From a candidate division FCPU426 bacterium (GTDB taxonomy: Bacteria; Oederibacteriota; Muellerivitia; Muellerivitales; Muellerivitaceae), in assembly GCA_030041545.1 (NCBI GenBank), contig JASHNQ010000073.1, positions 1 to 42,914 of the forward strand: a stretch of DNA of 42,914 nucleotides, in the 5' to 3' direction. Within the stretch, counting starts at the first letter, position 1, and each line of letters begins with the position of its first letter. Shown one piece after another: positions 1 through 42,914 of this stretch. The notes under the pieces were generated by a model, which saw only the letters and a list, made by a program, of their open reading frames with translations, ran no database searches and was not told where the DNA came from. A program made the translations under genes and the position numbers.

Positions 1-318
1 TGCAACGTCATGACCCAGCCCGGCGAAACGGACCATTACACGGTTTCGGACCATGTCCGCGCCCTCTTAAGCCACACCGGCCCCGGCTTCGTGCATTACG
101 CGGTCGCCAACAAGGAGAAGGTCCCGCAAAAACTCCTTGCCCGTTACGCGGCCAACGGCCAGGAACCGGTTGCCGTCGACGAGGCGGCGGTCAAAGAAGA
201 AGGCGTCCAGTTGGTGAAGGTCAACCTTCTTCACCAGGAAGACTACGTGCGCCACAGTCCTGAAAAACTGGGCAAGACCGTCATCCGCCTGTTGGTGGGA
301 TACCCCTTCCGGGTTTAA
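1..318 (+). CDS. yvcK: YvcK/CofD-like gluconeogenesis factor, C-terminal fragment
   Basis: The gene is open from base 1, so only its last 105 codons are in the window. The fragment reads [10 protein letters not shown] and then YTVSDHVRA, a characteristic C-terminal stretch of the YvcK/CofD-like family. Members are cytoplasmic Rossmann-type proteins that bind nucleotide sugars; in Bacillus they are needed for growth on gluconeogenic carbon and for proper cell-wall synthesis. In many bacteria yvcK lies beside HPr-type or nitrogen-PTS genes, and here PTS genes follow directly, which supports the call. The product ends at VGYPFRV. The upstream part, with the nucleotide-binding region, is not visible, so whether the gene is intact cannot be judged. 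Confidence 0.75.
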
Positions 319-488
319 GCCCCCACCAAAGCCGATTTTCGCAATGAAAACAAAAAACCGCGGAGAGAGGCCGCTTTTAAGCATTGATAAAGCATCCTAC
401 TGCCTTTAACCTCTTGGAGTAAAAATCAAGGGACTTTGAGCGGCCTTCGCATGGCCGCACGGCTTGTCTTTTAGGGGGGGCCTTCATC

Positions 489-896
489 ATGACCGGCGTC
501 ATCTTGGCGACCCATGGAGAATTCGGAAACCATCTCCTTTCCACTTTGAAAATGATCCTGGGCGAAACGGAAGGGATCGTGTCCGTCGCGCTGGCACAGG
601 AGGATTCCATCGAGACATTCGAGGGAAAAATGGAGGAAGCCGCCCGGGCGGTGGGCGCGGAAGGGTCGGGGGCCCTTGTATTGGTGGACATGCTGGGGGG
701 CACCCCTTTCAACGTGGCCATGCGCATGGCCCAGACCCGCCCTTTAAGGGTGGTGACGGGGGTGAACCTGCCCATGCTGATCAAGGCGGTTTCCAACCGG
801 GAGGTGGAGAACCTGGACGGCTTCACGGCTGAAGTCCAAAGGGCCGCCCGGGAGAGCGTGGTCACGTCGGTGGAACTTCTCAAAAAAAACGTTTAA
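489..896 (+). CDS. PTS mannose/fructose/sorbose-family EIIA component
   Basis: This 135-residue protein matches the single-domain EIIA of the mannose PTS family in length and pattern. It opens TGVILATHGEFG, placing the phosphorylatable histidine at position 9, and carries the VLVDMLGGTPFNVA stretch typical of the fold. The role is to take phosphate from HPr and pass it to EIIB in the cytoplasm. A purine-rich AGGGGGG about ten bases upstream of the ATG serves as ribosome binding site. EIIB follows after a 19-base gap. In some delta-type bacteria a lone EIIA of this family is purely regulatory; here EIIB, EIIC and EIID are all present, so transport is plausible. Confidence 0.9.
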   Translation: MTGVILATHGEFGNHLLSTLKMILGETEGIVSVALAQEDSIETFEGKMEEAARAVGAEGSGALVLVDMLGGTPFNVAMRMAQTRPLRVVTGVNLPMLIKAVSNREVENLDGFTAEVQRAARESVVTSVELLKKNV

Positions 897-915
897 AGCG
901 AAGCGGACAAACGGA

Positions 916-1401
916 ATGGACATTCAACTGATTCGAATCGATGACCGCCTGATCCACGGGCAAGTGGTGGTGGGATGGGTCAAGGCCCTGAACATCGAAC
1001 GATTAGTGGTGGTCAACGACGGCATCGCCCGCAATTCGATGCAGAAAACACTCATGGAAATGGCCGTTCCTTCGGGGCTTAAGGTCGTTTTTTACACGGT
1101 GGCGGAGGCCGCTGAAAAATGCCGCCCCTCCGAACCGCGGGAAAGAAGCCTCCTCTTATTCGCCAATCCCGTGGACGTTTTGGAATTCGGAAGGAAAGGC
1201 GGGGCCCTTTCCACCGTCAACGTGGGCGGCATGCATTATTGCGAGGGCAAACAACAAGTCAGCAAGACGGTTTGCGTGGATGGTAACGACGTGGAAGCCT
1301 TCCGGGAACTGAAAAAACACGGGGTGGAACTGGAGGTACGGGCCGTGCCCGGTGACGTCCATGAGCCGCTGGAGAAGTATCTCCCGCAGTTGAAGACTTG
1401 A
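916..1401 (+). CDS. PTS mannose/fructose/sorbose-family EIIB component
   Basis: The protein has 161 residues, normal for EIIB of this family, and starts IQLIRIDDRLIHGQVVVGWV. His14 in the LIHGQ motif is the expected phosphorylation site. EIIB receives phosphate from EIIA and gives it to the sugar crossing the membrane through EIIC and EIID. No membrane segments are seen, as expected for a cytoplasmic subunit. The gene lies 19 bases after EIIA and 12 bases before the GH57 gene, so the three are almost certainly cotranscribed. The sugar cannot be read from sequence: family members handle mannose, fructose, sorbose, N-acetylgalactosamine and others. Confidence 0.9.
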   Translation: MDIQLIRIDDRLIHGQVVVGWVKALNIERLVVVNDGIARNSMQKTLMEMAVPSGLKVVFYTVAEAAEKCRPSEPRERSLLLFANPVDVLEFGRKGGALSTVNVGGMHYCEGKQQVSKTVCVDGNDVEAFRELKKHGVELEVRAVPGDVHEPLEKYLPQLKT

Positions 1402-1413
1402 TGAGGTTTTAAA

Positions 1414-3600
1414 TTGAAAAAAATCACCTTCCTTTTCGGCGCGCACAACCACCAGCCGGTGGGAAACTTCGGCAAGGTCTTTGAGGACATCTACCGGCAA
1501 TCCTACGAACCCTTCCTGCGCATCCTTCACCGGCACCCCCGGGTGAAATGTTCCTTCCACGTCACCGGCCCCCTTTTGGAATGGCTGGAACAACACCGCC
1601 CCGACTACTTCAAGGCGCTGGGGGAAATGGCCCGCCGCGGGCAGGTGGAGTTTTTCACCGGCGCCATGTACGAGCCCATCCTGGCCGTGCTGCCCGACCG
1701 GGACAAGGCGGGCCAGATCCGAATGATGACCGACTATCTCAAGCGCCGGTTCAAGGTTGAACCGAAGGGCATGTGGGCCGCCGAAAGGGTGTGGGAACCG
1801 CACCTGACCAAGAACCTGGCCGAGGCAGGCGTGAAGTACCTGGTCATGGACGACGCCCATTTCAAGTCCGCGGGCCTCAAGGAAGAGGACACCTTCGGCT
1901 ATTACTTAATGGAAGAGCAGGGGGAGACCGTCGGGGTTTTTCCCATCTCGGAAAAGATGCGCTACATGGCGCCCTTCCGGGCCGTGGAGGAATCCCTCCA
2001 ATACCTACAGTCCGTGGCCACGGAGGAAGGCGACCGGTGCGTGGTGCTCATGGACGACGGGGAAAAATTCGGCGGCTGGCCCGATACCTACAAATGGGTC
2101 TATGAGGAAGGCTGGCTGGAGCGGTTTTTCACCGCCCTGGAGGAAAATTCCTCCTGGCTGATCTCGTCCACCTTTTCCGAGTTTGCGGCACAAAGGGGGC
2201 CCCGGGGACTCCTCAGCCTGCCCACGGGGTCCTACACCGAAATGGGCGAATGGGCCCTGCCCGCGGAGGCCGCGTTGGAATATGAGCGCATCCGCCACGA
2301 GGTCCGCGACCGGGGCGAGATGCCCCGCTACGACCGGTACTTAAAAGGAGGTTTTTGGCGAAATTTCCTTTCCAAATACGCCGAGAGCAACCACCTGCAC
2401 AAGAAGATGCTCTGGGTTTCGGCCAAGGTGGAGGAAGCCCGTGAGCGCGTGCAAAGCGCGCCCCGAAAGGCCAGCCCCAGACAAAAATCCGCCTTGGACA
2501 AGGCCCTGCACGCCCTTTACCGGGGCGAGTGCAACTGCCCCTACTGGCACGGGGTTTTCGGCGGGTTGTACCTGAACCACCTGAGGTTCGCGGTATACCG
2601 GGAGCTGATCGAGGCGGAAAAGGCGGTCGAATCCCTCCTGCCCACGCCCCCCTCGGGCCTGCGCATCCTGGAAACCGATTTCAACAAGGACGGCCGCCCC
2701 GAAATCGTGGTGGAAAGCTCCCATTACCACCTAGTGCTGGAGCCGTCCAACGGCGGCGTTTTGACCGAGTTGGACTATCTCCCCAAGCCCATCAACCTCT
2801 CCGACACACTGACGCGCCGCAAGGAGGCCTACCACGAAAAGCTCGTGGCCGCGGCCCATTCCCACCCGTCCCAGGGGCAGGTGGCCAGCATCCATGACCT
2901 CGTGCGCATGAAAGAGCCGGGTTTGGACCAAAAACTGTATTACGATCCCGCCCGCCGGGTGAGCTTGACCGAGCATTTCGTGCCGGACCTGACCACGGTG
3001 GACCAAATGATGACCAGCCGCTACCAGGAACTGGGGGATTTCCGCACCGGCCTTTTCGAGTGGAAAGTCCAGGAACCCAAGAAGAAGGGGCAAGCCGCCC
3101 AAATCCGGCTTTCCCGCCCGGGAGCGGTGGCCGGCCAGACGCTGAGGCTTTCCAAGAACCTCCAACTCAAGGCCGGGGACCTCGACCTGGAGGCGGCCTA
3201 TGAGCTGAAAAACGAGTCCCCCCGCGCGCAGAATTTCCTTTTCCTGGTGGAATGGAACCTCACCCTTTTAGCCGGCAACGCGCCGGACCGGAACTATTTC
3301 GTCGCGGGGCGGGACCTCACCCAAACCGCGCTCAACAGCGTGGGCGAGGAAGACGGGGTCACCGAGATGGGGATGCGGGACGGCTGGCTGGAGTTGGAGG
3401 TCAACTTCAAGACCGGCCGCCCGGCCAAGTTTTGGCGCTACCCGGTGGAGACCATTTCCCAGTCCGAAGGCGGTTTCGAGCGGGTCTACCAAGGGTCCTG
3501 CCTCTTGTTGGGATGGGAAGTTTCTTTAAAACCTGGGGAGATATTTAAGACCTCAGTGATAACAAGGCTGGTTGAGAGGAAAACAAAGGGTTCGTTTTGA
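1414..3600 (+). CDS. GH57 family 4-alpha-glucanotransferase / alpha-amylase
   Basis: This 728-residue protein has the layout of GH57 4-alpha-glucanotransferases: an N-terminal (beta/alpha)7 catalytic barrel to about residue 330, a helical linker, and a C-terminal beta-sandwich like that of the Thermococcus enzyme. Visible family motifs are HNHQPVGNF near the start, WAAERVWEP with the likely nucleophile Glu124, and MDDGEKFG with the likely acid/base Asp at 214 or 215; these positions nearly coincide with those of the archaeal enzyme. It has no signal peptide, so it should act on cytoplasmic glucans such as glycogen or maltodextrin. The start is TTG at 1414, with a GATGAGG ribosome site. Its place between EIIB and EIIC of one PTS is unusual. 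Amylase and transferase activity cannot be told apart here. Confidence 0.88.
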   Translation: MKKITFLFGAHNHQPVGNFGKVFEDIYRQSYEPFLRILHRHPRVKCSFHVTGPLLEWLEQHRPDYFKALGEMARRGQVEFFTGAMYEPILAVLPDRDKAGQIRMMTDYLKRRFKVEPKGMWAAERVWEPHLTKNLAEAGVKYLVMDDAHFKSAGLKEEDTFGYYLMEEQGETVGVFPISEKMRYMAPFRAVEESLQYLQSVATEEGDRCVVLMDDGEKFGGWPDTYKWVYEEGWLERFFTALEENSSWLISSTFSEFAAQRGPRGLLSLPTGSYTEMGEWALPAEAALEYERIRHEVRDRGEMPRYDRYLKGGFWRNFLSKYAESNHLHKKMLWVSAKVEEARERVQSAPRKASPRQKSALDKALHALYRGECNCPYWHGVFGGLYLNHLRFAVYRELIEAEKAVESLLPTPPSGLRILETDFNKDGRPEIVVESSHYHLVLEPSNGGVLTELDYLPKPINLSDTLTRRKEAYHEKLVAAAHSHPSQGQVASIHDLVRMKEPGLDQKLYYDPARRVSLTEHFVPDLTTVDQMMTSRYQELGDFRTGLFEWKVQEPKKKGQAAQIRLSRPGAVAGQTLRLSKNLQLKAGDLDLEAAYELKNESPRAQNFLFLVEWNLTLLAGNAPDRNYFVAGRDLTQTALNSVGEEDGVTEMGMRDGWLELEVNFKTGRPAKFWRYPVETISQSEGGFERVYQGSCLLLGWEVSLKPGEIFKTSVITRLVERKTKGSF

Positions 3601-3606
3601 GCTCTA

Positions 3607-3682
3607 AGTTTTAAATCAAGGTAACTTTTTGAACCTTTGGTTCAAAAAATTGTCAATAACTTAAAACTCAACACTTAAAACT
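3607..3682. repeat. 76-bp inverted-repeat element, copy 1
   Basis: The gap between the GH57 and EIIC genes holds a 76-bp element bounded by AGTTTTAAAT and ACTTAAAACT, with a central hairpin (arms TTTTTGAACC at 3626-3635 and GGTTCAAAAA at 3639-3648, loop TTT). A second copy of identical length and clearly related sequence lies at 19567-19642 in the opposite orientation. The central hairpin could also act as a weak terminator or mRNA stabiliser. Confidence 0.75.
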
Positions 3683-3760
3683 CTGAACTTGTTGGACGCC
3701 GAGCGCTTTTCGGCAATAAGGAATTTAGGAGTATTTTCCAGTGAAAGAAACCGCAACGAC

Positions 3761-4543
3761 ATGATGCCCCATTTGCTTCCCATCGCCCTTCTGATGGCTT
3801 TCCTGAGCCTGGACGAGACGGCGGTCGGCCAATTCATGGTTTCGCGCCCCATCGTCACGGGCCCCCTGGTGGGCTGGCTGATCGGCCGGGCCGATATCGG
3901 CCTGGAAATGGGCGTCCTCATCGAGCTGATTTGGATCGGGGACGTGCCGGTGGGGGCCCACCTGCCGCTGGACCTCACCATGCTCACCGGCGCCTCCGTG
4001 GCCCTTTGCGGCCAACTGGCCCGGGGCCCTAACCCGGAGGCCGCCATGACCTACGCCCTCGGCATCGCCATCCCCCTGGCCGCCTTGAGCACGGAGGCGG
4101 AAATCGTCCTGCGCCGGTTCCACATCCGCTGGCTTCATTTCGCCCAACGCATGGCTTTCAACGGCCACCTGAGGGCCTTTGAATGGCTCAATTACCTCGT
4201 CCTCGCGGAACAGTGGTTGAAGGGGTTCCTAGTGGCGGTGTCCTGCCTCACCCTCGCCCACTTAAGTTCGGGCCTTTACGGCCTCCTGGGAGGGATCCTG
4301 GACGGAAAGGTGATCGAGGGCTTTTATTACGCCCATTGGCTGCTTTTGGCGCTGGGTTGCTCGGCCGTCATCGACCTTTTAGTGGAAAAAAACACCTGGG
4401 TTTACCTGATCCTGACCATCGTGGCCATGATGTCCTTGGCCGTGTTTTCGCCCTTGGAGGGGGTCCACCTGGTGGCCATCGCCCTGCTGGCGGGGTTCAT
4501 CCTGGCCCTGTTTTTCGTCGGGAAGAAGGAGGCTTCCGCGTGA
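3761..4543 (+). CDS. PTS mannose/fructose/sorbose-family EIIC component
   Basis: A hydrophobic integral membrane protein of about 260 residues, the usual length for EIIC of the mannose family. The IELIWIGDVPVGAHLPLD stretch corresponds to a conserved EIIC loop (typically WxGxxPVGAxxPPD-like). Several membrane helices run to the C-terminus. EIIC forms the sugar channel together with EIID. The reading frame is open further upstream to a TTG at 3689, but the residues before MMPHLLPIALLMAFLS are polar and adjoin the repeat element, so ATG 3761 is preferred; no strong ribosome site is visible. Its stop overlaps the EIID start in GTGA, a sign of coupled translation. Confidence 0.88.
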   Translation: MMPHLLPIALLMAFLSLDETAVGQFMVSRPIVTGPLVGWLIGRADIGLEMGVLIELIWIGDVPVGAHLPLDLTMLTGASVALCGQLARGPNPEAAMTYALGIAIPLAALSTEAEIVLRRFHIRWLHFAQRMAFNGHLRAFEWLNYLVLAEQWLKGFLVAVSCLTLAHLSSGLYGLLGGILDGKVIEGFYYAHWLLLALGCSAVIDLLVEKNTWVYLILTIVAMMSLAVFSPLEGVHLVAIALLAGFILALFFVGKKEASA

Positions 4544-5394
4544 GCGAGGAAAAAACTTCCCCGCGCGAGGCGCGCATCACGGTCCTGGACCTGGCCCATT
4601 GCCTGTGGAGGACTTTTTTCCTCCAGGTGGTGTGGAATTTCGAGAGGTATCTCAGCTACGGCGTCACCTTCGTGCTGCTGCCGGTGTTGAAAAAGACGTA
4701 TCCCAACCCGGAGGAAAGGGCCCAGGCCGTGACCCGCCACATGGAATATTTCAACAGCCACCCTTATATGGCATCCTTCATCCTGGGGGCCGTGGTGCGC
4801 ATGGAGGAGGAGAAACGGGGGCAGCCCAGGCCCAAGCAAAAGCAGAAGGAGGAGGAGATCAGCGCCCTGAAGGTCGGGATGATGGGACCCATCGCGGCCA
4901 TGGGCGATAACCTTTTTTGGGCCACCATCCGGCCCTACTGCGGCTTGATCGCCGTGACCTTAGTGCTTTCCCATGCCTTCCAAATCAAGGGCCAGTTCTG
5001 GGTGATTCCGCTGTTTTTCCTGGTGGTTTACAACATCGCCCATGTGGGCATCCGCCTCATGGGTTTCGCCCAAGGCTACCACCAGGGCGACCAGGTGGTG
5101 CTGACCCTGCGTAAATACGGCTTCCAGCAGGCCATCCGGGGTTTGAGGCTGGCCTCCATCCTGCTTTTGGGCGTGCTGATCGTCTTCGTGAACCTGTCGG
5201 TCCTGGAAAAGGAAGCGGGCCTTTTCCTGCTGAAACTCACCTTTTTTACCGCCATCGTGGGGCTTTTCACCTTCGCCTTGCACCGCAAGATCAGCCCCAG
5301 CCAGATGTTTTACGCGGTGCTTTTGTTCGCGCTCATGCTGGCCTTTTGGCCCACCTTAAGCGCGCCCCCAGTTCTACCGACAGGAGGACAATAA
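4540..5394 (+). CDS. PTS mannose/fructose/sorbose-family EIID component
   Basis: The start is GTG at 4540, overlapping the EIIC stop by four bases, with a strong AAGGAGG at 4526-4532; the longer open frame upstream is only an overlap with EIIC. The 284-residue product has a cytoplasmic N-terminal half including VTRHMEYFNSHPYMASFILG and the MGDNLFWATIRP motif seen in EIID proteins, then membrane helices in the C-terminal half. EIID completes the membrane complex with EIIC. A charged insert rich in Lys, Gln and Glu (KRGQPRPKQKQKEEE) lies before the MGDN motif. The stop overlaps the ATG of a short downstream frame as TAATG, and the 3' end is part of a 105-bp-spaced duplication. Confidence 0.9.
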   Translation: MSEEKTSPREARITVLDLAHCLWRTFFLQVVWNFERYLSYGVTFVLLPVLKKTYPNPEERAQAVTRHMEYFNSHPYMASFILGAVVRMEEEKRGQPRPKQKQKEEEISALKVGMMGPIAAMGDNLFWATIRPYCGLIAVTLVLSHAFQIKGQFWVIPLFFLVVYNIAHVGIRLMGFAQGYHQGDQVVLTLRKYGFQQAIRGLRLASILLLGVLIVFVNLSVLEKEAGLFLLKLTFFTAIVGLFTFALHRKISPSQMFYAVLLFALMLAFWPTLSAPPVLPTGGQ

Positions 5395-5502
5395 TGAGAC
5401 TGGGGACATGCCCTTTTTCGTTTGAAGCGGGCCGGTGGGCCCGCTTGGTGTCCAATGGAGAAAAGGGCGCCCCCAGTTCTCCCAACAGGAGGCCAATAAT
5501 GA
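5362..5502 (+). repeat. Direct repeat containing a Shine-Dalgarno and ATG, 105 bp apart
   Basis: A 36-base segment at 5362-5397 recurs at 5467-5502 with three mismatches. Both copies contain GCGCCCCCAGTTCT, then CAGGAGG, then AATAATGA, so the ribosome site, the TAA and the ATG are all duplicated. The spacing of 105 bases keeps the reading frame. It looks like the scar of a small duplication at the 3' end of the EIID gene. Confidence 0.8.
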
Positions 5503-5534
5503 AACCCATAACTAATTCCGAAGGGCCGAGGTAA
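5394..5534 (+). CDS. Small ORF of 46 codons between EIID and HPr
   Basis: An ATG overlaps the EIID stop (TAATG) behind a perfect AGGAGG at 5382-5387, giving a 46-residue frame that ends just before HPr. The peptide (start MRLGTCPFSFEAGRW) has no recognisable domain, signal peptide or membrane helix. A second in-frame AGGAGG plus ATG, at 5502, arises from the local direct repeat. A 9-bp GC-rich hairpin, AAGCGGGCC with GGCCCGCTT at 5425-5446, lies inside it. It may be a real leader peptide coupling translation of EIID to HPr, or only spacer DNA made by duplication; the second is slightly more likely. Confidence 0.3.
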   Translation: MRLGTCPFSFEAGRWARLVSNGEKGAPSSPNRRPIMKPITNSEGPR

Positions 5535-5538
5535 CCGC

Positions 5539-5811
5539 ATGAAAATGACCGAAAAGATGCCCGTCATTAACAAGCTGGGGCTGCACCTTCGGGCGGCCGC
5601 CGAACTGGTCAAGACCGCCAATAAGTTCAAGAGCCAAATCTTCATCCACCACGGCGTTCAAAACGTGAACGCCAAGAGCCTGATGGGCCTGATGACCCTG
5701 GCCGCGGCCAAGGGCACGGAATTGGAGTTCTCGGCCGAGGGCGACGACGCCAAGGAAGCCCTGGCCGCCATCCAACAGCTCTTGGCCAACAAGTTCGGGG
5801 AGAAAGAATAA
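5539..5811 (+). CDS. ptsH: Phosphocarrier protein HPr
   Basis: The protein has 90 residues, the standard HPr size. His16 in the sequence KLGLHLRAAAEL is the site phosphorylated by Enzyme I; the usual GLHARPA is here GLHLRAA, a variant seen in several Gram-negative groups. Ser47 in NAKSLMGLMTLAA aligns with the regulatory serine of HPr kinase targets, so control by an HPr kinase is possible, though none is in the window. A GAGGT ribosome site lies about six bases before ATG 5539. The gene lies between EIID and Enzyme I and completes the phosphate relay to EIIA. Confidence 0.93.
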   Translation: MKMTEKMPVINKLGLHLRAAAELVKTANKFKSQIFIHHGVQNVNAKSLMGLMTLAAAKGTELEFSAEGDDAKEALAAIQQLLANKFGEKE

Positions 5812-5820
5812 CACCAGGTA

Positions 5821-5905
5821 CTAATGATGTTTGCATTATTGGGTAACGCCAAACGCTTTTCCGGATATAGCGTTTGGTGTTACTGAATTTTGAAAACATC
5901 ATTAG
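5821..5905. repeat. Nested two-tier inverted repeat between HPr and Enzyme I
   Basis: A perfect 12-bp outer pair, CTAATGATGTTT (5821-5832) and AAACATCATTAG (5894-5905), encloses a 14-bp inner pair, GTAACGCCAAACGC (5843-5856) and GCGTTTGGTGTTAC (5870-5883), whose only mismatch is a G-U wobble in RNA. There is no T-run, so it is not a classic terminator. It may be a REP- or MITE-like element, or an RNA structure tuning expression of HPr relative to Enzyme I. Confidence 0.75.
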
Positions 5906-5967
5906 GTGGCAGGGGTTGGTGTCAGCTGAAACCTGGCACCTGAGACCTGATTTCAAGGGAGTGGAAA

Positions 5968-7716
5968 GTGGCCGAGAAGATCTATAACGGCGTTCCGGCG
6001 TCCGGCGGCATCGCCATCGGGCCGGCCTATCTTTACCATCCCCAGGGCACGGCCGCGCCCCGCCGCAACCTGCGCTCCGAGGAGACCCAGGGCGAGGTGG
6101 ACCGGTACCGGGCGGCCCTGCAGAAGACCCGCGCCCAAATCTCCGAAATCGAAGCCAAAATGAAGGACAAACTGGGGGAGGAGCACGCCGCCATCTTCCA
6201 GGCCCACCAAGTGGTTCTGGACGACCCGCTTTTCACGGAGGAAATCCCCCAATCCATTCAAAGCCGCAGGCTCAACGCCGAATTCCTTTTGGCCGAGGCG
6301 CTGGAGAAATTCAAGGCCGTCATGGCCACCTTGGACGACAGCTATTTCCGCGAGAGGGGCGGGGACATCCAGGACGTGGGTTTAAGGGTCATCAAGAACC
6401 TGACCGGCGTGGAAAAGGACCAGCTCAAGAAGCTGGACCGGGAAGTGGTCGTGATCGCCGTGGACCTGGCGCCCTCGGACACCGTCACCATGCCCACCGA
6501 CACCATCAAGGGCTTCTGCACCGACGTGGGGGGGCGAACCTCCCATGTGGCCATCGTGGCGCGCTCCCTGGGGCTGCCCGCGGTGGTGGGCATGCAGTCC
6601 CTCACCTCCGAGGTCCAGGAGGGCGACTTGGTCATCGTGGACGGCAACAAGGGCCTGGTGGTGGTCAACCCCCTGACGCCCACCCTCAAGCAGTACCAGC
6701 GGCTCAAGGAAAGCTACGAGGCTTTCCAGAAGAGCCTGGAGGAACTGCGCAACCTCCCCGCCGCCACGCCCGACGGGCACCAGGTGACGCTGGCGGCCAA
6801 CGTCGAAATCCCCCAGGAACTGGACGAGATCTTCCGCCACGGGGCGGAGGGCATCGGCCTGTTCCGCACCGAGTTCCTCTTCCTCAACCGCGGCGAAATC
6901 CCCACCGAGGACGAGCAGTACGCCGCCTACAAGGAACTGGCCACCAAGACGGGCGTGAGCCCCGCCATCATCCGCACCCTGGACCTGGGCGGCGACAAGT
7001 TCTTGTCCCACCTGAACCCCTTGAACGAAAGCAACCCCTTCTTGGGGCTTCGCGCCATCCGGCTTTGCCTCAAGCGCCCGGACATCTTCAAGGCGCAGCT
7101 GAGGGCCATCCTGCGGGCCGCGGTGCACGGGCCCATCAAGGTCATGTTCCCCATGATTTCCACGCTGGCGGAAATCCGCGAGGCCAAGGTGCTCTTGAAC
7201 CAATGCGTGCAGCAGCTGAGCCGGGAAGGGCAGGTTTTCCGCTCCGGCATCGAGGTGGGGGCCATGATCGAAATCCCCTCGGCCGCGGTGGTGGCGGACC
7301 TCCTCATCCAGGAGCTGGACTTCCTCTCCATCGGCACCAACGACCTGATCCAATACACGATGGCCGTGGACCGGGTGAACGAGTCCGTGGCCTACCTTTA
7401 CGACCCGCTGCACCCCGCCATCCTGAGGCTCATCCACATGACGGTGGAGGCCTGCCACAAGGCGGGCAAGTGGGTGGGCATGTGCGGGGAAATGGCCGGG
7501 GACCCGCAGTTCGTGCCGCTGCTTTTGGGCATGGAGCTGGACGAGCTCTCGGTGAGCGTCTCGGTGATCCCCGAGGTCAAGAAGGTCATCCGCATGATGC
7601 CCTTCGAGAAATCCAAGGAAATCGCCAAGGCCGCCCTGCAAATGAAGACCTCCGAGGAAGTCCTGAAACTCATCCGTGATAACGTCCCGCCGGAGCTCAA
7701 GGCGATCTTGTTCTGA
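5968..7716 (+). CDS. ptsI: Phosphoenolpyruvate-protein phosphotransferase (PTS Enzyme I)
   Basis: A full-length Enzyme I of 582 residues. The N-terminal domain includes GVPASGGIAIGPA; the swivelling domain carries the active-site His193 in GGRTSHVAIVARS; the C-terminal PEP-binding barrel has GIGLFRTEF (Arg300), GAMIEIPSAA (metal ligand Glu435), SIGTNDLIQYTMAVDR, and the proton donor Cys506 in MCGEMAGDP. It transfers phosphate from PEP to HPr. The start is GTG at 5968 behind AGGGAG at 5956-5961. The 156-base gap after HPr contains a nested hairpin but no clear promoter, so it is probably the last gene of the PTS operon; a terminator-like structure follows the stop. Confidence 0.95.
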   Translation: MAEKIYNGVPASGGIAIGPAYLYHPQGTAAPRRNLRSEETQGEVDRYRAALQKTRAQISEIEAKMKDKLGEEHAAIFQAHQVVLDDPLFTEEIPQSIQSRRLNAEFLLAEALEKFKAVMATLDDSYFRERGGDIQDVGLRVIKNLTGVEKDQLKKLDREVVVIAVDLAPSDTVTMPTDTIKGFCTDVGGRTSHVAIVARSLGLPAVVGMQSLTSEVQEGDLVIVDGNKGLVVVNPLTPTLKQYQRLKESYEAFQKSLEELRNLPAATPDGHQVTLAANVEIPQELDEIFRHGAEGIGLFRTEFLFLNRGEIPTEDEQYAAYKELATKTGVSPAIIRTLDLGGDKFLSHLNPLNESNPFLGLRAIRLCLKRPDIFKAQLRAILRAAVHGPIKVMFPMISTLAEIREAKVLLNQCVQQLSREGQVFRSGIEVGAMIEIPSAAVVADLLIQELDFLSIGTNDLIQYTMAVDRVNESVAYLYDPLHPAILRLIHMTVEACHKAGKWVGMCGEMAGDPQFVPLLLGMELDELSVSVSVIPEVKKVIRMMPFEKSKEIAKAALQMKTSEEVLKLIRDNVPPELKAILF

Positions 7717-7727
7717 GCAGGGGCATG

Positions 7728-7779
7728 GATACCGCAGGTCCCTTGATTCCCGGTATCAGGCCGGTTTTCGGGCTTTTTT
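7728..7779 (+). terminator. Probable Rho-independent terminator after Enzyme I
   Basis: A 7-bp stem of GATACCG (7728-7734) and CGGTATC (7751-7757) is followed by a short imperfect CCG/CGG hairpin and then CTTTTTTG at 7772-7779. It lies 12 bases after the Enzyme I stop. The hairpin next to the T-run is weak, so confidence is moderate. Confidence 0.4.
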
Positions 7780-7795
7780 GAGGGCTTCCATCCCC

Positions 7796-7840
7796 GAAAT
7801 TACCCTGAACGTTCAGAGTCTGAACATTCAGGGTAATTTC
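7796..7840. repeat. 45-bp near-perfect palindrome
   Basis: Two 22-base arms, 7796-7817 and 7819-7840, around a single central base are complementary at all but one position. The arms begin GAAATTACCCTGAA and end TTCAGGGTAATTTC. As a transcript it would form a very stable hairpin without a U tail; as DNA it could be a cruciform or a binding site for a dimeric protein. It lies in the 255-base gap after the PTS operon, which is otherwise without a recognised gene. Confidence 0.8.
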
Positions 7841-7971
7841 AGGTTGGATTTGGCCCATGTCCTGGCCGATTCTTTGAATTCACCCCCAACCCGTCCGCCC
7901 TTGTTGAATTCAGGGATCCCATCAAGCTTTTTTAGCGTCCGTTATCCGGCCACGGCTAAAATGCATTCCCT

Positions 7972-10038
7972 ATGGGATCCGACTTTTCCGCCCGCCTTGA
8001 AAAAGCCCTTTATCCGCTGATTTTCCTGGCCGCTTTCGGTTTCTTCCTCCTGGGACTCGACCCCAGCTTTTACGCGGACGACAGCCCGGAAACCATCACG
8101 GCCGAGGCGCTTTTAGGCATTCCCCACCCGCCGGGGTACCCCCTCCATACCCTTTTGGGCCATCTTTTTTCGCTCCTGCCCTTGGGGCCGGCTTCCTTGC
8201 GGGTCAACCTGTTCTCGGCGGTGCTGGCCGCTTCGGTTTGCGCCCTTTTATACGGGTTCCTTAAAAACGCATTCCAAATTCCAACCGGACTCTCGGCCGC
8301 TTTTGCCCTGTTGTGGGCCGTGGGCGCTACCACCTATCCGTCGGCCTTGAGCGCCAAAACCGGCATCTACCATTTCACGACCCTCCTGCTGGTTGCCATC
8401 TTGTGGGCCTTGTGGAAAAAACGCCTGGAATTGGCCGCATTCCTCCTAGGGCTTTCTTTCGCCCACCATTGGATGACCATGGTGACCTTTTTACCTGGGC
8501 TTGGAATCCTGGTTTACGGCCAATGGAAGGGAGAAGGAATAGGCAAAAAACGGGTTTACCAAGGCTTTTCATTCTTCTTGGCCGGACTTTCGGTTTACCT
8601 TTTTTTGCCGATCAGGGCCCTCCAAAACCCCTGGCTGAATTGGGGTAATCCCTCCACCTGGTACAACTTTGTTTTTGATTTCTTTCGCACTCAGTACCTC
8701 CATGCGGGGTCGGGAAGCGGGCTGGATACGCGCTTGAAACAAGGCTGGGTTTACCTCCAAGGAGCCTTCCTGGAGTTTGGGGGGCTTTGGCTGGCGGCCC
8801 TTTGGGGCATCCGGAAGGCCTACAGCGAGGATAAAACCAGGGCTTTGGGGTTGGCCGCCTTATGGTTGGGATTGGTAGCCAGCGTGGTTTTTTACCTGGG
8901 CGTTTCCGACGACCAGCTTTACTTGGTCCACAACTTTGTCTTGCCTTCCCAGGTTTTCACCCTTTTGTTCTCGGCATGGGGTTTGAAAATCACCCTGGCG
9001 AAGAGGGAAGGGGACTGGCGTGGAAAGGCCGAAAAGGTTTTGATCGGGGTCCTGGTGGCGGTGCTGGCGGGCCTGGGAGCCTTGCGGCTTTCCCGCGACC
9101 GGCAGGCGGATTACACCTACGACTACGATTACGCGCTCAACGGCTTTAAGTCCCTCCCCGCCAATGCCCTCTATTTTTGCAAGGGGGACTCCATCGTGTT
9201 CCCCTGCTGGTATTTCCAATGGGTGGAGCAAAAACGCGCGGATGTCTCCGTCATCGGCGTGGACGGCCTGCCCATGGAATGGGTCCGGAAAAACCTGGCC
9301 GGGTTCCATCCCGGGCTGAAGGTGCCGCGGACCTCCAGGCCCGTGGGGTTGGAGTCCATCCCTCCCATGGCCCAGTGGATCGTGGCGCAAAACCCTTACC
9401 GGGAGCTTTATTTCAGCTTTGACGAATTGGACGCCGGCTTCCTTGCGGGCGTGAAGATGGCGCCCTATGGATTGACCGAAAAGGGGTATGGCGCGGGCCA
9501 GGAGGCGCCATGGGATGAAGGGAAGGCGGAGGGGATTTGGCAAACCTTGCGGCTGCGGCACTTGAATGACCCGGTTTTTCCCGTGGATGAAAGGACCCAA
9601 GACCTGCTGGTGCACGATTACGCCGTTTTCCGCAACGCCCTGGGCCTTTGCGAGGAGGATTTGGGGGACGAGGCCAAAGCCAAGGTCACTCCCCGCTCCG
9701 CGGCACAGGACCTTTTAAGGGAGGAACAGGATTATCAAAAGTCCTTCGAGAATTACCAATGGGCCGTGACCTGCGACCCCCACGACGCGCTTTTTGAGTT
9801 CAACCTGGGGAACGCCTGTTTCAACTTGGGGCGCCCCTCCGACGCCATGGCCTGTTTTGACAAGGCCACGCGGCTCAACCCGCGTTATACGGAAGCTTAT
9901 TTCAATGAGGCGGTGATTGCCCTGCAGTCGAGGGATTTCGCCAAGGCGCGGGAGCTTTTCGGGAAGGTATTGGAGTTGGACCCCACCCACGCCGAAGCCC
10001 GGCGGGGGTTGGATTACCTGACCCAACTGGGCCACTGA
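7972..10038 (+). CDS. DUF2723-type membrane protein with C-terminal TPRs
   Basis: This 688-residue protein has about ten membrane helices in its first 370 residues and a soluble C-terminal half. The N-terminal pattern DPSFYADDSPE followed by HPPGYPLHTLLGHLFSLLP is typical of DUF2723, a family related to GT-C protein O-mannosyltransferases that use lipid-linked sugars on the outer face of the membrane. The acidic DD pair in the first periplasmic loop is the likely catalytic site. The last 90 residues hold two TPRs (FNLGNACFNLGRPSDAMACF and its neighbour), probably for partner binding. ATG 7972 has no obvious ribosome site; no better start is visible. The glycan or protein acceptor is unknown. 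Confidence 0.8.
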   Translation: MGSDFSARLEKALYPLIFLAAFGFFLLGLDPSFYADDSPETITAEALLGIPHPPGYPLHTLLGHLFSLLPLGPASLRVNLFSAVLAASVCALLYGFLKNAFQIPTGLSAAFALLWAVGATTYPSALSAKTGIYHFTTLLLVAILWALWKKRLELAAFLLGLSFAHHWMTMVTFLPGLGILVYGQWKGEGIGKKRVYQGFSFFLAGLSVYLFLPIRALQNPWLNWGNPSTWYNFVFDFFRTQYLHAGSGSGLDTRLKQGWVYLQGAFLEFGGLWLAALWGIRKAYSEDKTRALGLAALWLGLVASVVFYLGVSDDQLYLVHNFVLPSQVFTLLFSAWGLKITLAKREGDWRGKAEKVLIGVLVAVLAGLGALRLSRDRQADYTYDYDYALNGFKSLPANALYFCKGDSIVFPCWYFQWVEQKRADVSVIGVDGLPMEWVRKNLAGFHPGLKVPRTSRPVGLESIPPMAQWIVAQNPYRELYFSFDELDAGFLAGVKMAPYGLTEKGYGAGQEAPWDEGKAEGIWQTLRLRHLNDPVFPVDERTQDLLVHDYAVFRNALGLCEEDLGDEAKAKVTPRSAAQDLLREEQDYQKSFENYQWAVTCDPHDALFEFNLGNACFNLGRPSDAMACFDKATRLNPRYTEAYFNEAVIALQSRDFAKARELFGKVLELDPTHAEARRGLDYLTQLGH

Positions 10039-10054
10039 TACAAACGCAAATTTT

Positions 10055-10175
10055 GCCACAGATGAACGGGATAAATGGGATAAAACCAAGGAAACAACCG
10101 ATTACTTTTCCATCGCAAGTTTTAACTTTTTTCGTTTAGCCTTAATCCGTTACATTCATCCCATTCATCTGTGGC
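10055..10175. repeat. Inverted repeat with GCCACAGATGAA ends
   Basis: Arms at 10055-10085 (beginning GCCACAGATGAACGGGAT) and 10145-10175 (ending ATTCATCTGTGGC) are imperfect inverted copies about 30 bases long around a 59-base centre. The CCACAGATGAA motif resembles intergenic repeats that recur in many environmental bacterial genomes. It fills most of the gap between the DUF2723 and glycosidase-like genes and has no coding content. Confidence 0.7.
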
Positions 10176-10270
10176 TAAATAGGTTTTGCTTTGTCTGAAA
10201 GTCTTTGTCTTTTGGTTCTAAATCAAAGAAGATGTTTCCGTTTCTTATAAATCCAAGTTAAAAGGGTTTT

Positions 10271-12163
10271 ATGAAGGAATCCTACTTCCCGACCGGCAAC
10301 GAATACGTTGCCCTGCCGACCCTCCGCGCCCGGGACGGCGCGGTGGAGCAGGTGAACGTGCTCCACATGGGGGTCAACGGCCTCCTAGCCTTCTCCGGCG
10401 GCTCCACACCCTTTTTAACGCCCCGCGTGATGGTGAACGACCATGAATTCCTGTTGGAAGGCCACCTGTCCTGGGAAAGGGAGGCGGACTGGCTTCCCAA
10501 GTTCCAAGTGAGGGAAGAGCCCCTGGAACTGGAAGGCGTTTATTTTTGCCCGCCGGGGGAGAGGGGTTTCGTGCTTTCCCTCAGGGCCACCAACGTTTCC
10601 CTGGAGCAGCTTTATTGTGGCTTCGCGGTGGAATTGTCCTGGGCCAGCCTCCTGCACAGCATCAACGTGACCAAACCCCTGCAGGGCGACCGGGCCTTGG
10701 TAGCCAAGACCTGGGAAGATATGCCCGCCCTGGAATTCCGCTGCCCGGCACCTCTTCTTTCCATAGCGCCCTATCCGCCGGACAAAAGCAGCCGTTTCTT
10801 TTTTCGCAAAGGGCTCCAAGCCTTGAATCCCACGGGCCGGGAAACCTTGATGGATTCCAACGAGAACCTGCTGCTGCACTGGCTGCAATCCAAGGATTTG
10901 AAACCCGGCGAGACCTGGCAGGCTCATTTTTATTTTGGGCTGGGGCTGGATGAGATCGGGGCCTTTGCCACGGCCCGGGAATTCCAACGGACCGGCGGCC
11001 GCAAACTGCGCCAGGAAACCGTGAAATGGCTGGAAGCTAAACGGCGGGTCACCACTACCAAGGACCCTCGTTTGGACTCCCTGATGAACGTGAACGCCTT
11101 CTTCAACCGCTTTTACGCCACGGGCGTGACCATTGATACCGAGGAAACGGTCTGCCTGACTTCCCGAAGCCCCCGCTATTACGTGAGCGGCGCTTACTGG
11201 GACCGGGACACCCTTCTTTGGTCCTTCCCCTCGGTTTTAGCCCTGGATCCGCCATGGGCCCAGAAAATCCTGGGCTACGCTTTCACCCGCCAAGCGGCCA
11301 ATTTCGGAGTACATAGCCGCTATCTATCGGGGACGGTCCTGGAACCCGGCTTTGAATTGGACGAATTTTGCGCGCCGATCATCGCCCTGCGGTCCTACCT
11401 GGAAACCACCAAGGATATGGTTTTTTTGAGCCGGCCGGGCGTGCGGGAAAGCTTGGACCGGTTTGAAAGGGAATTACCCAAGAAAAAGCACCCGAAGAAG
11501 GACCTTTACCAGACCTGGCTCCTGCCCTCCGACGATCCCTGGCCTCAGCGTTATGTCACTTATGACAATGTGCTGGTTTGGCGGGCCCTAATGGACTTGG
11601 CCCAGATTTACCGAATGGAAAAGAACAAACTCCTAGCCCCTAAAATCGCCAAGCTCCAGCGGCAGGCCAACCTCGTCAAGGCCGCCATCATTCGCTATTG
11701 CGTTGCCAAGGGTCCCAAAGGACGCATGTTTGTTTGGTCCGTGGACCTGGATAAGAAGGGCGAGCACATGCTTTACGACGAGCCACCTGGGAGCCTGCTT
11801 TTATTGCCCCGCTATGGGTTCTGCAAGATTTCCTACCCCCTTTGGAAAAGGACAAGGGATTGGATTTATTCGCCCGAATACCGTTATTCCTTTACGGGTA
11901 AGCCTTATGAGGAGGTTGGCTGCGGCCACGCCCCCCATCCCTGGGTCTTGGCATCGGTGAACAGCCTTTTGGCGGGCCAGAAGGAGCGGGCTTTGAAATT
12001 CCTCAAGACCGCCCCCATGGACAACGGCATCGCCTGCGAGTCGGTGGACGAGAACACGGGCGAGGCCGCCACCGGCGAGGCTTTCGCCACCTGCGCAGGA
12101 TTCTTGGCGTACGGCTTATGGCACGTGCTGGGGAAGAAACCGAAGGTTAAAAAACGGCGGTAA
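10271..12163 (+). CDS. Six-hairpin (alpha/alpha)6 glycosidase-like protein
   Basis: This 630-residue protein has a beta-rich N-terminal part (to about residue 240) and a C-terminal part resembling the (alpha/alpha)6 barrel of amylo-1,6-glucosidases and of GH63, GH15 and GH125 enzymes. Supporting motifs are YYVSGAYWDRDTLLWSFPSV near residue 310, GCGHAPHPWVLASVNSLL near 555 and DENTGEAATGEAFATCAGFL near 595; acidic residues in the first and last are candidate catalytic groups. There is no signal peptide, so it is probably cytoplasmic. It could act on glucan branch points or oligosaccharides, complementing the GH57 enzyme, but the exact family and substrate cannot be fixed by eye. An AAAGGG site precedes ATG 10271. 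Confidence 0.65.
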   Translation: MKESYFPTGNEYVALPTLRARDGAVEQVNVLHMGVNGLLAFSGGSTPFLTPRVMVNDHEFLLEGHLSWEREADWLPKFQVREEPLELEGVYFCPPGERGFVLSLRATNVSLEQLYCGFAVELSWASLLHSINVTKPLQGDRALVAKTWEDMPALEFRCPAPLLSIAPYPPDKSSRFFFRKGLQALNPTGRETLMDSNENLLLHWLQSKDLKPGETWQAHFYFGLGLDEIGAFATAREFQRTGGRKLRQETVKWLEAKRRVTTTKDPRLDSLMNVNAFFNRFYATGVTIDTEETVCLTSRSPRYYVSGAYWDRDTLLWSFPSVLALDPPWAQKILGYAFTRQAANFGVHSRYLSGTVLEPGFELDEFCAPIIALRSYLETTKDMVFLSRPGVRESLDRFERELPKKKHPKKDLYQTWLLPSDDPWPQRYVTYDNVLVWRALMDLAQIYRMEKNKLLAPKIAKLQRQANLVKAAIIRYCVAKGPKGRMFVWSVDLDKKGEHMLYDEPPGSLLLLPRYGFCKISYPLWKRTRDWIYSPEYRYSFTGKPYEEVGCGHAPHPWVLASVNSLLAGQKERALKFLKTAPMDNGIACESVDENTGEAATGEAFATCAGFLAYGLWHVLGKKPKVKKRR

Positions 12164-12224
12164 CAACGGTTCGAGTCCAACCCGGGGAGTCGTTTTTAAC
12201 AGTGAAAATGGATAAAACAAGGAT

Positions 12225-12443
12225 ATGAAATTCTTCATTGGTACAATTTTAATCTTATTGGGAATTTTTTTAATTACCTATGGTGACAAAAAAATGAATG
12301 TGAACGAGAAAAATGGAATTTTTAAGACGGTTTCGTCATTGAACCGTGTCCGCCCGCTATGGAATCGGTTTAATCCTGGAAGAGAAAAGTGGTTAGTCGG
12401 TTTAGGTTTAATTGGAATGGGTATAACAATAATGGTTCATTGA
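12225..12443 (+). CDS. Small two-helix membrane protein, AT-rich gene
   Basis: A 72-residue frame with a first hydrophobic helix (FFIGTILILLGIFLITYG) and a second near the C-terminus (WLVGLGLIGMGITIMV), joined by a basic loop. An ACAAGGA site lies just before the ATG. Base composition is much more AT-rich than the surroundings, as is that of the next gene, which suggests recent acquisition of both. No family is recognised and no function is proposed. It could be a chance frame, but the clear ribosome site and two well-formed helices favour a real gene. Confidence 0.5.
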   Translation: MKFFIGTILILLGIFLITYGDKKMNVNEKNGIFKTVSSLNRVRPLWNRFNPGREKWLVGLGLIGMGITIMVH

Positions 12444-12516
12444 CAGTAATATCGTTGAATAACCTCGAATTTAATGTTTCGCAAATCGTACGGTTCGGGG
12501 ACCTATTGGGTGTGCA

Positions 12517-13011
12517 ATGATTTCAATAGATGCAATTAATTTTTATGACAAATTGAGCAACTTAGGAATTGAAGTTTGGATTGATGGCGGATGGGGTGTT
12601 GATGCGCTTCTCGGAAAGCAGACGCGCTCTCACAGGGATTTAGATATCGCCATACAACAAAAAGACGTGGCTCCACTTCAAGAGATGCTGAGGGTACAAG
12701 GATACCGGGAGATCAAGCGGGACAGCCCGTGGAACTTCGTTTTAGGCGATGGGCAGGGACATGAGATAGACGTGCATGCATTTGTTTTTGACGATCGTGG
12801 AGAGGTTGTCCAAGGAACCCTGTACCCGAAAGATTCACTCGCGGGAAGCGGGACGATCAATGGCCGCGTTGTAAAGTGCGTTTCGCCGGAATATATGGTC
12901 AAGTTCCATACCGGTTATAAACTCAGAGATACGGATTTTAAAGACGTAGCGGCCTTATGCGAGCGTTTTGGGATCGATTATCCAGCCGAATATCAACATT
13001 TGAAAAAGTAA
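12517..13011 (+). CDS. Nucleotidyltransferase of the aminoglycoside/lincosamide-modifying type
   Basis: The 164-residue protein has the hallmarks of small antibiotic nucleotidyltransferases such as ANT(2'')- and Lnu-like enzymes: DGGWGVDALLG at residues 23-33, HRDLDIAI with the metal-binding Asp41 and Asp43, and a third acidic residue Asp85 in GHEIDVHAF. These enzymes transfer AMP from ATP to a drug hydroxyl in the cytoplasm. The body is close to full length for the family. The gene is AT-richer than its neighbours, has no strong ribosome site, and is followed by an inverted-repeat element, all consistent with horizontal arrival. Many chromosomal homologues do not confer resistance, so the actual substrate is open. 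Confidence 0.75.
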   Translation: MISIDAINFYDKLSNLGIEVWIDGGWGVDALLGKQTRSHRDLDIAIQQKDVAPLQEMLRVQGYREIKRDSPWNFVLGDGQGHEIDVHAFVFDDRGEVVQGTLYPKDSLAGSGTINGRVVKCVSPEYMVKFHTGYKLRDTDFKDVAALCERFGIDYPAEYQHLKK

Positions 13012-13045
13012 TTAATAACTCGACTTTGGAAAATATTTGTTGACC

Positions 13046-13168
13046 GTCGTTGCGAGGAGCTCCGCCGTTCTTTTGGAGCGACGTGGCAACCAACGTAATC
13101 CAAAAACGGCTGGTTTTTTGAATGTTTGGATCGCCACGTCGGCCTTAAACATGGCCTCCTCGCGACGC
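13046..13168. repeat. Inverted repeat with CGTCG..GCGAGGAG ends
   Basis: The segment begins CGTCGTTGCGAGGAG and ends CTCCTCGCGACG, with inner pairs CGACGTGGC (about 13079-13087) and GCCACGTCG (about 13133-13141). The arrangement resembles GCGAGGAG-type intergenic repeats common in uncultured bacteria. It occupies most of the gap between the nucleotidyltransferase and the secreted-protein gene. Confidence 0.7.
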
Positions 13169-13232
13169 CACATAGGTTTTAAGCCTTTTTGCTAAAGTGG
13201 AGTAATAGAATAAAAATCGTGGGTGACGGGGC

Positions 13233-13907
13233 ATGAATTTGAAAAGACACTGGCTTATTTTCCTTTTGAACGTTACTTTTGTTGGAAGTTTGCATGCCGA
13301 TGCGTCCTCTTTAAATTCCCCTGGAAACATCTTTATCCGGCAAAGGGCGGCGAGTCTCGAACTTTATAAGAAAGCCTTCTTAGGCCAAAAAGAAAAACTC
13401 AAGGCTAATGGTATTGAAGCCTATAGCCTCCACCGTGACCTGAAAGACCCTTACGCTTTCATCCTGACCCTCAAGTGTTCTGACCTGCAAAAGGGAGTTT
13501 CCTTCGTCCGCTCACCCGAATACATGGTCGCTATGGATAAGGCTTGGGCCAAGATCCCCATGATTTGGTATGGGTTGGACACGGACGAACGGAAATACAC
13601 CAACCAACCCAAGATGACCGGCGGCATTGTGATCGCCATCAACCAAGTCCGGGATTACGCCTTTTGGCTGAAATGCTTCAAATCCGAAAGCCATAACCAT
13701 CCCGGCCGGAAATACAAAAACAGCGATTACAGCATCCACCACCTGCCGGGGAGTCCCGAAGTGGCCATCGTGGTGCACGAGGCATCGGACGTGTCAAAAG
13801 CGCCTCCTTTCATGATCTCCGACCCGTTGAACGGTGAAATGGAAGCCACGGGTGTGATAGGCTTGGAAATCTGGTACGGAATCAACATCGAGGAAGGAAC
13901 TTTCTAA
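13233..13907 (+). CDS. Secreted protein with two ferredoxin-like (ABM-type) domains
   Basis: This 224-residue protein starts with a signal peptide (basic NLKRHW, hydrophobic LIFLLNVTFVGSL, then ADA as a likely cleavage point). The mature part seems to hold two similar halves of roughly 90 residues, each with a helix followed by strands and a hydrophobic strand (AFILTLKCSD; VAIVVHEASD), then a helix (VRSPEYMVAMDKAW; MISDPLNGEMEA), as in the dimeric alpha/beta-barrel fold of monooxygenase-like and stress-response proteins. Function is unknown; such folds bind small hydrophobic ligands or haem-like compounds. Evidence for the fold is pattern-based only. The next gene follows after about 57 bases, so cotranscription is possible. 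Confidence 0.5.
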   Translation: MNLKRHWLIFLLNVTFVGSLHADASSLNSPGNIFIRQRAASLELYKKAFLGQKEKLKANGIEAYSLHRDLKDPYAFILTLKCSDLQKGVSFVRSPEYMVAMDKAWAKIPMIWYGLDTDERKYTNQPKMTGGIVIAINQVRDYAFWLKCFKSESHNHPGRKYKNSDYSIHHLPGSPEVAIVVHEASDVSKAPPFMISDPLNGEMEATGVIGLEIWYGINIEEGTF

Positions 13908-13964
13908 GACTTTTTCACCGCGAAGGCGCGAAGAACGCCAAGTAAATCAAAAGTGAGGGAAACA

Positions 13965-14747
13965 ATGCTAAACACCCAAAACAGCCCTGAAACATTAACA
14001 AAGACCCTTACAGAACCAGCCTATTCAAAGTGGGACGCAGAGAAGCTCATGCAGTTTAGCGCCAACGAATACATGCAAAAGCTCTACCACCGGGCCAAGA
14101 ACATTGGGGATGACCTTTACGACGATAGGGGCTATGAGTTCATCACCTTGGAACCGGAGGCCTACAAGGAAGCCTTGGTCCAATACATGCGGCGGCGGGC
14201 CTGGTCGGAATGGTATTTCGGAACCGTGGCCCAGGCCAGGGAGATCACCCTTTTGGCCGAGGATCAGGTGAATTTGAAACTAAGGCTTGCCCGGCAGATC
14301 CAGGATGAGATGCGGCATTACGACGTTTTCGCCCAACAGTTACGCCGCTACAACGCTGAACCAAAGATTTCAGAATTCGTCCTTCCACCCATCCTCATCC
14401 AGATGCAGAAGGTCCAGGTGGAGGCCGAAACGGCCTCGGAAATCGCGGCCGCCAACCAGTTCGCGGGGGAAATCGTGCTTTCCTCCATGACGGACTTGGA
14501 AACCAGCATCTTCAAGCGTTTGTTCGATAAGGAACTGATGGATGCTATTTACGACATTGAGAGGGACGAACCGCCCCACATCGCCAACGGGAGGGATTTG
14601 ATCCTGCTGGCTTGCGAAACCTACGAGCAAAGGCACCGGCTGGCCGTGGCCCAGGAGAAGTATCTCGGGTACATGATGCAATTGCATGTGACGGAGATCA
14701 TCAAGCTGGGCTGCCGCCGGGTGAAGCCACTGCCGGTCTTTGAATAA
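13965..14747 (+). CDS. Ferritin-like diiron protein
   Basis: An all-helical protein of 260 residues with the four-helix ligand pattern of ferritin-like diiron enzymes: a glutamate in the first core helix (Glu82 or Glu93), Glu115-x-x-His118 in DEMRHYDVF, Glu169 in AGEIVLSS and Glu202-x-x-His205 in DEPPHIANG. Related proteins are oxidases, oxygenases or aldehyde decarbonylases. ATG 13965 is preferred because GAGGGA lies directly before it; an in-frame GTG twelve bases earlier is the alternative. The gene converges on a second, unrelated diiron-type gene and their 3' ends overlap by 47 bases. The substrate is unknown; no ferritin-type iron storage motif is evident. Confidence 0.7.
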   Translation: MLNTQNSPETLTKTLTEPAYSKWDAEKLMQFSANEYMQKLYHRAKNIGDDLYDDRGYEFITLEPEAYKEALVQYMRRRAWSEWYFGTVAQAREITLLAEDQVNLKLRLARQIQDEMRHYDVFAQQLRRYNAEPKISEFVLPPILIQMQKVQVEAETASEIAAANQFAGEIVLSSMTDLETSIFKRLFDKELMDAIYDIERDEPPHIANGRDLILLACETYEQRHRLAVAQEKYLGYMMQLHVTEIIKLGCRRVKPLPVFE

Positions 14748-15393
14748 GGTATTCCGTCAGGCTTTCGAAGTAAGCCCCCCAGGCCGATAACCCGAATTTA
14801 AAACCCTCCACCACTTCCTCGAATCCGCCCTCTTGCCGCGCGATGAGTGCCGTGATTTCCTCAACGTGTTCGGTTTCCAAGTCCAGGTGTTGGGTGAAAT
14901 ATTCCTGGTCCGCATCGGGGAAATGGTTCTTGAGAATGGGGTAGATGCGGCCCAAGGCGGGTTGGGCCAGGAATTCCCCGGCGGCCAGGGCACCCAAAAC
15001 CGCGCCGGTGTTGGCGGTTTGAAGGTACTCCGACAAGCTGTCGCGCCATTCAGAGGCAAAGCCGTTTTCCGTGATGGACGAAAGGTTGATCCCCGCAGTG
15101 GCAAGAAATTTCCGGTAAATGGCGTAATGGGTGCGTTGGACATCGCCTTCCCCGCATTCCTGGTACAGGTTGACGGCCAATACCATGCGGGACTCCTCAT
15201 CCTTCATGCGTGAGGCTCCGGCGGCGATTAAGGAAGGAAAACTCTTCACCAAGGCGTCGAAAGAACCCAAAAAGCGTTTAGAAATTCCGGCATCCACGTT
15301 GCCGGATTTCCAGAATTTAAAAAAGGGCGATTGGTCCACGAACTCATCGATCAAACGGTTCAAGGTGTTTTTGATTTCTTCTTTGGCGGCCAT
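14701..15393 (-). CDS. Heme-oxygenase-like diiron oxidase (CADD/PqqC-like)
   Basis: The 230-residue helical protein fits the heme-oxygenase-like diiron family that includes chlamydial CADD and UndA. Candidate metal ligands are Glu79 or Glu82 and His89 in YQECGEGDVQRTHYAIY, Glu140 in AAGEFLAQP, and His169, Glu173 and His176 in QHLDLETEHVEEI; the H-x3-E/D-x2-H spacing matches CADD. Known members use oxygen for N-oxygenation, C-C cleavage or p-aminobenzoate formation. The tail (PAVASPGGSPA) runs over the end of the convergent ferritin-like gene. The start is 19 bases from the divergent GT-C-like gene, so both promoters must overlap coding DNA. The actual substrate is not known. Confidence 0.7.
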   Translation of the reverse strand: MAAKEEIKNTLNRLIDEFVDQSPFFKFWKSGNVDAGISKRFLGSFDALVKSFPSLIAAGASRMKDEESRMVLAVNLYQECGEGDVQRTHYAIYRKFLATAGINLSSITENGFASEWRDSLSEYLQTANTGAVLGALAAGEFLAQPALGRIYPILKNHFPDADQEYFTQHLDLETEHVEEITALIARQEGGFEEVVEGFKFGLSAWGAYFESLTEYLIQRPAVASPGGSPA

Positions 15394-15412
15394 TTAAACC
15401 ATCCTTCTTAGG

Positions 15413-17551
15413 ATGAGAGTGTACAATAAACCGATGAAACTCCCCAGAGTTGGATCGGCTTGGGTTGTTTTAGGATTGGCTTTGTCGGGCCAATTTTTCC
15501 TGACGCAACAACAGGTCCCCTGGACCCTTTGGGTGGGGATAGCACTGATGGGGGTGGCCCTTTGGAAACTCAGGGAATTGCCTTTTCCGGCAATGGGGCC
15601 TTCACTAGGTGTTCGAACGGAATTTATCTTATTTTCGATTCTTTCTATCGTGGCGGTCGGGGCCCATTTTTGGCGGCTGGGGGTTTTCCCGGCCGGGTTG
15701 TCCATGGATCTGGGCGAGATGGGTTGGTGCGCCCTTCGGATATTGCATGAGGGATGGAGGCCTCTGGAAGAAGCGTTCCAATATCCCACCCCTTTTTTAA
15801 CCGATTTTTACCAGATGGCCGCTTGGTTCGGGGCGGTTGGCTCCTCCCTTCTGACCCTGCGCTTGTTTTTCCTCCTCTTTTCGCTGGCAAGCCTCCCACT
15901 TCTATACCTGGTCTTCCGGAAATTCACGGGTCCCGCAACTGCCCTATTGACCCTGTTTTTCATGGCCGTCATGCGGTGGCAGTGGATCGAGGCCCGTGGC
16001 CCCCACCCCAGCTGTGAAACGGCTTTTTACCTTATGGTCCTGATGGCGCTGCTGCTGGTGGGGTTCCAGGGCCGGAAACCCCTTTGCCTTGCCGGCGCGT
16101 CTGTGGTTTGTGGTGTGGGAATTTATGCCTACCAAAATTTGAAGGCTCTTCAGCTACTGATGGCCGCGCTTTGGGCCTTTGAATATTTCCGGTTTCCTTC
16201 CGATAGAACCTTCCTGGGCCGGAATTGGAAATGGCCCCAGGCCCTTTTCCTGGTTCTCGCCCTGCCTTTCCTGGCTTACACATGGAGCCACCACAACCTG
16301 GGGGAAAGGGAAGCAGGGGCATTCATTGGCCGGAAAATAATCGGGGAAAAGAGCCTCTCTCCTCTTTTCGGCCAACTGGCGGGGTTCGCCTTGATGTTCA
16401 ACCGGCAGGGGGATTTGGACCCGGTTCACAACCTGCCCGGTTTGCGCATGCTGGACGATGGCACGGGTTTTTTGTTTTGGATAGGCTTGGCCCTAGCCTG
16501 GAGAAAACGGCGGGAAAGGGAAGGGGCCTATCCGCTCATTGGCTTTGTGGTGATGACCTTGCCGGGCTTGTTGACGGCCGACCCCTGCGCCACCCAAAGA
16601 TACACGGGCCTTTTACCCTTTATCGCTTATTTCGCCGCCTTGGGGGGGATGGGTTTGTGGAATGGGCTGGCCGGGACATTCCTCAAATGGAGAGAAATTC
16701 GATGGGCCTTAGGGCTTCTGTTCCTTTGCGCCGTGGCTTTGGAAAACGGGTATTTTTATTTCGGCCGGGAAGCGAAGGATTCCCGCTGCCAGGAAGCCTA
16801 TGGGCCGGAACAAACCTTTATCGGAAACGAAATTTCCAGGGGGGAAAGAGAATCACCCGGACGGTTCCGCTACTTCGTGGATCCCTTTTTTGAGCACAAC
16901 CCCACGATTGCCTTTTTAGGCTACCCGGCACGAGACCGTATTATTCCTTTTGAGGTATCGGATTGGGCCCAGGGAAAGATGCCCCGGGACAGGGATTCGG
17001 AGGTTTTCCTGAATGAAGTAAAATCCGGCACCTGGCTTTTCCTCCAGCGACTTTTGCCCGAAGGCCAAAGCGGAATTTTCCAAAGTCCCGACGGTGAAAC
17101 AGGCCTTTACTTGGATTGGATTCCGGTCTCGACCCTCAAGGGGAAGAAGCCTTGGGACCGGGGTTTGAAAGGGATCTATCAGGCATCCACCGACGTGACC
17201 GGGTCGCCCGCGGTTTCCCGCCTGGACCCCCTCATCAATTTTTCATCGCGGGGGGATTTTCCTTTTCAAGGCCCTTTGCCTTACAAGGCGCGATGGTCAG
17301 GGGGCCTTCAAGTCGAAATTTCGGGTGATTACGAATTCAACCTTCTGAGCTCGGATAAGGCCCAACTGTGGCTGGATGGGAAGGCGGTTTCATCGGAGCA
17401 ACCTGTTTACCTGGAAAGGGGGCTTCATGCCTTGCGTTTGGAATATGAAAAGGACAGCGGATATTATATGGCCCTGCATTTGGCTTGGAAAAAGCCGAAC
17501 GACAGCGGCTGGGAGATCGTGCCTGCGGAGGCTTATGGGTTGATCCGCTAG
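15413..17551 (+). CDS. GT-C-like membrane glycosyltransferase with C-terminal PA14 domain
   Basis: A 712-residue protein with many membrane helices from residue 15 to about 440, then a soluble region. The acidic MDLGEMG motif at residues 98-104, in the first extracytoplasmic loop, is the place where PMT/ArnT-type GT-C enzymes carry their catalytic acid. The last 90 residues look like a PA14 beta-sandwich: YKARWSGGLQVEISGDYEF, then KAQLWLDGKAV and LERGLHALRLEYEKDSG. Such enzymes move sugars from polyprenyl carriers to protein or glycan outside the membrane, and PA14 often binds carbohydrate. It resembles in plan the three tandem proteins from 36759 onward. ATG 15413 lacks a strong ribosome site, and ATG 15434 is an alternative. 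Confidence 0.72.
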   Translation: MRVYNKPMKLPRVGSAWVVLGLALSGQFFLTQQQVPWTLWVGIALMGVALWKLRELPFPAMGPSLGVRTEFILFSILSIVAVGAHFWRLGVFPAGLSMDLGEMGWCALRILHEGWRPLEEAFQYPTPFLTDFYQMAAWFGAVGSSLLTLRLFFLLFSLASLPLLYLVFRKFTGPATALLTLFFMAVMRWQWIEARGPHPSCETAFYLMVLMALLLVGFQGRKPLCLAGASVVCGVGIYAYQNLKALQLLMAALWAFEYFRFPSDRTFLGRNWKWPQALFLVLALPFLAYTWSHHNLGEREAGAFIGRKIIGEKSLSPLFGQLAGFALMFNRQGDLDPVHNLPGLRMLDDGTGFLFWIGLALAWRKRREREGAYPLIGFVVMTLPGLLTADPCATQRYTGLLPFIAYFAALGGMGLWNGLAGTFLKWREIRWALGLLFLCAVALENGYFYFGREAKDSRCQEAYGPEQTFIGNEISRGERESPGRFRYFVDPFFEHNPTIAFLGYPARDRIIPFEVSDWAQGKMPRDRDSEVFLNEVKSGTWLFLQRLLPEGQSGIFQSPDGETGLYLDWIPVSTLKGKKPWDRGLKGIYQASTDVTGSPAVSRLDPLINFSSRGDFPFQGPLPYKARWSGGLQVEISGDYEFNLLSSDKAQLWLDGKAVSSEQPVYLERGLHALRLEYEKDSGYYMALHLAWKKPNDSGWEIVPAEAYGLIR

Positions 17552-17595
17552 GCATATTGAGGATGGGAAGAGATTTCAGTTTACCCAAACGATCA

Positions 17596-17693
17596 CCCTC
17601 ACCCTACCCTCTCCCGTCAAGGGAGAGGGAAAAATTCTTAAAAAGGCTTATATCTAATACCCTCGCCCCTTGCGGGAGAGGGTGGGGTGAGGG
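17596..17693. repeat. Inverted repeat of CCCTCACC/GGGTGAGG type
   Basis: The arms are CCCTCACCCTACCCTCTCCC at 17596-17615 and its imperfect inverse at 17674-17693. Each arm also forms a local hairpin, for example CCCTCTCCC with GGGAGAGGG at 17607-17629. This is a widespread intergenic repeat type. It lies between the PA14 glycosyltransferase and the NHL gene. Confidence 0.75.
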
Positions 17694-17740
17694 GTAACTT
17701 TCAAAACCAGAAAACAAACTTTAATACTTTCGATAAAAGG

Positions 17741-18673
17741 GTGACTTTGAAGCAAAACTTTTTTTTGTTGCTGGTTCTAATAATTTCGACTTCCGGCCTT
17801 TTAGGCCAAGAAGCGTCCAAGGCCGACCACCCTTTTATCGCCCAATGGGGCGGTTCAGGGCCCGGCAAAGGCCAGCTCTGGAACCCTTTTGGAATTGCGG
17901 TGGATCGAAGTGGAAAGGTTTACGTAGCTGACTACGCCAACGACCGCATTGAGGTGTTCGATTCCGATGGCCATTACGTGACCCAATGGGGAACCAAGGG
18001 AACGGGATCGGACCAATTCCACCACGCCTTGGGAGTGGTGGTGGATTCAAAAGGTTACGTTTATGTAGCGGACACCTTGAACAGCCGAATCAAGAAATAC
18101 ACTTCCCAAGGTGAATTGGTGACTATTTGGGGCGAGCAGGGTGAAAATCCCGGACAACTTTTCAACCCTGCCCTGTTGACGCTGGGCCTCAAGGGCATCC
18201 TGGTCGTGGCAGACTGCAGCAATAACAGGGTGGAAGAATTTACACCTGACGGCGTTTATGCGGGCCAAGTAGGTGAAGGGGGTGATGGCCCGGGCCAATT
18301 TTCCATGCCCACGGGTACTGCGACGGACAGCCAAGGGAATATTTACGTCACCGACACCAACCACCACCGGGTCGAGGAATTCGGGCCGATGGGCCGGTTT
18401 CTCACGCAATGGGGTAGGCACGGTTCGGGTGAGGGCGAATTCGACACCCCCGAAGGCGTGGCCGTGGACGGCCAGGGCACAATTTACGTGGTGGATTCGG
18501 GCAACAATCGTATCCAAGTGTTCACTTCCTCCGGCGCCTACCTGGACCAATGGGGGACGGAGGGCGAGGGCAATGGCCAGTTCAACGCCCCGGCGGGGAT
18601 CGCCTTGGACGGCGCCGGAAGGGTTTACGTGACGGATTGGGGCAATGACCGCGTGGAGAAATTCGGGCCCTGA
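17741..18673 (+). CDS. Secreted six-bladed NHL-repeat beta-propeller
   Basis: After a signal peptide (NFFLLLVLIISTSGLLGQ) the protein is built of six NHL repeats of about 47 residues. Each follows the pattern GQF..P.G.AVD..G.VYVADT.N.RIE.F...G....QWG; examples are VYVADYANDRIEVF and IYVVDSGNNRIQVF. This is a complete single propeller, exported and probably a binding scaffold for sugars or proteins. The open frame extends back into the preceding repeat element, so the start is taken at GTG 17741; TTG 17747 with the AAGGGTGA site is equally possible. A related but membrane-anchored propeller lies at 35714. No catalytic domain is present. Confidence 0.8.
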   Translation: MTLKQNFFLLLVLIISTSGLLGQEASKADHPFIAQWGGSGPGKGQLWNPFGIAVDRSGKVYVADYANDRIEVFDSDGHYVTQWGTKGTGSDQFHHALGVVVDSKGYVYVADTLNSRIKKYTSQGELVTIWGEQGENPGQLFNPALLTLGLKGILVVADCSNNRVEEFTPDGVYAGQVGEGGDGPGQFSMPTGTATDSQGNIYVTDTNHHRVEEFGPMGRFLTQWGRHGSGEGEFDTPEGVAVDGQGTIYVVDSGNNRIQVFTSSGAYLDQWGTEGEGNGQFNAPAGIALDGAGRVYVTDWGNDRVEKFGP

Positions 18674-18759
18674 CCCTTTCGGGGCTGATATTCGCCCGGG
18701 AAAAACTACTTTGCTGGTAAACTAAAGCCTGCTTGAAAACCCCAGGAAATGGCAGGGGC

Positions 18760-19557
18760 ATGAAACAACAAACCCAAAGCCGGGAGGGATTTTTCCGGCA
18801 CTACCTCGATAGCACGCCGATCGCCATGGCTTTTTGGCGTTCCGCGGAATGTTACCGCTTTTCCAAGGAAAAACTGGGGCATCCCGTGTTGGACGTGGGG
18901 TGCGGCGATGGGTTCCTGGTGAAAGTGGCGTTCGGGGAAAGGCTGGAAGCCGGCATCGACCTGGACCCCCAGGAGGTTGAGCGCGCGGCCCAAAGCGGCA
19001 GCTACCAAAAGGTCCTTTGCGCTTCCGCCACGGACCTTCCCTTCCCGGACAAGTCCTTCAAGACGGTCATCAGCAATTGCGTATTGGAACATATCCCGGA
19101 TATCGACACCACCTTGCGGGAGATACGCCGCGTCTTAAAACCCGGGGGCCGACTCCTGTTCACGGTCCCCAGCGAATGTTACACCAACGGTTCCTTCTTC
19201 CGGGGGTTGCTGACGAAGATGGGCTTCGCGGGCCTGGGAAAATTGTACATCGACAGGTTGAACGGCCTTTTCCGGCATCACCACGTGGATGACGCCAAGA
19301 CCTGGAAGAAGCGTCTGGGCAAGGCCGGCCTTAAAATGGAACGGGCGGATTACATCATCCCCCTCAAGGCTTTCCATGCCTTTGAGCGGTGGATGTTCGC
19401 GGCTGTTCCCTCCAAACTCCTCAAGAAATACACCGGCCGCTGGGTCTTCGGCCCGCGCGGCCCGGTGAAATGGTTCGCCACCTGGTGGTTCCGCCGAGCG
19501 CTTCAAGCCAACGATGATCCGGGAGCCTGTTACTTTATTATCGCGCGGAAAAGCTGA
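18760..19557 (+). CDS. Class I SAM-dependent methyltransferase
   Basis: A 265-residue protein with a standard class I fold: motif I VLDVGCGDGFL at residues 43-53, an acidic GIDLDP after strand 2, SATDLPFPDKSF, SNCVLEHIPD (motif II) and LKPGGRLLFTVPS. No membrane helix is evident. It resembles methyltransferases in glycan and lipid clusters (Methyltransf_11 type), but the target cannot be named. ATG 18760 is chosen because an AGGGG lies just upstream; an in-frame TTG at 18733 would add nine residues. The gene is followed by the second copy of the 76-bp repeat and then by another methyltransferase gene. Confidence 0.82.
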   Translation: MKQQTQSREGFFRHYLDSTPIAMAFWRSAECYRFSKEKLGHPVLDVGCGDGFLVKVAFGERLEAGIDLDPQEVERAAQSGSYQKVLCASATDLPFPDKSFKTVISNCVLEHIPDIDTTLREIRRVLKPGGRLLFTVPSECYTNGSFFRGLLTKMGFAGLGKLYIDRLNGLFRHHHVDDAKTWKKRLGKAGLKMERADYIIPLKAFHAFERWMFAAVPSKLLKKYTGRWVFGPRGPVKWFATWWFRRALQANDDPGACYFIIARKS

Positions 19558-19566
19558 TAGAACACC

Positions 19567-19642
19567 AGTTTTGAGTGTTGAGGTTTGAGTTGTTGACGAC
19601 TTTTTGAACCTTCGGTTCAAAAAGTTTCCTTAACTCAAAACT
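19567..19642. repeat. 76-bp inverted-repeat element, copy 2
   Basis: The ends are AGTTTTGAGT (19567-19576) and ACTCAAAACT (19633-19642), with a central hairpin of CTTTTTGAACC and GGTTCAAAAAG (19600-19624, loop TTC). It has the same length as copy 1 at 3607-3682 and aligns with the reverse complement of that copy over its whole length. It ends four bases before the GAGGAG ribosome site of the next gene. Confidence 0.8.
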
Positions 19643-19657
19643 TCTTGAGGAGTCATC

Positions 19658-20722
19658 ATGCACGAGCACGAGGTGGTCCAGCGCTGGAGGCACCCGGCCG
19701 TCCTGATCTTCCTCCTGGGCGGCTTCCTGGGCGCGGCACTCAACCTGGGAACCACCCTTCTCCTGGCCTTGCGTTTTTCCGTGACCCCCCTGGCGGCTTT
19801 CTTCGTGGGAACCTTCCTCAACCAGGCCTTCCACTATTTTTACTACCACGTGGTCTACGTGAACCACGAAATCCGCATGCGGACGTCCTTGCCGATCCAC
19901 CTCTTCCTCAGTTTCTGGGTTTCCTTGGGCGCCGCGGCCTTGCTTTGGGCCGGTTTGGCCATCCTGCGCTGGAGCCTGCCCTGGGACCTCCCGGCCTGCC
20001 TGGCGGTCCTGGCCGCCTCCAACGCCCTCCTCAACCGCATTTCCACCTTCAGCTCGGCCAAGATGGCCGAGGTGGAGTACAAGGAGATGAACGAAAGCTA
20101 TTACGACGACCATACGGATGAAACCAAGGTGAGCCGCTTCCGGGCCTGGTACCACCGCTCGCGCTACGAAAAGCTGACCCGTTTCGTCTCGGACCACTAC
20201 CGAAAGGGCATGCGCGTGGCGGACCTGGGCTGCGGCAACTGCTGGTGGAACACCCGCCGCCTGCCGGTGACCGGCGTGGACATCAACGCCAAGATGCTTC
20301 AGTGGGCCCGGAAGCACGGCCGGCTCAAGGATTACCGGGTCTGCGCCGACCTGGCGAAAACGGGGCTGAAATCCAGGAACTTCGACCTCGTCCTCATGTC
20401 CGAGGTCTTGGAGCACGTCTTCGACCACCGCAAGGTCCTGGCCGAGGTCCACCGCGTCCTTAAGGGCGATGGGACATTCCTCATCACCGTACCCTACGAT
20501 TTTTTCCTGGGCCCCTTCTTCATCCTGTTCAACCTCAACTGCCTGTACATGGGTTACGTGCGGGGGAGCGAATACCATAAGTACCGGTGCGGGCATATCC
20601 ACCATTTCACCCAGAACCGGCTGCGGAAAACCCTGGCCGAGAACGGCTTTGTCCTGGAAAATGTCTTTGTGGTGAATGGGCTGTTGTTATATGCTACCGC
20701 CCATAAAAACAAGGAAAATTAA
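19658..20722 (+). CDS. GtrA-like membrane domain fused to a SAM methyltransferase
   Basis: Residues 13-133 form four membrane helices with GtrA-family features, including FLLGGFLGAALNLGTTLLLA and the SNALLNRISTF motif at 121-131. GtrA-like proteins are thought to flip polyprenyl-phosphate sugars. After a linker, residues 160-354 are a class I methyltransferase: VADLGCGN (motif I, 187-194), VTGVDINAKML, LMSEVLEHVFD and LKGDGTFLITVPYD. The fusion suggests methylation of a lipid-linked sugar or a membrane-bound acceptor. GAGGAG lies seven bases before ATG 19658. The two domains are in one uninterrupted frame with no sign of a frameshift. A sequencing artefact joining two genes is unlikely, since the linker is ordinary coding sequence. 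Confidence 0.75.
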   Translation: MHEHEVVQRWRHPAVLIFLLGGFLGAALNLGTTLLLALRFSVTPLAAFFVGTFLNQAFHYFYYHVVYVNHEIRMRTSLPIHLFLSFWVSLGAAALLWAGLAILRWSLPWDLPACLAVLAASNALLNRISTFSSAKMAEVEYKEMNESYYDDHTDETKVSRFRAWYHRSRYEKLTRFVSDHYRKGMRVADLGCGNCWWNTRRLPVTGVDINAKMLQWARKHGRLKDYRVCADLAKTGLKSRNFDLVLMSEVLEHVFDHRKVLAEVHRVLKGDGTFLITVPYDFFLGPFFILFNLNCLYMGYVRGSEYHKYRCGHIHHFTQNRLRKTLAENGFVLENVFVVNGLLLYATAHKNKEN

Positions 20723-20749
20723 GGCTTCCGGCTCTCCGGAAGAAACGCC

Positions 20750-21235
20750 ATGCCCATCGCCCCATCGGTTAAATTAGGCCAAAACGTCCTTATCCCCCAG
20801 CCTGACTTGGTCAACCTTTACGGCTGTGAGATCGGCGACGACACTAAAATCGGCGCCTTTGTCGAAATCCAAAAGGGAGTCCAGGTCGGGCGATTCTGCA
20901 AAATCAGCAGCCACAGTTTCCTTTGCGAGGGAGTCACCCTCGAGGATGAAGTTTTCGTGGGCCACGGGGTGCTCTTCATCAATGACCGGTACCCCCGGGC
21001 CGCCACAGGGGAACGGCTCCAGACCGAGGCCGACTGGCAGGTCATTCCCACCCTCATCAAGAAAGGGGCCTCGCTGGGCAGCGGCTCGGTCATCCTTTGC
21101 GGCGTCACGGTGGGCCGGGGAGCCCTGGTGGGGGCCGGGGCCGTCGTGACAAAGGATGTGCCGGATTACGCGGTGGTGGCGGGGGTGCCCGGCCGGGTGC
21201 GGGGGGATGCCCGCAAGAAAGGCAAGAAGGACTGA
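20750..21235 (+). CDS. Left-handed beta-helix sugar N-acyltransferase (WbpD/WlbB-like)
   Basis: The 161-residue protein is a hexapeptide-repeat acyltransferase: repeats of the type CEIGDDTKIGAFVEIQKGVQ and SLGSGSVILCGVTVGRGALV, with the tail PDYAVVAGVPGRV. The loop GHGVLFINDRYPRA with its central histidine is typical of WbpD/WlbB and WxcM-like enzymes, which acetylate the 3-amino group of nucleotide-linked amino sugars using acetyl-CoA. It lies three bases before an oxidoreductase gene and precedes an aminotransferase; the three make a coherent 3-amino-sugar pathway. The precise nucleotide sugar (UDP-glucuronate type or dTDP-6-deoxy type) cannot be decided. Confidence 0.8.
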   Translation: MPIAPSVKLGQNVLIPQPDLVNLYGCEIGDDTKIGAFVEIQKGVQVGRFCKISSHSFLCEGVTLEDEVFVGHGVLFINDRYPRAATGERLQTEADWQVIPTLIKKGASLGSGSVILCGVTVGRGALVGAGAVVTKDVPDYAVVAGVPGRVRGDARKKGKKD

Positions 21236-21238
21236 GAC

Positions 21239-22267
21239 ATGATCAGGATCGGCGTCATTGGGTACGGCTACTGGGGGCCCAACCTGGTGAGGAACTTCTC
21301 GGAAATCGAGGACTTCAAGGTCACGATGGTGGCGGATGTGAACGCTGACAGCCTGGCCAAGGCCCAAAAACGCTACCCCGCCCTTCAAATTACCACCCAA
21401 GTGGATGAGCTTTTACAGAGCCCCCAGGTGGACGTGGTGGCCGTGGCCACCCCTGTTTTCACCCACTATGAGCTGGGCCTAAAGGCCCTCCGGTCCGGCA
21501 AGCATTTGTTCATGGAAAAACCCTTCACCTCCAACTCCGAGCAGGGCCTGCGCCTTTTGGAAGAGGCCCAAAAGCTCAAACTCAAGATCTTCGTGGACCA
21601 CACCTTCATTCACACCGGCGCGGTGCGAAAGATCCAGGAGGTGGTGGCCAGCGGCAAGCTGGGCAAGATTTACTATTACGATTCGGTGCGCATCAACCTA
21701 GGGCTTTTCCAGCACGATGTGAACGTCCTGTGGGACCTGGCGGTGCACGACTTGGCCATCATGGACTACGTGCTGAACCAAAAACCCGTGGCGGTTGCCG
21801 CCACCGGCATTTCCCACGTTCCCGGTGGCCCGGAAAACATCGCCTACCTCACCTGCTTCTTCAATGGCAACACCATTGCCCATATCCACGTGAACTGGCT
21901 GTCTCCGGTCAAGATCCGCACTACCCTCATCGGCGGGGACAGACAAATGATCGTTTACGACGACATGGAGCCGACCGAAAAGGTGAAGGTCTACGACAAG
22001 GGCATCACGCTCAACAACAGCCCGGAGGAGCGTTATAAGCTGTTGGTGGGTTACCGCACTGGTGACGTGTGGACACCCCAACTGGACACCACCGAGGCCC
22101 TCCGATGGGAGGCCTCCGGCCTCGCCGACTACCTTCTCAAGGGTAAAGAACCGGCCTCCGACGGCAGGGCCGGCCTCCGCATCGTCCATATCCTGGAAGC
22201 GGGCTCCCGGTCCCTCGCTAAGAAAGGACAACCCGTGGAATTGGAGTGGGGCAAGTTAAAGCTATGA
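21239..22267 (+). CDS. Gfo/Idh/MocA family oxidoreductase
   Basis: A 342-residue NAD(P)-dependent oxidoreductase. The N-terminal Rossmann motif GVIGYGYWGPNL is at residues 5-16, and the family's catalytic Lys94 is in MEKPFTSN. The C-terminal substrate domain includes VRINLGLFQHDVNVLWDLAVHD, whose histidine is a candidate active-site residue. In sugar clusters such enzymes oxidise C3 of a UDP-N-acetylhexuronic acid before amination. The start follows the acyltransferase by three bases and the stop overlaps the aminotransferase start in ATGA, so the three proteins are probably made together. It is not close by eye to WbpB itself, so the exact substrate is uncertain. Confidence 0.82.
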   Translation: MIRIGVIGYGYWGPNLVRNFSEIEDFKVTMVADVNADSLAKAQKRYPALQITTQVDELLQSPQVDVVAVATPVFTHYELGLKALRSGKHLFMEKPFTSNSEQGLRLLEEAQKLKLKIFVDHTFIHTGAVRKIQEVVASGKLGKIYYYDSVRINLGLFQHDVNVLWDLAVHDLAIMDYVLNQKPVAVAATGISHVPGGPENIAYLTCFFNGNTIAHIHVNWLSPVKIRTTLIGGDRQMIVYDDMEPTEKVKVYDKGITLNNSPEERYKLLVGYRTGDVWTPQLDTTEALRWEASGLADYLLKGKEPASDGRAGLRIVHILEAGSRSLAKKGQPVELEWGKLKL

Positions 22268-23355
22268 TCCCCTATCTCGACCTGCGCGCGCAGTACCATT
22301 CCATCCAAGGGGAAGTCGACGCGGCGGTTTCGAGAGTGCTGGAAAGCGGGCATTACATCCTCGGCGAGGAAGTGGCGGCTTTCGAGGAGGCATTCGCGGC
22401 TTATTGTGGAACCCGTTATGCCGCAGCCGTGAATACCGGCACTAGCGCCTTGCACCTGGCCCTCCTGGCCGCGGGGATCGGACCGGGCGACGAGGTGATC
22501 ACAACCCCTTTGACCTTCGTGGCTACGGTGGCGGCCATCCTTTACACCGGCGCCAAGCCGGTTTTCGCCGATGTCGACCCAAAGACGTTGAACATCGAGC
22601 CGCGGAAAGCGCGCGCCGCGGTGACCTCCCGCACCAAGGCTTTAGTCCCCGTGCATCTCCATGGCAAACCCGCGGACATGGAGGGCCTGTTAAGAATCGC
22701 GGAAGAAAACCAAATCAAGGTCATCGAAGACGCCGCCCAGGCCCACGGGGCTGAAATCAACGCAAAACGGGTTGGGGGACTGGGTTGGGCCGGTTGTTTC
22801 AGTTTTTATCCGGGTAAAAACCTGGGGGCTTACGGCGAAGGGGGGGCGGTGGTGACCAACCAGCCGGAAGTGGATAAGAAGGTCCGCCTGCTACGGGACT
22901 GGGGGGCCGAGAAAAGGTACCATCACGATTTCAAGGGCTTCAATTACCGGATGGACGCATTCCAAGGCTCCATTTTGAGGGTGAAGCTGAAATACCTGGA
23001 AAAATGGACCGAAGCCCGCCGGGCCCTCGCCCTCCGTTACGATGAAAAACTCAAGGGCGCGCCGCTTCAAATTCCCCGAACTCCCGGTGGGGCGCGGCAT
23101 GTGTACCATGCCTATGCGGTACTGGTGGAAGAGCGAGAGAGACTCCAAAAACACCTTTCCGACAAAGGCGTCCAGACAAACATCCATTATCCCATTCCCG
23201 TCCATTTGCAGAAGGCCTATGAGGACTTGGGTTACAAAGGCGGGGATTTTCCCGCGGCCGAGGACGCCTGCAGGAAGCTCCTCTCCCTGCCGCTTTACCC
23301 TGAAATGACGACCGCCCAAGTGGATGAGGTGGCGGAAGCGGTCCGACAGGGATAG
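22264..23355 (+). CDS. DegT/DnrJ/EryC1 family PLP aminotransferase (nucleotide-sugar type)
   Basis: A 363-residue sugar aminotransferase starting MIPYLDLRAQY, a common start for this family. PLP-site features are NTGTSALHLALLAAGIGPGD, IEDAAQAHGAE (Asp that binds the pyridine nitrogen) and the Schiff-base Lys185 in SFYPGKNLGAYGEGG. ATG 22264 overlaps the previous stop by four bases; an in-frame upstream ATG at 22246 lies within the oxidoreductase gene and is not preferred. It should convert a 3-keto nucleotide sugar to the 3-amino form, which the acyltransferase at 20750 would then acylate. WbpE/WlbC- or FdtB-like identity is possible, but not provable from motifs. Confidence 0.85.
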   Translation: MIPYLDLRAQYHSIQGEVDAAVSRVLESGHYILGEEVAAFEEAFAAYCGTRYAAAVNTGTSALHLALLAAGIGPGDEVITTPLTFVATVAAILYTGAKPVFADVDPKTLNIEPRKARAAVTSRTKALVPVHLHGKPADMEGLLRIAEENQIKVIEDAAQAHGAEINAKRVGGLGWAGCFSFYPGKNLGAYGEGGAVVTNQPEVDKKVRLLRDWGAEKRYHHDFKGFNYRMDAFQGSILRVKLKYLEKWTEARRALALRYDEKLKGAPLQIPRTPGGARHVYHAYAVLVEERERLQKHLSDKGVQTNIHYPIPVHLQKAYEDLGYKGGDFPAAEDACRKLLSLPLYPEMTTAQVDEVAEAVRQG

Positions 23356-23532
23356 GCCATTAGTAATCGTTCAGGTGGCAAACCGACATCTAACACGAAG
23401 CCACGAAGGAAAATAAAACGAGGCCTCATGTTATTGGATTCCTTCAAAAAATGTTCCCTTTTGCCGTCCTTTGCGCCTCCGTGCCTTCGTGTTGGACGTT
23501 TTTTCAAATTGCGCTGAACAGTTAGGCCATTA
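23353..23532. mobile_element. MITE-like inverted repeat with 10-bp flanking duplication
   Basis: TAGGCCATTA occurs at 23353-23362 and again at 23523-23532, flanking 160 bases whose ends are inverted: GTTCAG then AACACGAAGCCACGAAGG on the left, and CCTCCGTGCCTTCGTGTT then CTGAAC on the right. The direct repeat looks like a target-site duplication, as left by a small non-autonomous element. There is no open frame inside. It separates the two amino-sugar triads. Confidence 0.55.
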
Positions 23533-23544
23533 AGGAGCTGTTTC

Positions 23545-24198
23545 ATGAAAAACCTCGTGATTCTCGGTTCCGGAGTCCATGCCGCCGAAATGGCCGAGAT
23601 TGTCGAGCGCATCAACCGACAGCGGAAAACCTGGAACCTTTTGGGTTTCATCAGCCGGAACCCCGCCGATGTGGGCAGGAAATTCAACGGAAAGCCGGTT
23701 TTAGGAACATTCGACCATTTAACAAGATGGATGAGGGAAAAAGTGTTTTTCACGGCCTCGAACTGCAATAAACTGCCCCAAGCGGGTTTCATCGACCGGA
23801 AATACCTGGTTTCCCTTGTTGATCCGGGGGCTTTTGTCTCAAAAACGGCGGTCCTGGGGAAAGGTTGTGTGGTTTATCCGGGATGCTTCATCGGGCTCCA
23901 AGCCAAGTTGGGCGACATGGTTTTCATGCTTGCCAACTGCATCGTCAACCACGACGTTGTTTTGGAGGACCGGGTCATCGTCACCAGCGGGGTGGCCTTA
24001 GCGGGCCATGTGCATGTGGAAGAAAACTGCTATTTGGGCCAAGCCTGCACTGTCCGGGAGGGCCTGCGGATAGGACGGGGAAGCCTCATTGGGATGGGCG
24101 CGGTCGTGGTGAAGGACGTTCCGGCGGGAAGCGTGATGACGGGCAATCCCGCGAAAAAATTAAGAAACCAAAACACCTCAAAGGCCCCGCCCAAATGA
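23545..24198 (+). CDS. Sugar O/N-acyltransferase of the NeuD/PglD family
   Basis: A 217-residue protein with the two-part layout of PglD: an N-terminal Rossmann-like domain (NLVILGSGVHAAEMAEIV) and a C-terminal left-handed beta-helix with hexapeptide repeats, closing PAGSVMTGNPAKKL. His136 in NCIVNHDVVLEDRV matches the catalytic base of PglD. These enzymes acetylate amino groups of UDP-4-amino sugars or sialic-acid-type sugars. An AAGGAG site lies upstream of ATG 23545. The stop overlaps the SDR start in ATGA. A polar insert (TWNLLGFISRNPADVGRKF) separates the two halves. It is the first gene of the second amino-sugar triad. Confidence 0.85.
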   Translation: MKNLVILGSGVHAAEMAEIVERINRQRKTWNLLGFISRNPADVGRKFNGKPVLGTFDHLTRWMREKVFFTASNCNKLPQAGFIDRKYLVSLVDPGAFVSKTAVLGKGCVVYPGCFIGLQAKLGDMVFMLANCIVNHDVVLEDRVIVTSGVALAGHVHVEENCYLGQACTVREGLRIGRGSLIGMGAVVVKDVPAGSVMTGNPAKKLRNQNTSKAPPK

Positions 24199-25220
24199 AT
24201 TTCAAAAATAAGAGGATCCTTGTCACGGGTGGAGCCGGTTTTATCGGCTCGGAATTGGTGCGCCAACTCGCCTCCGCCGGCGCCCGGGTGACAGTGGTGG
24301 ACAACCTGGTCAACGGCCTGCGCGGGAATCTTAAGGAAGTCCTGGAAACGGGCGTGCGCCTGGTGGTGGAGGATATCCGGAACCAAAAGAAAATGGAGCA
24401 ACTCCTCCGAAAAGCCGATGGGGTCTACCACTTGGCCTGCCTGGGCGTGCGCCATTCCCTCCATTCGCCACTTGAAAACCACGCCGTCAACGCCTTGGGG
24501 ACCTTGGGGCTTTTGATGGCGGCCCGCAACGCAAAGGTGAAGCGCTTTGTCTACGTTTCCAGTTCGGAGGTTTACGGCACCGCCCGAAGGGTCCCCATGA
24601 CGGAAGACCATCCCACCTTTCCCCTGACCGTTTACGGAAGCGCCAAACTGGCGGGAGATTGTTACACAAGGGCTTTCTACAATACTTATGGATTCCCGGC
24701 GGTCGTGGTAAGGCCCTTCAATTCGTACGGCCCCCGCAGCCATCATGAAGGCGATTCAGGAGAAGTGATCCCTAAATTCGTCCTGAGATGCCTGGCCGGA
24801 AGGCCCATGGTTTTATTTGGAGACGGCCGGCAAACACGCGATTTCACCTACGTTTCCGACACCGCCAGGGGAATTCTTTTGGCCGGTCTTTCCCCGCGAG
24901 CCGTGGGAAAGACCTTGAACATCGGGCAGGGGAGGGAAACCTCCATTCGGGAACTGGCCCGGCTGGTTCGGAAGGTCCTGGGAAAACCCCGGGCCGCCAT
25001 GGGATTCGATGAGCCCAGGCCGGGCGACGTGCGGCGGCTTTACGCGGATACGACCCTAGCCCGAAAATGGCTGGGCTTCCATCCCACCGTCACATTGGAA
25101 GCGGGCCTGCAAAAACTCAAGGACTGGTACGCCTCCTTAAGCTCTTCCCCCCAAAGCCTTCTCCGACAGGAACGTGTCCACAATTGGATAGGCGCCTCCG
25201 AATCAAGGAGGCGGCCTTGA
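24195..25220 (+). CDS. NAD-dependent epimerase/dehydratase (extended SDR)
   Basis: A 341-residue extended short-chain dehydrogenase with GGAGFIGSELV (NAD site, from residue 12), VSSSEVYGTA with the catalytic serine, Tyr147-x3-Lys151 in VYGSAKLAGD, RPFNSYGPRSHH and QTRDFTYVSDTARG. It resembles UDP-hexose 4-epimerases and 4,6-dehydratases. ATG 24195 overlaps the acyltransferase stop; the much longer open frame upstream runs within that gene and is discounted. Its stop overlaps the TTG start of the aminotransferase. In this triad it probably supplies the 4-keto or epimerised nucleotide sugar. Whether it is a dehydratase or an epimerase cannot be decided from motifs. Confidence 0.85.
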   Translation: MNFKNKRILVTGGAGFIGSELVRQLASAGARVTVVDNLVNGLRGNLKEVLETGVRLVVEDIRNQKKMEQLLRKADGVYHLACLGVRHSLHSPLENHAVNALGTLGLLMAARNAKVKRFVYVSSSEVYGTARRVPMTEDHPTFPLTVYGSAKLAGDCYTRAFYNTYGFPAVVVRPFNSYGPRSHHEGDSGEVIPKFVLRCLAGRPMVLFGDGRQTRDFTYVSDTARGILLAGLSPRAVGKTLNIGQGRETSIRELARLVRKVLGKPRAAMGFDEPRPGDVRRLYADTTLARKWLGFHPTVTLEAGLQKLKDWYASLSSSPQSLLRQERVHNWIGASESRRRP

Positions 25221-26398
25221 TCCCCGTCGCCAAGCCCTTCCTGGGGAAGGAGGAATGGCAGGCCGTTCAACGGCCCCTTTCCTCCGGATGGGTCACCCAG
25301 GGTCCTGAAGTGGCCGCCTTCGAGAAGGAGTTCGCCGCTTTCGTGGGTGCTTCCCACGCCTGCGCCGTCTCCAGCTGCACCACGGCCCTTCACTTGGCCT
25401 TGAAGGCCGCCGGCGTGGAAGGGGGGGAGGTGGTTACCGTCAGCCATTCCTTCATCGCAACGGCCAACGCCGTGCGCTATTGCGACGCGACGCCCGTTTT
25501 TGTGGATATTAAACCGGGAACGTTCAACATTGATCCGAGGCTGGTTGAAAAGGCTTTCAGCCCCAGGACCCGGGCCCTTTTGGTGGTCCACCAAATGGGT
25601 ATGCCTTGCGACATGAGGGCGATTCTCCCGGCCGCCCGCCGGAGAAAAATCCCGGTTGTGGAGGACGCGGCCTGCGCCGTTGGAAGCGAGATCCTCTGGA
25701 GGGGACGATGGGAGAAAATCGGCAAGCCCCATAGTGACGCCGCCTGTTTTTCCTTCCATCCCCGCAAGCTTTTGACCACCGGCGACGGCGGCATGATCAC
25801 AACCCGCCACCGAAAATGGGACGCCCAATTCCGGCTTTGGCGCCAACATGGGATGAGCGTGCCGGACGTGAAACGCCACTTATCCAAAAAAGTCATTTTT
25901 GAGGAATATACGGAATTAGGGTTTAATTACCGATTAACGGACATCCAGGCCGCTATCGGAAGGGAGCAATTGAGAGGGCTCCCAGCGGTTCTCCAGAGGC
26001 GGCGGCACCAGGTGGAACGGTACCGGAAACGACTTTCCACCGTCAGCGGGTTGGACCTTCCCCAGGAACCTCCATGGGCCCGCAGTAATTGGCAGAGTTT
26101 CTGCGTCCGCCTTCCAGCGGACCGGAACCAGCGGCGCGTCATGCAGAGGCTCATGGACCAAGGGATCAGCACCCGACGGGGCGTGATGAACGCCCATAGG
26201 GAAAGGGCCTACCGGAAAGAACCGTGGACCTGCGGCCCAAGGGCCCTGCCCGGCTGCCGGCACGCCCAAGGAATGTGCGAAAGGCTGAGGGAAAGCGAGA
26301 AAGCCCAGGAGCGGTCCATCCTCCTCCCGCTCTTCCATGGGATGACCCAGGCGCAGCAAGACTACGTGGTAGAATCCCTTCGGAAAGCCTGCCTTTAA
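25217..26398 (+). CDS. DegT/DnrJ/EryC1 family PLP aminotransferase (second copy)
   Basis: The start is TTG at 25217, overlapping the SDR stop, with AAGGAGG at 25205-25211 fixing the choice. The product has 393 residues: MIPVAKPFLGKEEWQAV, SSCTTALHLALKAAGV, VVEDAACAVGSEI and the PLP lysine Lys184 in SFHPRKLLTTGDGG. The pattern is nearest to perosamine synthase and PglE/ArnB-type 4-aminotransferases. It should aminate the keto sugar made by the adjacent SDR, with the PglD-like enzyme acylating the amine. An unusual Cys- and Arg-rich stretch (near ALPGCRHAQGMCERLRE) lies toward the C-terminus. The three genes are translationally coupled. Confidence 0.85.
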   Translation: MIPVAKPFLGKEEWQAVQRPLSSGWVTQGPEVAAFEKEFAAFVGASHACAVSSCTTALHLALKAAGVEGGEVVTVSHSFIATANAVRYCDATPVFVDIKPGTFNIDPRLVEKAFSPRTRALLVVHQMGMPCDMRAILPAARRRKIPVVEDAACAVGSEILWRGRWEKIGKPHSDAACFSFHPRKLLTTGDGGMITTRHRKWDAQFRLWRQHGMSVPDVKRHLSKKVIFEEYTELGFNYRLTDIQAAIGREQLRGLPAVLQRRRHQVERYRKRLSTVSGLDLPQEPPWARSNWQSFCVRLPADRNQRRVMQRLMDQGISTRRGVMNAHRERAYRKEPWTCGPRALPGCRHAQGMCERLRESEKAQERSILLPLFHGMTQAQQDYVVESLRKACL

Positions 26399-26419
26399 CA
26401 TAAAAGCGGGGAGCTTCCC

Positions 26420-27343
26420 TTGGCAGCCAAGACCCAAAAGAAAAAAGCCAAACTTGTCCTTTCGGTCGTAACGCCCGCCTACAATGAGTCCCCAAACCTG
26501 CCGTTATTGTACACCCGGCTGAAAATGTCACTGGACAAGCTCCCACTACGCTGGGAATGGATCGTCGTGGATGATCATTCAACGGACAGGACCTACCCAC
26601 TAATGGAATACCTCGCCCGCAAGGACAGGAGGGTCAAGGTCATCCGGTTCGCCCGTAATTCGGGTTCCCACCTGGCCTTGGCCTGCGCCCTGCGGGAAGC
26701 AAGGGGAAAATGCGCCGTCGGCATGGCCGCGGACCTGCAGGATCCCCCGGAGGCCATCAGGGAACTTTATCATAAATGGAAGGGGGGGGCCCAGGTCGTC
26801 TGGGCGGTGCGTTCCCAAAGGGAAGGGGAGAGCTTCGGCAAGATTTTTTTCGCCAGGCTTTATTACTTCATCGTCCGCTATGGGGTGGGCATGAAGCAAA
26901 TTCCGCCTACGGGGGCCGATTTTTTCCTCCTGGACCGGCCCGTGCTCGACCGCTTGGCAAAAGCCCCCATCCGGAATGCCAGCCTCCTTTTGCTGATCAG
27001 TTCCTTCGGGTTTCGGGAAGAGTTCATTACCTACGTCAAAAGGGAAAGGTTGCACGGAAAGTCGGGTTGGAGCCTGAAGAAGAAACTCAAACTTTTTTTC
27101 GATTCCATCACCATGTTTTCCAAGGCTCCCCTCTACTGGCTGCCCGGCACAGGCATAGCCCTGATGGGCTTGGGCGCCTGGATGGCGCTGGTTTCCGGGA
27201 ATAGGGCCCTTTTGGGGCTGGGGGGATGGATTATTCTGGCGCTTGGGGCAGGTTTGGCCGCGACGGGAGCATTCCTGCTCAAGACGAGAAACTCTTCGAT
27301 GGTACCCCGGTTCGCCATTGAAAAAAGGTCAGGCCGTCCCTAG
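26420..27343 (+). CDS. GT2 glycosyltransferase, DPM/GtrB-like, with C-terminal membrane helices
   Basis: A 307-residue GT-A fold glycosyltransferase: SVVTPAYNESPNLPLL, VVDDHSTDRTYPL and the metal-binding region MAADLQDPPEA (Asp105, Asp108). Two hydrophobic helices at about 232-285 end it, the layout of GtrB-like polyprenyl-phosphate glycosyltransferases that charge undecaprenyl phosphate with a sugar on the inner face. The TTG start at 26420 follows GCGGGGAGC, which serves as ribosome site. It comes 21 bases after the second aminotransferase and probably closes that operon. Its product could feed the GT-C-like membrane enzymes of this window. Confidence 0.85.
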   Translation: MAAKTQKKKAKLVLSVVTPAYNESPNLPLLYTRLKMSLDKLPLRWEWIVVDDHSTDRTYPLMEYLARKDRRVKVIRFARNSGSHLALACALREARGKCAVGMAADLQDPPEAIRELYHKWKGGAQVVWAVRSQREGESFGKIFFARLYYFIVRYGVGMKQIPPTGADFFLLDRPVLDRLAKAPIRNASLLLLISSFGFREEFITYVKRERLHGKSGWSLKKKLKLFFDSITMFSKAPLYWLPGTGIALMGLGAWMALVSGNRALLGLGGWIILALGAGLAATGAFLLKTRNSSMVPRFAIEKRSGRP

Positions 27344-27516
27344 CACGCGCCGGCCGGAAAGGGATTTGGCTCATTGCGGCCCGAAAGGCACGAAATTCCA
27401 CGTGTCCTGGCCTCAACCATTGAAAAAAGGGGTTTCAAGGCGATTCCGCGATTCCCATCCATCTTCAACGTTTACAACCAGAATTTGAATGGCCGAGCCA
27501 AAGTCAAAATCCCTTC

Positions 27517-29721
27517 TCAACGGGCGGAATACCATTGATCCAGCCGCTTCCGTAAAATCCAGCCGATTAACAAGGCCAGCCAGGCGAAGAGGGAATAAAA
27601 AAAACTGTCCACGATGATGGGCGGATAGTAGGACATCTTCACCTGATGGGAGCCGGTGTTTAAGAGGGGAATGGCCCGGAAGGCGCCGTCGGCCAGGTAA
27701 ATGGGCGCCGCTTTCCCGTCCACCCAGGCCTTCCAGCCCGGGTAAAAGGAATCGGACAAGAAAAGGAAACAAGGACGGTCGTTGGCGGCTTCCAACTCCA
27801 CGTCGTTATAGTCGTACCGGGTGATCTTCGCTTCCCCCACCCAGCCTTTCGGCCCCTCCGGCTTCTGGGAAGGTTCCTGGGTGAGGATCACTTCCTGGCG
27901 CGGGTCCACCTTTTCATCCCGGATTTCGGTAATGGCCTGGTTGTAATCCGGCTCCACCTCATAACCGCCCACCATGAAAGCCCGGGGATAGGCCTCGGAG
28001 TCCTGCCAGACGGACTCTGTGATACCCGGAATCCTTTGCCAACGCCCGTTGGGTTGGGAGCCATCTGGTCGGTAATGGAAATTGAGCCGTATCAAATCCG
28101 AGAGAGGCGTATCCGGGTGGAGGTATTGCTCCTCCGTGTAAGCCCGGCCCGTCTTGATGAAAAAGGAGGTGCAATCGGTAAAGGCGGTGCTGATGTTTTG
28201 GAGTATCTGGTATTCGGTATAAGTGCTTCTCGGCTGGACCCTCGGGTAGGTGGGGTCGTCCTTGACTTTTTTCAGGAGGTCCGGGGGTAACAAGTCGGTG
28301 AAGAAGGCATCGCAGCCATTAAAACATTCCGTGAAGTGCGTATCGAAACGGTAAAGGTCAACAGCCGTGCCCAAGAGCAGGATGGCGGGGATTACTGCCG
28401 CCAGGAGGATCCGGTAGGGACGCGCCAGTCTTTTCATCCCGCGCCATCGCCGAATCCAAGCATCCAAAGCCATACCAGCCAAACACGCCAATGAAAAAGT
28501 TGTTAAAACCAAAATGCGGCTTGGAACCCGGTTGTTTGAAAAACAGGGGAAGAATTTATAAAAAAACAAGTAAACATAATGGGTGACGGTGGTCGTATCG
28601 GCCATAGCCAAGGACATGGTTAAAACAGCCACCAGGACCAGCCACACGACAATGGACTTCTTGAACAGAAATCCCAAACCCGAAATCGCCAAGAAAATGG
28701 GAATTAGCCCCAGATAAATGATGACCTCGGCATATCCCCCTATTCCGTGGTAAGGGCCCGCCCCCGGCCCCCCTGCAAAAAAGGGATCGATAAAAAATCG
28801 CAGATTAACGGGGTTGAAGGAATCCCGCATGATACTTTCCCATCCAAAACCCCAGCGGTTGCTGTACCGCGCGAACTCAAAGGTTGGGGCCAACTGGCAT
28901 AAGCCCAGCGACAAACCTACCGCCAGGAAAGCCACTCCAGCCCCCAGGGCTTCCTTGAAGGCGAGTTCCTTCCGGAACCAGGCCCAGGCTAGGTACAGGC
29001 CGATTATTAACAAGGTGTAAAGATTGACCTGGGGCATTCCTTCCAGGAGGGACAGCCCGAAAACACCGGCTGCCAACAAAAGGATGGAGAAGCGGCGAAG
29101 GTCCAGGAACCGTTTCAGGAAGAAGAAAATGAGGGGAAGCCACGCGGCGGCCCCAAAAATGTTGGGCGCTCCCGACCAAAAATGGCCCATGAAATAACCG
29201 GAAAAGGCGAATGCCAATCCGCCCAAGAAGGCCCCAGCCCAACCCGTTCCAAGGCTGCGAATAAAAAGGTAGGTTCCAAAGGCTGAAATCAGGAAGTGGA
29301 AAAAATAACTCCAAGTGAAAGCATAACTCGTTGAAAAAATGAAAAAAAGGAAATTGAAAGGAGCATAGGCCCCCGGGTTGCAGTTGGCCAGGAAAGGCTG
29401 ACCCAGGTTGCTATAGGGATTCCAAAGGGCTGGATAGCCCTTTTTCAGGCTTTCGATCCAAACGAATTTGTAGGGCCACATATATTCCATGTCCGCAGTT
29501 GCACTGGGAATCCAACTAGGATGGCGCAGGAAGCCCCAAAGAAAAAGGGCTGTAAATACGACAAAAAGGGCCAACGCATAGAGCCCCTCGAATCCCGGAG
29601 CCCGCTCTTTTTTTTCAGACCCCGATAAGGCCTTTAGGCGTGGCAAGGTAGATGGGAAAAGGCCCTTTGCCAGGCGTCTACTTGGGGCTGACCTTGACGG
29701 ATTCACTTTACCCTTGGGCAT
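27517..29721 (-). CDS. YfhO family membrane protein (GT-C-like)
   Basis: A protein of about 734 residues with some twelve membrane helices. YfhO features include an acidic D-x-E in ATADMEYMWPYKFVWIE, then ALWNPYSNLGQPFLANCNP, and near the end DSFYPGWKAWVDGKAAPIYL, a module common in YfhO proteins, before a last helix. YfhO helps glycosylate lipoteichoic acid in Bacillus; the wider family is thought to move sugars from lipid carriers outside the membrane. ATG 29721 is preferred because AAAGGA lies seven bases upstream; an in-frame ATG at 29739 is the alternative. The gene ends the leftward operon and converges on the GT2 at 26420. Confidence 0.8.
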   Translation of the reverse strand: MPKGKVNPSRSAPSRRLAKGLFPSTLPRLKALSGSEKKERAPGFEGLYALALFVVFTALFLWGFLRHPSWIPSATADMEYMWPYKFVWIESLKKGYPALWNPYSNLGQPFLANCNPGAYAPFNFLFFIFSTSYAFTWSYFFHFLISAFGTYLFIRSLGTGWAGAFLGGLAFAFSGYFMGHFWSGAPNIFGAAAWLPLIFFFLKRFLDLRRFSILLLAAGVFGLSLLEGMPQVNLYTLLIIGLYLAWAWFRKELAFKEALGAGVAFLAVGLSLGLCQLAPTFEFARYSNRWGFGWESIMRDSFNPVNLRFFIDPFFAGGPGAGPYHGIGGYAEVIIYLGLIPIFLAISGLGFLFKKSIVVWLVLVAVLTMSLAMADTTTVTHYVYLFFYKFFPCFSNNRVPSRILVLTTFSLACLAGMALDAWIRRWRGMKRLARPYRILLAAVIPAILLLGTAVDLYRFDTHFTECFNGCDAFFTDLLPPDLLKKVKDDPTYPRVQPRSTYTEYQILQNISTAFTDCTSFFIKTGRAYTEEQYLHPDTPLSDLIRLNFHYRPDGSQPNGRWQRIPGITESVWQDSEAYPRAFMVGGYEVEPDYNQAITEIRDEKVDPRQEVILTQEPSQKPEGPKGWVGEAKITRYDYNDVELEAANDRPCFLFLSDSFYPGWKAWVDGKAAPIYLADGAFRAIPLLNTGSHQVKMSYYPPIIVDSFFYSLFAWLALLIGWILRKRLDQWYSAR

Positions 29722-29778
29722 AAGGTTTCCTTTCAACATTGAGGACTTGCCGCACCAAGCCCTCGACCTTGGGAGTAT

Positions 29779-30486
29779 TTAAAATATGGCGTAAAGATAC
29801 CAGCGAAGGTAAAAAGGCAGCCACTTCAGAAGCTTAAACCGGGACTGGCCCGCGGAACGGTCCCTCCAAGTCGTGGGCACTTCGCAAACAGGATAGCCTC
29901 TCTTAACGGCCTTGACGGTAATTTCCATGGCCAGTTCAAAACCACCACGGCTTTCAATGCCAACTGCATCCAGTAGAGCCTTGTCATACAGCCGGAAATT
30001 ATTCGTGACGTCATGGATGGGAAAGCGGAAGAACCAATTCAAGGTGATCCCGGCCAAGCGGGAAAGGGTGCGCTTCAAAAGGGGCCCCCCTTCCTGGCGT
30101 CCTCCCTTCATGTAACGGCTGCCGCAGACCACTCTGAAACCCTCAGCATATTTTTCCAGCATGGGATCCACGGAGGACAGGTCGTCCGAAAGATCCCCCA
30201 TGACCACCAGGCAAGGGCCCGACTTCACCTCCGCGAAGCCGCTCCTTAGGGCGTTCAAGGCCCCCCGGCCGAAACGGTTTTTCACCAAGCGAAGGTTTTT
30301 GTCTTTTTTTTGGATTTCACGGGCGGGCGGCAAGGTGTTGTCTTCATCAAAGTCATAGACAATGAAAATGCGCCGCCGCGCTTTGATTTTGGAAAAAATT
30401 TCGGAATAAACCTTCCGGATATTATCCCCTTCGTTATAAACGGGAATGATGATATTCAGTAATCTGGATTTTCGGGGGAGCATCAT
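29779..30486 (-). CDS. GT2 polyprenyl-phosphate glycosyltransferase (DPM1-like)
   Basis: A 235-residue cytoplasmic glycosyltransferase of the dolichol-phosphate mannose synthase type, without the extra membrane helices of the GT2 at 26420. Motifs are NIIIPVYNEGDNIRKVY, VYDFDEDNTLP, VVMGDLSDD (metal-binding acidic cluster), and FPIHDVTNNFRLYDKALLD followed by GGFELAMEITVKA, typical of the DPM1 group. It probably attaches a hexose to a polyprenyl phosphate for later use by the YfhO or GT-C-like proteins. It lies 9 bases after the SDR gene in the same leftward operon. The donor sugar is not predictable. Confidence 0.87.
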   Translation of the reverse strand: MMLPRKSRLLNIIIPVYNEGDNIRKVYSEIFSKIKARRRIFIVYDFDEDNTLPPAREIQKKDKNLRLVKNRFGRGALNALRSGFAEVKSGPCLVVMGDLSDDLSSVDPMLEKYAEGFRVVCGSRYMKGGRQEGGPLLKRTLSRLAGITLNWFFRFPIHDVTNNFRLYDKALLDAVGIESRGGFELAMEITVKAVKRGYPVCEVPTTWRDRSAGQSRFKLLKWLPFYLRWYLYAIF

Positions 30487-30495
30487 CCAACCCCT

Positions 30496-31515
30496 TTAAA
30501 GGGACCCTTGGGCGATTTGGGCCCTAATCCACGGAATGACCTCATCCAGGATGCTGGAGAGACCGGTGGTGGCTTCGAAGCCAAGAACTCTTTTGGCTTT
30601 TTGGGTGTCCGGCGCGCGCCTTTGGACGTCATGCGGATAAGGGTCGTCACTAACGTACCGGAAGGATTTATCCGGCTGGATTTTTTTCCAGATCAGCTCG
30701 GCCAGCTCCAGGACAGTGGTGGATTGGGCCGTGGACAAATTGAAATCCTCGTTGACCGCCTTTTCGCTTTCCATGCAAAGCCGGATCCCCCGGGCCAAGT
30801 CGGCCCCGTAGGTATAATGCCGAACCTGGCGCCCGTTGCCCAACAAGTGGAGGGGGTTCTGGCCCTTCAGGACCTTTTGCACGAGATCCGGCACCACATG
30901 GCTCATGGCCAATTGGATATTGCCGGAATAAACGGCCTTTCCCTGCAGGGCTTTGGACTCCCCGGTTCCCACACAGTTAAAGGGTCGGATGATGGTGTAG
31001 GGCAATCGATATTGTTCCCAAGCGCCCCTGGCGAAGTACTCGCAGGCTAATTTCTGGAAGCCATAAGTGGAGGAGGGGGGAGGGCATCTTAATTGTTCCC
31101 CCTCTGGAGTCGGGAACAGCGAGGTGTTTTCGAAGACCATGGAGGACGAAAGGATGTTGATTCTTTTCAACTTTTTGTTTTGATGCGCCCATAGGGCGGC
31201 GTCAAAGGCGGCCGCCGTAATGCGCTCGTTTTCCGCCAAGAGGTCATAAGCTAATTCGTGGAAATAGGAGATCCCGCCGATCATGGAGGCGGCGGCGACC
31301 ATTTGATCGCATTCCCCGAGGTGATTTTTGAGAAGCGTGGGATCCTTCGCGTCGCCCTGGACAAAATGATAATGGAGGTGTTGGGAATAACTTTTTTGGA
31401 CCGGACCGTATTTGGAAAAATTATCCATTCCGATGACTTCATGGCCGTGATTGAGGAGTTCCTCAACCAGGTAACCACAGATAAAACCCGCCGAGCCCGT
31501 GACGAGGACTTTCAA
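30496..31515 (-). CDS. NAD-dependent epimerase/dehydratase with altered glycine motif
   Basis: A 339-residue extended SDR. The nucleotide site is TGSAGFICGYLV: the third glycine of the usual GxxGxxG is Cys13 and a glycine follows one position later. Other family features are present: ILSSSMVFENTS, Tyr151-x3-Lys155 in STYGFQKLA, IRPFNCVGTGESKA, RQVRHYTYGADLARG and RRAPDTQKAKRVLGF. It resembles GDP-mannose or UDP-hexuronate epimerases. The gene is three bases after the nucleotide-sugar dehydrogenase, whose uronic-acid product it may epimerise, and nine bases before the GT2. The catalytic set suggests a working enzyme. Confidence 0.82.
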   Translation of the reverse strand: MKVLVTGSAGFICGYLVEELLNHGHEVIGMDNFSKYGPVQKSYSQHLHYHFVQGDAKDPTLLKNHLGECDQMVAAASMIGGISYFHELAYDLLAENERITAAAFDAALWAHQNKKLKRINILSSSMVFENTSLFPTPEGEQLRCPPPSSTYGFQKLACEYFARGAWEQYRLPYTIIRPFNCVGTGESKALQGKAVYSGNIQLAMSHVVPDLVQKVLKGQNPLHLLGNGRQVRHYTYGADLARGIRLCMESEKAVNEDFNLSTAQSTTVLELAELIWKKIQPDKSFRYVSDDPYPHDVQRRAPDTQKAKRVLGFEATTGLSSILDEVIPWIRAQIAQGSL

Positions 31516-31518
31516 GGG

Positions 31519-32703
31519 TTATTTCCCCTCCCAGAACTGCCAAACGTCGACCAACGCCTTTCCCTTCAAGTCCAGATGCTTATACTCCCGGTGAGGCGCG
31601 GCCAGGATCACAATATCGGACAAGCGCACGAGTTCCGAGGCCTCAACAAAGCCGGGTTCCCGGATGTAAACATCCGAGCACAAGACTTTCCCCGCCTCCA
31701 TAGTCAAGATTTTCCTCAATTTATAAGCCAAGCTTTCCCGCGGGTCGTCGCTGTTGCCTTTAAACGCCATTCCGAGGATGCCTACTGTTTTTTTGACCAG
31801 GTTTTCGGTTTTTTTCAGCATTTCGACCACGAAAGCCGGCAGGCCTTCGTTCACCAGCATGGCCGCATGCCCCAGGAAGAAGTGGTTGCTGCTAAAGGCC
31901 GATAACTGCATGGTGTCCTTAAAGAGGCAAGGCCCGGCGGCAAAACCCGCCTTGGCGAAACCCTGAAGCCTTGGATAATGATGGGTCATGGCATCATAGA
32001 TTTTGTAAAAATCTAAGCCCGCTTTTTGGGCAATCATGTAAAACTGGTTGGCGGTTGCGAAATTAATATAACGCCAGGAATTGGTGAACAATTTTGCCAG
32101 TTCGGCTTCTTCGGGGCTGAGGTCGAGGGTTTCCACACCCAGATCCGAAAAAAGGTCCCGGGCCCGCTGCAGGGCGTGTGGTTCACAAGCCGAGACAATC
32201 TGAGGAAGTTGGTTGATTTCCAAAAAGCCACGGCCCTCCGCTACCCTTTCGGGGCAAAAAGCCACGGCGATCTCCCCGAGCCGTTCCTTCAAGTAAGCCC
32301 GGACCTTCCGGGTCACACCGGGATATATGGTGCTGCGCAAGACAAGGAGCTGGTCTTTGTTCAGGTAATCGGCGGCTTCCCCGATAACACCGAGGACGCC
32401 CCCCAGTTTTGGGTTCAGATGTTCGTCCACGGGCGTGCCGGTCACTAAGATGACGACGTTGGAACGGGAAATAACGGATTTATCGGTGGTTGCGGTTAAA
32501 TAGCCGCCGTCGACAGTGTGGGCCAAGGCCTCAGGCGTTCCCTCGTCCATGAAAGGCATGCTCTTGCGGTTGACCTTATCCACACTCGATTGATTGATAT
32601 CGCAGAGAGCAACTTTCTTTTTACGGACCGCAAAAGCGATCCCAAGGGGCAAGCCAACGTGTCCACAACCCCCGATGACGCAAATATCAAAATTACCGTT
32701 CAA
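31519..32703 (-). CDS. UDP-glucose/UDP-HexNAc 6-dehydrogenase family protein
   Basis: A 394-residue nucleotide-sugar dehydrogenase of the WecC/Ugd family: the NAD site CVIGGCGHVGLPLGIAFA, VTGTPVDEH, CPERVAEGRGF (Glu152), Lys204 in ELAKLFTNSW and the catalytic Cys259 in AAGPCLFKDT. It oxidises C6 of a UDP-sugar to the uronic acid in two NAD-dependent steps. The TTG start at 32703 follows AAAGGG by seven bases. It begins the leftward operon. The product could supply both the adjacent SDR and the UDP-hexuronate amino-sugar triad at 20750-23355. WecC-like (UDP-ManNAc) and WbpA-like (UDP-GlcNAc) specificity cannot be separated by eye. Confidence 0.85.
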   Translation of the reverse strand: MNGNFDICVIGGCGHVGLPLGIAFAVRKKKVALCDINQSSVDKVNRKSMPFMDEGTPEALAHTVDGGYLTATTDKSVISRSNVVILVTGTPVDEHLNPKLGGVLGVIGEAADYLNKDQLLVLRSTIYPGVTRKVRAYLKERLGEIAVAFCPERVAEGRGFLEINQLPQIVSACEPHALQRARDLFSDLGVETLDLSPEEAELAKLFTNSWRYINFATANQFYMIAQKAGLDFYKIYDAMTHHYPRLQGFAKAGFAAGPCLFKDTMQLSAFSSNHFFLGHAAMLVNEGLPAFVVEMLKKTENLVKKTVGILGMAFKGNSDDPRESLAYKLRKILTMEAGKVLCSDVYIREPGFVEASELVRLSDIVILAAPHREYKHLDLKGKALVDVWQFWEGK

Positions 32704-32766
32704 ACTTGTACCCTTTCATTCGACGAATTGATAGGTTTCCCAGCAGGCCTATTTCCCATAGCCATT

Positions 32767-32794
32767 AAAAAAATCGAGGAGAAGCCTTTTCTCC
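32767..32794 (-). terminator. Leader terminator-like hairpin before the leftward operon
   Basis: Read on the minus strand, GGAGAA (32794-32789) pairs with TTCTCC (32783-32778) around a 5-base loop, followed by TCGA and a run of seven T at 32773-32767. It lies 64 bases upstream of the dehydrogenase start and downstream of a candidate -10 element, so it would sit in the mRNA leader and could attenuate transcription. Confidence 0.4.
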
Positions 32795-32856
32795 ATTCCT
32801 TGGCTAGGTTCTCCATGTGAAGTTGCCGCGCAATCCAACCAACACTTTTTCTTTTT

Positions 32857-32862
32857 ATTATA
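32857..32862 (-). promoter_or_regulatory. Candidate -10 box for the leftward operon
   Basis: On the minus strand a perfect TATAAT occurs here. No good -35 is visible at 16-18 bases. It would give a leader of about 150 bases containing the terminator-like hairpin. The call rests on the -10 match and the divergent layout only. Confidence 0.3.
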
Positions 32863-32979
32863 CTGTTCTTTAAGTGATTCCCCATAAGCCGATTTTCTAC
32901 CGAGTACAAAAATAAAAAATCACCCTAGTCGACTTTTGCCCTAGGAAAGTTTTGGCAAGCAATATACCGGCAATTGGAA

Positions 32980-33008
32980 TGGGAAAAGTGGCGCGAGGAC
33001 GATATAAT
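32980..33008 (+). promoter_or_regulatory. Candidate sigma70-type promoter for the rightward gene
   Basis: A perfect TATAAT at 33003-33008 is preceded, 17 bases upstream, by TGGGAA, a poor -35. The downstream start codon is 229 bases away, so a long leader is implied. Confidence 0.3.
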
Positions 33009-33236
33009 AAGCAAAATCGCCTTACTTTCATGCCCGGCGTGGATGTCTTGATATACCTTTTATTCTTTGGCTGCCGAGTTATTTGGCGGTTCTTCAAAAA
33101 TTTTTTAATCGTTCTCCATCCGAAGCTATTTCCGTCTCTGGAAATTATGAGAAACGATTGACGGATTCAAAAAAACAGGTTTTAAGATTGGAATTTCTTT
33201 GCTCCGGCCTTTTTAAAGTTTGACTGGAGGTTTTGT

Positions 33237-35468
33237 TTGCCCAAAAATAAATTTCTTTTCTTCCTTGCAATGTTCATTATGTTTTTTTGTTCCGGATTTT
33301 GCGGATTGCTTTATCAAATCGTATGGATGCGCCTGGCTTATGCCACCTACGGGGTCAACACTCCCGTCCTTTCGGTCGTCATATCCGTTTTCATGATGGG
33401 CTTGGCCCTTGGATCCTGGCTCGCGGGCATTACGGTCTCCGGGATCGTTGGAAAACTGAAAATCGCTTCGATTTTTCTTTACGCCCTCGCGGAGTTGTTG
33501 ATCGGAGTAGGCGCTTTCGCGGTGCCGAAACTTTTCGCCCTTGGCGGAGATGTCCTTTTAAAACTTGGCGAGATGGATTCTTTCAGCTATCTTCTGGCTT
33601 CCGCGATTTGTATCGTGATTTCCATCCTGCCGTGGTGCATTTTCATGGGCATGACCTTTCCGCTGATGATGTCCTACGTCAAGGAAACCGCCCCCTCCAA
33701 CACCACCAGCTTCAGCTTTCTTTACGTGGCCAACGTTTTGGGGGCCTTGGTGGGTACCTTCTTGACCGTCATCGCCTTCATTGAATTATTCGGCTTTTCA
33801 GGCGCGCTTATCATCGGGGCCGCCATCAATTTTTCCATCGCCTTTATAGGGTTCTTCCTGGGATGGTTCTCACCCCTGCCTAAGGCCAAAGCCACAGCCC
33901 TGAAAAAGGTCCGCCTGGGCCCCCAAAAGCTTCCCTTGGGGTCCCCCACCACTCAATTCATGGTGTCCCTTCTTTTCCTGACAGGTTTTTGTTCCATGGC
34001 CATGGAAGTGGTTTGGACCCGGGCTTTCATTCCCATCCTTAAAAACGAGGTTTATTCCTTCGGCATGATCCTTTTCACCTACCTCCTGTCGACCTGGCTG
34101 GGCTCCACGGTTTACAGGAAAGGATTGGCCAACGGTAAAATATATTCCAACGAGGTTCTCCTAGCTTGGTTGGCGATCAGCGGCCTTTTTCCGGTTGTCC
34201 TCAGCGATCCACGGTGCAACAAGTATGTTCTGGGCATCCTTTTCACGATCGTTCCATTCTGCGCCCTTCTGGGATATTTGACCCCTAAACTGGTGGACGA
34301 CGTGTCGCGGGGCAACCCCGAGAAAGCGGGAAAAGCCTACGCGGTGAACGTGATTGGATGCATATTGGGCCCCCTTTTCGCGTCCTATCTTTTCCTCCCC
34401 TGGCTGGGTGTGAAGCTGTCTCTGGCCTTTCTAACCCTTCCTTTCCTGATCCTCACCTTCCCGCGCCGCAAATTTCTGGTCCCGCGGGGGATGGCTCTGC
34501 CGGTCACGGCCACAGCACTCATGCTGTTCGCGGTTTTTATCAGCCAAAGCTACGAGACTTTGGAGAAGGGCATCACCCGGAGGGATTACACGGCCACGGT
34601 GATCAACAACGGAGAAGGAAGAGATCGGATGCTGTTCGTCAATGGAATCAGGATGACCTGTTTGGTCACCACCACCAAATTTATGGCTCACCTCCCCTTG
34701 TGTTTATTGGATCACAAACCGGAAAACGCCTTGACGATTTGTCTTGGGATGGGGGGAACTTTCCGATCCCTGTTAACCTGGGGGATCAAAGCAACAGCCG
34801 TCGAACTGACGCCCTCGGTAAGGGACTCTTTTGGATTCTTTTTTTCCGACGCTGAAAAACTCCTGAAGGATCCGCGCGCTAAAATCATCATCGATGATGG
34901 CCGGCGATACCTGAAACGAACGAACGAGCTTTACGACGTCATTACCGTGGACCCGCCCCCGCCGCCCCAGGCAGCGGGTTGCAGCTTGTTAATGTCCAAG
35001 GAATTTTTCGGCGCGGTCAAGTCGCACTTAAAAAAGGGAGGGATTTTCCAGATTTGGTATTACGGAGATCCTTATTTCACGGATAACGCCTTTTACCGGG
35101 CCATTCTTGAGTCCTTCCCCTATGTTAAAGTTTTTCCAAGCGATCCTCCTCAAATCGGCGGCCGTTATTTCATCGCCTCAATGGAACCCATCCAAGTCCC
35201 TCCCGTGGCTGAGCTTATCGCGAAACTTCCCCCCGCCGCCCAGGCCGACATCATGGAATGGGCCCCCCCCGGCCAGAACTTGGAAAGTTATGCAAGCCCT
35301 TATTTCAAAGGATCCTATGACGCCAAGTTCGGAAGCACCGATGAGAACGTCAATATTACCGATGATTGTCCTTACAATGAGTACTACTTCATGCGGTTTT
35401 ACCTCCCGCGTCTAACTTCCTGGATAATGGAAAGAATGAGATGGCTTAGATCACAACCCCGAGGCTAA
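33237..35468 (+). CDS. Polytopic membrane protein with spermidine-synthase-like domain
   Basis: The 743-residue protein has about twelve membrane helices to residue 440, including the SGFCGLLYQIVWMRL start typical of the spermidine-synthase-like MFS-related family, and a C-terminal Rossmann methyltransferase-type domain. There LTICLGMGGTFRSLLTWG resembles the SAM-binding loop and IIIDDGRRYLKRT matches the following acidic motif. The region that normally reads VDAYDP-like is VDPPPPPQAAGCSLL, and the catalytic acid pattern of true aminopropyltransferases is lost, so polyamine synthesis is unlikely. TTG 33237 follows GGAGG by six bases. It is divergent from the dehydrogenase operon. The family often lies near surface glycan genes; its reaction is unknown. 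Confidence 0.78.
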   Translation: MPKNKFLFFLAMFIMFFCSGFCGLLYQIVWMRLAYATYGVNTPVLSVVISVFMMGLALGSWLAGITVSGIVGKLKIASIFLYALAELLIGVGAFAVPKLFALGGDVLLKLGEMDSFSYLLASAICIVISILPWCIFMGMTFPLMMSYVKETAPSNTTSFSFLYVANVLGALVGTFLTVIAFIELFGFSGALIIGAAINFSIAFIGFFLGWFSPLPKAKATALKKVRLGPQKLPLGSPTTQFMVSLLFLTGFCSMAMEVVWTRAFIPILKNEVYSFGMILFTYLLSTWLGSTVYRKGLANGKIYSNEVLLAWLAISGLFPVVLSDPRCNKYVLGILFTIVPFCALLGYLTPKLVDDVSRGNPEKAGKAYAVNVIGCILGPLFASYLFLPWLGVKLSLAFLTLPFLILTFPRRKFLVPRGMALPVTATALMLFAVFISQSYETLEKGITRRDYTATVINNGEGRDRMLFVNGIRMTCLVTTTKFMAHLPLCLLDHKPENALTICLGMGGTFRSLLTWGIKATAVELTPSVRDSFGFFFSDAEKLLKDPRAKIIIDDGRRYLKRTNELYDVITVDPPPPPQAAGCSLLMSKEFFGAVKSHLKKGGIFQIWYYGDPYFTDNAFYRAILESFPYVKVFPSDPPQIGGRYFIASMEPIQVPPVAELIAKLPPAAQADIMEWAPPGQNLESYASPYFKGSYDAKFGSTDENVNITDDCPYNEYYFMRFYLPRLTSWIMERMRWLRSQPRG

Positions 35469-35475
35469 ACCTCAA

Positions 35476-35513
35476 GCTTTATCAGTTTTCCAGGGGTTTC
35501 AAGTTGATAAAGC
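35476..35513. repeat. Short inverted repeat after the SpeE-like gene
   Basis: GCTTTATCA at 35476-35484 pairs with TGATAAAGC at 35505-35513 around a 20-base loop, eight bases after the stop. No T-run follows, so it is at best an mRNA-stabilising or Rho-assisted end structure. Confidence 0.4.
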
Positions 35514-35539
35514 GGCCGCCGTTTCGCGGTGAAAAACCT

Positions 35540-35568
35540 TTGCGGCTGGCATACGGATGTTATATTAT
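35540..35568 (+). promoter_or_regulatory. Candidate sigma70-type promoter for the propeller/GT-C operon
   Basis: TTGCGG at 35540-35545 and TATTAT at 35563-35568 are 17 bases apart, fair matches to the sigma70 consensus. The site lies in the 245-base gap before the anchored propeller gene and would give a leader of about 140 bases. Confidence 0.38.
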
Positions 35569-35713
35569 CTGCTGCTGAAAATTAGGATTCGTTTAAGGGA
35601 CTTTATCCTTGAGAATGGTTTTTAGGGAGTTTTTGAAAGGATTTTGAAACCGAAACAATTTCGGGCAGACATTTCATTTTGACCGTCTAAAACCTGTTTC
35701 TAACGGAGGATTT

Positions 35714-36727
35714 ATGCCGCCGCGTAAAAAAGCAAGCCGTGCCGCCTCCCCCAAATTAAGCCGGAGGCCGGCGAGGTCCGCCCCGGCCGGGGTCGACCCC
35801 ACCGGATGGGGTAAAACCATCATTTGGATCCTCATTGGCATTGTGGCAGTGGTTTTTGCCGTGGAATCCCTCAACCTGTTCCACGGCGAAGTCGTCAAGG
35901 ATTTCCAAGTCCGGTATCTTTCCACGATCGGAAGCCAGAGCAAGTGCGGAGTGATCAATGCCTGGGGAGTGGGACCGGTGGGCAAGGACAAGATCATGGT
36001 CGTGGACCAGGAACACGACCGGATCCTGGTTTTCGACCGCCAGGGAAACTGCCTCAAAAGCTGGGGGAAATTAGGGTTGGGCTCCAAGGAATACCATGAG
36101 CCATCCGGATTAACCTCGGACGACCAGGGCAACGGCTATGTCATCGATACCTGGGGCAATGCCATCAAGGGCTATGACGAAAACGGCAAGGAAATCCTGA
36201 ACGTCTCCCTCACCAATGGTAATTTTTACGGCCCCCGGGGAATCGGTTTTGACGGGAAAAATTTCGCCATCGCCGACACGGGAAGCCAAAATTTGAAGAT
36301 CGTCGGCCGAGATGGCCGGGTACAGACTGTCTGGGGAGGGTTAGGCAAGGAACCCGGACAATTCCAGGGGCTCTTGGACGTTGTTTGCGACGAAAAAGGC
36401 GATTATTTCGTCGCGGACTCAGATAACGACCGCGTCCAATGGCTTGACCAGGACGGCAAGGTGGTCAAGATTTTTAAATGCAAGGCTCCTGTGCCTGCCG
36501 TGGCCCTGGACAAGGAGGGGCGCCTTTACATCTCCACCGCCACGGGCACGGGATCCAGTTGCGTCAAAGCCTACAGCCTGAAGGACGGCTACTTGGGAGA
36601 CCTCAAAGACGATAAAGGGCGTCTGGTTTCCGGCGGCCGTGGCCTGGCCGTGACCCCGGATGATGTTCTCCTGATCGCGGGAGGAGACAGTGTGGGCCTG
36701 TACCAACTGCCGTCGGTCGCTCCTTAG
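35714..36727 (+). CDS. Membrane-anchored NHL-type beta-propeller
   Basis: A 337-residue protein with a basic, Pro/Ala/Arg-rich N-terminus (about 32 residues), one membrane helix (TIIWILIGIVAVVFAV) and an extracytoplasmic beta-propeller of NHL-type blades such as IMVVDQEHDRILVF, GYVIDTWGNAIKGY and YFVADSDNDRVQWL. A GGAGG ribosome site precedes ATG 35714. It heads the operon of tandem GT-C-like genes, whose products share the same type of basic, disordered N-terminus. It may hold an acceptor or scaffold the transferases at the membrane. Unlike the secreted propeller at 17741, the blades are more divergent. Confidence 0.75.
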   Translation: MPPRKKASRAASPKLSRRPARSAPAGVDPTGWGKTIIWILIGIVAVVFAVESLNLFHGEVVKDFQVRYLSTIGSQSKCGVINAWGVGPVGKDKIMVVDQEHDRILVFDRQGNCLKSWGKLGLGSKEYHEPSGLTSDDQGNGYVIDTWGNAIKGYDENGKEILNVSLTNGNFYGPRGIGFDGKNFAIADTGSQNLKIVGRDGRVQTVWGGLGKEPGQFQGLLDVVCDEKGDYFVADSDNDRVQWLDQDGKVVKIFKCKAPVPAVALDKEGRLYISTATGTGSSCVKAYSLKDGYLGDLKDDKGRLVSGGRGLAVTPDDVLLIAGGDSVGLYQLPSVAP

Positions 36728-36758
36728 GGGAAAGAGATATTGAAGGCGGTTCCCACAC

Positions 36759-39251
36759 TTGGCCCAACGTAAACAAAACCCCCCCCGGCCCGTCCGCCGG
36801 CCTTCCCGGCGCGGGAAGGCCTCCCGCTCCTTCAAGATTTCCCACTCCCCGTCCAAGGCCTTCCCGCCGGAAGCCCATTTACTTTTATTGTTGGGGTTTC
36901 TCCTGGTTGTAGCGGTTTTCCTGCAATATGAACCGTTCCAATGGCTGGGTAGCCCCCTCCACCTGCCGTTGGACCACCTGCGTTTTCTCCTGGAACTGGC
37001 CGCCCTGCTCTTGTTCCTGGGTTTTTTCCTGGGACTCCAGGGCTTGCCCGACAAGACACCCCTCCCCGATCTCCCGCGTTGGGCCGCCTATCCCTTGCTG
37101 CTGTCCGTCCTGGCCTTGACAGCCTTCCTCCGGTTCTACCGAGCCGACCAAGCCATGGGCCGTTATTGGGACGATCCGGCTATTTGCATCATTGATCCCT
37201 GCAACATCGTCCAGCTCCACATTTTCCGCATCGATTTCGCCATCGGCCACCGGGAGCCCCTTTACCCTTATTTGGCCGCGGGGGTTTGGTGGTTTTTCCC
37301 CCAAATGAAGGCCTTGGTGGTGGAAAGGCTTTCCTCCACGCTTTTCGACGTGGGGGCCGTGTGGGTGTTCTACCGCTTGGGGAGGGAAGTGGCGGGCCAA
37401 AGGCTGGCGGGCCTTTTTTTCGCCGCCCTGGGCGCGGTCAGCAAGCCCATGATCATGCAAAACCTCACGGGAATGCCGGGCCTTATCCTCCCTTTCATCA
37501 TCGGAATGGTGATGTGGTTCCAATTCCGGCTTTTCCGCAAACCGGATTTGCCCCATTTTCTCCAATGGGGCTTCCTGTTGGGGTTCGGCTTTTATACTTA
37601 CATCGCCTACCGCCCTTGGGCGCTTTTCCTGGCTTTTTTATCCCTGGTTTGGATCGTTTTCAGGCCGAAAGAACAAGCCATCCAAGCCTCCGGTCAGCGG
37701 GCCTCCGGACGCCTTTCCCCTGCGGTTCATTGGGCTTTCCGGGCCCTTTTGGCCCTGGGAATGGCGGGAGTTTTTCTTTTCCTTTTGGACCGGATGTTCG
37801 TGGTGTTTTACGACAACCCCGTTTCCAAGCTTTGGAGAATGAACGTTTGGGTATGGCTGCTCCTCCAAGCCGTCTTTTTCGCCGCCTTGGGGTATTTCTA
37901 CCTCCGCACCCAGGGTAAGGAAAGATTGGTGGTGGCTTGGGGCCTGGCCGTCCTCCTGACGGGTTTTTTGGTTTATCCCCTGGCCATGAACGCGGAAATT
38001 GGGATTAAAATCCAGGATAACCGGATCCATTTCCATAACCTCAAGGAAATGACGGACCAGTTCGTCAGCTGGATAAGGTTTTTGTTCTATACCGGGGACG
38101 ACCGGTCGGACATGAACGTGGAAGGCGATCCCTTTTTCGACTGTCCCGCGGCGGCGCTGGCTTTCGCTGGGTTGGTCTTCACCGCGGCCCGCCCCTCTTG
38201 GCCCAAGCTTTTCCTCCTGCTTTGCGCTTTCACGGGATCGGTGGGCCGGATCCTCACCGTGGACCCAACCAGCGCCAAGGTCCTGGGATCCCTACCCGCC
38301 CTGCTTTTGCTGCCCTCTTGGGGGCTGTCGGCCTGGGTTTCGGCCTCCTTCACCGGCACTTGGAAAAGGAAATGGGTGGGAATCCTCCTGTCGGCCGGGC
38401 TGGCGGCTTTCTGGGCCTGGGAAGGTTACGGAAGTTTTGAACGGGTTTACGTCAAATGGTGGAACATCCTGCGGCCCGACATCCTTGTTTCCCGCGAAAT
38501 ATCCGACCTGCTGCCCACCAAGCGGGTCTACATGGGGGTTTACAACGGAATGGGCTTTGCCTCCCCGGCCGTGGAGAGCGTCATCCACGACGGGGAACCC
38601 CTTTATTTGCTGCAAAAAACCAACGTGATCGATGTCTTGCCGGAGGAAACCCGCAAGGATGTGGTCGTCCTGATTGACGGGCTGGACAGGGAATGGGCCC
38701 CGATCCTGAAAAAGGATTTTCCGAAAGCCCAGTGGCTGCCGCGATGGGAGTATTACCAAAACCCGAATGACATCCCATGCCTTGAGGACGTGGTGATTCC
38801 CGCGAAGGACATCCCGGAAAAACCGGGGAAAATCTTCATGTTCCGGGTGGCGCCGAACAAGAACTGGCTCCGCCGGGTTTACGAAACCTATTATGGCCTT
38901 GGCCGCGGCATGATTTCCTACGAGGACGCCAGCTCCACCTTGAATCCCTTTCCAACGGGATGGGGGGGGCGCTCGGCTTCGGCGGAAGGGGATTGGGAGG
39001 CCCCAGCCGACGGCGATTACACCTTTTCCGCCAACACCCCCAATCCGGTCCAGGTATGGGTGGATGGAAAGCTGGCCCTGTCCTCCATCACGGCCGATTG
39101 GGTCAAGCCCCGCCTGGTTTCCCATACCCTTTTCCTCACGAAAGGGACCCACCACGTGCGTTATGTGACCTTCATGAGGGTGGATGCCTGGTTTGACCGG
39201 GTGACCCTACAAAACAAAAAAACCGGCTACCAGTCCGTTTTAGGCGAATAA
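36759..39251 (+). CDS. GT-C-like membrane glycosyltransferase, tandem paralogue A
   Basis: An 830-residue protein with a basic N-terminal tail, about eleven membrane helices (roughly 41-600) and a soluble C-terminal part. The first large loop has RYWDDP (Asp138 and Asp139) and GHREPLYPYLAAG (Arg165-Glu-Pro), a GT39/PMT-type arrangement in which an acidic residue is catalytic. After YYGLGRGMISYED comes a beta-sandwich (EGDWEAPADGDYTF, VQVWVDGKLAL, LTKGTHHVRYV) like PA14. The same pieces recur in the next gene, showing tandem duplication. The TTG at 36759 is a weak start; AAGGCGG lies about nine bases upstream. It probably transfers a lipid-linked sugar to a surface polymer or protein; the donor is unknown. 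Confidence 0.75.
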   Translation: MAQRKQNPPRPVRRPSRRGKASRSFKISHSPSKAFPPEAHLLLLLGFLLVVAVFLQYEPFQWLGSPLHLPLDHLRFLLELAALLLFLGFFLGLQGLPDKTPLPDLPRWAAYPLLLSVLALTAFLRFYRADQAMGRYWDDPAICIIDPCNIVQLHIFRIDFAIGHREPLYPYLAAGVWWFFPQMKALVVERLSSTLFDVGAVWVFYRLGREVAGQRLAGLFFAALGAVSKPMIMQNLTGMPGLILPFIIGMVMWFQFRLFRKPDLPHFLQWGFLLGFGFYTYIAYRPWALFLAFLSLVWIVFRPKEQAIQASGQRASGRLSPAVHWAFRALLALGMAGVFLFLLDRMFVVFYDNPVSKLWRMNVWVWLLLQAVFFAALGYFYLRTQGKERLVVAWGLAVLLTGFLVYPLAMNAEIGIKIQDNRIHFHNLKEMTDQFVSWIRFLFYTGDDRSDMNVEGDPFFDCPAAALAFAGLVFTAARPSWPKLFLLLCAFTGSVGRILTVDPTSAKVLGSLPALLLLPSWGLSAWVSASFTGTWKRKWVGILLSAGLAAFWAWEGYGSFERVYVKWWNILRPDILVSREISDLLPTKRVYMGVYNGMGFASPAVESVIHDGEPLYLLQKTNVIDVLPEETRKDVVVLIDGLDREWAPILKKDFPKAQWLPRWEYYQNPNDIPCLEDVVIPAKDIPEKPGKIFMFRVAPNKNWLRRVYETYYGLGRGMISYEDASSTLNPFPTGWGGRSASAEGDWEAPADGDYTFSANTPNPVQVWVDGKLALSSITADWVKPRLVSHTLFLTKGTHHVRYVTFMRVDAWFDRVTLQNKKTGYQSVLGE

Positions 39252-39266
39252 TATTTAAGGAATCCG

Positions 39267-41855
39267 ATGGTCCCAAGGAAAAAAAAGCTTAAAACCAAAC
39301 TTTCCCCACGAAAGGCCGATTCCTCCCGGCTCCGCCGGAAATCCGGGAAAGCCGCCCTTTCCCCGGCCAAGCTTTCGGCCAAGGATAAACCCGTTCCCCT
39401 CGGCGCGGACCGGTTCGGCTACCTCGTGGCCGCCTTTTTCACGGTCATGGCGGGCCTCCTGGCCCTGCCCAACTACAACCTTCTTTTCTATCCCGGCAAC
39501 GCGTTCATCAAAAATCAAATCCAGGTATTCCCCCCCACTAATTGGTTCGCCCACCTTCCGGCAACACCCCTGATCCTCATCGGCTTTATCGCCCTTGCGG
39601 CCCTCTTCCGTATGATCCCCCCGGTTCCGGAAGGGGGATGGGACATCCCGGTTGGGCCGGCCCGGGCCGGATTCTGGTTCTTCATGGCCCTGGGGGCCTA
39701 CCTGCGCCTGGAAAACCCACACCAGCCGGTGGGCTTTTTTTGGGACGACCACTACACCATCGACTCGGACATCCGGAACATGCTGGACTTCCACAAGTTT
39801 TATTTCCTTTTCCCGGTGGGATGGCGGGAGCCCCTTTTTCCCTACCTCTCGGCTTTCCTCTGGCTTTTTGATTCCCACGCCACGGGCCAAGTGGTCGTGC
39901 TGCTGGCGGATGTCCTCATCGACATGGCGGCCCTCTGGCTTTTCTACCTGATCGGCAAGGAAATCGGGGGCCGGCGGATGGGCCTGCTGCTTTTGGCCCT
40001 GGGGGCCATCTGCAAGACCATGGTCATGGTGTGCAAATTCGAATACGGGAACAATACCTGCGTCCTGGCCAGCGCGGCGGCCATGCTTTTTTCCCTGAGG
40101 CTCCTCAAGAAACCCGGACTCAAACATTTCATGGAATGGGGCGCGGCCCTGGGCTTCGGGGCCTTCGCCTACGTCCCCTTCCGCCCTTGGACGCCCGTCT
40201 TCCTGGGAGCGGCCTGGCTTTGGGTGCTCAGCGATAAAAAAGAACGGCGGTTCGACGCCTACCGCCTGGCGCTGGGGCCGGGCCTGCTCCTGGCCTGGGC
40301 CTTCTTGTTCATCTACAAGAATTCCTTCCTGCCGGAGGAGAGCGGATGGGTGCGCTTCCTATCCGGGCCCGGGGCCGTGGCGGCGGGGCTGGCCCTGGCC
40401 TCCAGCTACGGGAGGGTGTTCCTGGAGGAAAAAAAGAAAGGCTTCAGCAAACTCTTCGGATGGGCCACGGGAGCCTTCGTGACGGCCCTGATCATGGCGC
40501 CTTTTTATCTCCACCCGCATTATTCCGAGCACGTGGCCGACATCTCCGCCTTCAGCGCCAAGTTCACGGCGCCGGGCCAAGGCTGGCGAAAGGTCTGGGA
40601 AAACACTTCCTTCACGTGGAAACTGCTGTTCGGCCAAGTGGACCACGTTTCCCGCCTTCCGGCCATCGGGGACTCCCTTTACGAGTTCGGGGTGGCCGCC
40701 TGCGCCCTCCTGGGGCTGGCTTATTTCATCGCCCGCCCGGGGTGGCTTCCGGCCTTTGTCGTATCGCTGTTTTTCATCAGCACGGTGGGGGGCATCCTCT
40801 CCAACGGGCCCCATTCGTTCCGCTACGTGATCTGCGACCTGCCCCTGCTCTTGACCGGGGCCTGGGGTTTGAACCGGCTTTGGCTGGCGGCCTTGCAGGC
40901 CTTCCCGGTCCGTTGGATCAACGGGGCCGTGGCCCTGGCCTTCCTGGCTTTCCTGGGCTGGGAGACGGGGGAGAACCATAAATTGACCTGGGAATGGATG
41001 GGCCAGGAAGCCCAAAACACCATCGTTTGGGACCAGGCCCGGCGGGAAATGCCGGACCACCGGGTTTACCTCGTGCAGCATGATCCGGGTTTCTACGCCG
41101 CCTGCGCCATGGAGGTGCTGGCCGACCAATCGGACCTGTTCCAAGCCGCCGACAGCAACAGCATCGATTTGACCCCCGATGAGAAGGGAAAAGACCTCGC
41201 GGTTTTGGTCTCTGGGAAGGATACGGACGGACAGAAAAAAATCGAATCCGAGTTTCCCGGGATCGTATGGAACAAAAAATCCTATTACCTGCAGTCGGAC
41301 GATGATATCCCCTACTTGTGGTGGACGGAGATTCCCTTCGACCGGATACCCACGGACGAGAAGGCCTATTTCCACGTCCGGCGGGTTTCCCCCTGGACGT
41401 GGCGGCGCCGCTGCTACGGTTATTACGGGCTCGGCCGCGGGCTGGTCCTTTACGAAGACCGGGTGACCCGGTGGAACGACAACCTCCCGCCCCGGTCCCT
41501 GATCGACTGGAACAACTCCATGCGGGTAGAGGGCGATTGGAACGTCACCGCCGCTGGTTCCTATAAACTGGCGCTGCGTACCGGCAACGTGCTTTGGTTT
41601 TTCCTGGACGGCAAAAAAGTGATGGAAGTGACCCCGGAGGGGGGCGGAAGGCGAACCTGCCAGGTGTCGCTGGAGAGGGGAACCCACCACGTGGAACTGG
41701 TCACGGCCTTCGCCGCCGAACACCAGGTCCCCACCGTCTATGTGACCGCGCCCGGAAGCGGAACCGAACAGCCGCTGGACGAATTGGCGGCCAGCACCGC
41801 CCCGCCGGTGGATCTCCCCGCCGCCGTTTCCACTCCCGCGCCGGAGGCGAAGTAA
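39267..41855 (+). CDS. GT-C-like membrane glycosyltransferase, tandem paralogue B
   Basis: An 862-residue paralogue of the preceding gene: basic N-terminal tail (KKKLKTKLSPRKADSSRLRR), membrane helices, FFWDDHYTID (Asp160, Asp161), GWREPLFPYLSAF (Arg187-Glu-Pro), and in the C-terminal part YYGLGRGLVLYED followed by a PA14-like sandwich (VEGDWNVTAAGSYKLAL, LWFFLDGKKVM, LERGTHHVELVTAF). A Pro/Ala/Thr-rich tail ends the protein. ATG 39267 follows AAGGAA. It starts 15 bases after paralogue A and its stop is two bases before paralogue C. Divergence of the loop around the REP motif suggests that each copy has its own acceptor or donor. Confidence 0.78.
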   Translation: MVPRKKKLKTKLSPRKADSSRLRRKSGKAALSPAKLSAKDKPVPLGADRFGYLVAAFFTVMAGLLALPNYNLLFYPGNAFIKNQIQVFPPTNWFAHLPATPLILIGFIALAALFRMIPPVPEGGWDIPVGPARAGFWFFMALGAYLRLENPHQPVGFFWDDHYTIDSDIRNMLDFHKFYFLFPVGWREPLFPYLSAFLWLFDSHATGQVVVLLADVLIDMAALWLFYLIGKEIGGRRMGLLLLALGAICKTMVMVCKFEYGNNTCVLASAAAMLFSLRLLKKPGLKHFMEWGAALGFGAFAYVPFRPWTPVFLGAAWLWVLSDKKERRFDAYRLALGPGLLLAWAFLFIYKNSFLPEESGWVRFLSGPGAVAAGLALASSYGRVFLEEKKKGFSKLFGWATGAFVTALIMAPFYLHPHYSEHVADISAFSAKFTAPGQGWRKVWENTSFTWKLLFGQVDHVSRLPAIGDSLYEFGVAACALLGLAYFIARPGWLPAFVVSLFFISTVGGILSNGPHSFRYVICDLPLLLTGAWGLNRLWLAALQAFPVRWINGAVALAFLAFLGWETGENHKLTWEWMGQEAQNTIVWDQARREMPDHRVYLVQHDPGFYAACAMEVLADQSDLFQAADSNSIDLTPDEKGKDLAVLVSGKDTDGQKKIESEFPGIVWNKKSYYLQSDDDIPYLWWTEIPFDRIPTDEKAYFHVRRVSPWTWRRRCYGYYGLGRGLVLYEDRVTRWNDNLPPRSLIDWNNSMRVEGDWNVTAAGSYKLALRTGNVLWFFLDGKKVMEVTPEGGGRRTCQVSLERGTHHVELVTAFAAEHQVPTVYVTAPGSGTEQPLDELAASTAPPVDLPAAVSTPAPEAK

Positions 41856-41857
41856 CC

Positions 41858-42914
41858 GTGGCTTCTTCCAAACGGAAAAGAACGGCGGCGCGGAAAAAAA
41901 CGCCATCGCCCCTTAAATCGAAAGCCCCGGCCGCCCCATTTCCGAAAGGGATGGAAACCCCAGAGCCTCACCTTTTCACGGGCCTGATTCTTTCTTGGGC
42001 GCTGGCCGTGCTGGCACTGTTGTCCCTCCCCAACGCCAAGCTCCTGGTTCCGGGTTGGAACTTTTTTTCCCACCAGCCCTTTTACCCCCTTCTATTGGCC
42101 GGTTTCGCCGGGATGGTTTATTTTTTCAGGAAAATACCGGAAGGGGGGGGCGTCCCGGATATCCGCCCCGTCCTTTCCCGGCCGGTTTTTTGGGGGCTCC
42201 TGGTCCTGGGCGTGGCCATCCGGCTCCGGCAGATTCACCGCATCTGCGGCTGCATCGACAACGACCACTGGATGTGCGCGGACGAAGGGCTGAAAATACT
42301 GGTGGAAGGGGACCGGCCCATCCTGCTTCCTTACGGCGAAAGGGAGCCTTTTTTCGCCTATCTTTCCGCGTTCATTTGGTCCTTCATGCCCCAGGCCACG
42401 GCCAATGTCGCCCTCACCCTCTCGTCGGTCACGGTGGATGTTTTCATCCTTTGGTCCTTCTACCTTTTAGGCAAGGAGTTCGGGGGGCGGCGCGGGGGAT
42501 TGATCCTCATGGCCATGGGGGCCATCAGCAAGACGTTGGTGGAGATCTCCAAGATCAACTTCGGCTTCCATTCGGACGTCCTGGCTTGCGCCCTCACGAT
42601 TCTTTTCCTGTTCCGGCTCCTGAAAAAACCCAAGCTTTCCCGCTTCATCGCGTGGGGCCTGTCCCTGGCCCTGGGGTCTTATGTTTACGTGGCTTTCCGT
42701 TTGTGGACTCCGGCCATCATCGGCGGGTTGTGGCTGTGGATGATGGGGCGGCCGGAATTGCGGCCCAAGAGCCGAACCGCCCAGGCCCTGGCTTGGGCCG
42801 TCATGGTGGGCTGGGGCTTCGCTTTTTTTTACGTCAACCGGGTCCTTCCCCACGACTGGGGTTGGGTCCGGTTTTTCGCCTCGGGGTGGGGACTTTGGCT
42901 GTTTTTGGCGGTTT
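41858..42914 (+). CDS. GT-C-like membrane glycosyltransferase, tandem paralogue C (cut by window end)
   Basis: The gene starts with GTG at 41858, behind GGAGG at 41843-41847, and runs off the end of the window after 352 codons. The visible part has the same basic tail (MASSKRKRTAARKKTPSPLK), membrane helices, an acidic loop DNDHWMCADEG (134-144) and GEREPFFAYLSAF (Arg162-Glu-Pro), aligning with paralogues A and B. The start is two bases after the stop of B, so the three are one transcription unit. The WDD pair of A and B is replaced by a DNDHW context. Whether a PA14-like C-terminus follows is not visible. Confidence 0.75.
   Translation, partial: MASSKRKRTAARKKTPSPLKSKAPAAPFPKGMETPEPHLFTGLILSWALAVLALLSLPNAKLLVPGWNFFSHQPFYPLLLAGFAGMVYFFRKIPEGGGVPDIRPVLSRPVFWGLLVLGVAIRLRQIHRICGCIDNDHWMCADEGLKILVEGDRPILLPYGEREPFFAYLSAFIWSFMPQATANVALTLSSVTVDVFILWSFYLLGKEFGGRRGGLILMAMGAISKTLVEISKINFGFHSDVLACALTILFLFRLLKKPKLSRFIAWGLSLALGSYVYVAFRLWTPAIIGGLWLWMMGRPELRPKSRTAQALAWAVMVGWGFAFFYVNRVLPHDWGWVRFFASGWGLWLFLAV

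Follow-up and report, generated by a model that had tools for sequence, protein, structure and literature searches.

What is a membrane-anchored NHL β-propeller doing at the head of a row of glycosyltransferase-like genes, and what do the enzymes behind it make? The question is raised by the end of a contig from an uncultured soil bacterium of the candidate phylum FCPU426. The whole contig, 42,914 nt in length, is the window analyzed here, and by ORF calls and Pfam it is rich in surface-polysaccharide genes, forming a surface-sugar cassette. The propeller gene is followed by three genes, A, B, and C, with spacers of 31, 15, and 2 bp, respectively, C running past the end of the window (Table 1). 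ORF calls, homology, and Pfam matches bore out the three adjacent paralogues behind a membrane-anchored NHL propeller that had been claimed in a preliminary description of the locus. When the contig was extended past C, as proposed there, C resumed on another contig of the same genome (C64) after a gap of about 40 missing codons, and was followed by a fourth GT-C gene with a PA14 tail, D. We think that A to D and the propeller probably form a multi-enzyme external glycosylation system, in which the PA14-type tails bind the acceptor and the propeller acts as a scaffold or acceptor guide.

Table 1. Genes of the array, its surroundings, and related loci. Positions refer to the window unless a locus on another contig of the source genome is named (L018, contig C64; L028, contig C85).
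Feature	Position	Strand	Evidence or remark
E, related GT-C with PA14 tail (E/D type)	15413..17551	+	Pfam PA14, 36.7 bits; match to PA14 of RsgI3, E value 3.7e-8
Secreted NHL propeller adjoining E	17687..18673	+	not a conserved partner
GtrA-like membrane segment fused to methyltransferase, weak flippase candidate	19658..20722	+	PF04138 E value 0.004, below cut-off, one orthologue only
Candidate donor-making GT2, similar to the polyprenyl-phosphate sugar synthases PgfS/ArnC	26420..27343	+	NCBIfam E values 1e-36 and 6e-28, below equivalog cut-offs
Membrane protein of the YfhO family, which is of GT-C type	27517..29739	-	PF09586, 28.6 bits (cut-off 28.5)
Candidate donor-making GT2, similar to AglJ, dolichyl-phosphate hexose transferase, and PpgS	29779..30486	-	NCBIfam E values 2e-14 to 4e-9, below cut-offs
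Membrane-anchored NHL β-propeller	35714..36727	+	Pfam NHL, 37.2 bits; DUF5128; TM position; family tree; motif
A, GT-C glycosyltransferase with PA14-type tail	36759..39251	+	Pfam PA14; AF2 model; Foldseek; orthologues in the family
B, GT-C glycosyltransferase with PA14-like tail	39267..41855	+	Pfam PMT_2; AF2 model; Foldseek; dN/dS 0.14-0.18
C, N-terminal part	41858..42914	+	homology to B; C orthologue in G001 with PA14
C, remainder on contig C64	L018:2-1348		continuation of C of the window
D, GT-C with PA14 tail, after C on contig C64	L018:1519-4461
Chlor_Arch_YYY (one copy within a double protein of 2054 aa) with two anchored NHL propellers, GT2, Agl23-family gene	L028:1514-16028 (G000:C85)

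Sequence comparison identified A, B, and C as true paralogues (E value 2e-65 for B against C and 1e-42 for B against A). B matches the Pfam profile PMT_2 with 27.1 bits (cut-off 26.1), as does its orthologue in the related genome G001 (30.9 bits); the match of C is weak, and A and C by themselves fall under the cut-off, yet both are clear homologues of B. AlphaFold (AF2) models were obtained with moderate to low confidence for B and A (pLDDT 67.5 and 57.7, respectively; pTM 0.55), and the membrane parts of these predicted structures had OST, PglB, AglB, and ArnT as their top Foldseek matches. As these matches have a TM-score of about 0.3, they establish the GT-C superfamily and nothing narrower. 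The GT-C-like core described earlier is thus supported by both the profile match of B and the structural matches.

The sequence motifs of the preliminary description fared less uniformly. Its acidic motif (WDD or DND) in the first extracytoplasmic loop (EL1) stands in part: the second aspartate is invariant in 25 of 25 readable members of the A/B/C family, as well as in D and E, but nothing else among the motifs is invariant. The REP motif and the YYGLGRG linker, both reported as common to the paralogues, vary across the family, and C itself reads LPLCRG. The basic N-termini were confirmed, with a K+R fraction of 0.29-0.40 over the first 35 residues of A, B, and C against a median of 0.11 in a background set from this genome (36 polytopic and 55 soluble ORFs). 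A and B are under purifying selection (dN/dS 0.14-0.22).

The tails had been described as PA14-like β-sandwiches, which is corroborated by Pfam and by the structural models. The PA14 profile (cut-off 24 bits) was matched by A (24.1 bits), D (29.9 bits), and E, a related enzyme encoded elsewhere in the window, and by the orthologues of C in G001 (29.1 bits) and of B in G006 (25.8 bits); B of the window had no PA14 match by Pfam. In Foldseek searches, the predicted tails of A and B resembled KmBglI, Epa, Flo, MpPA14, and protective antigen. The DcisD calcium site of PA14 lectins, for which we used the definition in PMC8092209, is absent from the tails of A to E, where no DD precedes the DG strand in the alignment. 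The tails therefore have a PA14-like fold, rather than being PA14 calcium lectins, and lectin-type sugar binding was rejected as their function, since the calcium motif is missing.

In a sample of 59 genomes of relatives, the A/B/C family is present in each of the 8 genomes of one bacterial family, the source genome included; beyond that family, there were only two weak matches (E value about 1e-6), both elsewhere in the phylum. A tree separates the A, B, and C lineages, of which A and B span several genera and C is common to two, while the copy number differs among genera. The E/D type of GT-C with a PA14 tail is spread through FCPU426, with six proteins from six genomes of other families carrying both domains by Pfam. 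Three matches to this type outside the phylum align over the GT-C core only, and in the two that were scanned (from G120 and G104) PA14 is absent by Pfam. At an E value of 1e-4, PMT_2 genes number 15-38 per genome in the family, compared with 7 for the sister family and a range of 0-27 for the sampled genomes of other phyla.

The anchored propeller consists of a basic N-terminal tail, a single TM helix at about residues 29-47, and a propeller of the 6-bladed type with an FYGPR motif; the cut-off for its NHL repeats (PF01436) is 20 bits. A propeller lies next to an A gene in all 8 genomes of the family, and this order is conserved over divergent genera. In seven of them (G000 to G003 and G005 to G007), the anchored propeller is encoded 31-88 bp upstream of A or an A-like gene; in the fragmentary G004, two propellers are found beside an A-like gene, but in convergent orientation. 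The closest paralogues of the anchored propeller precede GT9 and GT2 genes, and the same is seen in the sister family.

A repeated pairing of propellers with GT-C enzymes had been proposed earlier, with E and the secreted propeller next to it as a second instance. The pairing at the array is upheld by synteny throughout the family and by fusions elsewhere, but that of E is not. E itself is a GT-C whose tail is clearly PA14; its pair with the secreted propeller, however, recurs in the close relative G002 alone and is absent in G003 to G007, as far as these loci are readable, and the propeller nearest to E in G001 is convergent and different. The secreted propeller also lacks the FxPR motif of the partner propellers. 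The two were therefore rejected as a second conserved system.

A survey of genomes for NHL propellers together with the GT-C/PA14 architecture, suggested earlier as a check, revealed conserved adjacency in the family and propeller-GT-C fusions elsewhere. The latter are found in a phylum other than FCPU426, where G120, G137, and G139 encode NHL-GT-C fusion proteins (45-49% identical along their entire length), and G120 and G139 also Agl23-NHL and PMT-YYY-NHL fusions, confirmed by Pfam and NCBIfam models. These fusions point to a standing, undescribed partnership between propellers and GT-C enzymes, and this partnership, which shows up as synteny in the family of the array and as fused genes in the other phylum, is the stronger finding. 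The fusions of NHL to GT-C, Agl23, and PMT-YYY were also observed to sit in one cluster (L106:1486-4422, minus strand; L119; L121).

Within FCPU426, separate propeller genes also accompany the Chlor_Arch_YYY/Agl23 cluster, which has the order YYY-NHL-NHL-GT2-Agl23 on contig C85 of the source genome and in G006. This cluster is conserved in the sister family; in G008 (contig C22) it contains extra genes in between, and its individual genes are 49-52% identical to their counterparts in G000. Three further FCPU426 families have the order YYY-Agl23-NHL-NHL. In 13 genomes from other phyla, the surroundings of YYY were free of propellers to a distance of about 5 kb; a propeller is thus not obligatory, and the link depends on the lineage. 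Nor does any pairing rule cover all NHL propellers: among 27 NHL genes chosen by NHL score alone, with their context ignored, none had a GT-C, YYY, Agl23, or GT2 gene within two positions, and such a rule was discarded. In the aligned sequences, there is a tendency for partner propellers to have a PR motif in common. Of the motif-bearing propellers, 28 of 34 lie in such a context, against 9 of 36 without the motif (p 1.5e-6 for a looser aligned PR column and a profile-defined context, a post hoc comparison with non-independent rows); the strict FFGPR motif against a crude TM-count context was not significant (p 0.07). It is possible, though we hold this more tentatively than the reading of the array itself, that anchored NHL propellers with [FW][FYW]xPR are a general, undescribed subunit of lipid-linked-sugar machineries, partnering Agl23, YYY, and PMT, encoded separately in FCPU426 and fused in another phylum, and organizing several GT-Cs on one acceptor.

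Among known systems, the array resembles the multi-component (three-component) transmembrane glycosylation systems GtrABC, CsbB/GtcA/YfhO, and GT136 pentofuranose (PMC8035078, PMC11127046) in its GT-C enzymes with an acidic EL1 site, and it may also resemble them in the nearby GT2s, whose similarity to polyprenyl-phosphate sugar synthases falls well below equivalog cut-offs. As in GT136, EmbC, and AftD, the GT-C carries an extra C-terminal β-rich domain of a carbohydrate-binding type. Unlike in the GtrABC, CsbB/GtcA/YfhO, and GT136 systems, there are at least four GT-Cs in a row, with PA14-type tails instead of another CBM, an anchored NHL propeller as the conserved first gene, and no canonical GtrA flippase. 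Chlor_Arch_YYY/Agl23 clusters (TIGR03662, TIGR03663) occur in archaea and some bacteria; the one on C85 has two anchored propellers with the partner motif and a GT2, and differs in its propellers from the YYY loci of the 13 genomes of other phyla, while A, B, and C are members of neither YYY nor Agl23. The tails share the β-sandwich fold of the PA14 domains of RsgI3, MpPA14, the Epa/Flo adhesins, and the GH3 enzyme KmBglI, and E matches RsgI3 by sequence, but they lack DcisD and are attached to a GT-C enzyme. By Foldseek, the enzymes have the GT-C fold in common with PglB/AglB/STT3 and ArnT, but not a WWDYG-like motif, and sequence identity is 10-14%.

The fold matches to OST, PglB, and AglB raise the alternative that A to D are PMT- or OST-like protein O- or N-glycosyltransferases that modify secreted proteins, the propeller then being an acceptor or export chaperone. 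Agl23, found in the related YYY-NHL cluster, fits this as well, as it serves the use of lipid-linked sugars in archaea for both N- and O-glycans (PMC11182771). We nevertheless consider this rather unlikely, as a WWDYG-like motif is absent in 26 of 26 members of the A/B/C family, the TM-scores support the GT-C superfamily only, and surface-polysaccharide genes fill the window.

It is less likely still that the propeller is independent, or an enzyme acting on the glycan, and merely co-transcribed, the pairing reflecting the abundance of NHL and GT-C genes. The genome does contain at least 140 NHL repeats and 47 PMT_2 matches, and the pair of E and the secreted propeller is not conserved; however, none of the 27 context-blind NHL genes lies near a GT-C-type gene, gene order is kept over divergent genera, and propellers are fused to their partners in another phylum. 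We give very little credence to the idea that A, B, and C are lineage-specific duplicates of little functional meaning, with one active enzyme and drifting copies. Their tandem layout and varying copy number would suit it, but the lineages are shared between genera, dN/dS is low for A and B, and the EL1 aspartate is invariant.

For the external glycosylation system that we favor, candidate donor makers lie in the window itself (Table 1), and an Agl23-family gene is present elsewhere in the genome. Canonical GtrA (PF04138) had no match in the genome; 13 of 14 control genomes have one. The GtrA-like segment fused to a methyltransferase is kept in G001, G002, G004, G005, and G006, but was not supported as a proven flippase, with a PF04138 match below the cut-off and a non-significant hhalign comparison to YfdG. 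On either side of the array is a copy of an MFS-fused spermidine-synthase-like protein (window 33237-35468 and L018:6749-8944), in both cases close to a YfhO-family gene.

Enzymes of the GT-C superfamily take their sugars from polyprenyl-linked donors on the outer side of the membrane, and by membership of this family A to D would draw on such donors too; an export-side location of the glycosylation is consistent with this biology. The reading builds on the observed domain make-up, homology, synteny, purifying selection, and propeller-Agl23/GT-C fusions in another phylum, from which we infer the lipid-linked donor, the side of the membrane, the sugar, the acceptor, and the role of the propeller. 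In this mechanism, the GT2s encoded nearby would place sugars on polyprenyl phosphate, and a flippase, for which the candidate is only weak, would move the lipid-linked sugars to the outer face. There, A, B, C, and D would use the invariant EL1 aspartate in transferring them to an acceptor at the surface, either a glycan or a glycoprotein. Each paralogue may add a different sugar, as the preliminary description suggested. The C-terminal PA14-type domains may help to hold the acceptor, and the membrane-anchored propeller, on the same face, could be a scaffold for the GT-C enzymes or present the acceptor.

A multi-component transmembrane glycosylation system combines a GT-C with a flippase and a polyprenyl-phosphate sugar synthase; in some GT-C enzymes, an acceptor-binding domain or CBM is present as well (PMC8035078, PMC11127046). 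The role of the CBM has been called unclear (PMC11127046), and separate acceptor-recognition proteins for GT-C enzymes have been the subject of speculation (PMC8035078). Our literature searches found nothing for GT-C with a PA14 domain, only one unrelated match for PMT_2/PA14/NHL, and nothing on topic for NHL with glycosyltransferase or oligosaccharyltransferase; for FCPU426, no biochemical data or functional study of its glycan machinery was found. The recurrent propeller partner, seen in fusions and synteny, is a concrete candidate for how GT-Cs find or hold their acceptors outside the membrane, and the glycan machinery of a candidate phylum is described here.

Other propellers and polytopic proteins were observed beyond the array. 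On C64, L018:12807-18028 encodes a pair of NHL-propeller proteins whose long C-terminal domains look to be of SGNH type by eye; the next gene looks FkbH-like. A second, larger array is located on contig C91 (L026 and L027; G000:C91:20000-52000), with about ten polytopic proteins of ~500-810 aa over some 30 kb. These lie outside the A/B/C family, and several of them have PMT_2 matches.
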